Source of the DNA: a virus
Reading direction: 5' to 3' (one strand)
IMG/VR virus record: IMGVR_UViG_3300008116_000055
Coordinates: 163,542 to 227,541 of that record
Length of the DNA: 64,000 nt
Each line of letters starts with the position of its first letter. The stretch's first letter is position 1. This document shows, one piece after another, positions 1 through 64,000 of this stretch. The notes beneath the pieces are model-generated. The model was given only the letters and a program-made list of their open reading frames with translations, searched no databases and had not been told where the DNA came from. The translations under genes were made by a program, and so were the position numbers.

Positions 1-261
1 CCTACGACTTTCATCCTTGTATGGTTGACCTGTGTAAATCTTGATGTCCTTACAAAGTATCCACGCACATACTGTTTTATTACCACCATCGAAAATCTTC
101 TGTGCTGTTTTCCTGTGGTTCTTAAATGTGCAACCTGTCATGACCAACTGATTATCTGTTGGACTGTAATACAATACACTACCATCAGGGTGTTGTACTT
201 TCCACTTCATGTAGTTCTTACCTCTACCGAGATTGAACCTTACTTTAATACTTTTACTCAT
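1..261 (-). CDS. Hypothetical protein, 3' part outside window
   Basis: Minus-strand reading frame of 87 codons that runs off the left edge, so the C-terminus is missing. It starts MSKSIKVRFNLGRGKNYMKW and continues with a strand-rich region containing HPDGSVLYY and NHRKTAQKIFDGG. The start is set by a host-type promoter 19 bp upstream (280-311). I do not recognise the family. The plus-strand frame over the same bases is a shadow: it would be read against the promoter. Confidence 0.75.
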   Translation of the reverse strand, partial: MSKSIKVRFNLGRGKNYMKWKVQHPDGSVLYYSPTDNQLVMTGCTFKNHRKTAQKIFDGGNKTVCAWILCKDIKIYTGQPYKDESRR

Positions 262-279
262 CTTGATTGGTTTATAATA

Positions 280-311
280 CAAATATAATACTAATTCTTT
301 TATATTCCAAA
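280..311 (-). promoter_or_regulatory. Host-type promoter of the leftmost gene
   Basis: On the minus strand TTTG (308-311), 20 bp, TATATTTG (280-287), matching the Bacteroidota consensus. A GCCAAAC box (321-327) lies 33 bp beyond the -7 element and abuts the terminator of the next gene. Confidence 0.85.
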
Positions 312-326
312 TGTTTTTTTGCCAAA

Positions 327-350
327 CAAAAATCCCCCTGTGACGGGGGA
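327..350 (-). terminator. Intrinsic terminator of the 356-958 gene
   Basis: Minus-strand stem CCCCCGTCACAGGGGG followed by ATTTTTG. The U-tract runs directly into the GTTTGGC box of the next promoter. Confidence 0.8.
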
Positions 351-355
351 CCTTT

Positions 356-958
356 TTATTCTTTCAAATCAAAAATCAATTCGGTGTAATTCATCATCCC
401 ATTGGTTACGAGTGGACTATCTTTTTCTACCGAGATAACATCTCTTGCCCACGAACCAACAATCTCATTTTCATCATCACCTCTAAAATCTCCCCCACCC
501 ATTCCGTTACCTTCACTAGTTAATAGTGGTAAAGGGTGAATTTTTACACCATCCCATCCTTGAATTTCGGGAACTTTGTTTTTATCCACGAACATTTTTT
601 TGGTGTGGTTTACAATGTAGGGGTATTCATCCGTTGATGACACTTTGGGTTTGATTTGGTTTTCATCATTACAAAGTGAATACAAATTTGCATCGTACTC
701 CTTCCCTTCCGAAATGACTTTTACACCTGGTTCTTCTCCTGCGTAATCACCCGCCCACACTACACGACTTTTGTAATGTTCACCTCTACGGGTTAATTGT
801 TTTTCAAAAGTTGAAACGAAGTTGTTCCCTTGATAGGAATGCTCCATCAGTTTGAGTCCGTTGTCGTACTCGTGTGAATACATCCACGCTTTAACTGTTT
901 CGTGTTCACCCTCTTTTGGGGTGTTACCTAAAATGATTGGTTTATAATATTGTCCCAT
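356..958 (-). CDS. Hypothetical phage protein (MGQYYKPI family)
   Basis: 200 aa, soluble, no signal peptide. It begins MGQYYKPIILGNTPKEGEHE, then WMYSHEYDNGLKLMEHSYQGN. I recall similar N-termini in other phage hypothetical proteins, but no function is known to me. The middle contains VVWAGDYAGEEPG and the C-terminal half a glycine run GNGMGGGDFRG. Monocistronic: own promoter at 979-1010 and own terminator at 327-350. The start follows the -7 element by 20 bp, giving a short leader. Confidence 0.9.
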   Translation of the reverse strand: MGQYYKPIILGNTPKEGEHETVKAWMYSHEYDNGLKLMEHSYQGNNFVSTFEKQLTRRGEHYKSRVVWAGDYAGEEPGVKVISEGKEYDANLYSLCNDENQIKPKVSSTDEYPYIVNHTKKMFVDKNKVPEIQGWDGVKIHPLPLLTSEGNGMGGGDFRGDDENEIVGSWARDVISVEKDSPLVTNGMMNYTELIFDLKE

Positions 959-978
959 TGTTATGTTGTTTTATGATA

Positions 979-1010
979 CAAATATAATACTGTTATTATT
1001 ATATTCCAAA
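979..1010 (-). promoter_or_regulatory. Host-type promoter of 356-958
   Basis: TTTG (1007-1010), 20 bp, TATATTTG (979-986) on the minus strand. A variant box GCCAACC (1040-1046) sits 53 bp beyond the -7 element. Confidence 0.85.
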
Positions 1011-1039
1011 TAATTTTTTATCTTTTTTATTGTTTTCTT

Positions 1040-1221
1040 GCCAACCAAGTTTTTGGATTAACCAGGGTCACCAGCAAAATGACCAGTAAAACTGGCTGTT
1101 GCAACCAGTCTGAAGCCAGGTGATTTTGGTTGGCACAACTTAAAGTGTTGATTTTATTAGGATTACAGAATGCCAAACAAAATTCCGATGACCAGCATCA
1201 TGCGCGCAACATCTTCAAGCA
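1040..1221. repeat. Intergenic structured module, copy A
   Basis: No gene fits this stretch. It holds short repeats built on ACCAG and CCAG, then the arm GATTTTGGTTGGC (1122-1134), a spacer with ATTGATTTTATT-like sequence, and the opposing arm GCCAAACAAAAT (1172-1183), then CATGCGCGC and a GCAATAAAAAACCCC run into the terminator. Copies at 5687-5883 and 8560-8682 have the same order. Confidence 0.7.
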
Positions 1222-1247
1222 ATAAAAAACCCCTCATTGTGAGGGGT
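1222..1247 (-). terminator. Intrinsic terminator of 1234-2004
   Basis: Stem ACCCCTCA/TGAGGGGT followed on the minus strand by a U-tract (TTTTTTATT). It overlaps the last codons of the gene. Confidence 0.75.
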
Positions 1248-2004
1248 CTACTATAAACTTACTATCTTTTTGAGGTCGTTTTCGTGTGACTTTATATTTT
1301 AATCCCACAATAATGTCGTTCTCATCTCGATATCTCATATCATATAAGTCACCATCGATAACTTTTCTACCCCAAAACTTTTTGGGTATTTCTTTTTTGA
1401 AAACAACGGCAACTCGTATACCATTGTTCAACATACTAATACAATCTGAAAAGTTTGTACCACTAAATGAAAATGTTAAGTCGTAGTTCTTATACTTCTT
1501 AACTAACTCCATTCGTTTACCCACTTTGCTGTAGTCGTAAAACATAACATTAGGAAACAATTGCAAAATGTTTTTTCTTTTACCATCTATCTCCATATGA
1601 AAAGATTCGGGTGAAATGTCTGAAGTGTTATTTAAACGAACACTAAAGTGATAACCTTGTTTTTCTGCCTTCTTTTTTGCCGCCTCAATTTCTGCAACCA
1701 TCCATTGCATGAAATACTGGCGATGTTCGAAAAACAATTTTGTTTTTTTAATTCTACTCTCAGTAATCATGTCATCTCTCATGTTCATTCGATTCATACC
1801 AGATTCGTTTAAACATAGTGCAGTACACTCCGCGTTTCTCATTGGGCAAACTTCGTAACCACTTAAGTCCGCGGGTGCGAGGTAAAGACTGTAGGTTAAT
1901 TCATCATACTTGTACGCCTTAGCGTGTTTTGATGTCAGGTTAACTGAACCTAAATAATTGATTCCAGTTTCCTTTCTGGCTTGGGTTTTATTTCTGTACT
2001 CCAT
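1234..2004 (-). CDS. GP88-like phage protein (probable)
   Basis: 256 aa from the second ATG. The longer frame (to 2055) would start inside the promoter at 2025-2056, so the start is set at 2004. Around residues 45-75 it has CPMRNAECTALCLNESG followed by an R-x-x-KT motif, the cysteine pattern of the phage Gene product 88 family. The rest alternates strands and helices (SVRLNNTSDISPE, NVMFYDYSKVGKRME). The biochemical role of GP88 is not known to me. The assignment comes from motif memory, not a search. Confidence 0.85.
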   Translation of the reverse strand: MEYRNKTQARKETGINYLGSVNLTSKHAKAYKYDELTYSLYLAPADLSGYEVCPMRNAECTALCLNESGMNRMNMRDDMITESRIKKTKLFFEHRQYFMQWMVAEIEAAKKKAEKQGYHFSVRLNNTSDISPESFHMEIDGKRKNILQLFPNVMFYDYSKVGKRMELVKKYKNYDLTFSFSGTNFSDCISMLNNGIRVAVVFKKEIPKKFWGRKVIDGDLYDMRYRDENDIIVGLKYKVTRKRPQKDSKFIVDPSQ

Positions 2005-2024
2005 ATAATATTGGTTTAACAATA

Positions 2025-2056
2025 CAAATATAAAACGAATTCTTTTATATTCCAAA
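2025..2056 (-). promoter_or_regulatory. Host-type promoter of 1234-2004
   Basis: TTTG (2053-2056), 20 bp, TATATTTG (2025-2032). It rules out the longer reading frame. Confidence 0.85.
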
Positions 2057-2106
2057 TTTATTTTTATTTTTTTTCTTCAGGAGGGACCTGTTCTTCCCAG
2101 GGCGAT

Positions 2107-2128
2107 ATTGTTTGGCGGGCGCCAAACT
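2107..2128. repeat. Tight GTTTGGC/GCCAAAC inverted repeat
   Basis: GTTTGGCG (from 2110) and CGCCAAAC (to 2127) face each other with a loop of only one or two bases. It is the most compact of the GCCAAAC inverted repeats in this region. Confidence 0.7.
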
Positions 2129-2172
2129 AATTTAATAGACGAACTGTGCAGCTCCTCCGCACACATTCGAGC

Positions 2173-2206
2173 AATAAAAAACCCCCACATTTCTGTGAGG
2201 GTTTTT
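2173..2206 (-). terminator. Intrinsic terminator of 2236-2613
   Basis: Minus-strand AACCCTCACAGAAATGTGGGGG stem followed by TTTTTTATT. Confidence 0.85.
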
Positions 2207-2235
2207 CGAACCGAACATTAAATCAATATACTAAA

Positions 2236-2613
2236 CTAAAGAACCCCTTCTATTGAATGTCCCTTTTTGGTGAGGTTTTTACCTTTACGTTCATAGTTGT
2301 TGTAGCCAACCAAAAACAAATCGTCTTTGGTCCCTAACACCATCGAACCTTCAAGTTTCATTCCACCATAAGTTACTTTCAGCTTACGCATAAAATCATT
2401 GAAAGAACGCTCAAGCTGTACACCAATCTTATCGGTAGGAGGAACTGGTGCATTTTCAATGTGATAACGAGTACCAACACGAGAAAATTTAATTCCCACC
2501 ATTTCCTTTTTCTCAAAGTTTGGTAAACTCTCATTAAGGCATTCACGAATTTCGTGCAAAGACTTCTTCAGAGAATTAGCCGTAGTCTTTCTTGGTTTTT
2601 TTATCATATTCAA
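2236..2613 (-). CDS. Hypothetical protein
   Basis: 125 aa, basic N-terminus (MNMIKKPRKTTANSLKK), no membrane segment. The C-terminal half has beta-type sequence around MVLGTKDDLFLVGYNNY and ends GHSIEGVL. The start may be the first or third codon, both methionine. Monocistronic between a promoter at 2631-2665 and a terminator at 2173-2206. Family not recognised. Confidence 0.8.
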   Translation of the reverse strand: MNMIKKPRKTTANSLKKSLHEIRECLNESLPNFEKKEMVGIKFSRVGTRYHIENAPVPPTDKIGVQLERSFNDFMRKLKVTYGGMKLEGSMVLGTKDDLFLVGYNNYERKGKNLTKKGHSIEGVL

Positions 2614-2630
2614 GTTTTTGAATTACAGTA

Positions 2631-2665
2631 CAAAAGTAATAAGAATATTTTCGATAAACAACAAA
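2631..2665 (-). promoter_or_regulatory. Probable host-type promoter of 2236-2613
   Basis: The -7 element TACTTTTG (2631-2638) is good. The best TTTG (2662-2665) is 23 bp away, so the -33 element is off-spacing. Confidence 0.6.
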
Positions 2666-2809
2666 TATTTTCACTTTGTTCAACTTTTTTGTCAAAACCT
2701 TATACAAAAAGTGTCTTTTTTATTGGATTACAAACATTTGTGTGTTGAAAACTCCGCCAAACAAAATCTGGAGTCGTCTTCAGGATGTTACATCTTGTGA
2801 AATTTTGAG

Positions 2810-2840
2810 CAAAAAAAAGGGGTAACCTTTCGGTCACCCC
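2810..2840 (-). terminator. Intrinsic terminator of 2863-3618
   Basis: GGGGTGACC/GGTTACCCC stem followed by TTTTTTTTGC on the minus strand. Confidence 0.85.
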
Positions 2841-2862
2841 AATCACTAACCCTAATCCAAAG

Positions 2863-3618
2863 TTAGAAACGAAGGTTCAACTTGTCCTCATTACGACGCT
2901 TGTAGTTGTAAATGTCTTCAATCATTTCCGCGTATGATTTTTTATCACCACACATATAGATTGAACTTGGACGAAGTTTTACTTTATGTAAAAATTCTTC
3001 AAACTTAAAATCGGGTTTCTTTTCCATAATGGTAAGAATAGTACGAACAAATACCGATTTGTTGTAACCCTTTTCAAAGTAAGGTTTCAGTTGGAGTAGG
3101 TTATTCGCCCATTCTTTGGCGGTTTCCATATTACCAACAACAAACTTACCATCCGCAAAATCTTGTTTGTCACAATGACGAGTACCAGAATTTTGTAGTA
3201 ACATAATTCTTTCGGTCAAAGAAAACATCGGAAACTCTTTTGAAAAATCTTCCAAAGTTTTGTAAGATTTGTTTCCTTGTTCGGAAAAACCATGAATGTA
3301 ATCTTTCTTACCCCACTCTTTCATGTTCTGGTTGAACTTACGTGCGGCTTCAAAGATACCTTTCGTGGTGTTGGGGATTGAGTTGTCTACAATAAAGTAG
3401 ATACCTTTACCCGCTTCTTTTGCTGCGGTTAGTCGGTGTTGTCCGTCTACAACCACATACTGGGAGTTTACAATGATTGGAACGAGTTTTAATCCGTCCT
3501 TCTTCATCGAGTCTGTAATACGCTTAACGCGTGGAGAGTCTACCTCACGATTTACATTGTGAAGTTTGAACATACCCAAATTTTGGGTGAACTTTACTTG
3601 AACATTTTTTGTACTCAT
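2863..3618 (-). CDS. ParB/sulfiredoxin-like nuclease-domain protein
   Basis: 251 aa. Residues about 15-95 form a ParB-N/Srx-type domain: VNREVDSPRVKRITDSMKK followed by VPIIVNSQYVVVDGQHRLTA, with the diagnostic DGQHR loop that binds nucleotide in this fold. The C-terminal part is helical and matches nothing I know. Such domains occur in phage as CTPase/DNA-binding or nuclease proteins. No partition partner (ParA) is nearby, so a plasmid-partition role is not supported. Single-gene unit with promoter 3658-3689 and terminator 2810-2840. Confidence 0.9.
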   Translation of the reverse strand: MSTKNVQVKFTQNLGMFKLHNVNREVDSPRVKRITDSMKKDGLKLVPIIVNSQYVVVDGQHRLTAAKEAGKGIYFIVDNSIPNTTKGIFEAARKFNQNMKEWGKKDYIHGFSEQGNKSYKTLEDFSKEFPMFSLTERIMLLQNSGTRHCDKQDFADGKFVVGNMETAKEWANNLLQLKPYFEKGYNKSVFVRTILTIMEKKPDFKFEEFLHKVKLRPSSIYMCGDKKSYAEMIEDIYNYKRRNEDKLNLRF

Positions 3619-3657
3619 TTTCGTTTCTAATTTTAGATTAAAGATTTAATGTGGGTA

Positions 3658-3689
3658 CAAAGATATAATAGTTTTTCTTTTTTTCCAAA
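3658..3689 (-). promoter_or_regulatory. Host-type promoter of 2863-3618
   Basis: TTTG (3686-3689), 20 bp, TATCTTTG (3658-3665). Confidence 0.8.
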
Positions 3690-3991
3690 TTTTTTTTAAA
3701 GTTTTTTCAAAAAAGTTTTTCCACATACATCTTTGACTTTGTGTATGACAAACATACTAAAACTTTTAAGGATATTCACCAAGAATACTAGTATTTCTTG
3801 CCAAACAAAATCGTCCAGCCGTCGTCCAGTTTTCCCCCTGGCGTATGTTAAAACGAAGATTTTCAGTATTTTAGAAACAAAAAAAGGGATTCCGAAGAAC
3901 CCCTTTAGTGTGTCAAACCAAACACAAATTACAACTATGAAATGTAATCCAATAAAAAGTTACACATCATATTTTACATTGTCAAGTGTTT
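3690..3991. other. Gene-free interval with terminator
   Basis: About 300 bp with no convincing gene. It contains a distant GCCAAACAAAAT copy (3800-3811) and a minus-strand intrinsic terminator (3877-3905). The plus-strand frame starting at 3733 runs through the terminator and into the next gene and is a shadow. Confidence 0.6.
3877..3905 (-). terminator. Intrinsic terminator of 3992-4243
   Basis: Minus-strand AGGGGTTCTTCGGAATCCCT stem followed by TTTTTTTG. It lies about 90 bp beyond the stop codon, further than usual for this region. Confidence 0.7.
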
Positions 3992-4243
3992 TTAGATTAC
4001 AGGTAATACATCAAGTTCTTTACCTTTTTCTTGGTAGAACAAACTTCCACCATCATTTCCCTCATCATCCATAGAAGGAATACATAGTGTTCCGTTGTCC
4101 AACTCAATACAAATTGGTCTCTTGTACCAACCCATAAGTTCCATTTCCTCATCGGTAAGATAACGAACTGATTTGATAACTCGTCCCTTTAGGACTTTCT
4201 CACTTTGATTTACCCAATGGGTAGTTATTTCTTGATTTGTCAT
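3992..4243 (-). CDS. Small hypothetical phage protein
   Basis: 83 aa: a short helical N-terminus (MTNQEITTHWVNQSEKVLKG), then a beta-rich core with RYLTDEEMELMGWYKRPICI and DNGTLCIPSMDDEGNDGG. The pattern resembles small single-domain beta-barrel proteins common in phage, but I cannot name it. Start set by the promoter at 4259-4289. Confidence 0.8.
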   Translation of the reverse strand: MTNQEITTHWVNQSEKVLKGRVIKSVRYLTDEEMELMGWYKRPICIELDNGTLCIPSMDDEGNDGGSLFYQEKGKELDVLPVI

Positions 4244-4258
4244 ACGAATGGTTTTTTA

Positions 4259-4289
4259 CAAAGGTATAAAGATTATTTCTTTTTACAAG
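4259..4289 (-). promoter_or_regulatory. Host-type promoter of 3992-4243
   Basis: -7 element TACCTTTG (4259-4266); -33 element is CTTG (4286-4289), one mismatch. A GCCAATC box (4298-4304) starts 31 bp beyond the -7 element. Confidence 0.7.
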
Positions 4290-4316
4290 TTATTTTTGCC
4301 AATCAATATTCACTGT

Positions 4317-4637
4317 TCACCATGTCTTCGGGTATCTTTCCAAAATATCTTGGGGATAGAGAACACCATTACCATTAAGTAATACATCCTCCCACCAACG
4401 AATACCAATTTGTAAACGGGGTACTGCGAATTTTGGAATGTCATCTTGATGGACTCTAAAGAACACATCGTTTCTTCCACCCGTTTCAGGTTCGCCTGGT
4501 GTAGGTAGTGTTTCTACTTCCTCACAATATTTTGCACGAACACCGAATTCTTGTTTTAACCACTTTTCGAATTCCTTAATGTTGGACTTACCGATAAGAG
4601 TTGCGGGCCAAACACAAACTTGACTGAAATTTTTCAT
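4317..4637 (-). CDS. Hypothetical protein
   Basis: 106 aa. It starts MKNFSQVCVWPATLIGKSNI and has a helical EFEKWLKQEFGVRAKYCEEV and a C-terminal IRWWEDVLLNGNGVLYP. Last gene of a three-gene operon (4317-5065). It starts 1 bp after the upstream gene, which suggests translational coupling. Family not recognised. Confidence 0.85.
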   Translation of the reverse strand: MKNFSQVCVWPATLIGKSNIKEFEKWLKQEFGVRAKYCEEVETLPTPGEPETGGRNDVFFRVHQDDIPKFAVPRLQIGIRWWEDVLLNGNGVLYPQDILERYPKTW

Positions 4638-4638
4638 G

Positions 4639-4842
4639 TTACAAATAATTTAATTGACAATAATCCTCAAGGTCAACTAATGGTATGCGACCATATTTTA
4701 CGGAAGAATAATACCCTTGAGTTTCGTACCCTTTCTTCCATTGTTCGAACGCCTTACACGCCGCTCTGTGCGACTTGTAGTAAGGTACATCCCTTTCGAG
4801 TGTGAACCCATCAGGGGATAAAATTTGAATTTTCTGTGCCAT
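4639..4842 (-). CDS. Small hypothetical protein
   Basis: 67 aa, MAQKIQILSPDGFTLERDVP followed by YKSHRAACKAFEQWKKGYE and a beta segment YYSSVKYGRIPL. The layout (short strand, helix with aromatic residues, strand) is like small phage proteins of unknown function. Middle gene of the 4317-5065 operon. Confidence 0.85.
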   Translation of the reverse strand: MAQKIQILSPDGFTLERDVPYYKSHRAACKAFEQWKKGYETQGYYSSVKYGRIPLVDLEDYCQLNYL

Positions 4843-4846
4843 ATGA

Positions 4847-5065
4847 TTAACGATAAAGAGTTACATAGTCACCGAAATACTTTTCAATCACGCCAATCAA
4901 ATTCTCATAATCCCCACTCATCATCTCCTCTTGAATTTTCTTGGAGTCCAAACCGAGTTGTTTCGCCCATTTTGAGGCGAGACCAATAAGAACGAACGCG
5001 TTCCCATCAGGTCCTGTGAGGTCAATCTCAATACCTCCTTGTTTTTCATCAATAGATTTTATCAT
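4847..5065 (-). CDS. Small acidic hypothetical protein
   Basis: 72 aa, first gene of the operon. It contains GGIEIDLTGPDGNAFVLIGL and a helix ASKWAKQLGLDSKKIQEEMM, ending YENLIGVIEKYFGDYVTLYR. I recall phage hypothetical proteins with this LTGPDGNAFxLIG pattern, function unknown. Promoter at 5086-5117. Confidence 0.88.
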   Translation of the reverse strand: MIKSIDEKQGGIEIDLTGPDGNAFVLIGLASKWAKQLGLDSKKIQEEMMSGDYENLIGVIEKYFGDYVTLYR

Positions 5066-5085
5066 TGTCTTGTCGTTTTATAATA

Positions 5086-5117
5086 CAAATATAAATCAGT
5101 AATTAATATAATCCAAA
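5086..5117 (-). promoter_or_regulatory. Host-type promoter of the 4317-5065 operon
   Basis: TTTG (5114-5117), 20 bp, TATATTTG (5086-5093). GCCAATC box at 5136-5142, 42 bp beyond the -7 element. A CCTGAACCGTGACTCAG hairpin module follows (5153-5176). Confidence 0.85.
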
Positions 5118-5178
5118 TATTTTTTTATTTTTCTTGCCAATCTAATTTCCGTCCTGAACCGTGACTCAGAGTCCTGAG

Positions 5179-5205
5179 AAATAAAAAAACCCCTTTCGGG
5201 GTTTC
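5179..5205 (-). terminator. Intrinsic terminator of 5208-5615
   Basis: Stem AACCCC/GGGGTT with a TTTC loop and TTTTTATT on the minus strand. Confidence 0.85.
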
Positions 5206-5207
5206 TC

Positions 5208-5615
5208 TTACGAGGTGTACTTGTTATAGAACACTTCCATTCGTTCCATTACCACATCTAAACTCCAACCACTTGTGTCTTGGTCGTTCCAATGAAAGTA
5301 ACCCATTTGAAATTTCTCAACACAATTAGGTATTGATTTATCGTGTACGAACTCGGGGCAACCACCATCAACAAAATCATCTTGGTAGTTACCACGATAC
5401 TCAATTACGATATCCTTACCATTGAACTTTTTGGTGTAAGTTACTTTTTGAGTATACTTTTTGGTTTGAACTTTACCCTTTCGTGTCCAACCATGTTCGG
5501 ACATAAAAACATCCATTTGTTGGTTAACACTTTCTTTTATCTTAGAAAGTTCATTCTCTTTTTCCTCTTTTTGTTTTTTCAAGAAGGAATAATAATCTTT
5601 AATTGTCGTGTACAT
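5208..5615 (-). CDS. Hypothetical protein with N-terminal coiled coil
   Basis: 135 aa. Residues 1-40 are a charged helix (KKQKEEKENELSKIKESVNQ), followed by a beta-rich segment QKVTYTKKFNGKDIVIEYRG and a C-terminal HWNDQDTSGWSLDVVMERME. No membrane segment. Single-gene unit; promoter 5637-5668, terminator 5179-5205. Family not recognised. Confidence 0.85.
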   Translation of the reverse strand: MYTTIKDYYSFLKKQKEEKENELSKIKESVNQQMDVFMSEHGWTRKGKVQTKKYTQKVTYTKKFNGKDIVIEYRGNYQDDFVDGGCPEFVHDKSIPNCVEKFQMGYFHWNDQDTSGWSLDVVMERMEVFYNKYTS

Positions 5616-5636
5616 ATGTTTATTAATTTAACACCA

Positions 5637-5668
5637 CAAATATAAAAGTATATAGAATATAATCCAAT
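5637..5668 (-). promoter_or_regulatory. Host-type promoter of 5208-5615
   Basis: -7 TATATTTG (5637-5644); -33 ATTG (5665-5668), one mismatch, 20 bp spacing. GCCAAAC box 5687-5693, 42 bp beyond the -7 element. Confidence 0.75.
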
Positions 5669-5686
5669 AATTTTTTTATTTTTTTT

Positions 5687-5883
5687 GCCAAACAATTTGG
5701 TGGATTCCAGGTCCCCGCAGCAGGAAACCAGTAAAACCAGAAGCAATGACTAGAAAAAACCAGTTGTGCAACAGCAGCAACCAGCCCTTGATTTTGGTTG
5801 GCGAACCCAAACCATTGATTTTATTGGGTTTACAGAATGCCAAACAAAATCACGAACAGCAGCGCAACCAGCAGCAACTTCGG
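5687..5883. repeat. Intergenic structured module, copy B
   Basis: Gene-free. Best preserved copy of the extended hairpin: outer arms GATTTTGGTTGGC (5790-5802) and GCCAAACAAAATC (5839-5851), inner arms AACCCAA (5804-5810) and TTGGGTT (5824-5830), loop with ATTGATTTTA. The upstream half is rich in CAGCA and ACCAG repeats. Confidence 0.75.
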
Positions 5884-5920
5884 AGCAATAAAAAACCCCC
5901 ACCTTTTGAGTGAGGGTTTT
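5884..5920 (-). terminator. Intrinsic terminator of the 5941-7979 operon
   Basis: Minus-strand AACCCTCACTCAAAAGGTGGGGG stem followed by TTTTTTATT. Confidence 0.85.
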
Positions 5921-5940
5921 AACCAATAAAAATGAAACAA

Positions 5941-6630
5941 CTAACTCTCTGCGACCAATAGTTTTCGGTATTCTTTTTCGGTCAAGTGTCTAACCGAACC
6001 ACTTTCACACTTCTTTTTCTTCTTAATAAGAACACAATCACCTTGCCGAACAATTTTCTCAATTCCACCTTCTTTAATGTCTGTTTGAATTGTCCACGCG
6101 ATTGCTTGAATAGGGGTAATCTTTTCACCAAAGTTCTCACTACTACTCAACCATTTGTCTTTGTTGTTAGTACGATAAACACTTTGTGCGTCCACCCAAA
6201 TAAAATACTCCCTATCAGTTGAGGTGTCCTTACACTTTACAAAGTGAACATTATCTGGTCTACGCCAACCAAATTCTGCACCTTCACCCCAAACATTTCC
6301 TTTTACTTCATAAAGTTCGTAGGTGTCCTCAAAGTTTTTCTTAATGAGTTCACCATTCTCACCAACCCAAAATGTTTCTTTTGAAATCGTTTCGGACTTA
6401 ATAAGTGTGGGGTTCACTTCTTTGTAAATGTTTTCCAAACCCAAACAACCTACGGCGATACGCCTCTGTTCAATGTTTTGAATTTCGGTTGTAATTTCTT
6501 TGAAAGTAATAGGAACAATATCTTCCCAAATATCTTCCAAACCATTAAAGGGTGTATTACGATATTTTGTTTTTAATAAACGACAACCAATGTTGTAGTC
6601 AAAACGAGTGTTTTCAATTATGATTTTCAT
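5941..6630 (-). CDS. Hypothetical protein
   Basis: 229 aa, last gene of a four-gene operon. N-terminus MKIIIENTRFDYNIGCRLL; a central strand-rich part EVKGNVWGEGAEFGWRRPDN followed by EYFIWVDAQSVYRTNNKDKW; a lysine-rich C-terminal segment GDCVLIKKKKKCESGSVRHL. No membrane segment or catalytic motif that I can name. Soluble, probably cytoplasmic. Confidence 0.88.
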   Translation of the reverse strand: MKIIIENTRFDYNIGCRLLKTKYRNTPFNGLEDIWEDIVPITFKEITTEIQNIEQRRIAVGCLGLENIYKEVNPTLIKSETISKETFWVGENGELIKKNFEDTYELYEVKGNVWGEGAEFGWRRPDNVHFVKCKDTSTDREYFIWVDAQSVYRTNNKDKWLSSSENFGEKITPIQAIAWTIQTDIKEGGIEKIVRQGDCVLIKKKKKCESGSVRHLTEKEYRKLLVAES

Positions 6631-6650
6631 TTCTTTTACTTTTTAATTGT

Positions 6651-7304
6651 TTACATATCACTTTCAGTCAATACCAAAAATTGTCTTGTTAGTGAAACGA
6701 ATAATGTGTTATCTACAATTTTAGGTAATACATCACTATCCACTTCTTCTGTGTTGAATTGAAACCAATCCTCTTGTTCGCCGTCTGCGTTTTCAAATTC
6801 GTGGTTCTCAACAACATCAGTAATCTTTTCCAATAATGTATCAGAAATCTGTTCTTCCTCATCATTGAGAATACAATCACCTTTGTAGTTAATTGAACTT
6901 CCGTCTTGACTGCCAACCAAATTAAGGACTTTGGTTCTAATAAACTCAACCTCTTTTTCTGTGAGTTCAACAACAACTTCTTCTGTAAAACTCTCTGACC
7001 ATTCCGCCTGTGCAGATTTGTAATACGAGAAAGTGGGGTTTTCCTCATCATCTTCATCAAGTGTAATCTCAACACTTCCAAATTCACCAATGTAGTGTCC
7101 GTCAGAGTTCACATAAAATTCTACTCTACGGAAAACATCATCATCAAAGAAACTATCAAGTTCACCACTCTCAACATCTTTGTTTTCTGAATTGTAAAAA
7201 TTAAAGTGATAATCATTCATACTATCACCACCACAACTAAATTCCATAGTTGCGCTTGTAATACCTAACTCTTTCCAGAGTGCGATTGCTTCATTAGTTT
7301 GCAT
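6651..7304 (-). CDS. Acidic hypothetical protein
   Basis: 217 aa, very acidic (runs such as TLDEDDEENPT and EFENADGEQEDW). It begins MQTNEAIALWKELGITSATM and has a FSCGGDSMNDYHFNFYN segment near residue 25. Strong negative charge could mean a DNA-mimic or binding protein, but this is speculation. It overlaps the upstream gene by 11 bp in the same operon. Confidence 0.88.
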   Translation of the reverse strand: MQTNEAIALWKELGITSATMEFSCGGDSMNDYHFNFYNSENKDVESGELDSFFDDDVFRRVEFYVNSDGHYIGEFGSVEITLDEDDEENPTFSYYKSAQAEWSESFTEEVVVELTEKEVEFIRTKVLNLVGSQDGSSINYKGDCILNDEEEQISDTLLEKITDVVENHEFENADGEQEDWFQFNTEEVDSDVLPKIVDNTLFVSLTRQFLVLTESDM

Positions 7305-7698
7305 ATTCGTGGATTTTTTGGTTTAATTGTTTAACTACTTCGTACGCTTCGGGGTTGTCTAAATCTTTTACCCCATTACACATCCAGGGTTGAACCTCTA
7401 AATGTTTAAGGTAATCTTGTGGGGTTGGAACGAACTTCATTCTAAAATCTTCTGCGATATGTAACATCGCAATATCAACAACATCAACTGACTTACCATC
7501 ACTATTAGTAATGTTGTAACCGAAGATTTTTGGAATGATAGTGTATGCGAACCAAGTGTTGTGGGTGAGTAACCGAGAACTATTATTGTTCATTGTCGCT
7601 TTCGGACTATCAATAAGTTCGTGGATAGGTAAATAATCTTCTACCTTACCACCCCAACGCTTGACGCTGCTCTTTGAGTGAATTAGTGGGTTCGCCAT
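7294..7698 (-). CDS. DUF6915-family protein (probable)
   Basis: 134 aa. The start is placed at MANPLIHSKSSVKRWGGK, 2 bp after the upstream gene; the frame extends four codons further up but that would overlap. Features I associate with DUF6915: an HSKSSVKRWGG opening, DYLPIHELIDSPKA, then IPKIFGYNITNSDGKSVDV and HIAEDFRMKFVPTPQDYL. The function of the family is unknown. Third position in the operon. Confidence 0.88.
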   Translation of the reverse strand: MANPLIHSKSSVKRWGGKVEDYLPIHELIDSPKATMNNNSSRLLTHNTWFAYTIIPKIFGYNITNSDGKSVDVVDIAMLHIAEDFRMKFVPTPQDYLKHLEVQPWMCNGVKDLDNPEAYEVVKQLNQKIHEYAN

Positions 7699-7700
7699 AG

Positions 7701-7979
7701 TTAATCCCAAATTTGAGTGATAGTACCTTCAAACGGATTGTACTCAACTTGTTTTCCCATAACCCAATCACCTTGCTCAACTTTGAGTGGTTTGTGTTCG
7801 TTTGAGAAACTTCCATCGGGTTGTTCGTGTCTTAATACACTATCCTTTCTAACTTCAACTTCTGCGAAATCTGTTTGTGTTTCATCAACAATGAAATCAC
7901 CATACAGAGTGTGCTGGTTAACACCCTCACCCTTTAAGAGTGTGTGTTTTTTCTTCGGAGTTACTTTCTTGTTTTTCAT
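7701..7979 (-). CDS. Small hypothetical protein
   Basis: 92 aa with a lysine-rich N-terminus (MKNKKVTPKKKHTLLKGEG) and a beta-rich remainder (GDFIVDETQTDFAEVEVRKD, GDWVMGKQVEYNPFEG). First gene of the 5941-7979 operon, 20 bp downstream of the -7 element. Not recognised. Confidence 0.85.
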   Translation of the reverse strand: MKNKKVTPKKKHTLLKGEGVNQHTLYGDFIVDETQTDFAEVEVRKDSVLRHEQPDGSFSNEHKPLKVEQGDWVMGKQVEYNPFEGTITQIWD

Positions 7980-7999
7980 TTTTAGATTGTTTTATGGTA

Positions 8000-8007
8000 C
8001 AAATATA
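8000..8007 (-). promoter_or_regulatory. Host-type -7 element of the 5941-7979 operon
   Basis: TATATTTG on the minus strand. No good TTTG at the usual -33 distance. A GCCAAAC box (8050-8056) lies 42 bp beyond, the commonest spacing here. Confidence 0.7.
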
Positions 8008-8059
8008 AATCTATTTTTTGTATAAGTGAATTTTTTTTTTATTTTTTTCGCCAAACAAA

Positions 8060-8080
8060 AATCACCCGTGAAGGTGATTT
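8060..8080 (-). terminator. Intrinsic terminator of 8083-8304
   Basis: AATCACC/GGTGATT stem followed on the minus strand by TTTTTGTTTGGC, again fusing U-tract and GCCAAAC box. Confidence 0.75.
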
Positions 8081-8082
8081 CG

Positions 8083-8304
8083 TCATTCGTTTCGTACAAT
8101 ATCTAATAGGTCATTCACAATTTCTTTTTTGGTTAATGAAAGAAGTTGATTACCTCTGAACGACAACAACTTAAAGGTATTCATTCCTTTAATACCTTTT
8201 TCACCCTCTACATAGTAATCCATTTTCCACTTACCCAAATACTTAACATTCCCTATGTGTTTTACATAGTAGACATTACCGATAGTTAGTTTTTCTAAAA
8301 CCAT
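8083..8304 (-). CDS. Small hypothetical protein
   Basis: 73 aa from MVLEKLTIGNVYYVKHIGNV. An upstream in-frame ATG (8325) lies inside the -7 element and is rejected. Predicted small beta-barrel-like sequence with KYLGKWKMDYYVEGEKG, then a helical C-terminus LTKKEIVNDLLDIVRNE. Single-gene unit. Not recognised. Confidence 0.8.
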   Translation of the reverse strand: MVLEKLTIGNVYYVKHIGNVKYLGKWKMDYYVEGEKGIKGMNTFKLLSFRGNQLLSLTKKEIVNDLLDIVRNE

Positions 8305-8322
8305 ATAAATTAATTTAGAACA

Positions 8323-8354
8323 CAAATATAAATCTATATTTTGTATAATCCAAA
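8323..8354 (-). promoter_or_regulatory. Host-type promoter of 8083-8304
   Basis: TTTG (8351-8354), 20 bp, TATATTTG (8323-8330); GCCAAAC box 8373-8379, 42 bp beyond the -7 element. Confidence 0.85.
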
Positions 8355-8426
8355 TTTATTTTTATATTTCTTGCCAAACAAAAGTTATCCTGTGCTGCAT
8401 CATCACCATCTTGGATACTTATTATT

Positions 8427-8558
8427 ATGATAGAAGGGATACTTTATACATTAGGAGTTGAGTTCGTATTAGTCATTATATTGTTTTGTTATGAGTTAAG
8501 AAGACAACTAAAAGAAGATTATCAAGAGAAACCATTTAGATTCTGGGAAGATACATGA
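8427..8558 (+). CDS. Possible single-span membrane peptide, 43 aa
   Basis: Plus-strand frame of 44 codons inside an interval otherwise holding only regulatory DNA. MIEGILYTLGVEFVLVIILF forms a hydrophobic span, followed by a charged tail RRQLKEDYQEKPF ending WEDT. The topology (short N-terminus, one span, basic then acidic tail) is typical of phage membrane micropeptides. No clear plus-strand promoter is visible and all its neighbours are on the minus strand, so it is tentative. Confidence 0.4.
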   Translation: MIEGILYTLGVEFVLVIILFCYELRRQLKEDYQEKPFRFWEDT

Positions 8559-8559
8559 A

Positions 8560-8682
8560 CATCTCCTGGTTGCGCGCAGCCCTCGATTTTGGTTGGCTCG
8601 AACCCAAAGTATTGATTTTATTGGGTTTAGAGTTTGCCAAACAATTTTCACTGTTTGCGCGTAGCTCACCATCAACTTTGGA
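8560..8682. repeat. Intergenic structured module, copy C
   Basis: Outer arms GATTTTGGTTGGC (8585-8597) and GCCAAACAATTTT (8636-8648); inner arms AACCCAAA (8601-8608) and TTGGGTTT (8621-8628) around ATTGATTTTA. Same order as copy B. Confidence 0.75.
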
Positions 8683-8712
8683 GCAATAAAAAACCCCACA
8701 TTTCTGTGGGGT
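8683..8712 (-). terminator. Intrinsic terminator of 8740-9594
   Basis: AACCCCACAGAAATGTGGGGTT on the minus strand followed by TTTTATT. Confidence 0.85.
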
Positions 8713-8739
8713 TCTTATTAATTGAGTACCTAACCAATC

Positions 8740-9594
8740 TTAAACCAACTCAACCAATTCTTTGAAAATTTGACGTTCCCTTTGTCCATAGGTTCCAAAC
8801 ATCTTGTTTTCAGAGTTATCACCTTTACTTAAGGAATGTGTGGTGTACTTAGTAACCCCACTGAACAATCCCCAAAGGTTATCACCTTTCTCTTTTACTT
8901 CACCATTAAGGTCTACGTAGAAACGAGAAAGACGATTACGAGTCACGGTCGACACATCTTTGTCACTATTCAAATCAACATCTTTCATGATATTGAACAA
9001 TGTACGTGTAACCCAATCCTCTTGTTTCTTGGTCATCTTCGTTTCAGAAAGTTTCTTAATGTCTTCGAACATTTCTTTTTCTTCCACGAGTACCCCCTCC
9101 AAACCACGACAGATATCATCGATTCTCATCTCCATGTTTTTGGTGTGACGAATTTTCGCATTCAAGTTACGGAACGCTGCGAAGAATGAATTCTGACAAC
9201 TGATTGTAATATTACTTGGACCGAATGCCAAACTAGTTGACCCATCGAAGGAATTCACACCAGTGATGAAACCCTCAACTCTGTCATTGCCCAATTTCAA
9301 ATCATTTGATTTCAATTGAAGGTATACTTTCTCACCCCCACCAAAGTAACCACCTTTGTGAATTGGTAAACCAACCTGTTGAGATACCTTGTCTAGTAAA
9401 TCAACCATCTGATGATTTTGATAAGGAAAGTAACCATCACCATGTACAGACAAAACAGTGTTTGTGTCCTCACGGATGATTGCTTTACTCTTAGGAACAA
9501 TGATACCACTTTCTGTAGTGATACTTTCTTCTCTTACGGTCCAATTTAGGCCGACTTTGTTGAGAACTTGCTGTGTGCGATTTTCTTGTGACAT
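8740..9594 (-). CDS. DUF932 (phage/plasmid-like) protein
   Basis: 284 aa from MSQENRTQQVLNKVGLNWTV; the longer frame enters the promoter. It carries the hallmarks of the DUF932 family: ILREDTN-like and VHGDGYFPYQNHQMVDLLDK near residues 55-75, GGGEKVYLQLK, then SFDGSTSLAFGPSNITISCQN and a C-terminal NRLSRFYVDLNGEVKEKGDN with LWGLFSGVTKYTTH. The family is widespread on phages and plasmids with no settled function. Single-gene unit. Confidence 0.92.
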   Translation of the reverse strand: MSQENRTQQVLNKVGLNWTVREESITTESGIIVPKSKAIIREDTNTVLSVHGDGYFPYQNHQMVDLLDKVSQQVGLPIHKGGYFGGGEKVYLQLKSNDLKLGNDRVEGFITGVNSFDGSTSLAFGPSNITISCQNSFFAAFRNLNAKIRHTKNMEMRIDDICRGLEGVLVEEKEMFEDIKKLSETKMTKKQEDWVTRTLFNIMKDVDLNSDKDVSTVTRNRLSRFYVDLNGEVKEKGDNLWGLFSGVTKYTTHSLSKGDNSENKMFGTYGQRERQIFKELVELV

Positions 9595-9616
9595 ATGGAT
9601 GTTTTTTAATTTGATA

Positions 9617-9648
9617 CAAATGTAATACACTTTTCATTATAATCCAAA
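9617..9648 (-). promoter_or_regulatory. Host-type promoter of 8740-9594
   Basis: TTTG (9645-9648), 20 bp, TACATTTG (9617-9624). Confidence 0.85.
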
Positions 9649-9698
9649 TAAATCTTTATTTTTTTTTTCTGACCCCAGAATTCACCGTACCATCTCAG

Positions 9699-9738
9699 AA
9701 ATTGGTTGGCATCTGTCATACACCCGCCAAACTAAATT
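9699..9738. repeat. GCCAAAC-type inverted repeat, short spacer
   Basis: AAATTGGTTGGC (9699-9710) faces GCCAAACTAAATT (9726-9738) with a 15-bp spacer. Confidence 0.7.
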
Positions 9739-9773
9739 GAACACGGGATTTGCCGGCGACGAATTTTTTTAGC

Positions 9774-9806
9774 AAACAAAAAACCCCCACATTTCTGTGA
9801 GGGTTC
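9774..9806 (-). terminator. Intrinsic terminator of 9857-10358
   Basis: AACCCTCACAGAAATGTGGGGG stem on the minus strand followed by TTTTTTG. Confidence 0.8.
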
Positions 9807-9856
9807 CTTAACCAAATAAAACTAATCTATGAACGACAAATCAAGTGTATTACACT

Positions 9857-9997
9857 TTAACCAAATATAGGAATTAAAACAAACATTGTCAATAGGAAAA
9901 ACATAAGTATTACAATGCCACCCAAAATTCCATCCCAAAATTCCTTTCGGTCTTCTTGGTAAACTTCTTTGAAAGTTGAAAACATTTCCTTTAACAT
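9857..9997 (-). CDS. Small single-span membrane protein
   Basis: 46 aa if started at MLKEMFSTFKEVYQEDRKEF, whose ATG lies 1 bp after the upstream stop (TGATATG arrangement). The C-terminal half GILGGIVILMFFLLTMFVLI is a clear membrane span. The frame is open up to 10096, which would give 79 aa and a 98-bp overlap with the upstream gene; I prefer the coupled start because such long overlaps are otherwise absent here. Function unknown. Confidence 0.7.
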   Translation of the reverse strand: MLKEMFSTFKEVYQEDRKEFWDGILGGIVILMFFLLTMFVLIPIFG

Positions 9998-9998
9998 A

Positions 9999-10358
9999 TC
10001 AATAATTGTTTTGATTATCGTAGTTGTCTCGGTAAACTCTTTTACGAGGTTGGTTGGTTCGTTGACCATTCCAATGGCGGTCTCCATTACCACCATTTTC
10101 GTAGTATGAGTTATTAATCATTTCATCAACCGATGGAACTTCAAAGTCCATATCACAACTTCCATTCATCATCTTCCACTGAATTTCATAAATGGTTTTA
10201 ATGTCTTCTTCAACATTGACATATGTACCATCTATGTATTCAATCTTCGTTGCTATCTTGTCGTTTCTTTTATCCAAGATACTAAAAATGTTTTTGACAT
10301 TTTGTAGATTGACAAGTGTTGGGGTTCCTTTACCTTGATAAGTGAGTTTAATTAACAT
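9999..10358 (-). CDS. Hypothetical protein with N/R/Y-rich tail
   Basis: 119 aa. N-terminal half is beta-like (MLIKLTYQGKGTPTLVNLQN, then KIEYIDGTYVNVEEDIKTIY). The last 35 residues are low-complexity and rich in N, R and Y (GNGDRHWNGQRTNQPRKRVY), probably disordered and possibly nucleic-acid binding. First gene of a two-gene unit. Confidence 0.85.
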   Translation of the reverse strand: MLIKLTYQGKGTPTLVNLQNVKNIFSILDKRNDKIATKIEYIDGTYVNVEEDIKTIYEIQWKMMNGSCDMDFEVPSVDEMINNSYYENGGNGDRHWNGQRTNQPRKRVYRDNYDNQNNY

Positions 10359-10381
10359 TTTTTGTTTTTTTAATTATTGGA

Positions 10382-10414
10382 CAAATATACAAATGAATTT
10401 TTGGAATATACAAA
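10382..10414 (-). promoter_or_regulatory. Host-type promoter of 9857-10358
   Basis: TTTG (10411-10414), 21 bp, TATATTTG (10382-10389); GCCAATC box 10422-10428, 32 bp beyond the -7 element. Confidence 0.8.
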
Positions 10415-10451
10415 CGATTGTGCCAATCAAAATCGGCGGTTCACCATCTCC

Positions 10452-10697
10452 TCAGATATTTCCCGAAAAGACAAGAAAATTGTTGGGTGGTAAATAAGTG
10501 TCGGGAGTGTCAATGATTTCATATTCATCTTCACCCTCAACTACACCAAGAGTCCTACCACTATCCCAACGGACATTGATAACACCATGACCAACATGAT
10601 AAATTGTTCCCATTGAACCTTCCTCAACGGGGTTAGGGTCGTTCTCCATTGAAACGAGACGAATTCTTTTTCCGATTAATTTTTCGTTTATTTTCAT
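10452..10697 (-). CDS. DUF4314-family protein
   Basis: 81 aa. The core matches the DUF4314 pattern: GKRIRLVSMENDPNPVEEGS, GTIYHVGHGVINVRWDSGRT and a closing EGEDEYEII, an SH3-like small barrel seen in phages and Firmicutes. Function unknown. It ends without an obvious terminator, only 38 bp before the next promoter (10382-10414), so readthrough into the 9857-10358 unit is possible. Confidence 0.9.
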   Translation of the reverse strand: MKINEKLIGKRIRLVSMENDPNPVEEGSMGTIYHVGHGVINVRWDSGRTLGVVEGEDEYEIIDTPDTYLPPNNFLVFSGNI

Positions 10698-10718
10698 ATC
10701 TGTATTAGTTTATTAATA

Positions 10719-10749
10719 CAAATATACAACTTATTTTATGATATCCAAA
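10719..10749 (-). promoter_or_regulatory. Host-type promoter of 10452-10697
   Basis: TTTG (10746-10749), 19 bp, TATATTTG (10719-10726); GCCAATC box 10768-10774, 41 bp beyond the -7 element and overlapping the stop of the next gene. The promoter is a near copy of the one at 11083-11113. Confidence 0.85.
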
Positions 10750-10772
10750 TTTTTTTTAGGATATTTTGCCAA

Positions 10773-11078
10773 TCAAATTGATGTCAATCTGAATATTCGT
10801 TTGAACTCTTTTTCAATTCTTCTGAATCTTATTTCGTCTTTTTCTCTAACATAACGCGATATTGTTTTGTTAAATTGAAAGTTAGAACGAGTAAGAAGAT
10901 AGATAAATTTTCTCCTCTCCACTTTGTGACCTTCAAAGTTGTATGCCCATTCAACATCAACCGAAATATAATTTTCAGTTTCAATGATGTCACACACTTT
11001 ACCTTCTTTTTCCGATTTTTTTAGGTAGTTCATTACTTCCTCATCGGTATTCAATGATATGTCGTTATAGTTTTTCAT
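10773..11078 (-). CDS. Hypothetical protein, probably leaderless mRNA
   Basis: 101 aa from MKNYNDISLNTDEEVMNYLK. A more upstream in-frame ATG overlaps the -7 element and is rejected. Central beta segment NYISVDVEWAYNFEGHKVER, basic helical C-terminus with RFRRIEKEFKRIFRLTSI. The ATG is only 4 bp from the -7 element (11083-11090), so the expected transcription start falls at the start codon. Family not recognised. Confidence 0.8.
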   Translation of the reverse strand: MKNYNDISLNTDEEVMNYLKKSEKEGKVCDIIETENYISVDVEWAYNFEGHKVERRKFIYLLTRSNFQFNKTISRYVREKDEIRFRRIEKEFKRIFRLTSI

Positions 11079-11082
11079 AATA

Positions 11083-11113
11083 CAAATATACAATTCATTT
11101 TATGATATCCAAA
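11083..11113 (-). promoter_or_regulatory. Host-type promoter of 10773-11078
   Basis: TTTG (11110-11113), 19 bp, TATATTTG (11083-11090). The 45 bp around it nearly repeat 10716-10768. Confidence 0.8.
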
Positions 11114-11165
11114 TTTATTTTAAAATATCCAATAACACCATCTACTGTTTCACCCGGCGTCGTAA

Positions 11166-11227
11166 AAATTTTGGTTGGCTGACCACATAAAACACTTAAA
11201 TATAATAGGTTATCCGCCAAACAAAAT
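11166..11227. repeat. GCCAAAC-type inverted repeat
   Basis: AAATTTTGGTTGGC (11166-11179) faces GCCAAACAAAAT (11216-11227) across 36 bp. Confidence 0.7.
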
Positions 11228-11261
11228 CCCCACCAGGCGTGGGCTGGGCGAATTCTGGTAT

Positions 11262-11290
11262 AAAAAAAAATCCCCGACTTTCGCCGAGGA
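11262..11290 (-). terminator. Intrinsic terminator of 11314-11721
   Basis: TCCTCGGCGAAAGTCGGGGA stem followed on the minus strand by TTTTTTTTT. Nearly identical to the one at 14055-14088. Confidence 0.85.
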
Positions 11291-11313
11291 CTTTTCACCT
11301 AACCAAACAAAAT

Positions 11314-11721
11314 CTATTCGTATTCTTCTGCGTACAATTCACCCGTGAGGTACATGTCGTAAGTTTTTACTTCACCCTCCAACACTTCGGTTACTTTGTC
11401 AATAAGACTTTGGGTAATTTTCTTTACTCCATATTCTTCACGGACTTTCTTCTTTGAAACAAAGTACCAACCAACTTGTCCACTATCCCAACGACAACTG
11501 AACGGACTTGTGTTCATTGTAATTCCCGAGTGGTCGTACAAGTAAAGAGGTAAGATAACACAAACATCTTCTTCTTTGATGATTGCGTTTTTCATTTCTT
11601 CCCAACCATTGTAGTTATTGTGGTTGTAGTCGTGTTTGTCTCCAAGGTCGTAACGTCCGTGAAAACACACCATTTTTCCGAGGTTGTCCCAACTCCGTGG
11701 GTTGTCAAAATCTTGATACAT
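11314..11721 (-). CDS. Hypothetical phage protein
   Basis: 135 aa. N-terminal part NPRSWDNLGKMVCFHGRYDL, a middle VILPLYLYDHSGITMNTSPF, then CRWDSGQVGWYFVSKKKVRE. The PLYLYDHSGITM and WDSGQVG motifs recur in my memory of phage hypothetical proteins from several host groups; function unknown. Single-gene unit. Confidence 0.9.
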   Translation of the reverse strand: MYQDFDNPRSWDNLGKMVCFHGRYDLGDKHDYNHNNYNGWEEMKNAIIKEEDVCVILPLYLYDHSGITMNTSPFSCRWDSGQVGWYFVSKKKVREEYGVKKITQSLIDKVTEVLEGEVKTYDMYLTGELYAEEYE

Positions 11722-11746
11722 AGTCGTTATTATTTATTGGTTTATA

Positions 11747-11778
11747 CAAATATATAACAATTTTATTCGTTTACCAAA
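11747..11778 (-). promoter_or_regulatory. Host-type promoter of 11314-11721
   Basis: TTTG (11775-11778), 20 bp, TATATTTG (11747-11754); GCCAAAC box 11787-11793, 32 bp beyond the -7 element. Confidence 0.85.
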
Positions 11779-11903
11779 TCTTTTTTGCCAAACTTTATTC
11801 GTCTGTACGCCTTCGCCGAAGGTTTCGACTTCTGTAACATTTTCCTACGGACTATTTGTGCGACGTGTCTCACACTTAATCCATTAAGGGTTTCATTCTT
11901 CAT
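11763..11903 (-). CDS. Possible small basic protein, 46 aa
   Basis: Open frame MKNETLNGLSVRHVAQIVRR, continuing with lysine- and arginine-rich sequence to FGKKDLVNE. Its ATG overlaps the stop of the upstream 53-aa gene, the arrangement of a coupled pair, and the composition would suit nucleic-acid binding. Against it: the 3' end overlaps the next promoter and its GCCAAAC box, and CCTTCGCCGAAGG within it is a palindrome, so this may be a regulatory spacer. Confidence 0.35.
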   Translation of the reverse strand: MKNETLNGLSVRHVAQIVRRKMLQKSKPSAKAYRRIKFGKKDLVNE

Positions 11904-12054
11904 AGTTAAATTCGGTTTCATCTTCTATTTCTTTAAGTTTTTGTTCAAACTCATTTCTCATTTCATCGGTATCAAAGATTGGTTGTTTAGTTTCATCATC
12001 AATGTAATAGTAAACACCGACTTTGATTTCCGTTGGGATTGATTTCTTACTCAT
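11893..12054 (-). CDS. Small acidic protein, 53 aa
   Basis: MSKKSIPTEIKVGVYYYIDD, then ETKQPIFDTDEMRNEFEQKL and an acidic end EIEDETEFNYEE. The start is fixed by a host-type promoter whose -7 element ends 20 bp upstream. A strand followed by a helix ending in acidic residues is like other small early proteins here. Not recognised. Confidence 0.75.
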   Translation of the reverse strand: MSKKSIPTEIKVGVYYYIDDETKQPIFDTDEMRNEFEQKLKEIEDETEFNYEE

Positions 12055-12074
12055 AGTAATTATGTATTACGATA

Positions 12075-12106
12075 CAAATATAAAACTATATTCAGTATAA
12101 TCCAAA
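12075..12106 (-). promoter_or_regulatory. Host-type promoter of 11893-12054
   Basis: TTTG (12103-12106), 20 bp, TATATTTG (12075-12082). Confidence 0.85.
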
Positions 12107-12139
12107 TTTTTTTTCATACCTGTCGTCTCCATCCCACAA

Positions 12140-12235
12140 ATTGTTTGGCGTGTTGTTTAATGTTTTGACCGAAAGATTAAACAAAACATATAGTGTAATA
12201 CGCCTTTATTGAGTGTCATACAGTGCCAACCAAAT
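12140..12235. repeat. GCCAAAC-type inverted repeat with GTAATAC/GTCATAC core
   Basis: ATTGTTTGGC (12140-12149) faces GCCAACCAAATT (12224-12235). Inside are GTGTAATAC and GTGTCATAC, a pair shared with the copy at 13956 (a shorter form at 14888). Confidence 0.7.
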
Positions 12236-12242
12236 TTAGGAT

Positions 12243-12256
12243 ACAGCACGTGCTGT
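12243..12256. repeat. Perfect 14-bp palindrome
   Basis: ACAGCACGTGCTGT, perfectly self-complementary, directly beside the GCCAACC arm. It may be an operator or part of a longer hairpin. Confidence 0.6.
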
Positions 12257-12275
12257 GAGGTGAAACTAAAACGCA

Positions 12276-12306
12276 ACAAAAAAGGGTAACATTTCTGCTA
12301 CCCTTT
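12276..12306 (-). terminator. Intrinsic terminator of 12331-12879
   Basis: AAAAGGGTAGC/GTTACCCTTTTTT stem-and-tract on the minus strand. Confidence 0.85.
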
Positions 12307-12330
12307 TCCACCGCAACCGAGTTAAACCAA

Positions 12331-12879
12331 TTAAATCGACAAGTACAGGCGGTTGTGGTTGTATAGTGCGACTGGGTTTTCTTCCGCAATCTTACCATAT
12401 TCCTTTTTAATGATTTCGTACATTCTATCTTGTGGTTCGTTAATACACTCCGATAAAAGTTCACAAAAACCATAGTTACTTTCATCAACTACTTCTTGTT
12501 CGGTACCAGGTAAACCACAATAGTACGCTTCCCCTACTTCGGAAATAAACATTCCCGAATAAAAACCTTTCAACTTAAAGTGATTAACGAATTTGTCCGC
12601 GTTACACCAAATAAAAATTGAATTGTCTTTTTCTTTTAATAGGTACACCATACTTTCATCAATGATGAAACCATTTGAACCAGGAAATTGTCCAACCGAG
12701 AACAATCCCATAGGTGCTCCGTGTCCACACATTATTACTCTGTCGTGGGCGTCGATAAGTTTTCTAACTTCTTCTTTTGTTACCCCACCCGTGATAATTG
12801 TCTTATTCGGTATAGGTTCGTACACAATATCTAAAAATTGTGTCGATTTGTCTTTTGGATGAATTACAAGTGTTTTCAT
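12331..12879 (-). CDS. Hypothetical protein, caspase-like pattern
   Basis: 182 aa from MKTLVIHPKDKSTQFLDIVY; eight further upstream codons enter the leader and promoter. Alternating strands and helices with VIMCGHGAPMGLFS near residue 55 and SIFIWCNADKFVNHF near residue 100. A His-Gly after one hydrophobic strand and a Cys after the next resembles the clan CD (caspase/CHAT) layout, but this is only a pattern. I recall close relatives annotated as hypothetical in Bacteroidota. Single-gene unit. Confidence 0.88.
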   Translation of the reverse strand: MKTLVIHPKDKSTQFLDIVYEPIPNKTIITGGVTKEEVRKLIDAHDRVIMCGHGAPMGLFSVGQFPGSNGFIIDESMVYLLKEKDNSIFIWCNADKFVNHFKLKGFYSGMFISEVGEAYYCGLPGTEQEVVDESNYGFCELLSECINEPQDRMYEIIKKEYGKIAEENPVALYNHNRLYLSI

Positions 12880-12900
12880 TATTTTGTCGATTTTATGATA

Positions 12901-12932
12901 CAAAGATATAACGAGTTTTTTATTCTACCAAA
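12901..12932 (-). promoter_or_regulatory. Host-type promoter of 12331-12879
   Basis: TTTG (12929-12932), 20 bp, TATCTTTG (12901-12908); GCCAACT box 12951-12957, 42 bp beyond the -7 element. Confidence 0.85.
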
Positions 12933-13009
12933 TTTATTTTTATTTTTCTTGCCAACTAACCAAATAGTAACTTACCATTCGGTAACATCTCAGAACCGCT
13001 GCGTCGGGA

Positions 13010-13083
13010 AAATTTTGGTTGGCGTTCTTACAATCTGTAAAGTAAAAACCTACTAATCTGTAAAGTGGATGCCAAACAATTTT
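13010..13083. repeat. GCCAAAC-type inverted repeat with internal direct repeat
   Basis: AAATTTTGGTTGGC (13010-13023) faces GCCAAACAATTTT (13071-13083). The spacer has two copies of AATCTGTAAAGT (13032-13043 and 13055-13066), 23 bp apart. The CCTGAACCGTGACTCAGG hairpin module follows. Confidence 0.7.
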
Positions 13084-13114
13084 CACCCTGAACCGTGACT
13101 CAGGACTTCAGGTC

Positions 13115-13145
13115 ATAAAAAAACCCCAACTTTCGTTGAGGTCTT
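13115..13145 (-). terminator. Intrinsic terminator of 13150-13362
   Basis: ACCTCAACGAAAGTTGGGGT on the minus strand followed by TTTTTTATG. Confidence 0.8.
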
Positions 13146-13149
13146 GTCT

Positions 13150-13362
13150 TTACTCTTCTTCACTATCCCGAAAAATTTGAATCGCTTCGTTGAACAATTC
13201 ATTCTGTAATTGAAATAGTGTATATCCACTCTTAATACATTCATCTACCCAATCATTATCACCTTCAAAAATTCCTTCCCAACTTCTATTCGGTGGTAAA
13301 CCCATTTCGTTTTCGGTTTGAATATGTTGGTAAATTAAACCAACAACTTCTTGTCTTGTCAT
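13150..13362 (-). CDS. Small acidic hypothetical protein
   Basis: 70 aa from MTRQEVVGLIYQHIQTENEM. The frame extends upstream through the promoter, which cannot be coding. Mostly helical, with GLPPNRSWEGIFEGDNDWVD in the middle and EAIQIFRDSEEE at the end. Not recognised. Confidence 0.8.
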   Translation of the reverse strand: MTRQEVVGLIYQHIQTENEMGLPPNRSWEGIFEGDNDWVDECIKSGYTLFQLQNELFNEAIQIFRDSEEE

Positions 13363-13384
13363 TTTAATTAGTTTTGGTGAAACA

Positions 13385-13416
13385 CAAAGATAAAACATTT
13401 TTTCGTATAATCCAAA
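13385..13416 (-). promoter_or_regulatory. Host-type promoter of 13150-13362
   Basis: TTTG (13413-13416), 20 bp, TATCTTTG (13385-13392); GCCAACC box 13435-13441, 42 bp beyond the -7 element. Confidence 0.85.
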
Positions 13417-13478
13417 TTTTTTTATATCTTTCTTGCCAACCAATTTTCACCCTGAACCGTGACTCAAGTTCTTCAGGT

Positions 13479-13510
13479 CATAAAAAAACCCCCACCTTTC
13501 GGTGAGGGTT
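13479..13510 (-). terminator. Intrinsic terminator of 13516-13818
   Basis: AACCCTCACCGAAAGGTGGGGG stem on the minus strand, then TTTTTTTATG. Confidence 0.85.
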
Positions 13511-13515
13511 CGTTG

Positions 13516-13818
13516 TTAAAAAACTTCGGGTTCAAACTCAATTTGTGGGATACCCAATAGTTCGTAATCATCAAATTCCCCCCAATCGGGTTCATTGAAA
13601 TAACGAAAACGGACATCCATAGTTCCATCTTCGTTCCACCAAATACGGACTTGGGTTCGGTGGTCGGAAATAAAAAACCCTTCAAGTTGTTCCAACTTCT
13701 CAATTAGAGGTTGAACATCCGAATCGTCAATAGTTACTTCTTCGTTATTAACGAGGAAATCATCAACACATTCACAATTACCATCGTAGTCGATAGAGAA
13801 ATCAATGTACTTTTCCAT
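13516..13818 (-). CDS. Acidic hypothetical protein
   Basis: 100 aa, strongly acidic: MEKYIDFSIDYDGNCECVDD, DDSDVQPLIEKLEQL, then RFRYFNEPDWGEFDDYELLG. Central strand TQVRIWWNEDGTMDVRF. No membrane segment. The acidity could suit a nucleic-acid mimic but nothing shows that. Single-gene unit with promoter at 13851-13858. Confidence 0.85.
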   Translation of the reverse strand: MEKYIDFSIDYDGNCECVDDFLVNNEEVTIDDSDVQPLIEKLEQLEGFFISDHRTQVRIWWNEDGTMDVRFRYFNEPDWGEFDDYELLGIPQIEFEPEVF

Positions 13819-13850
13819 TTTGTTTTTTTTGTTTTATTGGTTTAACAATA

Positions 13851-13858
13851 CAAATATA
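13851..13858 (-). promoter_or_regulatory. Host-type -7 element of 13516-13818
   Basis: TATATTTG; -33 region only weakly conserved. GCCAAAC box 13911-13917, 52 bp beyond the -7 element. Confidence 0.7.
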
Positions 13859-13955
13859 AATCAAATTTTAATATACACAACATTTGAGTATATTTTTTTT
13901 TATCTATTTTGCCAAACTACCACGAAACAGATGACCACCTGTCGTCAAATCCGAA

Positions 13956-14016
13956 AAATTGTTTGGCGTAGGTGTAATACAATGTATGATAGTGTCATAC
14001 AACGCCAACCAAAATT
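13956..14016. repeat. GCCAAAC-type inverted repeat with GTAATAC/GTCATAC core
   Basis: AAATTGTTTGGC (13956-13967) faces GCCAACCAAAATT (14004-14016), with GTGTAATAC and GTGTCATAC between. CTGTGCAGCTCCACTGCACA follows, a second hairpin also found near 2147. Confidence 0.75.
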
Positions 14017-14054
14017 CCGAGCTGCAACTGTGCAGCTCCACTGCACACATCCGA

Positions 14055-14088
14055 GCAAAAAAAATCCCCGACTTTCGCCGAGGACTTT
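14055..14088 (-). terminator. Intrinsic terminator of 14108-14482
   Basis: TCCTCGGCGAAAGTCGGGGA stem then TTTTTTTTGC on the minus strand. Confidence 0.85.
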
Positions 14089-14107
14089 CCACCTAACTAA
14101 ACCAAAC

Positions 14108-14482
14108 CTAATATGAACCAAACCTTTCTTTTAACGCCACGTCAAACGCGGACATAAATGTTACTTGTTCTTTGACTTCTTCAAGTGAAAGTTTGGTATC
14201 ACCATTTTCACCCGTTTCATCATCGTAACCCATTATCAACCCATTACCCGATAGAGGTTGTCGGTAATTTTTCAACTTGAAAAACTTTGTGTTTTCATCA
14301 ACACTCATTATACCTTCTTCATCAACATACACATCGTTTTCGTTGTTGTAACTAACAATCTCAAAAATAGAACACTTTAAGTGTCCATAGATACTTGGTA
14401 ACTGACTACCAGTTTCATCACGAACAACTTCAACTTCGGAAATTGTTTTGTTTTCTACGTCGATTAAAATTCCTCTTGACAT
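14108..14482 (-). CDS. Hypothetical protein
   Basis: 124 aa. MSRGILIDVENKTISEVEVV followed by LPSIYGHLKCSIFEIVSYNN and DVYVDEEGIMSVDENTKFFK, a beta-rich fold, then LSLEEVKEQVTFMSAF as a C-terminal helix. The early VDVENKTISEVEV stretch resembles small phage proteins I have seen only as hypothetical. Single-gene unit. Confidence 0.85.
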   Translation of the reverse strand: MSRGILIDVENKTISEVEVVRDETGSQLPSIYGHLKCSIFEIVSYNNENDVYVDEEGIMSVDENTKFFKLKNYRQPLSGNGLIMGYDDETGENGDTKLSLEEVKEQVTFMSAFDVALKERFGSY

Positions 14483-14511
14483 TTCTTTTTTGTTTTATTG
14501 GTTTAACGATA

Positions 14512-14543
14512 CAAATATAATACTATTTCTTTTATATTCCAAA
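14512..14543 (-). promoter_or_regulatory. Host-type promoter of 14108-14482
   Basis: TTTG (14540-14543), 20 bp, TATATTTG (14512-14519); GCCAATC box 14553-14559, 33 bp beyond the -7 element. Confidence 0.85.
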
Positions 14544-14577
14544 TCTTTTTTTGCCAATCAAATTCCAACATCTCCCG

Positions 14578-14793
14578 TCAGGAGGTCAGGTATTTCTTGT
14601 CTTTGACAAATTTGAGGTGTCTACATTCCTCAATAGTCAATCCCACAAATTCGTTGGGAGTGAAACTGATTTCATCGGGATAGTAGTCGAACAAAAATTC
14701 TTCTTGTCCATTTTCCATTGTAACCCACACTTGGGGCATCGGGTCGAACAAACTCTTTGGTTGTTCCGTAATACGAGATGAGATAACTTTCAT
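14578..14793 (-). CDS. Small hypothetical protein
   Basis: 71 aa: MKVISSRITEQPKSLFDPMP, then QVWVTMENGQEEFLFDYYPD and EFVGLTIEECRHLKFVKDKK. The sequence VTMENGQEEFLFDYYPDEIS followed by a TIEE helix is a compact strand-helix unit. No terminator is obvious downstream; CATCTCCCGTCAGGAGG at the 3' end could form a weak hairpin. Not recognised. Confidence 0.83.
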   Translation of the reverse strand: MKVISSRITEQPKSLFDPMPQVWVTMENGQEEFLFDYYPDEISFTPNEFVGLTIEECRHLKFVKDKKYLTS

Positions 14794-14818
14794 GATTTTG
14801 TCTATTGGTTTAACTATA

Positions 14819-14850
14819 CAAATATAAAACTATTTTTCTTATATACCAAA
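14819..14850 (-). promoter_or_regulatory. Host-type promoter of 14578-14793
   Basis: TTTG (14847-14850), 20 bp, TATATTTG (14819-14826). Confidence 0.85.
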
Positions 14851-14887
14851 TTTATTTTTATTTTTCTCAGAACCGTCGTCCGTATCC

Positions 14888-14950
14888 AAAAATTGGTTGG
14901 CGTAGGTGTAATACGATACTCACTATTTGTCATACGGCGCCAAACAATTT
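14888..14950. repeat. GCCAAAC-type inverted repeat
   Basis: AAAAATTGGTTGGC (14888-14901) faces GCCAAACAATTT (14939-14950), with GTGTAATAC and GTCATAC inside. A CTTCAGG/CCTGAA hairpin module follows (14952-14980). Confidence 0.7.
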
Positions 14951-15008
14951 TCCTTCAGGGCCCTGACTCAAGTCCTGAAATGTTCACCTTATCAATAAGG
15001 GAAACAAA

Positions 15009-15039
15009 TAAAAAACCCCCACCATTACTGATGAGGGTT
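15009..15039 (-). terminator. Intrinsic terminator of 15062-15466
   Basis: AACCCTCATCAGTAATGGTGGGGG stem, TTTTTTATT on the minus strand. Confidence 0.8.
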
Positions 15040-15061
15040 AGTCTGAACCAACAAACTAAAT

Positions 15062-15466
15062 TCAATTTAAACAAAGATTTTTCATAAGGTCGGAAACTTG
15101 GTAAGGTTTATAAAAATCAAAAACCTCTTGATGTTTTTCATCGGTTACAAAATTGTGGAACTCAACATTCAAAACGCCCTTGTCAAAGGTTGTTTCAACA
15201 CTACACAAAATTTCGTGTCCATCCCTTTCAATGATTTGTGGAACAACTCGGTCGTACACCATTCTACCGATTGGGTCGTTTGGTACTGGTCCACCACCAA
15301 CACCATACTCGGTTTCCCCTTCTTCGTTTACTTTTTTCAAAAGGTACATTTTTACATTGGGTACACTATCGTTTGTTCCCAACATTTCTTCGGTACTCAC
15401 TTTTGCGGAGTGTGTCATTCCTTGAATAAAATCTCTGATTTCTTCAATGTCTTTGTAATTGTTCAT
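15062..15466 (-). CDS. Hypothetical protein
   Basis: 134 aa from MNNYKDIEEIRDFIQGMTHS; the frame runs on upstream through the promoter and is trimmed. A helical N-terminus, then VKMYLLKKVNEEGETEYGVG, a RMVYDRVVPQIIERDGHEIL helix and a VLNVEFHNF strand. Not recognised. Single-gene unit. Confidence 0.83.
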   Translation of the reverse strand: MNNYKDIEEIRDFIQGMTHSAKVSTEEMLGTNDSVPNVKMYLLKKVNEEGETEYGVGGGPVPNDPIGRMVYDRVVPQIIERDGHEILCSVETTFDKGVLNVEFHNFVTDEKHQEVFDFYKPYQVSDLMKNLCLN

Positions 15467-15495
15467 ACTTGTTCTTTTTATTTGGTTTAACAATA

Positions 15496-15527
15496 CGAAT
15501 ATAATATGATTAAACGGATATTCCAAA
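15496..15527 (-). promoter_or_regulatory. Host-type promoter of 15062-15466, variant -7
   Basis: TTTG (15524-15527), 20 bp, TATATTCG (15496-15503), one mismatch. GCCAACT box 15546-15552, 42 bp beyond the -7 element. A lone GATTTTTGGTTGGC arm lies at 15590-15603. Confidence 0.75.
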
Positions 15528-15619
15528 TAAATTTATATTTTTTTTGCCAACTTACGATACAAGATGTCGAGGGACAGAAGACGGATTTTGATTTTTGGTT
15601 GGCGCAGAACCTCGTGTAA

Positions 15620-15650
15620 ATAAAAAACCCCCAACTTTCGTTGAGGGTTA
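15620..15650 (-). terminator. Intrinsic terminator of 15669-15875
   Basis: AACCCTCAACGAAAGTTGGGGG stem, TTTTTTATT on the minus strand. Confidence 0.85.
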
Positions 15651-15668
15651 ATTACCATTTTGGAATTT

Positions 15669-15875
15669 TTAGAACCTTTGAGGTTGTGGTTTCTTTTTAC
15701 TCTTGATGTAATTTTTGATGTCCTCAAACAAAATGATAAAGAACATACCAATACCCATACAAGAAAATAAGAACATACCCATTTGATTGTCTACGGGAAT
15801 ATCCCAAGTTAATGATACCCACATTGAGTAAACAATGAACCCGATGATTGCGATGTAAGGAAATAACTTTTTCAT
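15669..15875 (-). CDS. Small two-span membrane protein
   Basis: 68 aa. First span LFPYIAIIGFIVYSMWVSLT, short polar loop DIPVDNQ, second span MFLFSCMGIGMFFIILF, then a lysine-rich tail NYIKSKKKPQPQ that should stay cytoplasmic. Such proteins in early regions may act on the host membrane, but no family is recognised. Promoter at 15905-15912. Confidence 0.85.
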   Translation of the reverse strand: MKKLFPYIAIIGFIVYSMWVSLTWDIPVDNQMGMFLFSCMGIGMFFIILFEDIKNYIKSKKKPQPQRF

Positions 15876-15904
15876 AATTGTTTCTTTTGTTTGGTTTAAC
15901 GATA

Positions 15905-15912
15905 CAAATATA
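15905..15912 (-). promoter_or_regulatory. Host-type -7 element of 15669-15875
   Basis: TATATTTG with a weak -33. GCCAACT box 15955-15961, 42 bp beyond the -7 element. Confidence 0.7.
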
Positions 15913-15973
15913 ATATAAGTTTCAATATAAACAACATTTTTTTATATCTATTTTGCCAACTTGATAACACCAA

Positions 15974-16124
15974 CAACTTCTCCTTCGAGCAACAGCGCAC
16001 AACTTCTCCTTCGAGCAATTGCGCATGAGGGAAATTAGATTGGCGGTTTTAGCAACACCTAAAGCATTTAGCAACTTCTCCTTCGAGCAATTGCGCATGA
16101 GGGAAATTAGATTGGCGGTTTTAG
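15974..16124. repeat. Direct repeats, 53-bp unit with 72-bp period
   Basis: Two identical 53-bp copies (16000-16052 and 16072-16124) beginning CAACTTCTCCTTCGAGCAAT and ending in ATTGGCGGTTTTAG, plus a 26-bp partial copy (15974-15999). Each full copy carries an ATTGGCGG arm of the GCCAAAC family. No gene lies here. Confidence 0.85.
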
Positions 16125-16276
16125 TCCGTGTCGGCGCATTTGCAACAAACTCGCCAAACAATATCTAACAGCGCAGCCCGGGTGAAATTCTGTTCCCAAA
16201 TTTTTTCTTACTTTTTTTATTCGTTCCCGCCAAACAACATTCCCGATGGTTCACGGGGTTCGGAAAATTTCACACA

Positions 16277-16304
16277 CAAAAAAAGGGGATACTTTCGTAC
16301 CCCC
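16277..16304 (-). terminator. Intrinsic terminator of 16328-16891
   Basis: GGGGGTACGAAAGTATCCCC stem then TTTTTTTGTG on the minus strand. Confidence 0.85.
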
Positions 16305-16327
16305 TTCGGTTTTTCTTTCGGTGTGTG

Positions 16328-16891
16328 TTACTCCTTTACAATTTCGTACCTATCTCCGTTTACCGAAATTTCAAGTACATTGTCAAGGTCGGGTGTTATC
16401 GGTTTAACCTCTCTATCCAAACCTTGTTTTTCGTTACTACTCTTTCTATCACTTATCCACTTTTCAAACAATGTTTTGTCTATTGAGTTACCACGAAATT
16501 CGTACTCCGTTGTTCCTTTGATTTCGGGAAACCACTCTACCATAAGGTAGGTTTTTGTTTCGGTGTCGGTGTCAGTCAGTAATGATTTACTGATATGTTT
16601 TTTACCCGTTGGACTTTCAACCTTAAAGGTGTTCGGGTCTTTACCCTCTTTCATAAGGTTGTTGTGTACCCTCTTTTCGTAGTCAGTTACCAAACGATAA
16701 GTTTTAGATGATACCTTAAAGATTTCCTTATAGTAAGGGTTTAATTCTTTGGTGTCCTTTGTCTTTTGTAAAACTTCTTTGTAAAGGGTTTTCATTTTTA
16801 CCCCTACAAAAGTGTTAGGACTTTTTTCCTCAATCTCTTTGATGATACTGATGATTTCGGACTTCGTTACTTTTTTGATTTCTTTGTTCAT
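16328..16891 (-). CDS. Hypothetical protein
   Basis: 187 aa from MNKEIKKVTKSEIISIIKEI. The N-terminal helix is followed by a segment NTFVGVKMKTLYKEVLQKTK and a SKTYRLVTDYEKRVHNNLMK helix. The middle SPTGKKHISKSLLTDTDTET and TTEYEFRGNSIDKTLFEKWI are distinctive but not recognised. An extension of 11 codons upstream would enter the promoter. Confidence 0.85.
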   Translation of the reverse strand: MNKEIKKVTKSEIISIIKEIEEKSPNTFVGVKMKTLYKEVLQKTKDTKELNPYYKEIFKVSSKTYRLVTDYEKRVHNNLMKEGKDPNTFKVESPTGKKHISKSLLTDTDTETKTYLMVEWFPEIKGTTEYEFRGNSIDKTLFEKWISDRKSSNEKQGLDREVKPITPDLDNVLEISVNGDRYEIVKE

Positions 16892-16921
16892 ACTTTTATT
16901 TTTTAGTTTGTTAGGAATACA

Positions 16922-16952
16922 CAAATATAAAACACTATTTCATATAAACAAA
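16922..16952 (-). promoter_or_regulatory. Host-type promoter of 16328-16891
   Basis: TTTG (16949-16952), 19 bp, TATATTTG (16922-16929). Box variant GCCAGAC at 16972-16978, 42 bp beyond the -7 element. Confidence 0.82.
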
Positions 16953-17015
16953 ACTTTTTTTTATTTATTTCGCCAGACTACCACGAACCCGATGACCACC
17001 TGTCGTCCGTATCCG

Positions 17016-17066
17016 AAAATTGGTTGGCGAGTCGGTGCAATTATGGTCTATTCGCCAATCAAATTT
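17016..17066. repeat. GCCAAAC-type inverted repeat
   Basis: AAAATTGGTTGGC (17016-17028) faces GCCAATCAAATTT (17054-17066) over 25 bp. Confidence 0.7.
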
Positions 17067-17109
17067 CCACCTGAACCATCTCCTCAAGTTCACACAAATC
17101 TTCTTGGAC

Positions 17110-17138
17110 AAAAAAAATCCCCACCTTTCGGTGAGGAC
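17110..17138 (-). terminator. Intrinsic terminator of 17153-17410
   Basis: TCCTCACCGAAAGGTGGGGA stem followed by TTTTTTTG on the minus strand. Confidence 0.85.
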
Positions 17139-17152
17139 TTTCGGTGTGGTGT

Positions 17153-17410
17153 TTAATCTTCTTCACCCTCTTCAATTCCCGACATTACAACTTCGGTCAA
17201 GTGATTAACAAAGGTTTCGTACAACTTGTAATCCAACATAACCTTTTGTCTTGTGTGTACAAGGGTTACGTTCTTTTCGTTTTTTTCATCGTACAACTCA
17301 TTTGTTAGGTCATTCGTGAAATCAGTACCATTCCACTCGTAGTCAATTTGGTTTGACAATAACTGGTCAATTTTACTTTTAACCAAGTTTTTAACTTTTT
17401 GTGTGTCCAT
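17153..17410 (-). CDS. Small hypothetical protein
   Basis: 85 aa from MDTQKVKNLVKSKIDQLLSN; the upstream extension crosses the promoter. Predominantly helical, ending in an acidic tail SGIEEGEED. It is the last leftward gene before the divergent junction. Not recognised. Confidence 0.82.
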   Translation of the reverse strand: MDTQKVKNLVKSKIDQLLSNQIDYEWNGTDFTNDLTNELYDEKNEKNVTLVHTRQKVMLDYKLYETFVNHLTEVVMSGIEEGEED

Positions 17411-17435
17411 ATTTTTATTAATTGGTTTGTGGGTA

Positions 17436-17466
17436 CAAAGATATAACAATTTTAAAATAATACAAG
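17436..17466 (-). promoter_or_regulatory. Host-type promoter of 17153-17410
   Basis: -7 TATCTTTG (17436-17443); -33 is CTTG (17463-17466), one mismatch, 19 bp spacing. Confidence 0.7.
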
Positions 17467-17786
17467 TGAAAGTTATTCACATCCTGAATGTGGATTTTGA
17501 CCACCCTGAACCTGACGACCCCCATCCCACAAATTGTTTGGCATACCCCCTATACCTACCCCCTCCCCTCAAACCATACCCCCCTCCCTCCCGTATCCCC
17601 CCTTAATATAGGGTATTTTGGGTGTCTGTAGAGGGGGGACAATACCTTAACAGAAATTTTTCCGGAAAAAATCTGAAAAATCGGAAAGTACCCCCTTTTC
17701 TGAAAAAAAAATTTTGGGAAAAAATCTAAAAATCTGAAAAAAGGTCAAAAACCGTTTCTGGAATTTCCGGAAAATTTTTCAAAAAA
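17467..17786. other. Divergent gene-free junction with C-rich/G4 tract
   Basis: About 320 bp without a gene between leftward and rightward transcription. It holds a lone ATTGTTTGGC arm (17532-17541), seven runs of three or more C between 17546 and 17602 (G-runs on the minus strand), a TTTTTCCGGAAAAA element repeated as ATTTCCGGAAAAT, and several AAAAATCTGAAAAA-like purine stretches. It could be an origin or a regulatory switch; no initiator protein gene was found to support an origin. Confidence 0.6.
17546..17602 (-). other. Potential G-quadruplex tract
   Basis: Minus strand carries G6, G3, G3, G6, G4, G5, G5 runs separated by 1-10 bases, which satisfies the usual four-run quadruplex rule several times over in an otherwise AT-rich genome. 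Confidence 0.7.
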
Positions 17787-17818
17787 TTTGGAATATTCAA
17801 AAAGATATCATAACTTCG
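17787..17818 (+). promoter_or_regulatory. Host-type promoter of the archaemetzincin gene
   Basis: TTTG (17787-17790), 20 bp, TAACTTCG (17811-17818), one mismatch from TAnnTTTG; the same T-to-C change occurs at 15496-15503. Confidence 0.7.
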
Positions 17819-17840
17819 TATCAACATAAGAAAAGAAGTC

Positions 17841-18458
17841 ATGAAAAAAGTTTTTTATTTATTACCACTCGTGGTATTCGTCACAATCGGAGCGGTCCTT
17901 TCATTTACCACCGAGGGTCAAACAATCGTTCAACAGATAAAACCAAATAAGGTTATCTACATACAACCAATGGGTGATGTGAAACAAGAGTATTTGGAAT
18001 TGGTAGAAAAGACCGTGGAATCTTTTTATGGTTTTGAATGTATTGTAAATCCTAAGGACCCTTTAACCAATAATCTTTTGGCCGAAAGTAAAACAAGGTA
18101 TTCTGCCAATAAGATACTAAGACAATATAGAGGGAAAGATAACTATCTAATTTTAACCGAGAAGGATATTGCAACACCAAGTCGTGGATATCCTGAATGG
18201 GGTGTGTTAGGATTGGGTTACAGACCTGGTAGTGTATGTGTGGTATCAACGTTCAGAATGAAACGTAATGTTAGTGTGGATGTAATTAAGGAGAGAATAA
18301 AAAAAGTGTCCATACATGAAGTTGGACACAATTTAGGTTTGGACCACTGTACAAATCATCCTGAATGTTTAATGAATGATGCCAATGGTACAATCAAACA
18401 AGTTGATAGAGAAAAGATGTGGTTGTGTGATAGATGTAAACAGATTATTGGTATGTAA
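17841..18458 (+). CDS. Secreted archaemetzincin-like metalloprotease
   Basis: 205 aa. N-terminal signal peptide (MKKVFYLLPLVVFVTIGAVL). The zinc motif HEVGHNLGLDHC is followed by four residues, CLM, exactly 17 residues, then CDRC: the full archaemetzincin (peptidase M54) signature HExxHxxGxxHCx4CxMx17CxxC. Three His would bind the catalytic zinc, the Glu is the base, and four Cys a structural zinc. The upstream ILTEKDIATP and GLGYRPGSVCVVSTFRM also fit the family. It is unusual for a phage and for carrying an export signal. Convergent with the next gene, 2 bp between stops. Confidence 0.95.
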   Translation: MKKVFYLLPLVVFVTIGAVLSFTTEGQTIVQQIKPNKVIYIQPMGDVKQEYLELVEKTVESFYGFECIVNPKDPLTNNLLAESKTRYSANKILRQYRGKDNYLILTEKDIATPSRGYPEWGVLGLGYRPGSVCVVSTFRMKRNVSVDVIKERIKKVSIHEVGHNLGLDHCTNHPECLMNDANGTIKQVDREKMWLCDRCKQIIGM

Positions 18459-18460
18459 CC

Positions 18461-20044
18461 TTAGGTTGATACCATCTGAATTTTATATGTCCTTGCAATC
18501 TGTTCGTAATTGTTCTTATTGATATTTTTAAAGACCGACCTCTTATATACAACTTTGTTGGTTTGACTATCTCGGATTGGTCCTTGGAAATTCCAAACAA
18601 TTAAATCTTTTTTAGTGGTTGGGTCTTCTATGGTCATACCAACTTCTCCGTCTATATAACTAAGACCTTTAACACGGAATTGCATTACCATATCATCCTC
18701 AACATTTGCTTCGGCTTTAAAGTTTGATAGTACATTGGATAATACCTTTTTGATAGATTCACTAATAATACTTTCAGCCATGGTTGAAGTTTCATCATTT
18801 CCACTCAATTGTTGGGCTAACATCATAGGACTTTTACAAACTTCACCATCACCACCCAATTGTTCGAAATATGTTGGTGCGTTTTGAACGAGATAACTTG
18901 TTCCTTTATCACCCATTGCAAATACTCTTGCACCTTTGGCTAATTTTTGAACCCTTGGGTCTTCAATGAATTTAGCGGGAACCCCAACACATCCATAACT
19001 TTGATTCGCATTTGCGATTAATTTAATTGAGTTCAAATATTCTTTTGGTACCTTACCCGCAGATAAGTCGGCTTTTAATACGTTTCTTAAATCTTCACTG
19101 GCTGTTAGTCTCCCTTCAATATTGGGAATACCGTGAATCGCGGCAGCCATTTGTTTACCCCCTTGGTCTTTCAAATTGAATACATTTTTACCTTTACCAG
19201 TATATCCCGTATTACTACCTAAACTTGATATGTTATAAATGCCCTTTGCTAAAAAACGTTCTTTGTAGTGGTCAACAACAAAATAAGCAGCATCGGCTAT
19301 ACATATTTTTGATGACTCATCCCATCTTCTTCTTGAGTCTTTTACACAGGATTCTTTTGTTGTAAAATTACTTGCGGTACAAAGACGAGGAGACGCTTCT
19401 AATTTTTGACCTTTTGCGTCATCACCGGGTACCGGACTATTTTTACACCAATCCGCGTGAGTATAACTTTTACTATCTGATATTGATTTTTGTTCATTAG
19501 CACCATCAACAACTTGGGTGTGAAGTACGTATTTACTACCTGTATCAAAAAGATATATCAAATTGTACTTTGGGTCGTAAACGAAAAACGGTTTGTCGTT
19601 TAATTTTCTTTTTTCAATGTATGTTAATTCAGCATCGATTCTTGGGGTATAGTTATATTTTGTACCTACAGTTTCGGATTTCTTTTCCAATTCTGATTTT
19701 TGTTTATCAACTGGATTTACAACAATTGGTTTGGTTTGTAGATTGTCTTGATATCCAGCATAACCTCCTTGTTGACCAAGTCTACCCGTATTTAAACCCG
19801 TAAATTTCTTCACAGGTTCCACCGGTTTTGTTGAACCGAATACTTTTGTTTTGATTGCTTCTTTTCCCGTACCGGTGGCTAATCTATATGTTTTTTGGTT
19901 TTTTAATTTATAATAGTAGTTGTCACCATCTTTCATGTAATCGTACTTACCATCATAATTGGTGACATAGGTTTTCTGTTCGTTGATAACTGATTCGACA
20001 ATATTAACTAAATCCGACTCAGTGAGTCTTATTACTTTTCCCAT
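18461..20044 (-). CDS. L,D-transpeptidase-like protein with packaging-type leader
   Basis: 527 aa. The leader KVIRLTESDLVNIVESVINE ends in an I-N-E site at residue 22, the pattern shared by about 20 proteins here. In the second half, AAAIHGIPNIEGR followed by QSYGCVGVPAKF gives the His-Gly and S-x-GC arrangement of the YkuD L,D-transpeptidase fold, so peptidoglycan is the likely substrate. A second leader-like stretch, ESIISESIKKVLSN, occurs near residue 425, separating a C-terminal domain of unknown role. Late-type box at 20057-20064. Confidence 0.9.
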   Translation of the reverse strand: MGKVIRLTESDLVNIVESVINEQKTYVTNYDGKYDYMKDGDNYYYKLKNQKTYRLATGTGKEAIKTKVFGSTKPVEPVKKFTGLNTGRLGQQGGYAGYQDNLQTKPIVVNPVDKQKSELEKKSETVGTKYNYTPRIDAELTYIEKRKLNDKPFFVYDPKYNLIYLFDTGSKYVLHTQVVDGANEQKSISDSKSYTHADWCKNSPVPGDDAKGQKLEASPRLCTASNFTTKESCVKDSRRRWDESSKICIADAAYFVVDHYKERFLAKGIYNISSLGSNTGYTGKGKNVFNLKDQGGKQMAAAIHGIPNIEGRLTASEDLRNVLKADLSAGKVPKEYLNSIKLIANANQSYGCVGVPAKFIEDPRVQKLAKGARVFAMGDKGTSYLVQNAPTYFEQLGGDGEVCKSPMMLAQQLSGNDETSTMAESIISESIKKVLSNVLSNFKAEANVEDDMVMQFRVKGLSYIDGEVGMTIEDPTTKKDLIVWNFQGPIRDSQTNKVVYKRSVFKNINKNNYEQIARTYKIQMVST

Positions 20045-20056
20045 GTTTTTTTTCTA

Positions 20057-20064
20057 TATAAATA
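20057..20064 (-). promoter_or_regulatory. TATTTATA box before 18461-20044
   Basis: Coding strand reads TATTTATA, 12 bp before the start codon. Confidence 0.6.
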
Positions 20065-20126
20065 TTATAATCAGTCAGAAATTATGAACCTCGTACGCCG
20101 GAACCGGGAATTTTCTTAAAACGTAA

Positions 20127-20134
20127 TATTTATT
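20127..20134 (+). promoter_or_regulatory. TATTTATT box before 20151-20429
   Basis: Coding-strand box 16 bp before the ATG; one mismatch to TATTTATA. Confidence 0.55.
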
Positions 20135-20150
20135 GGAAATAAAGATTAAT

Positions 20151-20429
20151 ATGAAAAAAAGTATAAAATTAACCGAAGCCGAATTGATAAAGGTGATAAA
20201 AAAGGTTATTAAAGAATCGAATCTTTCTGAATCCATGTTACCAGGAACTTACGCCATGATGGCAGCAGAAGAAGCCGCATCTAAAGTTTCACAAATGTTA
20301 ATGAACGAATATTCAAGATTTGCCGGACCTGAACAAAAAGGGTCTATTAAGAATATGTTTTTGAAAATGTTTTGTGAACGTCTTGAAAGTATCATCTTGA
20401 ATAAAGATGAAGAAATGGGTCAAGATTAA
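20151..20429 (+). CDS. Small putative internal head protein
   Basis: 92 aa from MKKSIKLTEAELIKVIKKVI; an earlier in-frame ATG (20133) overlaps the box. The leader is nearly the same as the C-terminal tail of the 21657-21983 product, and an I-K-E site falls at residue 22. The rest is helical (MAAEEAASKVSQMLMNEYSR, NMFLKMFCERLESIIL). Function unknown; the leader suggests packaging. Confidence 0.85.
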   Translation: MKKSIKLTEAELIKVIKKVIKESNLSESMLPGTYAMMAAEEAASKVSQMLMNEYSRFAGPEQKGSIKNMFLKMFCERLESIILNKDEEMGQD

Positions 20430-20441
20430 AAAGAAATAATC

Positions 20442-20564
20442 ATGGCAAAGGCAAGAAAAGAACACCCCAAACCCAAAAGTAGAAAATCAGTAAAAAAGAC
20501 ATCTCGTAGAATCGAAAAGAACAATGAGATGTTGAGAAAGATTTGGGAAGAAATGCGTAAATAA
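20442..20564 (+). CDS. Small basic protein, 40 aa
   Basis: MAKARKEHPKPKSRKSVKKT, then SRRIEKNNEMLRKIWEEMRK. Very basic N-terminal half and an amphipathic helix at the C-terminus, which would suit nucleic-acid binding. It lies between two leader-bearing genes with 12- and 15-bp gaps, so probably co-transcribed. Not recognised. Confidence 0.7.
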   Translation: MAKARKEHPKPKSRKSVKKTSRRIEKNNEMLRKIWEEMRK

Positions 20565-20568
20565 AAAC

Positions 20569-20576
20569 TATTTGTA
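20569..20576 (+). promoter_or_regulatory. TATTTGTA box, variant, before 20580-21056
   Basis: One mismatch to TATTTATA and only 3 bp before the ATG; the same odd placement occurs for the paralogue at 21070. Confidence 0.4.
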
Positions 20577-20579
20577 AAC

Positions 20580-21056
20580 ATGGGACAAAGAATTATCATA
20601 TCAGAAGAAGATAAAAACCGTATAAAAGGTTTATACGAACAAACCAGTAGTAAACCATTTAATTTCTTCACATATAAGGACACCGTACACAATATGATTG
20701 AATCCATGACATCTTTAATGGAAAACATTGAGAGGTCAAAACTGTGTCAATCATTGGACAATCAACTCCAACCGACTTTTGGTTTGGTGGACGATTTGGT
20801 TGCAAGAATGGCGGCAGATAATGGTATGAGTGAAGGTGAGTCTATTAAGTATGTTTACGATACTTGGAAACAACAAAAAACAGGTGGTATGCCACTTTTA
20901 ATGAAACTAATTGGTGGTAACGTAAGTGTCTCAAAAGAAATGGTGGACAAATTATATGCCCACATTAGAACCAAACAAAACGGAGCGTTATTAACCTCCA
21001 TCATATCGGACATATTTGGAAGTGCCGGTATTAAACAAATACCAATGTGTTCTTAA
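20580..21056 (+). CDS. Putative internal head protein, MGQRIIISE paralogue 1
   Basis: 158 aa. Leader MGQRIIISEEDKNRIKGLYE ends in L-Y-E at residue 20. The remainder is helical, with SMTSLMENIERSKLCQSL and LMKLIGGNVSVSKEMVDKLY. It shares the leader, but not the body, with the next gene. Function unknown. Confidence 0.85.
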   Translation: MGQRIIISEEDKNRIKGLYEQTSSKPFNFFTYKDTVHNMIESMTSLMENIERSKLCQSLDNQLQPTFGLVDDLVARMAADNGMSEGESIKYVYDTWKQQKTGGMPLLMKLIGGNVSVSKEMVDKLYAHIRTKQNGALLTSIISDIFGSAGIKQIPMCS

Positions 21057-21058
21057 AA

Positions 21059-21066
21059 TATTTATA
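21059..21066 (+). promoter_or_regulatory. TATTTATA box before 21070-21630
   Basis: Perfect box only 3 bp before the ATG, too close for an ordinary leader if it is a -10 element. Confidence 0.5.
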
Positions 21067-21069
21067 TAC

Positions 21070-21630
21070 ATGGGACAAAGAATTATCATATCCGAAGGGG
21101 ACAGAAAACACATAAGAGGTTTGTACGAACAACCAACTTCAACACCTGAAGAAAACACACCATTTTTAGAGTGGGCGGAAAACGCTGAGATTACACCATT
21201 TATTGCACCAAACCCATATAGTGGTGGTGATTTGAAATTAGGTGTACAAATTAAAAGTTCAACCGGTGAGGATTTATCTAAAATAAGTCAAACCGCAAAC
21301 CAAAAGACAATCATAAACCTAATTGAAAGAATGGATATCATTACCGAAAACGGACAGGTTGTTCATACTTTCACAACCGAAGAACAAGATGGAAGTGGTA
21401 GTGGTTTATTTAATTTCTCAACGTTTAAACCCACATATGAAATAATCGATAACTCATTTGTTGTTTACACCACCATAAGTGAAAATTCTGAGGTGATTCA
21501 AAAACTTAAACAGTTTACAAATAAAACAAATAAATTCATTGTTACTGTTACCCCTCGTCTATCAAACGATTTATTAAAGACTGGTTCCAAATTATTCAAA
21601 ACCAAGTCAAACATATTAATGGTAAACTAA
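21070..21630 (+). CDS. Putative internal head protein, MGQRIIISE paralogue 2
   Basis: 186 aa from MGQRIIISEGDRKHIRGLYE; the frame opens 18 codons earlier but overlaps the previous gene. L-Y-E site at residue 20. The body is beta-rich (DLKLGVQIKSSTGEDLSKIS, FVVYTTISENSEVIQKLKQF, KFIVTVTPRL). No catalytic motif recognised. Confidence 0.85.
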   Translation: MGQRIIISEGDRKHIRGLYEQPTSTPEENTPFLEWAENAEITPFIAPNPYSGGDLKLGVQIKSSTGEDLSKISQTANQKTIINLIERMDIITENGQVVHTFTTEEQDGSGSGLFNFSTFKPTYEIIDNSFVVYTTISENSEVIQKLKQFTNKTNKFIVTVTPRLSNDLLKTGSKLFKTKSNILMVN

Positions 21631-21638
21631 TATTTATA
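21631..21638 (+). promoter_or_regulatory. TATTTATA box before 21657-21983
   Basis: Perfect box 18 bp before the ATG. Confidence 0.6.
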
Positions 21639-21656
21639 AAAAAACATTAAAAAATT

Positions 21657-21983
21657 ATGGCAAACAAAATTGAATTAATTGATTTATTGACAAGACTATA
21701 TGATTACATGGAAAATCGTGCGGATGCAGACGGTAGTTCAGAAGGGTATGTTGCAAACGAGGAAATGGGTTTAATGGGTGAAATTGATGATATGTTACAT
21801 GCGTTGGGTCAAAAAGGTTTTGGTAGTGATGTCAGAGCGTCCCTTGATTCAAAATACAAATTCGGTGGTTTCAGTTTAAATGAAAACTCAAAAAACAGTA
21901 GTAAGAAAAAGGTTATTAAATTAAACGAATCAGAACTGATTAAGGTGATTAAAAAAGTTATTAAAGAAAACTCAAAAATATGA
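21657..21983 (+). CDS. Hypothetical protein with leader-like motif at its C-terminus
   Basis: 108 aa. The N-terminal domain is helical (MANKIELIDLLTRLYDYMEN; EEMGLMGEIDDMLHALGQK). The last residues, KKVIKLNESELIKVIKKVIK then ENSKI, are almost identical to the N-terminal leader of the 20151-20429 product, so the motif sits at the opposite end here. It overlaps the next gene by 4 bp (ATGA), so the two are translationally coupled. Confidence 0.87.
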   Translation: MANKIELIDLLTRLYDYMENRADADGSSEGYVANEEMGLMGEIDDMLHALGQKGFGSDVRASLDSKYKFGGFSLNENSKNSSKKKVIKLNESELIKVIKKVIKENSKI

Positions 21984-22642
21984 AACCAAAAACATTAAAC
22001 GAAGAGATTAACCGTATTAAAAACATCATGGGTTTCATTAATGAATCCATGGATGAACCTACTGGTGAAACTCAAGAATTTAACGGTAAAACCTATCCAA
22101 GTCACCACGGTAGTCCCTTTGATAGAGGTAGTGCTGATAGTTGGTATAGCCGTGGAACCAACCCACATAAAAACCATCCTGAATATTCCGAAGATTTAAC
22201 CCCCGAGGAAATCGATGCGTATTATGCTGGATTCTATTGGAATGAGAGACATGGTGACCATAAAGATTATGGTGATGATGACGATAGAATGAGAGATGAT
22301 GATTTGGATGAATCTAATCATGAATTAAATGAAGATGAGGTAAACTATAATATTAATCGAGCTATCCAATGTTTCTTAAATAAGAAAGGTATTAAAGATG
22401 ATGCCGGTCAACCACTAAAGATTGATGGTTCTATTGGTAGATTACCTAATTCAAAATCAGCTCAAGCCATTGCAAAATACCAAGAAAAACTTGGTGTTTA
22501 TCCTGTGGATGGTGTTTGGGGTCCTGATACCATGGAAAAAATGCCACCGAAAGATTTGGCGATGTATAAAGATTGTAAATCTGAATATGGTGACATATTC
22601 GATAAGGGTCTCCACATGTTGGGACTCGACGAAGAAAAATAA
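21980..22642 (+). CDS. Peptidoglycan-binding protein with packaging-type leader
   Basis: 220 aa. Leader MKPKTLNEEINRIKNIMGFI ends in I-N-E at residue 22. Residues about 30-115 are acidic and low-complexity (YGDDDDRMRDDDLDES). The C-terminal third is a PG_binding_1-type domain: IKIDG-like start, SKSAQAIAKYQEKLGVYPVD and GVWGPDTMEKM. It may anchor at, or be delivered to, the murein layer. Followed by a plus-strand terminator. Confidence 0.88.
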   Translation: MKPKTLNEEINRIKNIMGFINESMDEPTGETQEFNGKTYPSHHGSPFDRGSADSWYSRGTNPHKNHPEYSEDLTPEEIDAYYAGFYWNERHGDHKDYGDDDDRMRDDDLDESNHELNEDEVNYNINRAIQCFLNKKGIKDDAGQPLKIDGSIGRLPNSKSAQAIAKYQEKLGVYPVDGVWGPDTMEKMPPKDLAMYKDCKSEYGDIFDKGLHMLGLDEEK

Positions 22643-22644
22643 AA

Positions 22645-22675
22645 TTGAAACCCTCCACTCGGAGGGTTTTTTATT
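22645..22675 (+). terminator. Intrinsic terminator after 21980-22642
   Basis: AAACCCTCCACTCGGAGGGTTTTTTATTT. Confidence 0.9.
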
Positions 22676-22683
22676 TGTAAAAC

Positions 22684-22691
22684 TATTTATG
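22684..22691 (+). promoter_or_regulatory. TATTTATG box before 22697-23848
   Basis: One mismatch to TATTTATA, 5 bp before the ATG. Confidence 0.45.
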
Positions 22692-22696
22692 GTGAG

Positions 22697-23848
22697 ATGA
22701 AAATAATTATTTCAGAATCACAATTCATAAAACTTAATCAATCAATATCACAAGAAAGTGAATTGAATGAGAACCTATTGAGGTATTTTATGGGTGGTTA
22801 TAAATCCGCAAAAGATTTCGCGAAACTATTAAGAACAAATAAAACGATTTCATCAGAAATTCAAAACGTATTCAAGGACCCCGTCATGTATGGGAAATTT
22901 AATTTAGTTGGTGTTAAAACAGTAGACGATTTCGCAAAATTAATTGAGTCTAATAGATATACACCAAAATTGAAAGGTCAGTTTGAACTTTTTATTTTAA
23001 AATCCCCGAAAGTTTATCCAAATCTAGTGGATATTTCCGCAAATTCTTTAGTGAAGAACAAAACGTTTTTAGAAAAATTTAGACCAGAGATGATGCAAGG
23101 TGAATCGGAATTTAGAATACAATTAAAAAAATCACGATACAACGATTATGCTATAAATAAAATTGTTGAGAAAACTAAACATCTAATCAAAAAATCAACA
23201 AATCAATTTACATCAGCATTAGCACCAATTCAAGCCGAAATCGGGACATTAAAACCCGATTATGTAAAACTTTTTGGTATTGAGAAGTATGATAACTTGG
23301 TATCAGCACTATTGACTAATAAAATAAATCAGACTCAATTCATCAATACTTTAAGAAGAACAACCGGTAATACCAAAAAAGTTGGTAGTAATATGGTTAA
23401 AGTGTTTAGGGCGGGACCTAAGAAAGATAATTTTTTCTATGTTAGTCCTAGTAAAAAATATGTTACAAAAAACTATGCGTCAAATAATCCAAACGCTGTT
23501 CAACCTATGTATGTTAATTTGGGTAGAACTTTAGATTTAACTCGTTTAGACCCAAGAGCGGTGAAGATGGACTCTTTTGTAAAATATTTAAAAGATTCGG
23601 GTGTAAAATTCACAAAAGAAGAAGAAATTAAATTATTAGGTAAATTCCTCAAACCACAAAGTAAAACATCATTTGGAAAAAGTTACCATGACGTACAACT
23701 GTGGCACATAATTAACACATCACCCGAAATCGCGAGTGCAGCATCAAGAAGTGGTTTTAATTCAATTAAACAATTTGAAACATCATCATTCGCACCAGAT
23801 GCGTGGAATAAAGGTGACTTTTCATATTTTATTTTGAAACAACCTTAA
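22697..23848 (+). CDS. Probable ADP-ribosyltransferase, internal head protein
   Basis: 383 aa. Leader MKIIISESQFIKLNQSIS with an L-N-E site at residue 25. The last 150 residues resemble the ADP-ribosyltransferase domain of phage polyvalent proteins: VFRAGPKKDNFFYVSPSKKY with YASN after it (the R and the phenyl-S-x-x strand), VNLGRTLDLTRLDPRAVK, then SYHDVQLWHII. The catalytic Glu is not certain; the EEE run near residue 315 or a later acidic residue are candidates. T4 Alt is a precedent for an ART injected with DNA. The N-terminal half is helical and unknown. Confidence 0.85.
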   Translation: MKIIISESQFIKLNQSISQESELNENLLRYFMGGYKSAKDFAKLLRTNKTISSEIQNVFKDPVMYGKFNLVGVKTVDDFAKLIESNRYTPKLKGQFELFILKSPKVYPNLVDISANSLVKNKTFLEKFRPEMMQGESEFRIQLKKSRYNDYAINKIVEKTKHLIKKSTNQFTSALAPIQAEIGTLKPDYVKLFGIEKYDNLVSALLTNKINQTQFINTLRRTTGNTKKVGSNMVKVFRAGPKKDNFFYVSPSKKYVTKNYASNNPNAVQPMYVNLGRTLDLTRLDPRAVKMDSFVKYLKDSGVKFTKEEEIKLLGKFLKPQSKTSFGKSYHDVQLWHIINTSPEIASAASRSGFNSIKQFETSSFAPDAWNKGDFSYFILKQP

Positions 23849-23855
23849 TCTTATT

Positions 23856-23939
23856 TTATTTGTTTTTATTGTATTGGTCAAAAAAGACCATTCCCCATCC
23901 GATAAAGACAACCCCTAAAATAATATACGGTAAAATCAT
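23856..23939 (-). CDS. Possible membrane micropeptide, 27 aa
   Basis: MILPYIILGVVFIGWGMVFF followed by DQYNKNK: one hydrophobic span with a polar tail, in a 233-bp interval otherwise empty. No promoter or ribosome-binding site is visible, so it is tentative. Confidence 0.3.
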   Translation of the reverse strand: MILPYIILGVVFIGWGMVFFDQYNKNK

Positions 23940-24057
23940 AACATTTGTTTTTACATAAGATATCAATATTATTTTAATAAACAAAACAATTCTCAATCTA
24001 CGTAATTAAGAAACAATAAAAAGACCGTCTTTGAAAGATTTTTTTTGTTTTACCTAA

Positions 24058-24065
24058 TATTTATT
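24058..24065 (+). promoter_or_regulatory. TATTTATT box before 24082-24612
   Basis: Coding-strand box 16 bp before the ATG. Confidence 0.55.
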
Positions 24066-24081
24066 AGAAAAGAAAATTATC

Positions 24082-24612
24082 ATGTATAAAAATTTTAGAG
24101 TTTCAGAAGAGGAGAAAAAACAAATTCTTGAAATGCACCAATCAAATGGATATAACGCCGCAAGTAATTTAATTAACGAACAAGGTGGACAAGACCCCGC
24201 TTGGATTAAACAATCCGACTCAAATCTTAATTTTACTTCAAAAGCAAAAATGGGAATTGAGGATGGAACTCAGGCGACTTATGTGGCTGGTGGGTCGGGA
24301 GACGACAGTTTTGTAATTATTATCCCAAAAGGAAGTAAATTTAAAGTATCTCCAAGTGGTTCATTCCTTTTGTCAATAGGATATCTTGTGAGTAAAACCG
24401 CACTATTTCAAAATGGACTTCAACCCGCAACACTTTTCACTGATAATTTAGCAGTGTCAAAAGCACTTCATAGTGGTAAATTAAATGCAAGGGCGGTTAA
24501 TATTGCAGGAACTGTTGATGGAAATATAATTTATGAGGGGGGTTCAACAGCGTTTAGATTACCTAACACTGGTGAAGCTTTATCTCAGAGAATTCAAAAA
24601 TCTTTTGCATAA
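24082..24612 (+). CDS. Putative internal head protein
   Basis: 176 aa. Leader FRVSEEEKKQILEMHQSNGY carries I-L-E at residue 17 and a second I-N-E at residue 33. The body is strand-rich with glycine turns (TYVAGGSGDDSFVIIIPKGS, FKVSPSGSFLLSIGYLV). No known motif. Confidence 0.85.
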   Translation: MYKNFRVSEEEKKQILEMHQSNGYNAASNLINEQGGQDPAWIKQSDSNLNFTSKAKMGIEDGTQATYVAGGSGDDSFVIIIPKGSKFKVSPSGSFLLSIGYLVSKTALFQNGLQPATLFTDNLAVSKALHSGKLNARAVNIAGTVDGNIIYEGGSTAFRLPNTGEALSQRIQKSFA

Positions 24613-24633
24613 GTAAAAACATTTATTAAATAT

Positions 24634-24664
24634 AAAAGGGGAGTTAAACTCCCCTTTTTTTTAT
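24634..24664. terminator. Bidirectional intrinsic terminator
   Basis: AAAAGGGGAGT/ACTCCCCTTTT stem with A- and T-tracts on both sides, between convergent genes. Confidence 0.9.
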
Positions 24665-25203
24665 TTTACCAATATCATAAAATTATAGGTCTTATCACTG
24701 TAATTCTGTGAGAAAAAAACACCAACCGTTTTTGAAGACGGATTTGTTAAATCGGAAAACAAATCAGAATCTAACGACATAACATCTAATAGATAATCAC
24801 AAAACTTTAATTCTTTATTTTCAAAGTGCGCAACATACCCATACTCACTGAACAATCCGTATGTTCCCCATGTAAATCCTTGAGATAAAGGTAAACCATT
24901 TAAATTGGATACTGTGAGATAATCACTAATATCACAACTGAAGGTCACCTCATTTACACCGTTTTCACTTCTTAAGTTATTAATTGACGTTAGAACACTT
25001 TGAATAACTAATTGTTGGTTGAGACCATATTCGGTGATTGGGGATGTCTTATCTTCTTGTAAAGGTATAATCTTAATCGACCAATCACCGTTATCCACAT
25101 ATGTAATAATATCTGATTTAAATCTTTTCTGAATATCAGAAGTTTGACCAAAAGAGTTTAGTACCATTACCAAACTAACACACAAAACAACTACATTTTT
25201 CAT
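24661..25203 (-). CDS. Secreted CAP-like protein (tentative)
   Basis: 180 aa with a signal peptide (MKNVVVLCVSLVMVLNSFGQ). After cleavage, VLTSINNLRSENGVNEVTFS and a closing TVGVFFSQNYSDKTYNFMIL resemble the start (helix with N-x-x-R) and the last strands of CAP/SCP domains. The central WxNSPxH-like segment of the 27661 gene is not visible, so this is a divergent or partial member. It has a host-type promoter (25226-25256), unlike its leader-bearing neighbours. Confidence 0.85.
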   Translation of the reverse strand: MKNVVVLCVSLVMVLNSFGQTSDIQKRFKSDIITYVDNGDWSIKIIPLQEDKTSPITEYGLNQQLVIQSVLTSINNLRSENGVNEVTFSCDISDYLTVSNLNGLPLSQGFTWGTYGLFSEYGYVAHFENKELKFCDYLLDVMSLDSDLFSDLTNPSSKTVGVFFSQNYSDKTYNFMILVK

Positions 25204-25225
25204 AACTTTTGTTTTAATATTTGAA

Positions 25226-25256
25226 CAAAGTTATATATATTTTTAATATATCCAAA
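25226..25256 (-). promoter_or_regulatory. Host-type promoter of 24661-25203
   Basis: TTTG (25253-25256), 19 bp, TAACTTTG (25226-25233). Confidence 0.8.
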
Positions 25257-25313
25257 TTTTTTTTGAAATATTTTTAAAAAAAAATAATCATGGGTGTCTA
25301 ATATATTTCTTGA

Positions 25314-25321
25314 TATTTATA
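25314..25321 (+). promoter_or_regulatory. TATTTATA box before 25340-26632
   Basis: Perfect box 18 bp before the ATG. Confidence 0.6.
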
Positions 25322-25339
25322 TTATAAAGAAGAAAATTC

Positions 25340-26632
25340 ATGAGAAAAGTAATACGATTAACAGAATCGGACTTAGTGGAGGTTGTTAAAAATATTTTAT
25401 TAGAACAAAATTATTCAGAGATACAAGGAACCACTGACCCTACACCAATTGCAAAACTTTCGGTTTTAACTGATGCTGGTCTACCGGCTGATAATAATAA
25501 TTTTAGGGGGAGATGGGTTTTAGAACAACCAAACATAGGTAAAACTTTTAGTGAAACAAAAAATTTAAGTCTATTTAGAAATTTAACACCAAAATCACCC
25601 GCTGGTGGTGAGAATTATATTGAGATGATGGTACAAAAATTTATACCTAATGAACTAAATCCTGATAAAACAATTAAAAAGAAAGGTTATCCCGATACGA
25701 GTACCCCACCTGTTGTAGAATCTTTAACTAATAGTGGTTCAAAAACATTTAATGTTAAATACAAAGACCCCGATGGTAAACATACTTGGAGTCTCATTAG
25801 GATAGTAGCATCAGGTAATGGTTTGTTAGCCTTATCTAGAGCGTTATTAGAAGCTCAAGGAACACCAAATAAAATTACAATTGGTATGTCACAAACTAAA
25901 AGGGCTAGCGGTAGTTATGTATATAATGCGGCAAAAATTGGTAATATCACACCAACGTTGAATCTAATATCGAATATGGTAACCGCATCCATTATTACTA
26001 AGAGTGGGTTACTTTCTCCAACATTAAAACAATACGTCAGTGGTGATATGGTTAGTATTGGTACATATTTTAACAGGTCTAACGAAGACATTGCAAAATT
26101 AATCGCGAATTCGTTATACTTTTTTGATACATTTTTTATTCCCGAAAACGAAATTCAGGTTTTCAGAAAAAAAACAGATTCGTCAGGAAAGTTACTTTTA
26201 CCAAACTATAATTCTCAACCTTTTTTAGATTTGATAAACACAATGCCAGTGTTTAATGACATCCAAGGGTTGGTGGATGGACAAGGTGGATACCAAAAAT
26301 GGAAAAATGTTGAACCAGAGGTTATAAAATTATATGACAAATATAATGAATTAATTAAAAATGCTGTTGTTGAACAATACAAGAAAAGATTATTAGCATT
26401 TTTTACTGATGTTTATAAAGACGCAAATCAAGCAAATCAACTTGTAAGTTCGACACAATTTAGGTCTGCTAGTATAAAAATTGAGGGTGCATTTAACAAC
26501 GCGGTCGAAGGTGTGAAATACACAGGTACGGTAAAAATTGATAATGCAACATCAAAAACAACGGCTAACACCTATGAAGTCGGTAAATCAAAACCTATTA
26601 CAAATACCCCAAAACAACCTAACCAAAAATAA
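25340..26632 (+). CDS. Large putative internal head protein
   Basis: 430 aa. Leader KVIRLTESDLVEVVKNILLE with L-L-E at residue 22, the same register as the 20044 and 38330 products. The body is mixed alpha/beta (IKLYDKYNELIKNAVVEQYK near residue 345) and ends in a polar tail KPITNTPKQPNQK. No enzymatic motif recognised. Followed by a palindromic terminator. Confidence 0.9.
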   Translation: MRKVIRLTESDLVEVVKNILLEQNYSEIQGTTDPTPIAKLSVLTDAGLPADNNNFRGRWVLEQPNIGKTFSETKNLSLFRNLTPKSPAGGENYIEMMVQKFIPNELNPDKTIKKKGYPDTSTPPVVESLTNSGSKTFNVKYKDPDGKHTWSLIRIVASGNGLLALSRALLEAQGTPNKITIGMSQTKRASGSYVYNAAKIGNITPTLNLISNMVTASIITKSGLLSPTLKQYVSGDMVSIGTYFNRSNEDIAKLIANSLYFFDTFFIPENEIQVFRKKTDSSGKLLLPNYNSQPFLDLINTMPVFNDIQGLVDGQGGYQKWKNVEPEVIKLYDKYNELIKNAVVEQYKKRLLAFFTDVYKDANQANQLVSSTQFRSASIKIEGAFNNAVEGVKYTGTVKIDNATSKTTANTYEVGKSKPITNTPKQPNQK

Positions 26633-26633
26633 A

Positions 26634-26664
26634 AAAAGGGAGTTTAAACTCCCTTTTGTTTTTT
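26634..26664. terminator. Bidirectional intrinsic terminator, perfect palindrome
   Basis: The 24-bp stretch 26634-26657 (AAAAGGGAGTTT and its exact complement) is perfectly palindromic, flanked by A and T tracts. Confidence 0.9.
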
Positions 26665-27103
26665 ATAAACCGGCTTCCCAAGTTATAAGATGGTCATCTT
26701 GGGGTAAAGAAACTTTCACAGAGTCCTGTCCAATAAATTTAATGTAACCATTTAACTTATCACCGATAATTTGAATGGTTATGGTATTCATGTCGTCATT
26801 TTTGTAGTATTGTGAAACTTTATAACCACGACATTCACCTTTTAGGTTCATAACAATCACGGAATCTGGTTTGATATCCATGGGTGTTTTACGTCTCACC
26901 AAAATACGGTCGGCATAAATCAATGGGTCAGTTATTCTTTCTTCAAGATTATCATCCTCCATTGGGGTTATCTTCAACCCATTCTTGATTTCAACCAACT
27001 TAATTGGATAAATCAAATCCACCGATGAATCGGTTTCGTTTTCTTGTCCAAACAATACCACTGAAGACAAGATGAAGACGGCGATTAATGATAATTTTTT
27101 CAT
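26663..27103 (-). CDS. Secreted protein of unknown function
   Basis: 146 aa with signal peptide MKKLSLIAVFILSSVVLFGQ and cleavage probably after GQ. The mature part is strand-rich: LIYPIKLVEIKNGLKITPME, ADRILVRRKTPMD, DKLNGYIKFIGQDSVKVSLP. No family recognised. Host-type promoter at 27126-27157. Confidence 0.87.
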   Translation of the reverse strand: MKKLSLIAVFILSSVVLFGQENETDSSVDLIYPIKLVEIKNGLKITPMEDDNLEERITDPLIYADRILVRRKTPMDIKPDSVIVMNLKGECRGYKVSQYYKNDDMNTITIQIIGDKLNGYIKFIGQDSVKVSLPQDDHLITWEAGL

Positions 27104-27125
27104 GACTTTAATTAATTTGTTGATT

Positions 27126-27157
27126 CAAAGGTATGGCGACTTTTAGAATATTCCAAA
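27126..27157 (-). promoter_or_regulatory. Host-type promoter of 26663-27103
   Basis: TTTG (27154-27157), 20 bp, TACCTTTG (27126-27133). Confidence 0.82.
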
Positions 27158-27226
27158 TTTTTTTCAAATATTTTTAAAAAAAAATCGTAACTAATTCAAA
27201 ATCAACTTATTAAATTTGAAAATATT

Positions 27227-27565
27227 TTACCAAAATAGTTGTATACATATCATTGCCACTGCTAAAATCAAGGTAATTACGGTCTTTAAAGTCATAACCT
27301 CGGAAAATAACCACATAGACATAAAGGTGAAAACAATCATTCCTGACGCAAAACCTATAAGTCTCGCTGGCCATAACTGAAACCCAAAATATGTTACAAT
27401 AAGTCGAACTGATTCTAAGGTCAGTAACATTGCGGGTACCCCAAAAATAAAAAGACTAATTATTTTGTTATCGTTCATCCATTTATATTTCAAAGGTCCC
27501 TGATATTGTATAAATGTTAAAATGTGAGCACAAATAGCATAGACTAGTCCTAAAATTAAATTCAT
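27227..27565 (-). CDS. Four-span membrane protein, small DMT-like
   Basis: 112 aa, four hydrophobic spans: LILGLVYAICAHILTFIQYQ, IISLFIFGVPAMLLTLESVR, the WPARLIGFASGMIVFTFMSM block and TLKTVITLILAVAMICIQLF. The length and PARLIGFASGMIVF pattern resemble small drug/metabolite-transporter-like proteins. Substrate unknown. Inner-membrane location expected. No clear promoter element upstream. Confidence 0.85.
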   Translation of the reverse strand: MNLILGLVYAICAHILTFIQYQGPLKYKWMNDNKIISLFIFGVPAMLLTLESVRLIVTYFGFQLWPARLIGFASGMIVFTFMSMWLFSEVMTLKTVITLILAVAMICIQLFW

Positions 27566-27624
27566 GTATTAAAGATACGAATTATTTCTATCAAATCAAA
27601 ATATAAAAAATATTTTAAAATTTT

Positions 27625-27656
27625 TTTGGATATTCCAAAAATATGTTTTATGTTTG
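27625..27656 (+). promoter_or_regulatory. Host-type promoter of 27661-28332
   Basis: Perfect TTTG (27625-27628), 20 bp, TATGTTTG (27649-27656) on the plus strand, 4 bp before the ATG, so the mRNA is probably leaderless. Confidence 0.85.
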
Positions 27657-27660
27657 TGGT

Positions 27661-28332
27661 ATGAAAAGATTGATTCTGATATTATTATTGGTGAAGTCAC
27701 AAATTGTTGTCTCTCAAACAAATCGTATCTCACAAGACTCTATTAATATCTATTTTCAAAATATTGTCAACGAGTATAGGGTTAACAATAACCTAAGTAG
27801 TTTATCTATTGATACCACATTAAGTCCTTTTACAAAAAATTGGTCGGAGTACATGTTTAAACAAAATTATTGTGGACATGGTGTTGGCGACGAATCATTT
27901 GAAAATCGAGCAATTAATTTTGTATCTATAAGAGAACTTTATTGTGTTGAAAACGTGGCGGGTCCGTGGGATTTTACCAAAGACTTACCATATGATGTTG
28001 AAGACCCAAGTTACACATATTATACTAAAATTGGATTGGATGGTCTCGATTACAAATACAAATTAACCAGCACCGAAATACACACTTTATTGGATGTTGA
28101 AAATAAAATAGGTGAAGGTGTAAACACCAACAAAAATATTGCAGTTTTCGTTTTTTATCTATGGAAAAACTCACCATCTCACAACGAAGCGTTATTAGAT
28201 TATCAAACAACTAAATTCTATGTTTCCATAACATATGTTGGTACAAAAATAACAGCGTCGTATTTAGCCACAAGTTCCCCGAAACCAATAAGTAAAAAAA
28301 GACAGGGATGGTTAAGTAAATTATGTCGTTAG
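27661..28332 (+). CDS. Secreted CAP/SCP-domain protein
   Basis: 223 aa from MKRLILILLLVKSQIVVSQT, a signal peptide; six more codons upstream fall in the promoter. CAP-domain hallmarks in order: FQNIVNEYRVNNNLSSLSID (helix with N-x-x-R), NWSEYMFKQNYCGHG, VENVAGPWDF (the ExxA region), then FYLWKNSPSHNEALLDYQTT (the W-x-NSPxH signature) and FYVSITYVGTKITASY. Lysine- and arginine-rich C-terminus. CAP proteins are secreted; a role in a phage is unclear. Confidence 0.92.
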   Translation: MKRLILILLLVKSQIVVSQTNRISQDSINIYFQNIVNEYRVNNNLSSLSIDTTLSPFTKNWSEYMFKQNYCGHGVGDESFENRAINFVSIRELYCVENVAGPWDFTKDLPYDVEDPSYTYYTKIGLDGLDYKYKLTSTEIHTLLDVENKIGEGVNTNKNIAVFVFYLWKNSPSHNEALLDYQTTKFYVSITYVGTKITASYLATSSPKPISKKRQGWLSKLCR

Positions 28333-28353
28333 ATTTATAACAATTAAATGAGA

Positions 28354-28361
28354 TATTTATA
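28354..28361 (+). promoter_or_regulatory. TATTTATA box before 28374-28835
   Basis: Perfect box 12 bp before the ATG. Confidence 0.6.
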
Positions 28362-28373
28362 AATAAAAAAGTC

Positions 28374-28835
28374 ATGACCCAAATTATAGTAACAGAAACG
28401 CAGTTAAAGAACCTCACAAGAAGATTAAACGAAGATTCTATGGATAGTAAGTATAGAATGGAATGTAAAGCCGACGTTGATTATTATAAAGTAATGTACA
28501 ACGGTATGGAAATTGAATATGTATATCCATTAAATATTAACGTAAATTTTGACATCGATTTAGAGGGAAGAAGTTATGGTATTAAAAGTGTATCCGTATA
28601 TAATATCGTTGGTCCATCTGAAGTAGAAATGGAGATAGAATACTACCCTGAAAATAGTGATGATTCAGTAGATGAAACCGTTGTTGTGCCACTAAATTGG
28701 GATAATGTTGTAATAGATAAGGATGAGAATTTGGGTTATATTGGTATTGGTGATATTATACAAATTTCATTGAAAAATGATGAGAGTGGTAAAATCGTTT
28801 GTGATACCATTACAGTAAGTAGTTTCTCTATATAA
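28374..28835 (+). CDS. Putative internal head protein
   Basis: 153 aa. Leader MTQIIVTETQLKNLTRRLNE with L-N-E at residue 20. The rest is acidic and beta-rich (LNINVNFDIDLEGRSYGIKS, EMEIEYYPENSDDS), ending with a strand DTITVSSFSI. No known motif. Confidence 0.85.
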   Translation: MTQIIVTETQLKNLTRRLNEDSMDSKYRMECKADVDYYKVMYNGMEIEYVYPLNINVNFDIDLEGRSYGIKSVSVYNIVGPSEVEMEIEYYPENSDDSVDETVVVPLNWDNVVIDKDENLGYIGIGDIIQISLKNDESGKIVCDTITVSSFSI

Positions 28836-28966
28836 TCTTTACATTTTTTTAAAGTAATCGTATACTTATAATAGACCTTGTGGTTGAAGTCGAAGTGTCC
28901 TCGTGATATTTGAGTTGGAATTGATACCAACGAATTCGGGTTCAAATACAAAAAAATATAAGGAAT

Positions 28967-29761
28967 ATGAATTACACAACCTCAAACAGGTATGCTGTAC
29001 CTCAATCTTTTATTACAAGAAGTAAACAAAGATTAAAACAGCACGTAGACACCGTATACATGAATAACGGTGATGAGTTCGAAATCGAACTTTACAATCC
29101 CACACAAAATAAAGTTTTAGCTAAGATTGAACTGAATGGTAAATCCATCGGTAATGGTATCATAGTTCGTCCTGGTGAAAGAGTTTTCCTCGAAAGGTAC
29201 TTAGACGAAGCGAGAAAGTTTTTGTTTGAAACTTATGTTGTAAATGGGAATAATGAAGAAGTCCAAAAATCCATAGAGAATAATGGTGACGTTGTTGTCA
29301 GATTTTACGATGAAGTATCAACATACCCGTATTATGGTAGTATTCCCACTTGGAATAGTAATTGGAATAATAGTGGAACCCTTAGTTATCCACCGGGTGT
29401 AAGAACCTTTACAACAAATAATATGAATTCTATTAGTTCTTCATCATCTAATTATTCATATGTGAATGATACCATCACCAGTAGTATTGATGTGAACCTT
29501 AACATTCCAAAATTAAAAAAGAGTAAAGAAAGACACATTGAAACTGGTAGAGTTGAGAAAGGTTCTGAGTCAAACCAAACTTTTGTTTATGACAACAGTA
29601 ATTTTAACTCTTTTCCATGTAAAACAAATTGGTGGAAAATAAAACCAAATTCAACCAAAGTGATGGTTCGGGAAGATTTAACTGTTTACTGTACTGAATG
29701 TGGCTCAAAAAGAAAAAAAGATTCTCATAAATTTTGTCCCCATTGCGGAACAAAATATTAA
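28967..29761 (+). CDS. Phage protein with C-terminal zinc ribbon
   Basis: 264 aa. Residues about 30-120 (NGDEFEIELYNPTQNKVLAK; IELNGKSIGNGIIVRPGERV; FLERYLDEARKFLFETY) match a domain I have seen in other large phages near structural genes. Then a serine- and asparagine-rich linker, and at the end YCTECGSKRKKDSHKFCPHC as a CxxC/CxxC zinc ribbon. No leader motif and no TATTTATA box. Possibly a decoration or adaptor protein; function not established. Confidence 0.88.
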   Translation: MNYTTSNRYAVPQSFITRSKQRLKQHVDTVYMNNGDEFEIELYNPTQNKVLAKIELNGKSIGNGIIVRPGERVFLERYLDEARKFLFETYVVNGNNEEVQKSIENNGDVVVRFYDEVSTYPYYGSIPTWNSNWNNSGTLSYPPGVRTFTTNNMNSISSSSSNYSYVNDTITSSIDVNLNIPKLKKSKERHIETGRVEKGSESNQTFVYDNSNFNSFPCKTNWWKIKPNSTKVMVREDLTVYCTECGSKRKKDSHKFCPHCGTKY

Positions 29762-29784
29762 AATAAACTAATCACAAGGTCTAT

Positions 29785-29812
29785 GAAGGGGTTACAGGTT
29801 GTAACCCTTTCT
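29785..29812 (+). terminator. Intrinsic terminator after 28967-29761
   Basis: AAGGGGTTAC/GTAACCCTTT stem followed by CTTATTT. Confidence 0.7.
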
Positions 29813-30105
29813 TATTTAAAATCAACAGGTATTGATTTTATATCACTAATCGTGATATTTTTTAAACCCAACGTACCGTGTGAAATTGGTGCGAATACAC
29901 CTTGGGTATGTAGGAATTGAAAATAATAATATAGGTACGTTGGGTCAATTTTGTTAAGGTATTCTTCTTTTACTTTAACACCAATGTTCTCTTCATAAAA
30001 CTCCTTTGAGGGTTTACCGACACTTTGTTCGGAACCTTTTCTTTGTAACCAAAAATCGGCTTCGGGAAAATTGGTTTTAAATATACATACATCTCCTATT
30101 CTCAT
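29812..30105 (-). CDS. Hypothetical protein, HsdS-like pattern (weak)
   Basis: 97 aa. It starts MRIGDVCIFKTNFPEADFWL and contains DPTYLYYYFQFLHTQGVFAP followed by ISHGTLGLKNITISDIKSIP. The end (Y-Y-F plus L-G-L/K-N-I-x-I-x-D-I-K-x-I-P) recalls the conserved ends of type I restriction specificity (HsdS) target-recognition repeats, at about half their length. Last gene of a four-gene operon with 4-bp overlaps. Tentative. Confidence 0.8.
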   Translation of the reverse strand: MRIGDVCIFKTNFPEADFWLQRKGSEQSVGKPSKEFYEENIGVKVKEEYLNKIDPTYLYYYFQFLHTQGVFAPISHGTLGLKNITISDIKSIPVDFK

Positions 30106-31706
30106 AATTCTGAAAGTCTATCGTTTAAATAACTGTTGAAATCGTTATCATCAATATCTGGTGACCATCTGTCGTCAATATAGAATCTTGGTTTTTCATA
30201 GTACTCACCTAGTAATTCATGAAAAACACATTGGGCATCATCGTCACATTTTTCAAAAAACTCATCCATTTCATCTTCACCATAACCCATGTTATCTATT
30301 ATGTTTTTTAAATTAATTCGTATGGTTGCACCTCTATCATTTAGACTTAAAACATCTCCGTAATCACTAAGTGCGTTTCGTAGTTGCTTCATTGCATAAT
30401 CATAGTAAGATGAATTTGCGGAATCGGAAAACGCCGAACCTAATGCACCTCGAACTTCATAGTTATCGTCATACTCTTCTATTAATTCATCTATAGACAT
30501 GTTTGGTTCAAATTCTTCACCTGCTCTATCTCTAAGATAATCAATGATTGTTCTTTTATTATCTTCGTCTGCATGGTATTCTAACGCAGATTTCCAATCA
30601 TCATAATACCCATCAGTTAATTCCCATATATCACCTGATAATAAAGTCTCGATAAAACCTATTTTTTTTGTACGACCACTGGCATCTCTCGATTGTCTAA
30701 TGGTCCAATCCCCCTCAACGTAATATGGAACAGAATCCGGTTCAATATCCCAATCAAAAACCGTATCGGGTTCTTGAAAATCTTGGGTTATACCCATCTT
30801 CTGTAGTTTTCTTTTTAGTTTACGAGTGTTGAATATTTCAGGTTTAGATTGATATATCTGTGTAATTTGTTCATCAGATAAATCGGCAATACTGAAATCA
30901 TCACCACTATTGTATTCACTACCAAAACCTTTTACGATGTCTGTATTTAAAATTAAATCAACAACATAGGGATAAAATTCTGGTTTTGGTTTACTATTTT
31001 TAGGACCTTTTAATTGATAAACAATCCCATCCTCATCACCAATCGCGGCGGTTAAATGACTTTTGTTGACTGTGTAATTATCTTTAAGTTTTTTTGTTTC
31101 TCTTAACGAGAATATCGTGTTACTTGAATTTGTTCTACCACAGTGACCCATGCGGTTACATTCTTCTCTTGAATCATTCGTATTTAAATCCACCCAATAG
31201 AAACCAACACCGTCTTTATTTCTGTAGTCTTTTACGATGTCGTTTTTTTCAACATAATTAATATCTCCTTCTCCTGAAGTTAACTCTTGGTGCCACTTTC
31301 TTGATTCATTGTAAAGTTGACCAAAATTTAAGTTTTTATTATCACCCAAATTTCCGTTTAAACCAATGCGTATCCAGTCCATTATTGATACGATATTACT
31401 TCTCATACCTCTAACACCAGCACTTTTATTTATTGCGTCGATACCCATTTTTCTTCTATACTCAGGGTCTTTTCTAAAAGTTTCTCTGGCTTGTTTTTCT
31501 TCATCTTCAGGTACCGCACTCATCATATGTTCTAATCTTTGTTGTGCGAATACATCGATTAATTTATTGGCTAATATGATTGATAACGGACCCCCCAATT
31601 CTTCTATTTGGTCAGCATTATCTTGACTCAAACCAAGTTTGTTTACCAATATATCTTTCCTATTGGCTTCAAGAATTAATTGCTCAATTAAATTTATTGT
31701 CTTCAT
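30102..31706 (-). CDS. Large leader-bearing protein with EC..MGHCG motif
   Basis: 534 aa. Leader MKTINLIEQLILEA with L-I-L-E ending at residue 13 then Ala, very like the T4 internal-protein leader. Near residue 190 GFYWVDLNTNDSREECNRMG is followed by HCGRT; SLRE and a later GIVYQLKG complete a layout resembling the PcfJ-type E-x-hCV domain, but this is a pattern only. The C-terminal half is acidic with DD and ED runs. No catalytic role shown. Confidence 0.9.
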   Translation of the reverse strand: MKTINLIEQLILEANRKDILVNKLGLSQDNADQIEELGGPLSIILANKLIDVFAQQRLEHMMSAVPEDEEKQARETFRKDPEYRRKMGIDAINKSAGVRGMRSNIVSIMDWIRIGLNGNLGDNKNLNFGQLYNESRKWHQELTSGEGDINYVEKNDIVKDYRNKDGVGFYWVDLNTNDSREECNRMGHCGRTNSSNTIFSLRETKKLKDNYTVNKSHLTAAIGDEDGIVYQLKGPKNSKPKPEFYPYVVDLILNTDIVKGFGSEYNSGDDFSIADLSDEQITQIYQSKPEIFNTRKLKRKLQKMGITQDFQEPDTVFDWDIEPDSVPYYVEGDWTIRQSRDASGRTKKIGFIETLLSGDIWELTDGYYDDWKSALEYHADEDNKRTIIDYLRDRAGEEFEPNMSIDELIEEYDDNYEVRGALGSAFSDSANSSYYDYAMKQLRNALSDYGDVLSLNDRGATIRINLKNIIDNMGYGEDEMDEFFEKCDDDAQCVFHELLGEYYEKPRFYIDDRWSPDIDDNDFNSYLNDRLSEL

Positions 31707-33520
31707 CTAAATCTCTTAAAAGAAAGAATACTTTCAAATAGTTTATAATTAGTTCCGTAAGATGCTAAATTTTCCACCTTTACCGGCCCATCAAACCTTT
31801 CTCCCGTATTTTTATTATAGTAAGTTATATTAATACTTTCTTTTTCACAGTCAATTTTTAATGATGGGATGGATATTAAAAACTCGTCGTTATCTATTCT
31901 TGTTTGACCTTTAAAAACATTTTGGATGGTGTTATTTAATATGTTTCTGAGTTCACCACATCTTTTAATACCCTCACTGTTTTCTATTATGTTTTCAAAA
32001 TAATTCTCAATAAAAGTTTTCATTTCATCGTAGGTTACGTTTTCTTGTTGGTAATCCCAAATACCTTCATAATCGTTATCTATGTCATAATAACTTACAT
32101 ATTCGTTTAAAACGTCTTCCATAAGTTCATTAGTCCCGTCAATTGACGTATATCCTTTTTTAACTAAGAACAATAAAAAATAAGGTATTCTAACAATGAC
32201 TTTATCCTCTCTATATCTGTAATCAAAATCTATATATTTTTCAATAGCATCAACTTCGAGTTGAACCGCATCCTCATAAAAACCATAATTTTTATTAACA
32301 AACAATGATGAGTAATCATCCCATAAACTTTCACTCTCAACAAAATTATCGTATTGTTCTGATTTAAATTGTTCAAAATTCAAATAACCAAGATTTGATT
32401 TTATTTCACTTTCATTTTGTTTATAATATTCCTCTAAATATTCTTCGAGGGTTGACTTGATATAATCACCGTCTTCGTTATTCATCCTATCCCACAACAT
32501 CTCATATCCTGATTGTGCTTCAGCTTGGTAATAAGTTAAAGTATCTTTTGTTGTTTGAAGACTACCGCCGTAGTCTGACTTAAATGATAATATAAAATTT
32601 TCTCTATCTATTTCAAAATCACTAATGTCATTATCGGTTATTAACTCTCTTAATTTATCTTCATCTTTTTGAACAAAAGCCATAATCAAAGGATTTGATT
32701 GTGCCGTTTTTGAGATTATTTTGTTTACAAGAATACCGGCATCATCTTCGTCCAATGCGTTCATTCTTGCGATTTGTTGTTTTACAATATCTTCGGGTTG
32801 GTTATCACTTACCAAAGAAGGGAAAAAGAAATTTTTAATATCGGGATTTTCATTTAAAAATTCAGTAACATCAATTCTTTTATCATCTCGGTCCATATAT
32901 TGTTTCGATTCGAAATGGAATTGATACTTATCATTTACATCCGAATCGGATATCAAAATATATAATGGACCCTGAGTGTGGTAACGATTGAAAAGACTAC
33001 CTCTGTCTTTGTGTTTTGGATTTAATGATTCTGGTCCCCACGTTGTACACCACTCGGTATTAACACCCAAAGTACACGAAGCTTTTTCTGTAAAAGGTGT
33101 AAATATTGTGAATTTTCTACCTCTGAAAAGTTCTTTATATTCTTTTTCATTGAGTGCGGAAATAATTGAACCTAAATCTTTTGTGTCTCTTGTGTAATAG
33201 TTTTTAACAACATCATAAAGGTCTGTTAGGGATTTGATTTTAGTAACATCTAAAGCAACATTGTGTTTATAAACATATTCTAAGTACTCTTTTGCTCTTG
33301 GTAAATCTTCGAGTTTTAACCCTTTCTTTCTGTATAAGTTAATTAAAAGTTTTGCATATTTACCAATTCTTTTTAAACCTGTGTCATTTGAGATTGACAT
33401 TGGGTCAGCAATCACGATTTGGTTAAACTCATCTCTTGGCAAATCATTATAATACGAATTATAAATTTCGTCAGGAGTGGCCTCCAATATAATAGACTCA
33501 ATTAATTTTAATATTTTCAT
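31703..33520 (-). CDS. Large leader-bearing protein with TEWCTTW motif
   Basis: 605 aa. Leader MKILKLIESIILEA has the same register as the next gene (cut site after residue 13). Around residue 150: FTPFTEKASCTLGVNTEWCT, then TW, and after 25 residues NRYHTQGPLYILISDS. A comparable W-C-[TV]-T-W stretch occurs in the 39267-40862 product. The second half is acidic and helical. Function unknown; probably one of several packaged effectors. Confidence 0.9.
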   Translation of the reverse strand: MKILKLIESIILEATPDEIYNSYYNDLPRDEFNQIVIADPMSISNDTGLKRIGKYAKLLINLYRKKGLKLEDLPRAKEYLEYVYKHNVALDVTKIKSLTDLYDVVKNYYTRDTKDLGSIISALNEKEYKELFRGRKFTIFTPFTEKASCTLGVNTEWCTTWGPESLNPKHKDRGSLFNRYHTQGPLYILISDSDVNDKYQFHFESKQYMDRDDKRIDVTEFLNENPDIKNFFFPSLVSDNQPEDIVKQQIARMNALDEDDAGILVNKIISKTAQSNPLIMAFVQKDEDKLRELITDNDISDFEIDRENFILSFKSDYGGSLQTTKDTLTYYQAEAQSGYEMLWDRMNNEDGDYIKSTLEEYLEEYYKQNESEIKSNLGYLNFEQFKSEQYDNFVESESLWDDYSSLFVNKNYGFYEDAVQLEVDAIEKYIDFDYRYREDKVIVRIPYFLLFLVKKGYTSIDGTNELMEDVLNEYVSYYDIDNDYEGIWDYQQENVTYDEMKTFIENYFENIIENSEGIKRCGELRNILNNTIQNVFKGQTRIDNDEFLISIPSLKIDCEKESINITYYNKNTGERFDGPVKVENLASYGTNYKLFESILSFKRFR

Positions 33521-34224
33521 TTTTTTATACCGAATTGAGGTGGGGTTAACGGTCTTACATAGGTATTATCTCTTTGTACTTGATATTGATTTTGATACAA
33601 CTGAACTGTTGATGTAGGTGTTGGTGTGGGTGTTTTAATTTGTGCAGCAAATTGTTTATTTAGGTTATCTATTGAGGATTTCCATTTTGGATTTGAAGAT
33701 AAATCAAATTCCACATTTTTAGCAACATTTTTTGTATACCATTTTCCATCTTTGTAACCATATACATAAGCTTTATCACCGGGATAATTGTATTTGTAAT
33801 CAACACCGAATTTACTTGTTGTGGTCGTACCTGTAGTAGTTGTTGTTTGTTTTTGTACAGGTGCCGCGACCACAGTTTCAGGTTTAAAAAATTTCTTACG
33901 GTCTAAAACATCTTTACCCCCACCATTATAAAACTTATCATATGTACCCTGACCAAATTCTTTATCAATTTCTTGTTGTTGTAAGGGGAAAAGATATGAA
34001 CCTTTAAGTCCTTTTTTATTCTGTGCCGAAACAATTAATATTTTATTAATGGCGTTTTTACTAACACCAGCAGGATACGGAATTTGTAATTTTTTAGCTT
34101 CCACATCTGTAATAGGTCCAAAACCCGCATCTAACGCCGCTTGTTGTTCTGGTGTTACATTTTCTGAAATAACTTCCCTAAGTATTCTTCTTATGGTTAA
34201 ATCTATGTTTTTGTGTGATTTCAT
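33517..34224 (-). CDS. Leader-bearing hypothetical protein
   Basis: 235 aa. Leader KNIDLTIRRILREVISE with L-R-E at residue 17 and I-S-E at residue 21. The centre is threonine-rich (QKQTTTTTGTTTTSKFG), then a VDYKYNYPGDKAYVYGYKDG module and a proline/threonine-rich tail. YPGDKxYxYxxKDGxWY recurs in my memory of phage internal proteins with murein-type domains. First gene of the 29812-34224 operon. Confidence 0.88.
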   Translation of the reverse strand: MKSHKNIDLTIRRILREVISENVTPEQQAALDAGFGPITDVEAKKLQIPYPAGVSKNAINKILIVSAQNKKGLKGSYLFPLQQQEIDKEFGQGTYDKFYNGGGKDVLDRKKFFKPETVVAAPVQKQTTTTTGTTTTSKFGVDYKYNYPGDKAYVYGYKDGKWYTKNVAKNVEFDLSSNPKWKSSIDNLNKQFAAQIKTPTPTPTSTVQLYQNQYQVQRDNTYVRPLTPPQFGIKK

Positions 34225-34240
34225 ATTTGCACAATATATC

Positions 34241-34248
34241 TATAAATA
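34241..34248 (-). promoter_or_regulatory. TATTTATA box of the 29812-34224 operon
   Basis: Perfect box on the coding strand, 16 bp before the start codon. Confidence 0.65.
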
Positions 34249-34274
34249 CCTTAAACAATATCTTTTTTCCACAC

Positions 34275-34282
34275 TATTTATT
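34275..34282 (+). promoter_or_regulatory. TATTTATT box before 34313-34903
   Basis: Coding-strand box 30 bp before the ATG, facing away from the 34241 box. Confidence 0.5.
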
Positions 34283-34312
34283 AGTAATAATAAAACCTAA
34301 TTAAATTTTAAA

Positions 34313-34903
34313 ATGAGCTACAAAAGAGAACAAATTGAACAAACCGTTAAATCAAAAGGATACGTGTGGTTTGAGGGTACTAAAGATTTTGATGTCAACA
34401 TTGTTGGTGTTAGAAATTCAAGTACGGGTGATAAAGTAACGAATGTGTTTGATGATTTTTTAACCGTCTCTTATAAGGAGGGTGGTGAATGGAAATTTCA
34501 AATTTGGCCAGCAACAACTGACCCCGGTAAAAAGGGTGTCATGGAGTACCATAATGCCGCGGGGGTGGCAAGATTAGTACCAGGTCAATATAGAGGTTCA
34601 CACACAATAGGTTTACACCAAGGAAAATATGAAGCATTGAAACAACAAAAACCTGTAAAGGTCTATCGTGATAAAGATAAAGATATGCAATATGACGAAA
34701 ACATAATCCAAGAGGGTGTTTTTGGTATTAACATTCACAAAGCAGGTGCAGATTCTACGTATGTTGAAAACTGGTCAGAAGGTTGTCAAGTATTTAAAAA
34801 GTCGGCGGATTTTGATAGTTTTATGAAAATCATGAATAAAGCTGCGACGATACACGGTAAATCTTTCACATACACTCTTATAGAATCAAAAGACATTAAA
34901 TAA
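34313..34903 (+). CDS. Probable L,D-transpeptidase-like murein protein
   Basis: 196 aa, no leader motif and no signal peptide. The C-terminal half has FGINIHKAGADSTYVENWSE followed by GCQVFKKSADFDSFM: His-x(15 or so)-S-x-GCQV, the catalytic layout of L,D-transpeptidase-fold proteins seen in phages. Earlier, QIWPATTDPGKKGV and GQYRGSHTIGLHQGKYEAL are consistent. Likely acts on peptidoglycan. Confidence 0.88.
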   Translation: MSYKREQIEQTVKSKGYVWFEGTKDFDVNIVGVRNSSTGDKVTNVFDDFLTVSYKEGGEWKFQIWPATTDPGKKGVMEYHNAAGVARLVPGQYRGSHTIGLHQGKYEALKQQKPVKVYRDKDKDMQYDENIIQEGVFGINIHKAGADSTYVENWSEGCQVFKKSADFDSFMKIMNKAATIHGKSFTYTLIESKDIK

Positions 34904-34907
34904 TTTT

Positions 34908-35504
34908 ATGGAAAAACTCATAAAGAAAATATTAAAAGAATACGTTGAGAAGTCATTAGAAGAACTAATGCCAACATACCATTATGAAAAAAATATAAAC
35001 GTAAGATTCAAAGGTGCCACCGAATATACCGTAAGAAAATATACAAAAACTAATGACCGAATATCAACTAGAGATGTGGGTACATATGTTTTATCTAAAA
35101 GGGAAAAATCTGAAGCGGAAGCTAATATTATGGAAGTGATGAATGTTGATGTACCAATAGACTTACATTTGGGTATTGTTGTGTATAAAGTTGATATTAA
35201 TACGGAGAGAATAAACTATTTTTCTAAGGACGATAAGTACGAAACTTTAAGAGACACACTAAAGGATGATAATCCCGCAAACCTTTACTTAATGGACCCT
35301 GAAACACAATCAGTTGGAGACATTTTGTTTTTTATTGTTAAAGAAAACAAAGTTGTAACAACTTTTTGGGAAAGGTCTTTTAATTTAGAATCAGTTAAAG
35401 AAAAGAGAAATTTAGATGTTGTAATAACTGCAGACCAAATTCATGATTATGCGGTAAAAAAGAAAGATGATTCTTTTGATTTTAATAAATGGAGAAGACA
35501 ATAA
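34908..35504 (+). CDS. Putative internal head protein
   Basis: 198 aa. Short leader MEKLIKKILKEYVEKSLEEL with L-K-E at residue 11. Then a beta-rich middle (NVRFKGATEYTVRKYTKTND; IDLHLGIVVYKVDINTERIN) and a C-terminal VVITADQIHDYAVKKKDD. 4 bp after the murein-protein gene, so co-transcribed. Not recognised. Confidence 0.85.
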   Translation: MEKLIKKILKEYVEKSLEELMPTYHYEKNINVRFKGATEYTVRKYTKTNDRISTRDVGTYVLSKREKSEAEANIMEVMNVDVPIDLHLGIVVYKVDINTERINYFSKDDKYETLRDTLKDDNPANLYLMDPETQSVGDILFFIVKENKVVTTFWERSFNLESVKEKRNLDVVITADQIHDYAVKKKDDSFDFNKWRRQ

Positions 35505-35506
35505 AA

Positions 35507-35538
35507 AGGGGGAAGAGTAGCGAACCTTCCCCCAACTC
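35507..35538 (-). terminator. Intrinsic terminator of the 35585-36573 unit
   Basis: Minus-strand GGGGGAAGG/CTTCCCCC stem followed by TTTTTATT; without a T-run on the plus strand it is mainly leftward. Confidence 0.8.
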
Positions 35539-35584
35539 CGTGAACTAGTCCCGGTCCTAAGTGGGATTTCAACCCCAACTATCT

Positions 35585-35938
35585 TTATTTTTCTTTGATT
35601 AATAATTCACCCAATACTTCAATTTTACCAACCAATTCTTGAAATGGTATCTGTTTAATATTCATACCATCCTTTGTTGATTCATATAATTTTTCTAAAA
35701 GTTTTTTGTATTCTTTTTCCATTGTTTCTTTGGTGAGTTTACCTTCAGATGCTTTTTTGTAATAAGGTAATTTAACAACAAAGTGATGATACGTCAATAA
35801 CGAGATACCACCTTTTTCTTTTGCGGTATCACTAATTTTTTTTGCACCACCCATTCGGGTTTCAGCAAATTTTTCAAATTCGGTTAATTCCGATTCGATT
35901 AGTCTTTTTAATTGGGATTCAGATAAAAGTATTTTCAT
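35585..35938 (-). CDS. Small putative internal head protein
   Basis: 117 aa. Leader MKILLSESQLKRLIESELTE gives L-I-E at residue 15 and L-T-E at residue 20. The body is helical and lysine-rich (LTKETMEKEYKKLLEKLYES). It starts 2 bp after the upstream gene, in a two-gene unit. Confidence 0.87.
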   Translation of the reverse strand: MKILLSESQLKRLIESELTEFEKFAETRMGGAKKISDTAKEKGGISLLTYHHFVVKLPYYKKASEGKLTKETMEKEYKKLLEKLYESTKDGMNIKQIPFQELVGKIEVLGELLIKEK

Positions 35939-35940
35939 AA

Positions 35941-36573
35941 TTACATAAAGTTTCCATCAAAACCAAATTTTCTAACCAATTTTCTTCTTCGTTTACAACC
36001 TGGATTTACACCACTTCTTGAACGACCTCCAAAAATTAATTTACCTAATTTGACAACAATTATTAATGCTATTACACCCGCAACAATTACCACGGCAACA
36101 CCCGGTACAGATACTCCTGCAATAATTACGGGAGCGAGTTGTTCTTGAGTTGGTTGTGGTGATTTAGATTTTTTCTGAATTGATAACACTTGTTTTAAAG
36201 TGTTAACCAAACCGTTTTTATCCATTTTATCTAAATTTTGTTTGATGACATCAACAATTTTAGAATACTGTGAAGGAGTTTCATACTCCTCACAATTTGG
36301 TTGGATTTCTGATTTTTCTTCGGGTGTGAGAATAACACCTGCAGACATTAAAAGAGAATCGAATTCTTGTTCCTGCGGTGAAACGTCTTCTTCTTTAATG
36401 TCTTTAATATTTTTCACTTCTTTATCGTACTCCTTAAATCTATCGGGATTTGACATTAAAGCACTTTTTGGAAATATTCTTTTTTTACGAGTGTTCGCGA
36501 GAGTTCTCGACCTCTCATCAATTTCACTGTCTATAATCTTCTTTAATTGAGATTCTGTGATAATGTATTTCAT
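35941..36573 (-). CDS. Putative internal head protein with membrane span
   Basis: 210 aa. Leader MKYIITESQLKKIIDSEIDE with I-D-E at residue 20. An acidic, helical middle (FDSLLMSAGVILTPEEKSEI) and near the C-terminus the long hydrophobic VIIAGVSVPGVAVVIVAGVI, followed by a basic end SGVNPGCKRRRKLVRKF. If packaged, it would need to insert in a membrane on delivery, possibly forming a pore; no evidence beyond sequence. Confidence 0.87.
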   Translation of the reverse strand: MKYIITESQLKKIIDSEIDERSRTLANTRKKRIFPKSALMSNPDRFKEYDKEVKNIKDIKEEDVSPQEQEFDSLLMSAGVILTPEEKSEIQPNCEEYETPSQYSKIVDVIKQNLDKMDKNGLVNTLKQVLSIQKKSKSPQPTQEQLAPVIIAGVSVPGVAVVIVAGVIALIIVVKLGKLIFGGRSRSGVNPGCKRRRKLVRKFGFDGNFM

Positions 36574-36577
36574 ATCA

Positions 36578-36585
36578 TATAAATA
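36578..36585 (-). promoter_or_regulatory. TATTTATA box before 35941-36573
   Basis: Perfect box 4 bp before the start codon. Confidence 0.5.
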
Positions 36586-36606
36586 CTTTAAGTTTCAATA
36601 TAAGGG

Positions 36607-36638
36607 CATAAAAAAACCCCAATAAGGGGTTCTTTTTA
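36607..36638. terminator. Intrinsic terminator after 36654-37091
   Basis: AACCCC/GGGGTT stem with A-tract and T-tract on both sides. Confidence 0.85.
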
Positions 36639-36653
36639 TCTTAATGTAATTTC

Positions 36654-37091
36654 TTATTTTATTTTTGAACTTAAACTATCGATGATGGGATTTCCCATGT
36701 ATTTGTTAAATGTTTTCTTAAGATTTTTTTGTCCTTCGTTTAACATAAAATCATCTTCCATTGTCATACCTGTTTCCATATCAATTTGTGCATCAACCGG
36801 TACATCTGAATAGTCATCTTCTTCTAAATCTACATCAATTTCTTGAGGTGGATTTGGTAATTGGTTGGGTCTATTCATGCCCATGTTGTAGTCAACAAAT
36901 TTACCATCCTCTACGTCTAAATTTAATTTAATTTCAGCTGGTGGATTAGGTAGTTGATTTTCATCATCACTCTTACCCATATTGTAATCAATCGGTTCAA
37001 TATCTTCTAAACTTTCTTTTAGTTTTTGTTTTGTTGTATATTGAATTAGTCTTTTTAATTGTGACTCTCTAAGTATAACATTTTTTCCCAT
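36654..37091 (-). CDS. Putative internal head protein with duplicated segment
   Basis: 145 aa. Leader GKNVILRESQLKRLIQY; an L-K-E site at residue 26. Two related segments, PIDYNMGKSDDENQLPNPPA and FVDYNMGMNRPNQLPNPPQE, are an internal duplication (each DYNMG, then QLPNPP-E-I). Acidic middle, basic C-terminus. Not recognised. Confidence 0.86.
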   Translation of the reverse strand: MGKNVILRESQLKRLIQYTTKQKLKESLEDIEPIDYNMGKSDDENQLPNPPAEIKLNLDVEDGKFVDYNMGMNRPNQLPNPPQEIDVDLEEDDYSDVPVDAQIDMETGMTMEDDFMLNEGQKNLKKTFNKYMGNPIIDSLSSKIK

Positions 37092-37108
37092 TGTTGTGAT
37101 TTGTTTAA

Positions 37109-37116
37109 TATAAATA
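37109..37116 (-). promoter_or_regulatory. TATTTATA box before 36654-37091
   Basis: Perfect box 17 bp before the start codon. Confidence 0.6.
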
Positions 37117-37130
37117 TCAAGTATTTTTAA

Positions 37131-37388
37131 TTAGTACCTACCATTTAGGTAAACATATAAAACTTCAGGTATTTTTGTACATGTTTGTTTATTACCTTGT
37201 TGGTCATAACAATCTAAATAAGGTAATTTTTCAATGATGTCCCTAATTTCTTTAGGTGCAACAAAATAACCTTTTTGGTTTTTTACCAAAAGTCTTTTTA
37301 CCAAACTCTCTCTGTGATATAATTTATCTCGTTCATAGTATTCCTTAAGAACGTTTTTATATTGGGATTCGGATATTAAAATTTTCAT
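37131..37388 (-). CDS. Small putative internal head protein
   Basis: 85 aa. Leader MKILISESQYKNVLKEYYER with L-K-E at residue 16. Basic middle (HRESLVKRLLVKNQKGYFVA), two cysteines CYDQQGNKQTC near the end. No TATTTATA box close by. Not recognised. Confidence 0.83.
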   Translation of the reverse strand: MKILISESQYKNVLKEYYERDKLYHRESLVKRLLVKNQKGYFVAPKEIRDIIEKLPYLDCYDQQGNKQTCTKIPEVLYVYLNGRY

Positions 37389-37507
37389 ACTATGTAATTC
37401 TTAAATTGATTAAACAGTTTCATAGCGGAATAATAAACCGTAAATGAAAAAAGTATTGTTAGATAAAAAATACTATTTAAGATTCTCACTATATGGATAA
37501 ATATCCG

Positions 37508-37690
37508 TTAACCAACCTTTTCATTTACTGTTTGTAAAAAATACCTTACACCATCATGAATGATGTATTGTACAGGAAATACCGTAACAGTGCTTAAATT
37601 AGGTGTCCATGTTTCTGTGATTCCAATTTTGTTTTGTGGTTTCATTACCACTTTTTTATTGGAGAATTTAATAGTTCTTAGGTTTTTCAT
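37508..37690 (-). CDS. Small hypothetical protein
   Basis: 60 aa, basic N-terminus MKNLRTIKFSNKKVVMKPQN, strand-rich TVTVFPVQYIIHDGVRYFLQ. No leader, no clear promoter. It lies between two leader-bearing genes. Coding status is likely but not certain. Confidence 0.6.
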   Translation of the reverse strand: MKNLRTIKFSNKKVVMKPQNKIGITETWTPNLSTVTVFPVQYIIHDGVRYFLQTVNEKVG

Positions 37691-37754
37691 ATATTTTACT
37701 CACCTATAGTTGGTGATTAGTAAAATATAAAGTAATTAAATCAAAATCTGTACC

Positions 37755-38330
37755 TTATTCAACTTCTGGTTCATTAACCATTTGGTCTTGAGCTAAAGCG
37801 TTTTTCATCGATTTAGTTAATGAATTATATACTTGTTCACCAAATCGGTCCATGATTTCATTTTCATCTCTAAGGTCAATAAAATTACCTCTAACCATAA
37901 AACCTAAAACATTTTCTAAATTAATACTTCTCCAAGCTCCTTTTGCCGCTTCCATCTTAGCTTGTTCGTCATCAACCCCCATACCTCTTAATTCTTTTAA
38001 TTTTTTAATATAAGAGTTTACGTCAACAACTTTTTTAATGTTGTTATTCATTTCAACATTCATTTGTTTTTCAGTTTTTTCTCTGTCACTTCCAACATAA
38101 GAACTTAAACTTTTTTTGATGGACATGTGACGAACTGAACCATCTTTTTTAACAAATGCCACACTTACAAGTATGTTATTGTCGATGGTATCTCTCAGTT
38201 GTTGTAACTCATCACCCCCACTAAATCTTTCATAATCTAATTTTTCTTCAACGTCCATAGTTGATTCGTTAATCATTCTATCTAACAGACGTTTTAATTG
38301 TGACTCAGTAACTATAATTTTTCTACTCAT
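37755..38330 (-). CDS. Putative internal head protein
   Basis: 191 aa from MSRKIIVTESQLKRLLDRMI; nine codons upstream are excluded because they cover the TATTTATA box. I-N-E site at residue 22. Central VSVAFVKKDGSVRHMSIKKS, then a helical KKLKELRGMGVDDEQAKMEA. Of the group, it has one of the best matches to the shared leader. Not recognised. Confidence 0.88.
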   Translation of the reverse strand: MSRKIIVTESQLKRLLDRMINESTMDVEEKLDYERFSGGDELQQLRDTIDNNILVSVAFVKKDGSVRHMSIKKSLSSYVGSDREKTEKQMNVEMNNNIKKVVDVNSYIKKLKELRGMGVDDEQAKMEAAKGAWRSINLENVLGFMVRGNFIDLRDENEIMDRFGEQVYNSLTKSMKNALAQDQMVNEPEVE

Positions 38331-38343
38331 GATTTTTTTTATA

Positions 38344-38351
38344 TATAAATA
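38344..38351 (-). promoter_or_regulatory. TATTTATA box before 37755-38330
   Basis: Perfect box 13 bp before the start codon. Confidence 0.6.
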
Positions 38352-38390
38352 CCTCAATTTATTAAGTTAACCAACTTCCGTGTTTTAAAA

Positions 38391-38398
38391 TATTTATA
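38391..38398 (+). promoter_or_regulatory. TATTTATA box before the endolysin gene
   Basis: Perfect box 29 bp before the ATG. Confidence 0.6.
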
Positions 38399-38427
38399 AG
38401 AAAATAACTAAACTTAAAAAAACAACT

Positions 38428-39255
38428 ATGTTACTCAAAAAAGGTTCTACAGGAGAAGATGTAAAAAAATTACAAGAAAAATTAGGATTGGCCGCGGATG
38501 GTGTGTTTGGTTCAGGCACCGAACTTGCAGTTAAAGGATGGCAGTCAACCCACGGTCTAACCGCTGATGGTATTGTTGGGGATGGTACTTGGTCTAAAAT
38601 GTTTGCAACACAAACAGTTATTACTGAACCGTCACCCGTACCAAACGTCGGTGGTTTGAAATTAGAAAAATTAAAGGGTCATATACCTGATGCGGTAATT
38701 GCGATGATTCCCGATACGGCACAAAAATTTCAAATTAATACACCCTTAAGATTAGCTCACTTTTTGGCTCAATGTGGTCATGAATCTGGTGGGTTTAAAG
38801 CAACACAAGAAAATTTAAACTATTCGGCAAAAGGACTTAGAGGTATTTTTGGAAGATACTTTCCAACAGATGCGTTGGCTGAACAATATCAAAGAAAACC
38901 TGAGGCAATAGCGTCTCGTGTTTATGGTGGTAGAATGGGTAACGGTCCCGAAGCAACGAAAGAAGGTTATAAATTTCGTGGCAGAGGATATATCCAATTA
39001 ACCGGAAAAGATAACTATACCGCATTCGGTAAAGCCATTAATGAAGATGTGATTTCAAATCCTGATTTAGTTTCATCAAAATATGCTTTGTTATCTGCAG
39101 CATGGTTCTTTAGTAAAAATGGTTTACACAAAATGGCGGATGAGGGTGCAAGTGATACTGTGGTGACGAAAATAACAAAAAGAGTTAATGGTGGAACAAT
39201 CGGTTTACCTGACCGTATCAAACATTTCAAAGAATACTATTCTTTGTTATCATAA
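38428..39255 (+). CDS. Endolysin: peptidoglycan-binding domain plus GH19
   Basis: 275 aa. Residues 1-60 are a PG_binding_1 domain (KKGSTGEDVKKLQEKLGLAA, GVFGSGTELAVKGWQ, GIVGDGTW). The rest is a GH19/chitinase-type lysozyme: RLAHFLAQCGHESGGFKATQ (catalytic Glu in HESGGF), YGGRMGN, then YKFRGRGYIQLTGKDNYTAF, an FRGRGxIQLTG block typical of GH19 phage lysins. No signal peptide, so a holin or spanin is needed. Late-type box upstream fits. Confidence 0.96.
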   Translation: MLLKKGSTGEDVKKLQEKLGLAADGVFGSGTELAVKGWQSTHGLTADGIVGDGTWSKMFATQTVITEPSPVPNVGGLKLEKLKGHIPDAVIAMIPDTAQKFQINTPLRLAHFLAQCGHESGGFKATQENLNYSAKGLRGIFGRYFPTDALAEQYQRKPEAIASRVYGGRMGNGPEATKEGYKFRGRGYIQLTGKDNYTAFGKAINEDVISNPDLVSSKYALLSAAWFFSKNGLHKMADEGASDTVVTKITKRVNGGTIGLPDRIKHFKEYYSLLS

Positions 39256-39286
39256 AAAAAAGGGGTTTAATAACCCCTTTTTTCTT
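39256..39286. terminator. Bidirectional intrinsic terminator
   Basis: AAAAGGGGTTTAATAACCCCTTTTTT between convergent genes. Confidence 0.9.
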
Positions 39287-40862
39287 TTATGTCCGTGTAA
39301 TCACCCGGTTTGTCTGTTTCGGGTTCACTACCATCATCGGGCGACAATTCCTTCATTAATATTTTAAATTGTTTTGACGACATGAAGTGTGCGTTGTACT
39401 CAGGATTCTCGTCTCCAATACTGTAAACTGAATAAAAAGAAGAATCATCTGGTTGTGTGCTGGTACCATACACATCTACAACGTATGTGTTACCTTCACT
39501 ATCGGCATAAACTTCAGTATCGATGTGTGAATATTTTGGTTCATATATTTTACCATCTTTTTCAATCCAAGAATTAGTTGTAACATTGAAAAGGCCTGAT
39601 TTACCATTAATTTTACTTTCGTATAGTCTGATTTTTTTATTATCACCACTAACTCTGGCGATTTTAAATTCATTAGCCATTAAGAAATCTACAATAGTAC
39701 CTACACCATCACCAATTCCTTTATTTTTTAAAGTTCTGTCTAATAAATTAAATTGGTTACCTACTTTTTTGATTTCACTTAAGAAATCGAAATTACCATA
39801 TCTCTCTTTAACATTGTATTGATTAACATTTGGAAAAATAATATATAGGTTACGTAATTCTTCATCCATTGACCTCCATGATTCAGGTTTTGCTAAAGTA
39901 CCACCATTATCAATGTATGCCTTTTTATAAGATTTATCCATTCTCTTAAATTCATATTGGTTACCTTCTCTTTCGGTAATTTGACCAACAACATCTTTTA
40001 TAGATAATTCTTCAGTGGAATATGGTTTGTTTTGTATTAAATTCTTCTCACCACTAAGTTGGGGGTAAATTTGTGTAATTTCGTCCCAGGTCTTTGGTTT
40101 GTCTCCACCATTAAACATATCGGTAATTCTGTAACCTACAGAAACACTTGGGTCCCTTTGTATAGTGCTCATGTGGTACATATCCGTTTCACTTTTGTTT
40201 TCATCAATAACAAAATAAAACGTCCTACCTTGACCTCTATAAGTTCCCCATTGATTTGACCTGTTATACGTGTCGGGTCTCCATGTTACACACCAAGGAA
40301 AGAATTTACTACTTTTGTAGTACGGAGTTTCCCTTTCCATTTCAGGTATGCCCATAGATTTGGCGTAAATGGTGTGATAATAATAACTCCATTTTATTGC
40401 CTCTTGTTGGTTATTTATCGAATAAACCCTAAGACCATCTTTTTGAAAAATTAAATTATTGTTACCGTACCAAAGATTTCTAGATGCTTCAACTTTTTCA
40501 GGAGTTGGTTTCGTATCGGGACCGGTAAAAACGTCTCTTTGTACTTCTCTTGCATCACTACTAAACTCATTCAATAAAAACATTAATTGAGAATACGAAT
40601 ATTTCGCAATTTGTTTTATATTGTTTGGGTCAAATTTTGGGTATCCGTGTAATCCGTCGTATCTACTTAAAAAGGTAAACACTTGAGGACGGTCAGGTCT
40701 TAAACCATCTTGTATTCTTGCAAACTCATAAAAAAGTTTTTCACCTTCTTCATCTGTGATATTTGGTTTCTCCGTTTTCCAAATATCCATAAGAGTGTTG
40801 AAGAGCTTTTTGTTTTTTACCTCCTCTAATAATGTGTCAAACAGTATTTCTGTGAATCTCAT
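39267..40862 (-). CDS. Large leader-bearing protein with WCVTW motif
   Basis: 531 aa. Leader MRFTEILFDTLLEEV with L-L-E at residue 13. Near residues 185-220: YKSSKFFPWCVTWRPDTYNR, then GTYRGQGRTFYFVIDENK. The WC[VT]TW plus downstream R/Y-x-Q-G-x-x-Y-F/I-x-I arrangement is shared with the 31703-33520 product. C-terminus is acidic and proline-rich. Function unknown. Confidence 0.9.
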   Translation of the reverse strand: MRFTEILFDTLLEEVKNKKLFNTLMDIWKTEKPNITDEEGEKLFYEFARIQDGLRPDRPQVFTFLSRYDGLHGYPKFDPNNIKQIAKYSYSQLMFLLNEFSSDAREVQRDVFTGPDTKPTPEKVEASRNLWYGNNNLIFQKDGLRVYSINNQQEAIKWSYYYHTIYAKSMGIPEMERETPYYKSSKFFPWCVTWRPDTYNRSNQWGTYRGQGRTFYFVIDENKSETDMYHMSTIQRDPSVSVGYRITDMFNGGDKPKTWDEITQIYPQLSGEKNLIQNKPYSTEELSIKDVVGQITEREGNQYEFKRMDKSYKKAYIDNGGTLAKPESWRSMDEELRNLYIIFPNVNQYNVKERYGNFDFLSEIKKVGNQFNLLDRTLKNKGIGDGVGTIVDFLMANEFKIARVSGDNKKIRLYESKINGKSGLFNVTTNSWIEKDGKIYEPKYSHIDTEVYADSEGNTYVVDVYGTSTQPDDSSFYSVYSIGDENPEYNAHFMSSKQFKILMKELSPDDGSEPETDKPGDYTDIKEKRGY

Positions 40863-40883
40863 TGTTAAAAATAATTATATACA

Positions 40884-40891
40884 TATAAATA
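40884..40891 (-). promoter_or_regulatory. TATTTATA box before 39267-40862
   Basis: Perfect box 21 bp before the start codon. Confidence 0.6.
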
Positions 40892-40916
40892 CCCAATAAT
40901 TTGGGTTTGTACATAA

Positions 40917-41261
40917 TTATTCCACAACTTCACTTTCTGTTTTTACAAAACTACGTTTTAAATTTTCAACCTCTTCTAATACAGATTTGCACATTTTCTC
41001 AATCATAAGGATTTTCATGAGGTTATCCGCTTGTGGCGATGTGTTCTCTTGTTGGTAGTTGTTCAAAATAACCATTTTTAAAAGGTTTTCGTTTTCCACC
41101 TTATAGGTACGTTCTTTCTTCCTTTGGAAGTACTTCTTTGAATTTACTTTGGTACAGTCAATACAATAGTTACTGTGACCATCGTGAATCAACTTGTTTT
41201 TGTAGAAATTAGACAAAGGGAACTCCCCTTTACATCCCGTGCACTTCTTGTGTTTTTCCAT
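40917..41261 (-). CDS. Zinc-finger protein
   Basis: 114 aa. CTGCKGEFPLSNFYKNK and YCIDCTKVNSKKYFQRKKER make a CxxC-x(20+)-CxxC zinc ribbon of the type found with phage HNH endonucleases (F-x-K-x(8)-H-x-x-YC-x-x-C). No HNH catalytic residues follow; the C-terminal half is a coiled-coil-like helix. It may be a nucleic-acid-binding or transcription factor. TAnnTTTG-like element at 41282-41289. Confidence 0.88.
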   Translation of the reverse strand: MEKHKKCTGCKGEFPLSNFYKNKLIHDGHSNYCIDCTKVNSKKYFQRKKERTYKVENENLLKMVILNNYQQENTSPQADNLMKILMIEKMCKSVLEEVENLKRSFVKTESEVVE

Positions 41262-41281
41262 TGATGATTGTTAATTTTATA

Positions 41282-41289
41282 CAAAGATA
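41282..41289 (-). promoter_or_regulatory. Possible host-type -7 element of 40917-41261
   Basis: TATCTTTG on the minus strand, 20 bp before the start codon; no TTTG at the expected spacing. Confidence 0.5.
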
Positions 41290-41358
41290 GTACTTTTTTT
41301 GATATATTTTGTATATTTCAAATAAAATATGAAATATGTATAATTTAAATAAATTTAT

Positions 41359-41925
41359 ATGGATAGACTAATCTTAAAGGTGGGGTTTTACTCAATATAC
41401 GAAAAGGTAATTAATAATCGTAAAATTTACACCGTTGACAACGGTAAAATTATCTATTCAAATAGATTTAAAAAGTATTTTCCCAATCCAAATAGGGATG
41501 TTAAGGAATTTAGTAATTTGGATGACGCCAAAAAATATGCCCAAGGTAAAATCAAGAAACACGCATTGAGTAAAAAGAAAAAAATAGAAAAATTGCCAAA
41601 ATCTCTATACTTGATTCTAATGAAGGAGGAGAAAACAGGTAAAACTTTTGTAAAAGTTGGTATAACATCAAAAAGATTTATTTTACGTAGATTTAGTAAA
41701 GATTATGGTTATGAGGGATATACTTTAGAAACAATATTAAGGAGAATCGACACTAAAGACGCTGAAAAACTAGAAGAAACGATAAAAGAAAAACTAAATA
41801 AAAAAAGGGGTGTAAAAAAATTTAAACCCCTATTAGAAAATTTTTCCGGTTACTCAGAATGTTTTTCTTACGACTCTGTAAACGAAATTATAAGCATATT
41901 TGATTCACTAACAAAAGATTGTTAG
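41359..41925 (+). CDS. GIY-YIG-like (T5orf172-type) nuclease domain protein
   Basis: 188 aa. The C-terminal 110 residues look like a divergent GIY-YIG fold: SLYLILMKEEKTGKTFVKVG (K-V-G-I-T-S in place of Y-I-G), RRFSKDYGYEGYTLETILRR, DAEKLEETIKEKL (catalytic-type E), then LLENFSGYSECFSYDSVNEI with the FSGxxECF ending. The N-terminal part is a KTD/K-rich wrapper. Probable DNA nuclease. It overlaps the convergent gene by 4 bp. Confidence 0.85.
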   Translation: MDRLILKVGFYSIYEKVINNRKIYTVDNGKIIYSNRFKKYFPNPNRDVKEFSNLDDAKKYAQGKIKKHALSKKKKIEKLPKSLYLILMKEEKTGKTFVKVGITSKRFILRRFSKDYGYEGYTLETILRRIDTKDAEKLEETIKEKLNKKRGVKKFKPLLENFSGYSECFSYDSVNEIISIFDSLTKDC

Positions 41926-42269
41926 ATTGATTTTGGTTTTCTACCTCTTTTTACTGGTGTTACAGGCGGAACAACTTCTGTTTTCTTTTTTAATTCCTTG
42001 TTTTTGTTTTCTAAGAACTCAACTTTTACTCTAAGTTCCGCAACTTCTCTGGTCAAATCTAAAATTTTTGACCTCAAGTCATCTTTTTCGGAGGATGACC
42101 TCTCTAAAAGGACTTCTAACTTTGCTATTCTTTCTCTACATTCGTCTTTCATGTAATCTTCTGATTTTTCTTTTCTCATGGCTCTTTTTTCATAGTATCT
42201 CCATGCACTTGCGGAACCTAAAACCGTAATCGTGGTGATAAGTACCGTGTAAAATGAGTTGACATCCAT
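41922..42269 (-). CDS. Membrane-anchored coiled-coil protein, possible spanin
   Basis: 115 aa. N-terminal membrane anchor FYTVLITTITVLGSASAWRY, then an uninterrupted charged coiled coil (IAKLEVLLERSSSEKDDLRS, LRVKVEFLENKNKELKKK) and a basic proline tail. The topology fits an inner-membrane spanin, but no outer-membrane partner is encoded nearby. TATTTATA box upstream. Confidence 0.88.
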   Translation of the reverse strand: MDVNSFYTVLITTITVLGSASAWRYYEKRAMRKEKSEDYMKDECRERIAKLEVLLERSSSEKDDLRSKILDLTREVAELRVKVEFLENKNKELKKKTEVVPPVTPVKRGRKPKSI

Positions 42270-42286
42270 TATTTGGTTTTTTATAC

Positions 42287-42294
42287 TATAAATA
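42287..42294 (-). promoter_or_regulatory. TATTTATA box before 41922-42269
   Basis: Perfect box 17 bp before the start codon. Confidence 0.55.
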
Positions 42295-42352
42295 TACCAA
42301 TTTTACGTATTATTTTATTTTTTATTTAGTCAATTTTGTTTATATTAATAAA

Positions 42353-42907
42353 ATGAGTGTCATTATAAATTTTTTTGGCGGTCCAGGCATTGGTAAATCA
42401 ACACAAAGTGCAGAATTATTTACCTTGATGAAGAAAAACCACATGGACGTGGAACTTACCTTTGAATATCCTAAAATAGTTGCGTGGGAAGAAAATTACT
42501 CAACGATAAAGGACCAATTTTTTGTTACAGCCAACCAACATAGAAATATTAGTAGACTTTATGGTAAGGTTAAGTATATAATCGTAGATTCGCCAATAAT
42601 ATTGGGTACGGTATACAAAGATTTATACAACGAAAAACCAGAATACCCCGCAAGTTTTTATGACGACTCATTCGATTATTTTATTTTTCAGTTGTTTAAG
42701 AAATATAATAATTTCAATATACTTTTAAACAGGGATGATACCATTTTTAATGAAAACGGTAGATTTCAAAATTTAAGTGAATCAATTGTAATTGATAATG
42801 TAATAAAAGATAAATTAGAAAGACATTCGATACCATTTGTTGAATTTTCAGTTGGAGAAAACACGGCTAAGGATATATTTAGTTATATACTTAAAAACCA
42901 ACTATGA
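42353..42907 (+). CDS. P-loop NTPase/kinase-like protein
   Basis: 184 aa. Walker A FFGGPGIGKSTQSAELFTLM at the N-terminus, KYIIVDSPIIL as a likely Walker B, and a lid-like FKKYNNFNILLNRDDTIFNE. It resembles the AAA_28/NadR-kinase-like group used for nucleoside or small-molecule phosphorylation. Substrate unknown. 4-bp overlap with the secreted nuclease gene. Confidence 0.88.
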   Translation: MSVIINFFGGPGIGKSTQSAELFTLMKKNHMDVELTFEYPKIVAWEENYSTIKDQFFVTANQHRNISRLYGKVKYIIVDSPIILGTVYKDLYNEKPEYPASFYDDSFDYFIFQLFKKYNNFNILLNRDDTIFNENGRFQNLSESIVIDNVIKDKLERHSIPFVEFSVGENTAKDIFSYILKNQL

Positions 42908-43506
42908 AAAAACTCTCTATCCTTGCTATTTTATCGTTTTCGTTACTAATAGCCACTTCATCAACAACACAAAAAGATGTTGTTCACGTAAAAAATAACG
43001 TATTTGAAGTACACTATTCACAAACGTTAGAGGAACCTGTTTGGTTGATTTATAAATCAACAAATAGACCAACAAATGTTAATAGGGGTTCAATGGACTT
43101 TTACACTGAAAAAGGTATTCACACTTCTGACGGTGGTGATTACAAAAGTAATGTTTGGGATAAAGGACATTTGGCACCCGCGGCCACCTTTTCCGATAAT
43201 ATAGAAAATTTGAAACAAACTTTTAGTTATTTAAATTGTGCACTACAACACCAAGACCTAAACAGGGGCGAATGGAGACTTTTGGAAGAACAAGAAAGAA
43301 ATTGGGACGATAAAGAACCGTTAACAATTAAAATAGACTTGATTTTTGACAAAAATTCTCAGAAATTAGAGACAGGTGCGACAGTACCCAGTTTTTTTAT
43401 CAAACATATACACTTTGACAAAAGTAATAAGTGGTCTTGTTATAAGTTTGAAAACAAGAAACCTGTAAAAAAATGGGGTGAGCATTTAATAACATGTAAA
43501 CACTAA
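42904..43506 (+). CDS. Secreted DNA/RNA non-specific endonuclease (NUC1)
   Basis: 200 aa with signal peptide MKKLSILAILSFSLLIATSS. Core: VWDKGHLAPAATFSDNIENL (the DRGHxxPA active-site motif with K for R), TFSYLNCALQHQDLNRGEWR (N-x-x-PQ-like, Q-x-x-LN) and LLEEQERNW. Catalytic His and metal-binding Asn are present. It would act in the periplasm or outside the cell. Overlaps the kinase-like gene by 4 bp, so it is part of an operon. Confidence 0.93.
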   Translation: MKKLSILAILSFSLLIATSSTTQKDVVHVKNNVFEVHYSQTLEEPVWLIYKSTNRPTNVNRGSMDFYTEKGIHTSDGGDYKSNVWDKGHLAPAATFSDNIENLKQTFSYLNCALQHQDLNRGEWRLLEEQERNWDDKEPLTIKIDLIFDKNSQKLETGATVPSFFIKHIHFDKSNKWSCYKFENKKPVKKWGEHLITCKH

Positions 43507-43507
43507 T

Positions 43508-43717
43508 ATGCTCTGTAAAGAATTATTTAATTTTCAAGACAAACTTTACTTCATTGAAAGAAAATTCAACGAATCTCGTATTAAACCGGAATCTATTGAG
43601 GACTTAAAAAAATATTGGGGGTGTGATAATGTTGTTCGTCAAATGAATAGACAAACAAATGAAAATTATCTATTATTTCTGAAGGAAATACCTGAAGCGG
43701 AAATCTTACCTGATTAA
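43508..43717 (+). CDS. Small hypothetical protein
   Basis: 69 aa: MLCKELFNFQDKLYFIERKF, then SIEDLKKYWGCDNVVRQMNR and an acidic end. Mostly helical. 1 bp after the nuclease gene; the 3' end overlaps the convergent gene by 12 bp. Unknown function. Confidence 0.8.
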   Translation: MLCKELFNFQDKLYFIERKFNESRIKPESIEDLKKYWGCDNVVRQMNRQTNENYLLFLKEIPEAEILPD

Positions 43718-44104
43718 CTTCTTTAATTCTTTTATACACTCTTTAGTGTATTTTATTTCGTTTCTCTTTGCTTGTCTTTCACAAGGATTTTGAGAATAAT
43801 AATAACATTTCGCATAATAACGATACAACGTACTAGATTGTAGATAATGTGTGTACTCGTGAATCATTGTCGATATTACATCATCAATAGTTTCACAGTT
43901 TGTAATGTATATTATTATTTTGTTTTTATTAAAACAGTATTTTCCGTAATAAACCATTCGACCATCCGAAAAATTTTTATGATTAATTTCAAGAATTAAT
44001 TTTTTTCTTTTTCGGTTGTTAATACCTAAATTCTCAACACACCAATCGAGAGCCATTTTGGTGTAAGAGATTTTTAACTCCTCGTCAATATTCCTTTTAG
44101 ACAT
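43706..44104 (-). CDS. Zinc-metallopeptidase-like protein (HEYTH)
   Basis: 132 aa. DDVISTMIHEYTHYLQSSTL holds an HExxH zinc-binding helix; the following CYYYSQNPCERQAKRNEI supplies a Glu that could be the third ligand (SprT/ImmA-type minimal gluzincin). No signal peptide, so it acts inside the cell. The second gene of a unit with the 44097-44453 gene (8-bp overlap). Confidence 0.85.
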   Translation of the reverse strand: MSKRNIDEELKISYTKMALDWCVENLGINNRKRKKLILEINHKNFSDGRMVYYGKYCFNKNKIIIYITNCETIDDVISTMIHEYTHYLQSSTLYRYYAKCYYYSQNPCERQAKRNEIKYTKECIKELKKLIR

Positions 44105-44453
44105 CGCTAGGGTTGTTTGTCTTAATGGTTCTCTTTTTTCTAATGTTTGTTTTTGTCATATCTAACAAAGTTTCCAAGTTAGATTCGATATTTTTCAAGA
44201 CCTCCGCGAATTCATAATTCTCTAAGTCTTCGTTTCTATTTTTTAATGATTTTAATAAATTTGGTAAGATAGCGTCATTTGTATTTAATTTAACGCCCAT
44301 AGATTTGATTATCATTTTGAGTATTAAAAATTGGGTTGTCATTTTCTTCTCTTTTGAGAATGTGAAATAATTTTCAACTGATACGTTTAAAAGTACGCTT
44401 TTACTTATTGAATCTAAGAATTTAATTACTGCCGCCGATTGTTTTGTTTTCAT
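44097..44453 (-). CDS. Hypothetical protein
   Basis: 118 aa, helical: MKTKQSAAVIKFLDSISKSV, IRKKRTIKTNN at the end. No known motif. TATTTATA box 18 bp upstream places it in the late-box class without the leader. Confidence 0.83.
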   Translation of the reverse strand: MKTKQSAAVIKFLDSISKSVLLNVSVENYFTFSKEKKMTTQFLILKMIIKSMGVKLNTNDAILPNLLKSLKNRNEDLENYEFAEVLKNIESNLETLLDMTKTNIRKKRTIKTNNPSDV

Positions 44454-44471
44454 TTTGACCTCCCGTTTCCA

Positions 44472-44479
44472 TATAAATA
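44472..44479 (-). promoter_or_regulatory. TATTTATA box before 44097-44453
   Basis: Perfect box 18 bp before the start codon. Confidence 0.6.
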
Positions 44480-44499
44480 TTTTATTCTTTTATTTTGAA

Positions 44500-44525
44500 A
44501 TTAGAAAGGGGGTTACCCCCCCTCT
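44500..44525 (-). terminator. Probable terminator of 44600-44959
   Basis: GGGGGTAACCCCC stem on the minus strand followed by TTTCTAATTT, a weak U-tract. Confidence 0.5.
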
Positions 44526-44599
44526 CCAAATCTAACCAAAATGTTGACAATCAACATATTAAACATGTTTTATTTGATATGTGATTGATTTTCAAATAA

Positions 44600-44959
44600 T
44601 TACTTAGCCCACTTACCTCTACTTACTATTTGGGCGATTACTCCATATACAGATAGGTCTGAATAGGTGTCTTGAACACTTTCACCCACAGTATCCTCTC
44701 TACCCAACAACACTAACTGTTTAAGTCTCTGTATCTTATCATTCATTCTAAACCACAAACCTGTTTGGGATAATTTTATTTCCTCAGGAGTTTCTAATCT
44801 TGTACCGACCGAAATATTATCGGGTCCGTAGTTCATTTGTTTTTTACAAAACAGTTCGTACTGTTCTTTTAGGATTTTTTTAAATTCTGCGGTGGTTTCG
44901 GGATATCGTTCCTCACACGATTTAATTGCCGAAGATGGTTCTGTTTTTCCTGTTGTCAT
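44600..44959 (-). CDS. DUF1599/Nmad-type nucleotide-modification-associated protein
   Basis: 119 aa. EQYELFCKKQMNYGPDNISV (YG near the first helix), then GLWFRMNDKIQRLKQLVLLG and GESVQDTYSDLSVYGVIAQI. The R-x-x-DK-x-x-RL and E-S-x-x-DTx-DLxxYG blocks are the all-alpha NTP-pyrophosphohydrolase-like pattern of the nucleotide-modification-associated domain 1 (DUF1599). It probably hydrolyses or binds a nucleotide linked to base modification. Confidence 0.88.
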   Translation of the reverse strand: MTTGKTEPSSAIKSCEERYPETTAEFKKILKEQYELFCKKQMNYGPDNISVGTRLETPEEIKLSQTGLWFRMNDKIQRLKQLVLLGREDTVGESVQDTYSDLSVYGVIAQIVSRGKWAK

Positions 44960-45012
44960 ATTACGTTTGATTTATTATTTAAATGATAAACAAAAAAACC
45001 TGAAAAACCAAA

Positions 45013-45020
45013 TATTTATA
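45013..45020 (+). promoter_or_regulatory. TATTTATA box before 45035-45268
   Basis: Perfect box 14 bp before the ATG. Confidence 0.6.
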
Positions 45021-45034
45021 TAAAAATCCCAAAG

Positions 45035-45268
45035 ATGGAAAATACAGAATTTAACGAAGAATTGAAAAAACCTGACGCACCAAAATCAAAACAATTGGTT
45101 CAGATGTTGTCCTTTAGAGTGGTACCGGCATATTTCAGAGAAATAGAAAAAGTTGCAAGTAAAAAAAAGATGAGTGTGTCTAAATTAATACGTACCTATA
45201 TTAAAGAGGGTATGAAAAGAGACAACGCAATTAGTCATAGTGAAGACCAAGAATTTAGAGTAGAGTAA
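45035..45268 (+). CDS. Ribbon-helix-helix DNA-binding protein
   Basis: 77 aa. SFRVVPAYFREIEKVASKKK (strand, first helix) followed by MSVSKLIRTYIKEGMKRDN (second helix) is a CopG/Arc-type ribbon-helix-helix. It is likely a dimeric transcription regulator. The N-terminal 25 residues are polar and probably flexible. The stop lies 1 bp from the convergent gene. Confidence 0.87.
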   Translation: MENTEFNEELKKPDAPKSKQLVQMLSFRVVPAYFREIEKVASKKKMSVSKLIRTYIKEGMKRDNAISHSEDQEFRVE

Positions 45269-45269
45269 C

Positions 45270-46334
45270 CTATTTATCAAATCGTTTAAAAGCATTCATT
45301 GATATGTGATTATATTTAACTCCACCAATAAAATGGTGGAGTTCTTTTTTTCCTGTATAACTCATTGCGGATTTCAAGTAAGATTCAAAATTATTAACCC
45401 ACCCTTGAATGGTGTATTCAACTTGTTGAGTTCTCACAACGCCTTCCGAAGTTGTTAGATTTTCCTTCCCCCAACTCATTTGGACTTCTTTGGTTGACAT
45501 ACCCCTGAAAGTTTTAAATAAACTAATATCTGCGTCAAACATTTCTTTTGTTTCTTTTGAATATTGGTCTACTTTTTCATAAACACTAATCATTGAGGTT
45601 CCAGTTTTTTTACTTGTTTCGCCAGCACTTTCTAAACACTTGTTTAAAATGGAACCTAACATTACAAAATCCGCACCTAGAGCCAACGCTTTGACGACAT
45701 CTGAATATTTTTTAAACCCACCATCTGCCACTATCTGAGTATTAGAAACAAATGGTCTTAAATTTTTAATTTTACGACATTCGGAAATCAGAGATGCCAT
45801 AGGATAACCAACACCTGTTTGGACAGTAGTTAAACACCCATTACCGTTACCAATACCAATTCTTACATAATCCGCACCAACTTTGGCGTATTCATAATAA
45901 GTTTCAGGATTAGCAACATTACCAACCATTAATTTTATGTTTGAATTGTACTTTTGTTTAGCTCTATATGTCATATCTAATAAATCCGACATATGACCAT
46001 TAGCAACATCAATAAGAACCATCATTGGTTGACCTTCAGAATATTCTGTTCTTGTTGATTCTAAAAACAGTTTTTCAAAATCTGACATACTATAAGAGAG
46101 GAAAATATCGCAATCCACCCACGATGAATCGGGGTTTTTGATTCGTGGAAGTACCGGTAGAATACCTTCTTTTTTAAATAAATTAAAATTATTTTTATCA
46201 ACAACCGTATCCATTGGTGCGGTCATTAATGGTAACATACCATTTTTTAATCTACAATTAATTTCACTACGTGAACGAATACTAGATATTATAGTTGGTT
46301 CAATTAATAAATCGTCAAAATCGAACAGTTCCAT
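45270..46334 (-). CDS. GMP reductase / IMP dehydrogenase family enzyme
   Basis: 354 aa TIM barrel. FDDLLIEPTIISSIRSRSEI and LPLMTAPMDTVVDKNNFNLF at the N-terminus; KLMVGNVANPETYYEYAKVG; GIGNGNGCLTTVQTGVGYPM with the catalytic Cys; IVADGGFKKYSDVVKALALG then ADFVMLGS (phosphate site). No CBS insertion, so the length matches GMP reductase and the shortest IMPDHs. Likely interconverts IMP with XMP or GMP to supply purines. Confidence 0.92.
   Translation of the reverse strand: MELFDFDDLLIEPTIISSIRSRSEINCRLKNGMLPLMTAPMDTVVDKNNFNLFKKEGILPVLPRIKNPDSSWVDCDIFLSYSMSDFEKLFLESTRTEYSEGQPMMVLIDVANGHMSDLLDMTYRAKQKYNSNIKLMVGNVANPETYYEYAKVGADYVRIGIGNGNGCLTTVQTGVGYPMASLISECRKIKNLRPFVSNTQIVADGGFKKYSDVVKALALGADFVMLGSILNKCLESAGETSKKTGTSMISVYEKVDQYSKETKEMFDADISLFKTFRGMSTKEVQMSWGKENLTTSEGVVRTQQVEYTIQGWVNNFESYLKSAMSYTGKKELHHFIGGVKYNHISMNAFKRFDK
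45318..45352 (+). terminator. Plus-strand terminator inside a convergent gene
   Basis: Perfect 10-bp stem AACTCCACCA/TGGTGGAGTT with loop ATAAAA, then CTTTTTTT. It lies within the 3' end of the reductase gene and serves the RHH gene on the other strand. Confidence 0.85.
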
Positions 46335-46408
46335 TTTTTTTTGTGTTTTTAGTTATTTATTAAAAAGGTAAGTAAAATAAATCAAAATACCAAACGGTTA
46401 AACAAAGA

Positions 46409-46416
46409 TATTTATA
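46409..46416 (+). promoter_or_regulatory. TATTTATA box before 46421-46753
   Basis: Perfect box 4 bp before the ATG. Confidence 0.5.
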
Positions 46417-46420
46417 GGAT

Positions 46421-46753
46421 ATGGAATCAAACAAAATCAATGAAAGTAACGTGTTGAGTATACTCAGAGGTATTCTTTCTGAGGAAGTTTCTAAAGTTAA
46501 TAGGAATGACTACAACAGGGTTCAGTTCAAAATGGATGAATTAGAATCTCAACTCGCTGAAACCATTAAAGAGTTAAGACAATTACAAGATTCTATACCT
46601 GATGGTTTAAAAACAGTAACTAATGGTAGAGTGAAAATAATATCAGATAATTTAAACGATGCTCACTCAACCCTTAAAGTTTTAAAAAATAAAGTTAGAA
46701 GTCACAGAAAATCTTCAAATCAGAGTCAGGTTGAGGAGAAAAAAACAAAGTAA
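46421..46753 (+). CDS. Coiled-coil putative internal head protein
   Basis: 110 aa. Leader NKINESNVLSILRGILSE with L-S-E at residue 21, then a continuous coiled coil (QFKMDELESQLAETIKELRQ) and a basic tail. It abuts the convergent gene (stop codons adjacent). Function unknown. Confidence 0.86.
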   Translation: MESNKINESNVLSILRGILSEEVSKVNRNDYNRVQFKMDELESQLAETIKELRQLQDSIPDGLKTVTNGRVKIISDNLNDAHSTLKVLKNKVRSHRKSSNQSQVEEKKTK

Positions 46754-47122
46754 TTATTCTTCATCTAAGTTCTCACCAATATTTTTTGCAATTTCTTTTC
46801 CTTTATCGGTCAAAAAGAATCTTTCTTCATTGTTTTCATCTTCAATTGAATCTATAATTCCCTTTGCTTGTAGTTCATATAAAAGACTACCGGCTATGAT
46901 TTCTTTTAGAAATTGGTCCATATCTTCTCCATTGAACAGATGTTCTAATGAATCTTCATCCAACTCACCATTAATAAATTTTGTTGTAAGTTTATCACAG
47001 AAGTACTCTAACGCGTAAGACTCGTCTTCAATCTCATACTCATTAAAAAAATCAGATTCTCTTAGTATCAATACAATCTGATTGGCCTTTTCAAGTACGA
47101 TGGGTTGATAAATGTTTTTCAT
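46754..47122 (-). CDS. Acidic hypothetical protein
   Basis: 122 aa: MKNIYQPIVLEKANQIVLIL, ESYALEYFCDKLTTKFINGE, then ERFFLTDKGKEIAKNIGENL. The C-terminal FxLTxKGxxIA is a winged-helix-like wing/helix end, so DNA binding is possible but not shown. No clear promoter upstream. Confidence 0.83.
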   Translation of the reverse strand: MKNIYQPIVLEKANQIVLILRESDFFNEYEIEDESYALEYFCDKLTTKFINGELDEDSLEHLFNGEDMDQFLKEIIAGSLLYELQAKGIIDSIEDENNEERFFLTDKGKEIAKNIGENLDEE

Positions 47123-47222
47123 TTGTTAAATATGTAACTAAAGTATAAGAAATAAAGATGAAAAAACAAAGACCCCTTGACATTGAGGTGATAAATTATT
47201 ATTTTTTAGAAAAGTTTATAAT

Positions 47223-48479
47223 ATGTCTGATAATGGAAAAATTTTTATACAGATGGCTGCGTACAGGGATAAAGAACTGTTACCAACACTTAGAGATTGT
47301 ATAGAGAAAGCTAAACACCCCGAAAATCTTGTATTTTCAATTGCATGGCAACATTCACAAGATGATGAGTGGGATAATTTAGATGAATTTAAATGTGACC
47401 CTCGATTTAAAATAATCGATATTAATTATACAAAAGCTAAAGGACCTTGTTGGGCTAGATACATGTTACAGCAACAATATGGTGGTGAACAATATACATT
47501 ACAATTGGATTCCCATCATAGGTTTATTCAAAATTGGGATTCGGAGTTGATAGAGGAATTAACAAAATTACAAGACAAGGGTTATAAAAAACCCATGTTA
47601 ACAGGATATATTCCATCATACGAACCCGAAAATGAACCAAATGGTAGATTGAATGTTCCGTGGAAAATGAATTTTGATAGATTCAGTCCCGATGGTAACG
47701 TACATTTTTTACCATCATCAATCGATGATTTTAAAGAAAGAGTTGAACCTGTCAGGGCTAGATTTTATTCGGCACACTTTTGTTTTACACTTGGACAATT
47801 TGCATTAGAAGTACAACACGACCCTGATTATTATTTCCATGGTGAGGAAATATCAATTTCTGTTAGGGCATATACTCATGGGTACGACCTCTTTCATTTA
47901 CATAGGGTGATTATATGGCACTACTACACAAGAAAAGGTTCAACAAAACAATGGGATGATGACCCTGTATGGCACAAAAGAAACGAATATAGTCACTATA
48001 AAAATAGAAAACTATTTGGAATGGAAGACGATGGGAATAGTATCGATTTTGGTGATTTCGGGTTTGGTAAAAACAGAACATTAGACCAATACGAAAGGTA
48101 TGCGGGTATTTCATTTAGTAAGAGAGCCATCCAAAAATTTACATTGGAATATAATCACCCGCCAAATCCACATATTGAGGACCAAGTTGAGTATGATAAT
48201 TCGTTTACATTCCAATTTAAACATTGTATTGATGTGGGATTCCATGACGTTCCACATGATGACTACACATTTTGGGCTGTAGCATTTTTAGATGAAAATG
48301 ATAATGAAATTTTTAGACAAGATGCTGGTTCTGATGAAATTAAGAGAATGAAGAATGACCCTGATGGGTATTGTAAAATATGGAGGACGTTTGAAACGAC
48401 CGTAAAACCTCATAAATGGATTGTTTGGCCATGTTCCGAAAAACATGGGTTTGGTGAAAGATTAGAAGGAAAACTTTAA
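47223..48479 (+). CDS. GlcNAc-type glycosyltransferase (PF11397-like), copy 1
   Basis: 418 aa. Skp1-type GlcNAc transferase family pattern: IFIQMAAYRDKELLPTLRDC, then WQHSQDDEWDNLDEFK, PCWARYMLQQQYGGEQYTLQ with LDSHHRF (the acidic/His metal site D-S-H), and FYSAHFCFTLGQFALEVQHD then FHGEEISISVRAYTHGYDLF. The C-terminal 120 residues are an extra beta domain. About half of its residues look shared with the next gene. First gene of the long glycan operon; cytoplasmic. Confidence 0.93.
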   Translation: MSDNGKIFIQMAAYRDKELLPTLRDCIEKAKHPENLVFSIAWQHSQDDEWDNLDEFKCDPRFKIIDINYTKAKGPCWARYMLQQQYGGEQYTLQLDSHHRFIQNWDSELIEELTKLQDKGYKKPMLTGYIPSYEPENEPNGRLNVPWKMNFDRFSPDGNVHFLPSSIDDFKERVEPVRARFYSAHFCFTLGQFALEVQHDPDYYFHGEEISISVRAYTHGYDLFHLHRVIIWHYYTRKGSTKQWDDDPVWHKRNEYSHYKNRKLFGMEDDGNSIDFGDFGFGKNRTLDQYERYAGISFSKRAIQKFTLEYNHPPNPHIEDQVEYDNSFTFQFKHCIDVGFHDVPHDDYTFWAVAFLDENDNEIFRQDAGSDEIKRMKNDPDGYCKIWRTFETTVKPHKWIVWPCSEKHGFGERLEGKL

Positions 48480-48489
48480 AATATAAAAT

Positions 48490-49755
48490 ATGGAAAAAAT
48501 ACTAGTTCATTTACCCGCATACAGAGAACCTGAATTAATACCAACAATAAAAAGTGCTTTGGAAAATGCACAATACCCCGAAAGAATACATTTTGGTATA
48601 TGTAGACAATTTAATCCTGATGATGGATTTGATAATGTTGATGAATATAGAGATGACCCAAGATTTAAGATTAAGGACATTCTATATACTGAAGCAAAAG
48701 GACTAGCATATGCTAGGTCGGTAATAAACGAAGAATTATTAACCGATGAAGATTTTGTTTGTCAATTAGACTCACATCATAGATTCTCGGAAAATTGGGA
48801 TTCTAAATTAATCGGGTGGTACAATCAGTTAAAGGAAGAAGGTAATAATCCATTAATTTGTGGTTACCTACCATACTACGACCCTTTCAATGACCCTGAG
48901 AAAAGAGTACAGGAACCATGGTTTTCAAGAGCTGAGTGTTTTTACCCTCACGGTACCATTTTTATACGACCATCAGCGGTCCGTGGTGGGTGGCAACATT
49001 TAACAAAACCATACCCCGCTAGATTCATAAGTGGACATTTTTGTTTTGGTCCGAATAAATGGGCTAAAGAAGTTAGACACGACCCAAATATCTTTTTTGC
49101 TGGTGAAGAGATTAATCTATCAGTAAGGAGTTTTACTTATGGGTATGATTTGTTCCACCCACATGAGGTTGTAATATGGCACGCAACTATGAGAGAAGAA
49201 AGGGCGGGTATGTTGGTTTGGGATGACCAACACAAAAGAGGTGAAGGAACTTGGTGGAAAGGAAATGATATTGCTCGGTCTAGAATTAGACAATTATTAG
49301 GTACAGAAGATAATGGTCACGATTTGGGACCGTATGGTTTAGGTACGGTTAGAACAATACGTGATTATGAAAAATACGCTGGTATACATTTCAAAAAAAG
49401 AGCGTTTCAAAAATGGACCATTGATGATAAATTTCCACCAAATCCTCAATATGAGAATGAAGAAGAATGGGAAAATTCATTTACAAAATCTTTTTATTAT
49501 TTGGTGAATGTTGAAAGACAAGATTTACCTGAAAATGACTATGATTTTATTTTGATAGCGTTTGACGATGAAAATGGTATATCAATGTTTAACAAATATA
49601 TTGACGGACATAATTTAACAAGATTTTTAAATGGAGACGGTCCAATTCATTATGAAGAAATGTTCCATGTGGAAACAGAACCATCTAGAGTGGTTTATTG
49701 GGCACACTCACCTGAAAGAGGTTGGGTAGAAAAAAAACAAATAAATTTAAAATAA
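48490..49755 (+). CDS. GlcNAc-type glycosyltransferase (PF11397-like), copy 2
   Basis: 421 aa, a tandem paralogue of the gene before it. ILVHLPAYREPELIPTIKSA, GLAYARSVINEELLTDEDFV with QLDSHHRFSE, then ARFISGHFCFGPNKWAKEVR and FFAGEEINLSVRSFTYGYDL. Same C-terminal domain. Probably adds a sugar from a nucleotide donor to a protein or glycan acceptor; acceptor unknown. 10-bp gap, co-transcribed. Confidence 0.93.
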   Translation: MEKILVHLPAYREPELIPTIKSALENAQYPERIHFGICRQFNPDDGFDNVDEYRDDPRFKIKDILYTEAKGLAYARSVINEELLTDEDFVCQLDSHHRFSENWDSKLIGWYNQLKEEGNNPLICGYLPYYDPFNDPEKRVQEPWFSRAECFYPHGTIFIRPSAVRGGWQHLTKPYPARFISGHFCFGPNKWAKEVRHDPNIFFAGEEINLSVRSFTYGYDLFHPHEVVIWHATMREERAGMLVWDDQHKRGEGTWWKGNDIARSRIRQLLGTEDNGHDLGPYGLGTVRTIRDYEKYAGIHFKKRAFQKWTIDDKFPPNPQYENEEEWENSFTKSFYYLVNVERQDLPENDYDFILIAFDDENGISMFNKYIDGHNLTRFLNGDGPIHYEEMFHVETEPSRVVYWAHSPERGWVEKKQINLK

Positions 49756-49765
49756 AAAAAAATAT

Positions 49766-50464
49766 ATGAGCAAATTTGTAGAATTACTAAAAGCATGTGA
49801 CAATTTTAAGAAGACCACATACTATTGGGACCACGATGTCCTATTACCACACGAGAATAGTATTAGAAATTATCCGGCGCCTTGGATTATAAAGACTATT
49901 GAGTTATTAAAAATCATTGACGGAAAAGTCGTTGTTGAAATTGGTTCAACGAGGAGAGAATTGACACAAAACTGTATTTCATATCACGATAATTCAATGA
50001 AATTAGAAAGTAAAGACGGTCCTGCATGTTGTCAGGATGGTCACTCAACTTATTATTGGGCGAGAGAGGGTTTTGAAGTTCATACGGTAGATGTTGATGA
50101 ATATTGTAAAACTCAAATTGAAAATGAATACAAATATCATATTCATGAACCTATACCTGATAATTTACACATACATATACCTCAAGACGGTATTGAATTT
50201 CTTAAAAATTTTCAAGGTAAAATTGATTTATTGTTTTTAGACGGATGGGATAAAGGTACCCACGAATACGCGGAAAAACATTTAGAAGCGTTCATGGCCG
50301 CTCAAGATAAATTATCCGATTTACATTTAATATCAATTGATGATACCGATTTTGACACTGAATCAGCGGGTAAGGATAAATATTTGACACCATACCTACT
50401 TGAAAATGGATATATCAGAGTACTTTGGGGTAGACAAACAGTTTATGTAAAAAATAGACCATAA
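49766..50464 (+). CDS. SAM-dependent methyltransferase-like protein
   Basis: 232 aa. GKVVVEIGSTRRELTQNCIS is the glycine-containing SAM strand (motif I, E-I-G-S), GFEVHTVDVDEYCKTQIENE the acidic strand II, and KIDLLFLDGWDKGTHEYAEK motif IV. It is close to the Methyltransf_24/TylF group. Target, by context, is a sugar or glycan. Confidence 0.85.
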   Translation: MSKFVELLKACDNFKKTTYYWDHDVLLPHENSIRNYPAPWIIKTIELLKIIDGKVVVEIGSTRRELTQNCISYHDNSMKLESKDGPACCQDGHSTYYWAREGFEVHTVDVDEYCKTQIENEYKYHIHEPIPDNLHIHIPQDGIEFLKNFQGKIDLLFLDGWDKGTHEYAEKHLEAFMAAQDKLSDLHLISIDDTDFDTESAGKDKYLTPYLLENGYIRVLWGRQTVYVKNRP

Positions 50465-50490
50465 AAGATAATTTTAGATAATTATTTGAT

Positions 50491-51852
50491 ATGGTAAAGT
50501 TAATTATATTTGATTTAGATGGTGTTTTAGTTGAAACAAAAGAACTACATTTTAACACTTTGAATAATGCTCTGAGAGAAGTTGATGAAAAATATGTAAT
50601 AACTTCTGAGGAACATTTATCGATATATGATGGATTAAAGACAACAGAAAAATTAGAGATATTAACTAAATATAAAGGTTTACCTGTTGAATTATATAAT
50701 AAAATTTGGAGAAGAAAACAGGAGCTAACGATTGATGAATTAAATCATTTAGAAAAGGATAATAGACTTATTGAAATATTTAAAGAATTAAAACGTAAAA
50801 AATACAAACTTATATGTTGTTCTAATTCTGTTAGGTCCACATTATTTGTTGTACTTTCTAAATTAGGTTTAATTGAATTTTTAGATTTAGTACTATCAAA
50901 CGAAGATGTTAAAACAGGTAAACCCCATCCTGAAATTTATTGGAAGGGGATAAGTACTATGGGGGTTTTACCTGAGGAGTCTTTAATAATTGAAGATTCA
51001 CCTTACGGTCTTCAATCCGCAAATAGAACATCGGCTCATGTACTTAGAGTTAATAATCCGAATTCATTAACACTTGAAACAATAGAAAAAAAATTGGAAC
51101 AGATTAAAGAAAAAAATAAATTACAGTGGCCGGGTAATGATTTAAATATTCTCATCCCAATGGCGGGTGCAGGAAGTAGATTTCAAAAAGCTGGATTTAA
51201 ATTACCTAAACCATTAATTGATGTTTTAGGTGAACCGATGATAAAAAAAGTAATAGATAGTCTTAATATCCAAGGTAATTACATTTTTATAGTACAAAAA
51301 GAACATCGCGAAAAATACAATTTGGATGTGATGTTAAATTTAATTGTACCTGGATGTAAAATAATAGAAACGGACGGTTTAACTGAAGGTGCCGCATGTA
51401 CAACATTATTAGCCAAAGACTTAATCAATAATGATAGTCCTTTATTGATTGCAAATTCAGACCAATACATTGAATGGGATAGTGTAAACTTCATGTATCT
51501 TATGAATGAGCAATCGTTAGATGGGGGTATATTAACATTTACTGCAGATAACCCAAAATGGTCTTTTGTTAGAACAAATGACACGGGATTAGTGACCGAA
51601 GTTGCTGAGAAGAAACCAATATCCAATCAAGCAACTGTAGGTGTTTATTATTGGGGTAAAGGTTCAAATTACGTAGAATGTGCCGAAAAAATGATTAGTA
51701 AAAATATTAGAGTAAACGATGAGTTTTATGTTTGTCCTGTTTACAATGAATCAATAGAAAATGGTGATAGAATTAAACCATACAATATTCAAAATATGTA
51801 TGGTTTAGGCACACCTGAAGATTTAGAGAATTTTATTAATTTGAAAAAATGA
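50491..51852 (+). CDS. HAD phosphatase fused to nucleotidyltransferase
   Basis: 453 aa. Residues 1-200 are a HAD-family phosphatase (DLDGVLVETKELHFNTLNNA, CCSNSVRSTL as motif II, TGKPHPEIYWKGI with motif III K, IIEDSPYGLQSANRTSAHVL motif IV). Residues 220-453 are a sugar-1-phosphate nucleotidyltransferase: NILIPMAGAGSRFQKAGFKL with PKPLIDVLGEPM, ANSDQYIEWD. So one chain could dephosphorylate and activate sugar phosphates. Neighbour of a second NTase gene (53809). Confidence 0.92.
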   Translation: MVKLIIFDLDGVLVETKELHFNTLNNALREVDEKYVITSEEHLSIYDGLKTTEKLEILTKYKGLPVELYNKIWRRKQELTIDELNHLEKDNRLIEIFKELKRKKYKLICCSNSVRSTLFVVLSKLGLIEFLDLVLSNEDVKTGKPHPEIYWKGISTMGVLPEESLIIEDSPYGLQSANRTSAHVLRVNNPNSLTLETIEKKLEQIKEKNKLQWPGNDLNILIPMAGAGSRFQKAGFKLPKPLIDVLGEPMIKKVIDSLNIQGNYIFIVQKEHREKYNLDVMLNLIVPGCKIIETDGLTEGAACTTLLAKDLINNDSPLLIANSDQYIEWDSVNFMYLMNEQSLDGGILTFTADNPKWSFVRTNDTGLVTEVAEKKPISNQATVGVYYWGKGSNYVECAEKMISKNIRVNDEFYVCPVYNESIENGDRIKPYNIQNMYGLGTPEDLENFINLKK

Positions 51853-52295
51853 TACTGATTTCACATAGAGGAAACATTGATGGTCCCAACGATGTAAGGG
51901 AAAATTCACCATTTTATATTATGGAGGCCATTACCATGGGTTTTGATGTTGAGGTTGATATTTGGTATAAAAATGGTGATTTGTGGTTAGGTCACGACAA
52001 ACCCGAATATAAAACATCAGAAGAGTGGTTAAAAGAAAGAAGTAATAATTTATGGATACATTGTAAGAATGTTGAGTCACTTTGTTTTTTTAATTCTTTG
52101 TCATATAAGTTTAATTATTTTTGGCATCAAGAGGATGTCGTGACCTTAACGTCATTAAATTTTATGTGGGTATATCCAGGAAAACAACCAATAAAAAATA
52201 GTATAGCAGTACTACCAGAAATCTTTAATGATGATATTAAAGATTGTACAGGTATATGTAGTGATTTTATAAAAAAATATAAAGAAGGGAATTAA
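51849..52295 (+). CDS. GDPD/PLC-like phosphodiesterase-fold protein
   Basis: 148 aa. ILISHRGNIDGPNDVRENSP with the HRGN catalytic block, then EAITMGFDVEVDIWYKNGDL (E-x-D metal site), WLGHDKPEYKTSEEWL. This is the N-terminal half of a GDPD-type barrel; at 148 aa it is much shorter than the usual 250, and I recall such short forms in LPS/glycan clusters. 4-bp overlap with the fused NTase gene. Confidence 0.85.
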   Translation: MILISHRGNIDGPNDVRENSPFYIMEAITMGFDVEVDIWYKNGDLWLGHDKPEYKTSEEWLKERSNNLWIHCKNVESLCFFNSLSYKFNYFWHQEDVVTLTSLNFMWVYPGKQPIKNSIAVLPEIFNDDIKDCTGICSDFIKKYKEGN

Positions 52296-52296
52296 A

Positions 52297-53100
52297 ATGA
52301 GAGTGGCGGTATGTTATTCGGGAATGTTTAGAAACTTTAACGAGACTATAGAAAATCACAAAGAGCATTTATTCTCGAAATATGATTGTGATGTTTATTT
52401 TAGTTTTTGGGATGTCTATGGTGATGGTGGGTTTACGTCAAAATATAGTACAAGTAAAAGAAAAACTTGGGATTTTAAAACAAATCAATTTATTGAAACA
52501 GAAGTATCAAACGATAAAATATTACAATCGGACATTGATGATGTTTTAACAAGATTAAATCCTGTAAAATATGAATTTGAGGAGTTTTCAAATTTTGAAC
52601 CACTTTTTAATGCGAAATCCGAATTGATGAATCTTGTTTATAAAGAAAAACATGATTGGTTACCTCATTTACCAAATATTATGTCAATGTACTATAAAGT
52701 ATATCGTTGTAATTACTTGGTTAAGTATTCAGGTAGAGAGTATGATTGTGTTTTAAGGTTACGACCTGATTTAATGTTTCATGATTTTGGATTAGAATTA
52801 TTGAAACCTGAAACAAATACAATCAACATTAATTCATGGGGTTCATTTGAAAAAAATTATCAGGACATGTTTATATATGGTGATACAATTTCAATGGGTA
52901 AATTATCTAGATTATATTTTAATTTAGAAAAAATATGGCATGAGGCAGGAAGAAAATCAGGAAATGAACACGTTTTGTATTATTATCTTAATAATGTTAC
53001 AGATGTAAATATCAATATGGATACCTCGATTGAATTTTATAAAGTAAATAGAGGTCAATTAGGTTCCATGGCTGGATATTATTTACCCAACACACAATAA
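52297..53100 (+). CDS. Glycosyltransferase-like CYSGM family, copy 1
   Basis: 267 aa. VAVCYSGMFRNFNETIENHK, then KYDCDVYFSFWDVYGDGGFT and YDCVLRLRPDLMFHDFGLEL (an R-x-RPD like motif), FEKNYQDMFIYGDTISMGKL. Three genes here (52297, 56753, 57592) share this plan. I take it as a glycosyltransferase-related family specific to such clusters, without known substrate. 1 bp after the previous gene. Confidence 0.85.
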   Translation: MRVAVCYSGMFRNFNETIENHKEHLFSKYDCDVYFSFWDVYGDGGFTSKYSTSKRKTWDFKTNQFIETEVSNDKILQSDIDDVLTRLNPVKYEFEEFSNFEPLFNAKSELMNLVYKEKHDWLPHLPNIMSMYYKVYRCNYLVKYSGREYDCVLRLRPDLMFHDFGLELLKPETNTININSWGSFEKNYQDMFIYGDTISMGKLSRLYFNLEKIWHEAGRKSGNEHVLYYYLNNVTDVNINMDTSIEFYKVNRGQLGSMAGYYLPNTQ

Positions 53101-53106
53101 AAAAAG

Positions 53107-53805
53107 ATGATAACATTAAAAAATTTAGAAATAACAGAAACACCTCAAGAATTCTTTGATGCATTTAATAAATTCATGTTAAGTGGTGACAAAAAAGTCT
53201 TCAATAAATTGATTGCGCGAACATTATTATACAATGAGGTTAAGGATATTCCTGGTGACATTGTAGAATGTGGTGTTTTTAAAGGAACGGGATTGTATAC
53301 ATTTTTAAAATTAAGAAATCTATATAACCCTAATTCTGTTAAAAAAGTAATCGGATTTGATTTTTTTGATACTGAAAATTTAATCAATTCAATCACAGAT
53401 AAATTCGATAAGGAAACAATGAACACTCTATTTGAGGGTAGAAACTTTAGTCACGAAAATTCATTTAAAGATAATTTTAGAAATCAAATTTTATCTCATG
53501 GTTTTTCTGAATCAGAATTTGAATTAGTTGAGGGTGATGTTTCATCAACAACAAAGAAATTTTCACAAGAAAATCCTGGATTTAAAATATCATTACTTTA
53601 CATGGATTTGGACTTGGAGGAGCCGACTTATAACACTTTAGTCAATTTGTGGGACAATATCACTAAGGGTGGTATCGTTGTATTTGATGAATATGGGTAC
53701 CATAAATGGAGTGAATCTAAAGCGGTAGATAGGTTTATCCAAGAAAAGAATTTAGAATTAAAAACATTAAACTATTCGGCACCAACCGCATACATTAAAA
53801 AATAA
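53107..53805 (+). CDS. TylF-type O-methyltransferase
   Basis: 232 aa. PGDIVECGVFKGTGLYTFLK (E-C-G-V-F-K-G motif I of the macrocin O-methyltransferase family), VKKVIGFDFFDTENL, LVEGDVSSTTKKFSQ, then ISLLYMDLDLEEPTYNTLVN and KGGIVVFDEYGYHKWSES (D-E-x-x-x-x-x-W). Metal and SAM ligands look intact. Probable sugar O-methyltransferase. Confidence 0.9.
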   Translation: MITLKNLEITETPQEFFDAFNKFMLSGDKKVFNKLIARTLLYNEVKDIPGDIVECGVFKGTGLYTFLKLRNLYNPNSVKKVIGFDFFDTENLINSITDKFDKETMNTLFEGRNFSHENSFKDNFRNQILSHGFSESEFELVEGDVSSTTKKFSQENPGFKISLLYMDLDLEEPTYNTLVNLWDNITKGGIVVFDEYGYHKWSESKAVDRFIQEKNLELKTLNYSAPTAYIKK

Positions 53806-53808
53806 TTT

Positions 53809-54498
53809 ATGCAAGTAGTAATATTGGCGGCAGGTCGTGGTACAAGATTTAACGGGTCAGAATTTGATAATCCTAAACCTTTAATAGAATGGGATGGTAA
53901 AACCATGACTAATCACGTAATAGAAAACTTTAAGGGTGATAACGTAAAGATTATTCTAATTAAAAGGGACGAACACCCAATACATCACAAAGATGTAAAC
54001 ATTATCAATATTGATTGGATTACTGAAGGCCCAGCATGTACTGCACATCTGAGTAAAGATATTGTTGACATGGATTCTGAATTAGTAATTGTGAACTGTG
54101 ACCAAATAATTTTAGATTGGGACAAAACGATGTTTTTAAATTTTGCAAGAAACTTTGATGCTGTGATTGGTTGTTTCATTTCAAATAAACCAAATAATTC
54201 ATATGTTAAATTAAATAATGAAAATTTGGTTACCGAAGTAAAGGAAAAAGAAGTCATCTCAAATATCGCAACGAATGGTTTACATTATTGGAAAAAAGCG
54301 AGATATTTTTTTGAATCATTTGAAGAAATGTTCACTAATAAAGATACAACCAATAAAGAATATTACGTCGCACCAACTTATAACTACCTAATTAAAAATG
54401 GGTATAAGGTTGGTATCTTTATGTTTAACCAACATCACCCAATTGGGACACCTGAAGATTTAAAAAAATACCTAAGCATAAAGAAAACACAAATATGA
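53809..54498 (+). CDS. Sugar-1-phosphate nucleotidyltransferase
   Basis: 229 aa. VVILAAGRGTRFNGSEFDNP with PKPLIEWDGKTM (GxGxR nucleotide loop and PKP), TEGPACTAHLSKDIVD, ELVIVNCDQIILDWDKTMFL (NxDQ metal site). MobA-like/RfbA-like fold. Homologous to the C-terminal half of the 50491 protein. Predicted to activate a sugar phosphate for the transferases of this operon. 4-bp overlap with the cupin gene. Confidence 0.9.
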   Translation: MQVVILAAGRGTRFNGSEFDNPKPLIEWDGKTMTNHVIENFKGDNVKIILIKRDEHPIHHKDVNIINIDWITEGPACTAHLSKDIVDMDSELVIVNCDQIILDWDKTMFLNFARNFDAVIGCFISNKPNNSYVKLNNENLVTEVKEKEVISNIATNGLHYWKKARYFFESFEEMFTNKDTTNKEYYVAPTYNYLIKNGYKVGIFMFNQHHPIGTPEDLKKYLSIKKTQI

Positions 54499-54818
54499 AA
54501 ATAACAAAATTTGACGAATACAAAGGTGGATGGTTCATTGGTGATTTTGAGCCTGCCGCGTTTAAAACAAAGGATTTTGAGGTTTGTTTTAAACACCACA
54601 CCAAAGGTGAAAAATGGGACACTCACTATCACAAACAAGGGACTGAAATAAATTACTTGGTTAAAGGTAAAATGATGATACAAAATACCGAATTAAATGA
54701 GGGAGATATTTTTATTCTTTACCCATACGAAGTTGCAGACCCTGAATTTTTAGAAGATTGTACCGTATTAATTGTTAAAACACCATCAGTAAAAGGAGAT
54801 AAATTTATAATACCATGA
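54495..54818 (+). CDS. Cupin-fold protein
   Basis: 107 aa single cupin. CFKHHTKGEKWDTHYHKQGT contains the first His motif (G-x-x-W-x-x-H-x-H), EINYLVKGKMMIQN the strand pair, and ELNEGDIFILYPYEVADPEF the second motif. Candidate role: metal-dependent sugar-nucleotide isomerase or epimerase, or a small sugar oxygenase. 4-bp overlaps on both sides couple it to the NTase and the RuBisCO-like genes. Confidence 0.87.
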   Translation: MKITKFDEYKGGWFIGDFEPAAFKTKDFEVCFKHHTKGEKWDTHYHKQGTEINYLVKGKMMIQNTELNEGDIFILYPYEVADPEFLEDCTVLIVKTPSVKGDKFIIP

Positions 54819-56044
54819 TTAACATATTCACAAAAGATATTGATTTAGAAAAGTACTTTGTTGTTACATACTTTTTAGAATCAAAAACATCATTAAGAGA
54901 GGCTGCATGGAATTTGGCTATTGGTCAAAGTATTGGTAACCCTAACAATAGAAGCGTGTGGGAAACTGAAGAAATGTTTTTGAACCATAGTTGTTTTATA
55001 ATGGAGGATGAAGATTATTTAAAATCTTTAAAAGAAGGTATTGTAAAATTTGCATTCCCATTGTCAAACATTAATTTGGAAGAAGATGGTATTTCACAAA
55101 TACTCTGTCATATAGCTGGAGGTCAAGTAGATATTTTAGAAATTCAAAAATGTCAAATACTAAATGTTGAATTACCTGAAAAAATAGAAGTTAAATTTAA
55201 ATTAAAACCCGCATTTGGTATAGATGGTTTTAGGGAATTTAATGGTGTAAACGGTAAACCTTTTTTTGGTGGTATAATTAAACCCAAAGTTGGTATGTCA
55301 CCTGAAGTTTTGTTAGAAGCCGTAAAAGAAATGGTACAAGGTGGTGTTAACTTCATTAAAGAAGATGAGTTATTAGCCAATCCCGACCATTGTCCTCTTG
55401 AAAAAAGAGTTCCATTAATCACTAATTGGTTAAGAGAAAACGCTCCAAATGTGATTTATTGTTTTTGTATTAATGGTGATAGTCCATATGCACTAGAAAG
55501 AGCAAAATTTGTTTCAGATAATGGTGGTAATGGTATACACATAAATGTTTGGAGTGGATTGGGGGTGTATAGAGCAATCAGAAAACAAAATCCTAATTTG
55601 TGGATACATTTCCAAAAAAGTGGTGATAAATTTTTTACAGATAAAAGAGCACCATTTCACATTTATTGGCCGGTTATCTGTAAAATCGCTGGTTGGTCTG
55701 GTGTTGATTCTATACACGCTGGTATGATTGGTGGTTACATGAATCAAGACGAAAAAGAATTAGAAGATTCTTTAAATGTTTTATGGAATTACAATATTGT
55801 ACCCGCATTAAGTTGTGGTATGCATCCCGGATTGGTACAATACATAAATGAATTGTTAAATAGTTTTGATTGGATGGCTAATGTTGGTGGTGCAATGCAC
55901 GGACACCCAATGGGTACTCTATCAGGTGGTTTAGCTATGAAACAAGCAATTAACAAAGAATTCGACAAAATAGAATATAAAACAGCCATTGAAAAGTGGG
56001 GAAATAAAGAATTTAATCCCGATTTGGCTTACAGATTTTTTTAA
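54815..56044 (+). CDS. RuBisCO-like protein (form IV-type)
   Basis: 409 aa, the length of a RuBisCO large-chain family member. Residues that correspond to the spinach enzyme: FGGIIKPKVGMSPE keeps K156 and K158 (K175, K177); GGVNFIKEDE keeps K182, D184, E185 (the carbamylated Lys and metal ligands K201, D203, E204); FHIYWP has H282 (H294); SIHAGMIGGY has H301 (H327); ALSCGMHPG has S333 (S379); MANVGGAMHGHP has the phosphate glycines. The loop-6 lysine (K334) is a Tyr (Y308), and R295 and N123 appear replaced. So it is likely an enolase, isomerase or decarboxylase on a sugar-derived substrate, not a carboxylase. 4-bp overlap with the cupin. Confidence 0.95.
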   Translation: MINIFTKDIDLEKYFVVTYFLESKTSLREAAWNLAIGQSIGNPNNRSVWETEEMFLNHSCFIMEDEDYLKSLKEGIVKFAFPLSNINLEEDGISQILCHIAGGQVDILEIQKCQILNVELPEKIEVKFKLKPAFGIDGFREFNGVNGKPFFGGIIKPKVGMSPEVLLEAVKEMVQGGVNFIKEDELLANPDHCPLEKRVPLITNWLRENAPNVIYCFCINGDSPYALERAKFVSDNGGNGIHINVWSGLGVYRAIRKQNPNLWIHFQKSGDKFFTDKRAPFHIYWPVICKIAGWSGVDSIHAGMIGGYMNQDEKELEDSLNVLWNYNIVPALSCGMHPGLVQYINELLNSFDWMANVGGAMHGHPMGTLSGGLAMKQAINKEFDKIEYKTAIEKWGNKEFNPDLAYRFF

Positions 56045-56050
56045 AATAAA

Positions 56051-56749
56051 ATGAGAATATTAATTACAAAATACCATAAAGCCGGTGATGTAATCGGATG
56101 GGAGAATGGAGTCGATAAACTTACAAACGGTGAGGATGTTTATATTGATGTAGAAGAGCAACCAACAACAATACCTGGTTTAAAATTTAAACCTCAAATG
56201 ATTGGTTATGATAATGATAATGAAGATTATTTTTGGAAGTTTTGTACTGCCGAAGTCTCTCAACAAAGTTACGATTTAGTAAAAGAAATCACAAAGGATT
56301 ATATGACACATGGTATATTAGAAATTGGAGTTTCAAGAAATTCTGATGGTTCTTTTTGCCACGCAATGTTGTTTAATAAGCCTGACCACATACCTTATTT
56401 AGGTGTCGATTTAGATGATAAATCTTATTTAAATAACTCATCTAAAAAAATACATACCATTCAAGAAAATTCATATAACCAAGAATTGATTAGAAATTAC
56501 ATGAAAGAAATTGGTATAGATAAAATATCAATTCTTTTTATTGATGGTCACCATTCGGTGAACACAGTTATTAATGATTGGTTATATTCAGATTTATTAT
56601 CTGATAATGGTATTGTTATTTTTCACGACACTAATTTTCATACAGGACCTACAATCTTTATCGAAGCAATTGACAGGAATCAATATGATGTGGTGAAATA
56701 TTTTGAAGAGTATAACGATTACGGAGTGTCTATTGCGTATAAAAAATAA
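56051..56749 (+). CDS. SAM-dependent methyltransferase
   Basis: 232 aa. THGILEIGVSRNSDGSFCHA (motif I E-I-G-V), HIPYLGVDLDDKSYLNNSSK (motif II D), ISILFIDGHHSVNTVINDWL (motif IV with D-G-H-H) then NGIVIFHDTNFHTGPTIFIE. Methyltransf_24-like. The first 75 residues are an additional domain of unknown role. Expected to modify a sugar in this pathway. Confidence 0.88.
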   Translation: MRILITKYHKAGDVIGWENGVDKLTNGEDVYIDVEEQPTTIPGLKFKPQMIGYDNDNEDYFWKFCTAEVSQQSYDLVKEITKDYMTHGILEIGVSRNSDGSFCHAMLFNKPDHIPYLGVDLDDKSYLNNSSKKIHTIQENSYNQELIRNYMKEIGIDKISILFIDGHHSVNTVINDWLYSDLLSDNGIVIFHDTNFHTGPTIFIEAIDRNQYDVVKYFEEYNDYGVSIAYKK

Positions 56750-56752
56750 TTT

Positions 56753-57592
56753 ATGAAAGTAGCGGTTTGTTATTCTGGAATGATTAGAGGGTTTTTAGGG
56801 AATATTGAAAACCACAAAGAATTTTTATTGTCAAAATATGATTGTGATGTTTACCTCAGTTTTTGGGATGTTTATGGATTTGGTTATTTACCATTTTCAA
56901 GATATAAATCTGATAAACACATTAGATTCAACATTGAAGAAAATAAGTGTGAAGTAATTCCAATTATTGAGTCTGACTTGATTAGTGAATCAATTAAAAA
57001 AGAAATAATACATAAATTAAATCCTAAAAATTACATATTTGAATCATTCAAATCATATGAACCAACACTACAAGAAAGGGAAAAACCTTTAATTGAAAAA
57101 TATGAATACAATGAAACAAATTGTAATATCGGTCAACTATTGGCTTGGAATACCTTAGGTGGTTATTATAGAATATACAAATGTGGTGAAATGGTTAAAA
57201 ATTCTAACATTAATTACGATGTTGTTGTTAGAATGAGACCTGATAGTATTTTAGAAAATACGGTGATTTTACAAAAACCGGAAAATAGTATCATATATGG
57301 TAATCAACACGCATCTTGGGGTAATGACACAATAAATGATTCTTTATTATATGGTAATATGGAATCGATGGAAATCTATAGAAATATGCACAATCATTTA
57401 ATAGACATATTTCACAAGACCCAAGGACCCGGTAACGCTGCTGAACATTTATTGTATGTTTATTTAACAAGTATGGGTTTAAAAATAAACAAAGATTTAT
57501 ATGCACCAACACACAGTTATCACAATTATAGAGAAAAAGAAAAGTCTGAAGAATTACAAAATTCAATTTGGTTTAAAGAATTAGGAAAATAA
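56753..57592 (+). CDS. Glycosyltransferase-like CYSGM family, copy 2
   Basis: 279 aa. VAVCYSGMIRGFLGNIENHK, KYDCDVYLSFWDVYGFGYLP, YKCGEMVKNSNINYDVVVRM with RPDS, and LLYGNMESMEIYRNMHNHLI. Same domain plan as 52297 and 57592. The ATG of the next gene overlaps its stop by 1 bp. Substrate unknown. Confidence 0.85.
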   Translation: MKVAVCYSGMIRGFLGNIENHKEFLLSKYDCDVYLSFWDVYGFGYLPFSRYKSDKHIRFNIEENKCEVIPIIESDLISESIKKEIIHKLNPKNYIFESFKSYEPTLQEREKPLIEKYEYNETNCNIGQLLAWNTLGGYYRIYKCGEMVKNSNINYDVVVRMRPDSILENTVILQKPENSIIYGNQHASWGNDTINDSLLYGNMESMEIYRNMHNHLIDIFHKTQGPGNAAEHLLYVYLTSMGLKINKDLYAPTHSYHNYREKEKSEELQNSIWFKELGK

Positions 57593-58395
57593 TGAAAGTT
57601 GCTGTTTGTTATTCTGGTATGTTGAGGGGATTTGAAGATTTTATAAAAAATCATCATGACTTTTTATTGTCAAAATATGACTGCGATATCTACTTGAATT
57701 TTTGGGACGTATATGGGTATGGTGTTCAACCATATTCTAAGTATACATCCAAAAATCATTATCGATTTACAGGATTTCATGGTGAAAATAAAAATAAAAT
57801 CGAAGTCATACCAATAACAGAATCTGAATTAATAGACGATGAAACAAAAGATAGGATAATATCAAAACTAAAACCAAAAGATTTTGTTTTTGACTCATTT
57901 GTTTCAATGGAGCCATTTTTTGAAGAAAAGGAAAAATATTTTTACAAAAGGTGGGATTTAGATTCTATGAGTTTGCAATTACCATCACTATTAATGATGA
58001 ATGTCATGGGAATGTATTATCGAATATATAAATGTGGTGAAATGGTACAAAATTCTGGTGTAAAATATGATATTGTTGTTAGAAATAGGACTGACACGAC
58101 CTTTACAAGCGAATTGATTTTACAAAAACCCGAGCCAAATACAATTTACACTAATTCAGTACAATCTTGGCCCGAAGCAGTAAATGATACACTACTTTAT
58201 GGTAACATGGATGTAATGTGGAAATATCAAAAAATGTATCTTGATTTATTTTCACTTTGGGATGAAGTGGCGGTGTGGAATTCTGCAGAACATTTATTAT
58301 ACAAGTATTTAAAGACAAACAATTTTATAATAAATTCAGATTTGTCAATGATGACACATAATGAGAATACATACAAACTAAGGAAATCGAAATGA
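57592..58395 (+). CDS. Glycosyltransferase-like CYSGM family, copy 3
   Basis: 267 aa. VAVCYSGMLRGFEDFIKNHH, KYDCDIYLNFWDVYGYGVQP, YKCGEMVQNSGVKYDIVVRN with RTDT, LLYGNMDVMWKYQKMYLDLF. Closer to copy 2 than to copy 1. 4-bp overlap with the next gene. Confidence 0.85.
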   Translation: MKVAVCYSGMLRGFEDFIKNHHDFLLSKYDCDIYLNFWDVYGYGVQPYSKYTSKNHYRFTGFHGENKNKIEVIPITESELIDDETKDRIISKLKPKDFVFDSFVSMEPFFEEKEKYFYKRWDLDSMSLQLPSLLMMNVMGMYYRIYKCGEMVQNSGVKYDIVVRNRTDTTFTSELILQKPEPNTIYTNSVQSWPEAVNDTLLYGNMDVMWKYQKMYLDLFSLWDEVAVWNSAEHLLYKYLKTNNFIINSDLSMMTHNENTYKLRKSK

Positions 58396-59303
58396 ATTTT
58401 ATAAATAGACTATTCAATAATAAAAATGATAAAGACATGATTCAAAATTTGAGATTTTTAATTAATACTCATGATAAAAACTTGTCTTTAGCGGAATTGT
58501 CTTTAAAACATTTTTTTAAACATAATAAAAGAGATGATTTAAAAATAACAATTGTAAGTAATAAATTTAATACGGAAGATTTAAAATATTCCGATAAAGT
58601 CACATATTATAGTAGTAATATTAACTTACATTGTCAAGGATATCATTTTAAAGAAACTATGCTTAGTGCTTTAAAAGAAATAAGTGAGGATTACATTTTC
58701 TTTTTATTAGATGATTATTTTTTTATTGAAGAAATAAAATACCATGATTTAAACGATGCATTGAATTTAATTAAATGTGAAAATATTGACTATTTTGGTT
58801 TTGATGATATTGGTGGTATTTTAAAACTTAGCGATTTTGAAAAATTAAATAGTTCTTGTGAAAGTAATATTAAGGATGAACTTTATTTAAGACATAAGGA
58901 TTATCAATATTTGTTTAGCGTACAACCATGTATTTGGAAAAGAAAATCACTAATTGAATTATTGGAAAGTCATGAAAATATATCATTACATGATTTGGAT
59001 GAGACGAAACCATATATTAGAGAGTCCGGTTTAAAATTTAAAAGTACAATGTCAGGATTAAGGTCCTGTTTTGATTATGCTTTTAATATTGATTTACAAA
59101 AAAGACCTGATGATTATTATATTATCGCATACACTGAGATAGTAAGACACGGGTGTTTTAACATACCTGAAAACGGTAAACCAGTAAGTCCAAATGACTA
59201 TAGTGTAAGATTTACATATAACTTAATTGAAGAGGAGGATTTGGGTAGTAAAAAAGAATTTAGACACCTGTTACCACCTTCTCTACACAAACTAAACAAT
59301 TAA
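58392..59303 (+). CDS. Glycosyltransferase family 2-like
   Basis: 303 aa. NLRFLINTHDKNLSLAELSL start of a GT-A fold, KITIVSNKFNTEDLKYSD, EDYIFFLLDDYFFIEEIKYH (D-D motif), FSVQPCIWKRKSLIELLESH. Metal-binding DD is present. Donor and acceptor unknown. Confidence 0.83.
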   Translation: MNFINRLFNNKNDKDMIQNLRFLINTHDKNLSLAELSLKHFFKHNKRDDLKITIVSNKFNTEDLKYSDKVTYYSSNINLHCQGYHFKETMLSALKEISEDYIFFLLDDYFFIEEIKYHDLNDALNLIKCENIDYFGFDDIGGILKLSDFEKLNSSCESNIKDELYLRHKDYQYLFSVQPCIWKRKSLIELLESHENISLHDLDETKPYIRESGLKFKSTMSGLRSCFDYAFNIDLQKRPDDYYIIAYTEIVRHGCFNIPENGKPVSPNDYSVRFTYNLIEEEDLGSKKEFRHLLPPSLHKLNN

Positions 59304-59304
59304 A

Positions 59305-60251
59305 ATGAAAGTAACTTGTTATTTTGAAAGAGGTGCGTTACATTGGTCTAATATCAGTGCACATAATTTTGTTTATAACAAATTGGTGGAGATGTATCCT
59401 GAGATTGAATTTAATGCGGTACACACCGCGTGTGATATAATCACACAACCTGATGGTTCCCAACAATCAATGAGAAGTTATACAAACTATACCGGACCCG
59501 CTTGTAGATATGGTCCTTTTTGGATGGTTATTCAAAACGTAGAAAACAAAAAATATTTCGTTGTTTCATATTGGGACAAATTAAATGATTTTTTTCACAC
59601 CAACTGGGATACAGAAAACTGTGTTGAGATTTTTACAAGTATTGGGTTACATAAGGACGACATTTTTTATAAAAAACTTGATTTACCATATACTCCAACT
59701 TCCTTTGTTGGTTCTACTTTGGAAAATGAAAGAAGAATTGAAAATCTATATTCTAATAGGTTATCAATGAACAAGACCAGTATTATCGATAAGACAAAGA
59801 GGAAATTAGGTCTACATAATATAAAAGATTCTTATGGTAGGTTGTATCCTGATAAATTAATTTTTAGAGGTTATACTTACCTTTTTAGAAAACACTTAAT
59901 TAATGACAGTAGATTTGACATTAGAGTGGATAAAGTAGATGAACCAACCTATTTAAGTGAATTAGATTCCTATGCTTTAAATTTTAGTCCAAATGGTGCC
60001 GGTGAAATATGTTTTAGAGACTTTGAAATTATGGGTTTAGGTTCCGCACTGTTTAGACAAAAGTTAGGTGTGGAGTTTCACAATAAATTAATACCAAACT
60101 ACCATTATATATCGTTGAAGAAGTTAAAGGTGATTATGATTTTATTGACTTTGTTGCGGAAAATGGTAGAAAATGGTACGAGGAAAACGGTACCGCAGAA
60201 AAAAACGCAGAAATAATTGTAAATCTAATTGATTTTAATAAAATTAAGTAA
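59305..60251 (+). CDS. Glycosyltransferase-like protein, frameshifted near its 3' end
   Basis: The zero frame (59305-60216) gives 303 aa whose last 40 residues are lysine-rich nonsense. From 60111, shifted by one base, the sequence continues IVEEVKGDYDFIDFVAENGR, KWYEENGTAEKNAEIIVNLI to a stop at 60251, a typical C-terminal helix of glycosyltransferases. The intact protein would be about 315 aa. The middle ALNFSPNGAGEICFRDFEIM resembles the nucleotide-binding end of GT-B enzymes. So the gene is either broken by a 1-base indel, or the sequence has an error here. Placed in the glycan operon. Confidence 0.8.
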
Positions 60252-60302
60252 ATAGACCATTTATTTTCAGACTAAAAATTATTAAATTTTGAAAAAATAC
60301 TT

Positions 60303-61136
60303 ATGAATAACCCAAATATTGTTGTCACATTTACCACAATACCTTCAAGATTAATCAGTAATCACCAATTCGACATGAGATATTGTTTGGATTCGTTGTT
60401 AAATCAATCCTATGAGGGAGAATATGAGGTACATCTAAACATTCCATATGTTTGTAAAAAAATAAACACTGAGTACGTTATACCAGAATGGTTGACAGAA
60501 CTTGAAACTTCAAACAAAAGATTAAAAATTTTTAGAACCGAAGACTACGGACCACTAACAAAATTATTACCAACTTTAGAGAGAATTGAAGAGGATGAAA
60601 CTATAATTATTGTTGTTGATGATGATTTGGTTTACCATTCGGATATGGTAAAAGAACATGTAAACAATCAAAGTAAATGGTTAGATTCTCCTGTTGGGTA
60701 TGATGGTATGCGTTCTAGAAATGAAGACGGAACTTTTTCAAATTTCTTTGGTGACACGAGGGACCATTATTACTCAGGTACTCACAGAGATTCCAGAGTT
60801 GATATTCTACAACATTACAAAACAATCTCGTACAAAAGAAGATATTTTGGTGACGACTTTAAGGAGTTTGTTGAAAAATATTATACATGGAACGATGACC
60901 TTTTTGTTTCGGCGTATTTTGCGAGTAAAAAAATTGATAGATACACCACATATTATGAAAACGATGTGGTTTACGGACCTTATGATGAATGGTTAGCAAA
61001 TGTTGGTAAAACATTCCCATTAATTCAAAGTACACATCACGAATCCATTGAAGGGTGTAACCTTTTTAGGAGAGATAACGATGATGATAATTCTTCACAA
61101 TTATATAAATTCATCGATTCAGGATATCAAAAATAA
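60303..61136 (+). CDS. GT-A glycosyltransferase
   Basis: 277 aa. IVVTFTTIPSRLISNHQFDM, CLDSLLNQSYEGEYEVHLNI, FRTEDYGPLTKLLPTLERIE (D-Y-G-P substrate loop), IIIVVDDDLVYHSDMVKEHV with the DDD metal site. C-terminal half YYTWNDDLFVSAYFASKKID completes the fold. Donor unknown. Preceded by a 51-bp gap after the frameshifted gene. Confidence 0.88.
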   Translation: MNNPNIVVTFTTIPSRLISNHQFDMRYCLDSLLNQSYEGEYEVHLNIPYVCKKINTEYVIPEWLTELETSNKRLKIFRTEDYGPLTKLLPTLERIEEDETIIIVVDDDLVYHSDMVKEHVNNQSKWLDSPVGYDGMRSRNEDGTFSNFFGDTRDHYYSGTHRDSRVDILQHYKTISYKRRYFGDDFKEFVEKYYTWNDDLFVSAYFASKKIDRYTTYYENDVVYGPYDEWLANVGKTFPLIQSTHHESIEGCNLFRRDNDDDNSSQLYKFIDSGYQK

Positions 61137-61144
61137 TAAAAAAC

Positions 61145-63517
61145 ATGCTAGGTAATTTACACAAGATAATGTCATTTGAAAATAAAATGGTAGAACCAAC
61201 TATCATTGATTCAAATCAAATTGAAAAATTAGTACACGGATTATTAAATGTACACGAAAATAATATTGAAGGTGATGTAGTTGAATTTGGTTGTTTTGTT
61301 GGTGAGTCATCAAAATACCTTATGAAAACGTTAGTTGAATTAAATTCAAATAAAAAACTATACGTTTACGATTCATTTGAAGGGTTACCTGATTTAACCA
61401 AATGGGAAGAAAATAGTGGATGGAGAGCAGGAACATTGAAAACAAGTGAAGAGGTTCTTATTAGTAATTTTGAAACAAATGGTTTACCGTTACCTATAAT
61501 TCATAAGGATTGGTTTTCAAATGTTCCTCAGGAAAATATACCTGAGAAGATATCTTTCGCTTTTTTAGATGGAGACTTCTATAATTCAATATACGATAGT
61601 CTAAGTAAAATTTATGACAAAGTTGTTGATGGTGGTTTTATTTTCTTTCATGATTATAAAAGACCTGACTTACCAGGTGTTGATGCGGCGATAAGAGATT
61701 TCTTACAAGAAAGAGGTTTAGAATACCATGTGATAGAGGTTACAAACCAAGTAGGTTTAATGATTAAAAATAGACAAAACCTAAACGTAGAAGAAATATT
61801 TCCAGGTAAAAAAACATTTGAACCTAATAAAAATTTAACAATAGTTACAGGATTATGGAATATTAATAGAGTTGGTAGACCTTTTGACCACTACATAACT
61901 CATTTTAAAAAATTCTTGGAGATACCTCAAAATTTATTCATTTACATCCCTAAAGAGTATGTGGACATGGTTTGGGAGGTTAGAAGTAAAGAAAACACTT
62001 TTGTTAAAATTTACGAACTTGACGATGTTAAAAATCTTTATGCACCATTTTGGGATAAAACTCAAGAAATTAGAACAAGTCCTGAATGGTTAAGTTTAGC
62101 GGGTTGGTTACCGGAATCACCACAAGCAAAATTAGAATGGTATAATCCAATTGTACAATCCAAAATGTTTATGTTACATGACGCATCAATTTGGAATCCT
62201 TTTGGTACTGAATATTTCTTTTGGTTAGATGCCGGAATCACTAACACAGTTCCAAGTACTCATTTAATTGAAAATAATGTTCTTCATAAATTAACCGATT
62301 TTGGTAACCCGTTTTTATTCTTAAGTTATCCATATGAAGCAGAAAACGAAATACATGGTTTCAAATTTGATATGATGAATGAATTATCTCACGACACTGT
62401 TAAATACGTTTGTCGTGGAGGATTGTTTGGTGGACATAAAGACCAATTACACGAGGCGAATTCAACTTATTATCCAACTTTAACAAGGACATTGAATGCA
62501 AATTATATGGGAACCGAAGAAAGTATTTTTACTATCATGTCCTATAATGAACCACACATCTATAAAAGATATGAATTAGATGCAAACGGTTTAATTGGTA
62601 AATTCACACAAGCGATTATTGATAATAATGTAAATCTTACAGTATCGGATAAAATTAAACCTCAAACAAATGTAAAAAAATATACAGATAATGATGTTAG
62701 TAATTATAAAACTAACTTATATATTTTAACATTCAATTTTCCCGAACAGGTTTTACATACCATATCATCTATGGAAAAAACACCTGATTGGTTAAATAGA
62801 CCTCATTTAGTACTGTTAGATAATTCAACCACCGAAGAAGTTAGAGAACAAAATAGAGAAATTGCTCAACGTTATAATTTCGAGTATATTAGTTTAGGTG
62901 GTAATACTGGAATATGTGGTGGACGACAAGCAGCTGCGGAACATTTTCATGAATCAGATGCGGACTTTATGTTTTTCTTTGAAGATGACATGACGGTAAA
63001 TCCACCCGAATACGAAGGTCAATTCTGTAGAAATGGTTTTAGAAAATACATACCAAATCTTTACAATTTATTACATAGAATAATGTTAAAAGAAGAATTT
63101 GATTTTTTGAAACTAACGTTTACTGAAGTATATTTTGATAACGATAAACAATGTTCTTGGTACAACGTGCCTCAACACGTTAGAACAAAATATTGGCCAA
63201 ACTATGATAAATTACCGGTTAGTGGTTTAGACCCTAATGTACCTTTAACCGATTTTAAAAATATTAGAGTTATGGATGGATTATCATATATAGATGGTGA
63301 CATATATTATGCTAACTGGCCAATGATTGTGAGTAAATCAGGTAATCAAAAAATGTTTATTGATGTAAAATGGGGACACCCTTTTGAGCAAACTTGGATG
63401 TCTCATAATTTTCAACAAACAAGAGAGGGTTCTTTAAAACCGGCGGTTTTGTTAGCATCACCAATTTGGCACGATAGGATTAAACATTATAGTGCTAGTG
63501 AAAGAAGAGAAAATTAA
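61145..63517 (+). CDS. Three-domain protein: methyltransferase, HtrL/YibB-like, GT-A
   Basis: 790 aa. Residues about 35-215: TylF-type methyltransferase (EGDVVEFGCFVGESSKYLMK, YVYDSFEGLPDLTKWEENSG, ISFAFLDGDFYNSIYDSLSK, GGFIFFHDYKRP). Residues 230-500: HtrL/YibB-like putative transferase (LTIVTGLWNINRVGRPFDHY, EYFFWLDAGITNTVPSTHLI, VKYVCRGGLFGGHKDQLHE). Residues 520-790: GT2-like (LYILTFNFPEQVLHTISSME, DADFMFFFEDDMTVNPPEYE with ED-D). One chain could therefore methylate and add sugars. Last gene of the operon. Confidence 0.9.
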   Translation: MLGNLHKIMSFENKMVEPTIIDSNQIEKLVHGLLNVHENNIEGDVVEFGCFVGESSKYLMKTLVELNSNKKLYVYDSFEGLPDLTKWEENSGWRAGTLKTSEEVLISNFETNGLPLPIIHKDWFSNVPQENIPEKISFAFLDGDFYNSIYDSLSKIYDKVVDGGFIFFHDYKRPDLPGVDAAIRDFLQERGLEYHVIEVTNQVGLMIKNRQNLNVEEIFPGKKTFEPNKNLTIVTGLWNINRVGRPFDHYITHFKKFLEIPQNLFIYIPKEYVDMVWEVRSKENTFVKIYELDDVKNLYAPFWDKTQEIRTSPEWLSLAGWLPESPQAKLEWYNPIVQSKMFMLHDASIWNPFGTEYFFWLDAGITNTVPSTHLIENNVLHKLTDFGNPFLFLSYPYEAENEIHGFKFDMMNELSHDTVKYVCRGGLFGGHKDQLHEANSTYYPTLTRTLNANYMGTEESIFTIMSYNEPHIYKRYELDANGLIGKFTQAIIDNNVNLTVSDKIKPQTNVKKYTDNDVSNYKTNLYILTFNFPEQVLHTISSMEKTPDWLNRPHLVLLDNSTTEEVREQNREIAQRYNFEYISLGGNTGICGGRQAAAEHFHESDADFMFFFEDDMTVNPPEYEGQFCRNGFRKYIPNLYNLLHRIMLKEEFDFLKLTFTEVYFDNDKQCSWYNVPQHVRTKYWPNYDKLPVSGLDPNVPLTDFKNIRVMDGLSYIDGDIYYANWPMIVSKSGNQKMFIDVKWGHPFEQTWMSHNFQQTREGSLKPAVLLASPIWHDRIKHYSASERREN

Positions 63518-63519
63518 AG

Positions 63520-63527
63520 TATTTATA
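63520..63527 (+). promoter_or_regulatory. TATTTATA box before 63581-63808
   Basis: Perfect box, 53 bp before the GTG start, in a 63-bp gap after the long operon. Confidence 0.5.
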
Positions 63528-63580
63528 ATAAATCGACTTGAAGTCATAAATGTTTTAATACCCCTATATGGACCCCGATA

Positions 63581-63808
63581 GTGATAAGCAAACTGAAACA
63601 CAAGGAGACGAGATTGACCCTTTATCGAGATACATCTCTAATGTTAGCGATGTTCTTTCTCCCCTTTGGGTACGACGCTTTATTCAAGTTATTGATGGAG
63701 GTCACTGGCTCGTATTGGGTTGCAGATATAATTTTCTACTTCATTTCAGGATGTTTTTGGTTATCGTATATATTGTTTTCACGAACAATATCTAAAAAAA
63801 CTAATTAA
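63581..63808 (+). CDS. Small two-span membrane protein (GTG start)
   Basis: 75 aa starting at a GTG: MISKLKHKETRLTLYRDTSL, then spans MLAMFFLPFGYDALFKLLME and WVADIIFYFISGCFWLSYIL, tail FSRTISKKTN. I recall similar sequences in phages as unnamed membrane proteins. The alternative frame from ATG 63568 covers the same bases, but its translation looks like a shifted frame. Its end overlaps the convergent gene by 8 bp. Confidence 0.72.
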   Translation: MISKLKHKETRLTLYRDTSLMLAMFFLPFGYDALFKLLMEVTGSYWVADIIFYFISGCFWLSYILFSRTISKKTN

Positions 63809-64000
63809 TGTCTTTTAATTTAGATTCCAATAATCTAAAACATTCGTAAAACCCTTCTATTTCAATCAACTCTCTATTTGGTTGGGAATTCTGGCACGGA
63901 TAAAATATCTTTCCTTCGTTAAGTGAAACACTATATACCCAATTGTTCTTAGTCATCATTTCTACGGTTAGATAGATACCATTTTTATCAAAAAATTTAT
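63801..64000 (-). CDS. Hypothetical protein, N-terminus outside window
   Basis: Minus-strand frame open to the window edge. Readable C-terminal 65 residues: KFFDKNGIYLTVEMMTKNNW, then VYSVSLNEGKIFYPCQNSQP and IEGFYECFRLLESKLKDIN. No family recognised. Confidence 0.65.
   Translation of the reverse strand, partial: KFFDKNGIYLTVEMMTKNNWVYSVSLNEGKIFYPCQNSQPNRELIEIEGFYECFRLLESKLKDIN

Follow-up and report, generated by a model that had tools for sequence, protein, structure and literature searches.

The phage glycan operon and its RuBisCO-like gene

The window analyzed in this study is a stretch of 64,000 nt from a 232,626-base IMG/VR virus record (IMGVR_UViG_3300008116_000055; record positions 163,542 to 227,541). 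Genes for a tail sheath, DnaB helicase, RNR, UvsX-like recombinase, DNA polymerase and thymidylate synthase are present on the record beyond the window, and an endolysin gene is present inside it; the source of the record is therefore a large tailed phage. ARAGORN found no tRNA in the window and L231-L236 (184 kb of the record).

A glycan operon on the plus strand is headed by two GlcNAc-family glycosyltransferases (47223-49755; PF11397, 3e-72 and 7e-48). An IMP dehydrogenase/GMP reductase-like gene (45270-46334, minus strand; PF00478, 1.8e-43) lies immediately ahead of the operon. Among the plus-strand genes that follow its head are a beta-phosphoglucomutase-like HAD fused to a second nucleotidyltransferase (NTase; 50491-51852) and, directly after it, a GDPD-like minimal TIM-barrel protein of 148 aa (51849-52295; PHROG 34507). 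A sister module, which likewise includes the GDPD-like protein, has this HAD-NTase fusion as its front end. About 2.5 kb downstream of the latter, an NTase of 229 aa with an RmlA/MobA-like fold (53809-54498; PHROG 3980; Pfam NTP_transferase, 1.3e-8), a cupin of 107 aa (54495-54818; PHROG 24762) and a RuBisCO-like protein (RLP) of 409 aa (54815-56044) are found in that order. A SAM methyltransferase-like protein (56051-56749; weak Methyltransf_24 match) is encoded 3' of the RLP, and the plus-strand genes at 56753-63517 encode putative glycosyltransferases, a fusion protein and proteins of unknown type. The fusion (61145-63517, 790 aa) joins a TylF-like methyltransferase, HtrL_YibB and a GT2 glycosyltransferase. 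The preliminary description of this DNA had the cupin, RLP and methyltransferase genes all overlapping, which is slightly overstated: NTase and cupin, and cupin and RLP, overlap by 4 nt each, whereas a 6-nt gap separates the RLP stop from the methyltransferase start.

The RLP reading frame begins with ATG and encodes a full-length protein of the RuBisCO superfamily. It matched PF00016 (RuBisCO_large) with 110.7 bits against a gathering score of 30.1 (1.1e-31), while the N-terminal domain PF02788 scored slightly under its cut-off (17.9 versus 20.7). About 100 RuBisCO and RLP sequences from the PDB matched the protein, the best being form III (2cwx, 1.6e-33) and RLPs. An AlphaFold2 model (pLDDT 92.9) was used in a Foldseek search. 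The leading matches, with 3nwr first (E 2.5e-28), were all full-length alignments to RuBisCO or RLP chains, with TM scores of about 0.8 for the best of them. Comparison with five homologues gave dN/dS values of 0.04-0.07, a ratio that is approximate at dS above 1.6 and that indicates purifying selection; a chance reading frame is therefore excluded. By its profile score above the gathering threshold and by its fold, the protein is a member of the RuBisCO large-chain superfamily, and the full-length superfamily protein proposed earlier at this position is thus upheld.

Relatives of the RLP were found at 89 viral loci in IMG/VR by a single-sequence scan and at 317 by a profile scan, with identities of 49-100% within the aligned set. 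No RLP match was obtained in INPHARED or among PHROGs, and no complete RuBisCO was found among the BFVD viral structures, which gave partial TIM-barrel matches only. The sole cellular match was on a contig of a Patescibacteria MAG (L081; JAHJQJ010000031.1), where genes for the GDPD-like protein, the cupin and the RLP are consecutive (7248-9164) and a divergent NTase lies amid glycosyltransferases. Glycosyltransferases and transposase-like genes abound on this contig. The L081 RLP nests inside the phage clade, with 98/93 support together with the RLP of L079, a position that suggests acquisition by transfer, for which phage to cell is the simplest direction. The genomes were scanned with patterns derived from the window sequence, so that more distant bacterial relatives would escape detection. 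Among 380 Patescibacteria genomes the GDPD-like family was present in one only, and the GDPD-like protein had no match among plasmids. These results show that the RLP clade is mainly phage-borne.

Active-site residues and phylogenetic position

Residues of the window RLP were mapped against form III, form I and other references, and the family was represented by an alignment of 49 divergent members. The protein keeps K156 and K158 of the KPK motif (K175 and K177 in reference numbering), the carbamate and Mg site K182, D184 and E185 (K201, D203 and E204) and H301 (H327). Phosphate-site residues are also kept, namely S333 (S379), G335 (G381) and G358/G359 (G403/G404). Residues needed for carboxylation are replaced: K334 by Y308, N123 by G103, H294 by Q267 and R295 by K268. 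Further replacements are H298 by D271, T65 by N42 and W66 by P43. Across the 49 members these positions show little or no variation, and the pattern is unlike that of every reference form compared. A MAFFT reading of E60 and N123 as glutamine was rejected; the ungapped alignment places G37 and G103 at these positions, with Q38 and Q104 adjoining them.

Judged from the alignment, the clade retains the enolizing half of the active site, whereas the other half, responsible for CO2 binding and placement of the carboxyl group, is lost. The metal-site residues and the altered loop-6 lysine (tyrosine), N123 and R295 positions pointed out in the preliminary description were all confirmed. Its expectation that the protein should not fix carbon also agrees with the G, Q, K and Y found in place of N123, H294, R295 and K334, read in the light of the established RuBisCO mechanism.

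Phylogenetic analysis of 46 sequences (IQ-TREE, LG+C20), including 23 phage-type RLPs, placed these 23 on one side of a 100/100 branch whose stem measures 1.76; forms I, II/III and III and the apionate/OiaX group all fall outside it. As the references did not contain the IV-DeepYkr, IV-Photo and IV-GOS groups, a clade of its own is meant relative to the references used. MtnW formed one long branch of unsure position. Model scores on the window RLP were far below the respective cut-offs for the MtnW NCBIfam equivalog (84.8 versus 513.6 bits), OiaX (NF042437; 113.2 bits, 1.2e-32, versus 700 bits) and form III (TIGR03326; 152.9 versus 497.45 bits). As regards the R. rubrum-type RLPs (IV-DeepYkr), RLP2 of R. 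palustris (2qyg) matched the RLP family profile at only 3e-27. An mtn neighbourhood was not found either, as no family besides the NTase, the cupin and the GDPD-like protein is recurrent around 88 distinct RLPs. Assignment to the form I-III carboxylases fails both on N123, H294, R295 and K334 and on the tree grouping. A grouping with forms I-III or with the methionine-salvage enolases, named beforehand as the outcome that would speak against the proposal, was thus not observed at the level of sequence, and nothing ties the clade to MtnW. On sequence grounds the window RLP is classed as form IV (RLP) in the broad sense, that is, as a superfamily member that lacks the carboxylation residues and lies outside forms I-III.

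Comparison with form III RuBisCO (2cwx, 8dht; TIGR03326) revealed likeness in the best sequence matches, a TM score of about 0.83, the carbamate/Mg site and the KPK motif. The window RLP differs in having about 27% identity (Foldseek) and replaced carboxylation residues, and in its setting, a glycan operon rather than the AMP pathway. The OiaX/apionate RLPs (NF042437; plasmid RLPs L217-L230) are, like the window RLP, non-carboxylating superfamily members of similar length; they differ in forming a separate 100/100 clade, in keeping R295 and K334 and in having a four-carbon acid sugar kinase alongside.

Conserved partners and alternative front ends

Neighbours of 88 distinct RLPs were clustered all against all. 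Redundancy was removed by exact RLP identity only, so the counts do not represent independent events. Only four families recur: the RLP itself, the NTase (79 of 88 loci at domain level), the cupin (within 6.5 kb of 72 RLPs) and the GDPD-like protein (71 loci); the next family reaches 27/88. Of 87 viral contexts, 52 show the recognized genes in the exact order NTase-cupin-RLP-GDPD, and 66 have the cupin directly upstream of the RLP. In most relatives the GDPD gene follows the RLP, whereas in the window it follows the HAD-NTase fusion and the NTase-cupin-RLP order is intact. The methyltransferase seen in the window belongs to a cluster present at 25/88 loci and is not a constant partner. At one locus, L005, the RLP is accompanied by the GDPD-like protein, with neither cupin nor NTase nearby. 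The first labels had suggested a HAD phosphatase (the gene at 50491) as a constant partner; this was rejected after a recount by domain, which gave a plain NTase at most loci and the HAD-fused NTase at 7/88. Conservation of the NTase, cupin and GDPD-like protein with the RLP at 70 or more distinct loci bears out the earlier proposal of a phage glycan operon with a link to nucleotide sugars.

In the window cupin H44, H46 and E51 are invariant, and the closest solved structure to the NTase is the generically named 4evw (6e-33). In the GDPD-like protein H6-R7-G8, E35, D37 and H49 are invariant (HRG, E-x-D and HD type). Its AlphaFold2 model (pLDDT 97.4) predicts an unusually small TIM-type barrel. 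The profile match to the GDPD 7e0v is weak (1.9e-4), no GDPD match or other family was obtained in Pfam, and Foldseek gave no match below 0.001, only weak ones to TIM barrels and GDPDs. The 148-aa protein recurs beside nucleotidyltransferases in phage glycan operons (window 51849-52295; L131-L135; L237-L372).

Homologues of the cupin (44% identity) were found in the isolated cyanophages Bellamy and SynMITS9220M01. There the gene order is HAD, PfkB-like kinase, NTase-RpiB fusion, cupin and GDPD. When the cyanophage cupin served as query, another 80 loci were recovered, almost all of them with the NTase-RpiB layout; among 59 distinct RpiB loci, fusion with the NTase and presence of the cupin were each observed in 57. 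RpiB interconverts aldose and ketose forms of pentose phosphates, and its FCRTGQG motif, which presumably includes the catalytic cysteine, is kept in the one copy inspected. The cyanophage set of NTase-RpiB, PfkB, HAD, cupin and GDPD is probably a nucleotide-sugar pathway. The cyanophage and RLP cassettes share the homologous cupin, GDPD, NTase and glycan-operon setting and differ in that RpiB and the PfkB kinase are present where the RLP cassette has the RLP. RLP and RpiB occurred together in 1/108 RLP loci (L005), in separate divergent operons, and an absolute mutual exclusion of the two was accordingly rejected. The NTase-RpiB fusion with PfkB, HAD, cupin and GDPD is seen in Synechococcus phage SynMITS9220M01 (L132:5775-6932) and in about 70 IMG/VR loci, and the cassette is annotated in cyanophages merely as 'phosphatase' or hypothetical.

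Scans based on the GDPD-like protein, which are independent of the RLP, revealed several layouts. The commonest was HAD-NTase with GDPD and without RLP (48 loci), followed by tandem NTase with GT61, class II aldolase and GDPD (31 loci), cupin with RLP (11 loci) and HAD, cupin, NTase and GDPD (2 loci). Among the loci fetched, RLP and cupin occurred together in 11, RLP only in 1, cupin only in 3 and neither in 121 (Fisher 9e-13, for loci that are not fully independent). From these layouts and this co-occurrence it follows that NTase and GDPD are the constant core, that the front end is variable and that presence of the cupin distinguishes the types with RLP or RpiB. The tandem nucleotidyltransferase layout, with GT61, class II aldolase, a PNKP-like HAD and GDPD, is represented by cyanophage S-SM2 (L135:3388-7444) and 31 loci. 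Phosphonate chemistry was considered for the S-SM2 neighbours and rejected, since Pfam identifies them as GT61 and class II aldolase.

Proposed function and relation to known systems

We propose, at a probability of roughly one half, that the RLP is a Mg2+- and carbamate-dependent ketose-phosphate isomerase or epimerase that supplies the NTase with a sugar for phage-directed glycans. The ketose phosphate, most simply a pentulose 5-phosphate, would come from host central metabolism. The RLP would form an enediolate and re-protonate it elsewhere, so that the carbonyl is shifted relative to the phosphate; the cupin may work on the same intermediate or on the next one. The NTase would then activate the rearranged sugar phosphate to an NDP-sugar, and transferases of the operon would attach it to a surface glycan of the virion or the host envelope. 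Since the RLP keeps the Mg/carbamate enolizing site, it could carry out an enediol(ate) rearrangement related to that of RpiB, which stands in its place in the cyanophage cassettes and points to isomerization rather than to branching or decarboxylation. Replacement of the P1-site residues T65, W66 and K334 implies a ligand that differs from RuBP in a manner beyond what sequence can tell.

Both steps have precedents. In R. rubrum the RLP converts methylthioribulose-1-P by isomerization and a cupin enzyme takes over what it makes, an example of RLP and cupin paired on pentulose phosphates (PMC4958253), and a nucleotidyltransferase activates a ketose phosphate directly in the conversion of fructose-6-P and CTP to CDP-6-fructose (PMC10918830). 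Compared by description, the R. rubrum RLP resembles the proposed phage enzyme in its cupin pairing, absence of carboxylation and pentulose-phosphate isomerization, and differs in its methylthio substrate, its methionine/isoprenoid shunt and the absence of NTase and glycan genes. A wider proposal, that the mainly phage-spread clade makes an unusual nucleotide-activated glycan sugar as a ketose-phosphate isomerase and functionally replaces RpiB, kinase and phosphatase together, is tentative and falls a little short of even odds. Two observations count against the isomerase model. The PfkB and HAD of the RpiB cassette are absent from most RLP cassettes, so the exchange does not match gene for gene and the two sets could act on different sugars; and L005 has the RLP and GDPD with no cupin or NTase nearby. 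More speculatively, a HAD of beta-PGM type, the RpiB-PfkB-HAD set and the RLP may be three front ends that each yield a sugar 1-phosphate, which the RLP would reach by a 1,3-isomerization of the R. rubrum type with no ATP spent.

Other substrates must be weighed against the ketose-phosphate isomerase. Action after the NTase, with the RLP and cupin as epimerase or isomerase of an NDP-ketose, would suit the gene order NTase-cupin-RLP-GDPD and the fact that nucleotide sugars are substrates of many cupins. We consider it unlikely, as the cyanophage substitute RpiB belongs to enzymes acting on sugar phosphates, phosphorylated sugars are the known substrates of the RuBisCO family, and S379, G381, G403 and G404 of the phosphate site are kept. 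The branched or decarboxylated sugar suggested in the preliminary description would call for an OiaX-like decarboxylase of a 3-oxo sugar-acid phosphate, whose shortened or branched product is then activated. The apionate type is a well-characterized RLP group, the top Foldseek match 3nwr is a solved RLP that we take to be of this type, and the OiaX model gives 1.2e-32, if far under its cut-off. The clade is nevertheless separate on its stem of 1.76, outside the OiaX/apionate group; H294, R295 and K334, kept in OiaX, are replaced; and the four-carbon acid sugar kinase and the usual dehydrogenase of the sampled apionate-type loci are not among the recurring families. With RpiB as the cyanophage replacement, this part of the description is not sustained, and such a decarboxylase appears distinctly improbable.

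A methylthio- or deoxy-pentulose phosphate from MTA or 5'-deoxyadenosine salvage, with the cupin completing a methionine-salvage shunt, would reproduce the RLP and cupin arrangement of R. rubrum (PMC4958253). Further salvage enzyme families do not recur nearby, however; the RLP is constantly accompanied by a nucleotidyltransferase within a glycan operon, cyanophages carry the cupin and GDPD families with RpiB instead, and the MtnW cut-off is far from reached, all of which make this substrate very improbable. Superfamily membership and a viral rbcL reported elsewhere to be active with rbcS (PMC12615777) could be taken to favour a true CO2-fixing viral RuBisCO serving as an auxiliary carbon-fixation gene. 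With tyrosine, glycine, glutamine and lysine at K334, N123, H294 and R295 across the clade, its position outside forms I-III and no recurrence of other Calvin-cycle families in the neighbourhood, this is scarcely credible.

To our knowledge, RLP roles known so far are salvage or catabolic (methionine salvage, degradation of apionate and sugar acids). If the ketose-phosphate isomerase is correct, the chemistry of the RuBisCO superfamily would reach into glycan building through a large clade linked to nucleotide-sugar synthesis, and biosynthesis of glycan precursors would be a new biochemical role for it. With RLP and RpiB trading places beside an unchanging cupin, NTase and GDPD, the cassette would form a small four-enzyme pathway open to direct test. 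Such a clade would also caution against reading every 'rbcL' auxiliary gene called on viral contigs as concerned with carbon fixation.

A phage RLP in a glycan operon had been put forward as undescribed, which is right only in part. Viral RbcL and RbcL-like proteins are on record: a landfill-virus RbcL was placed on a tree among RbcL-like proteins and reported as an AMG (PMC12607003), in addition to the active rbcL noted above (PMC12615777). The landfill gene is likewise a viral RuBisCO homologue, compared here by description, and the available text of neither paper describes the RLP cassette or, for the landfill gene, a glycan cassette. A literature search on RLPs with glycosyltransferases, limited to sources other than subscription papers and preprints, returned papers that by title and abstract concern other subjects. 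No earlier description of the cassette and clade was found, and their novelty is provisional. The GOS study reported 65 RuBisCO homologues from marine metagenomes that lie outside the known forms, with source organisms and function unassigned (PMC1821046). Compared by description, N123 is non-conserved in these groups as in the phage clade, whereas K177 and H327 are variable there and conserved here; some of the GOS homologues could belong to the phage RLP clade.
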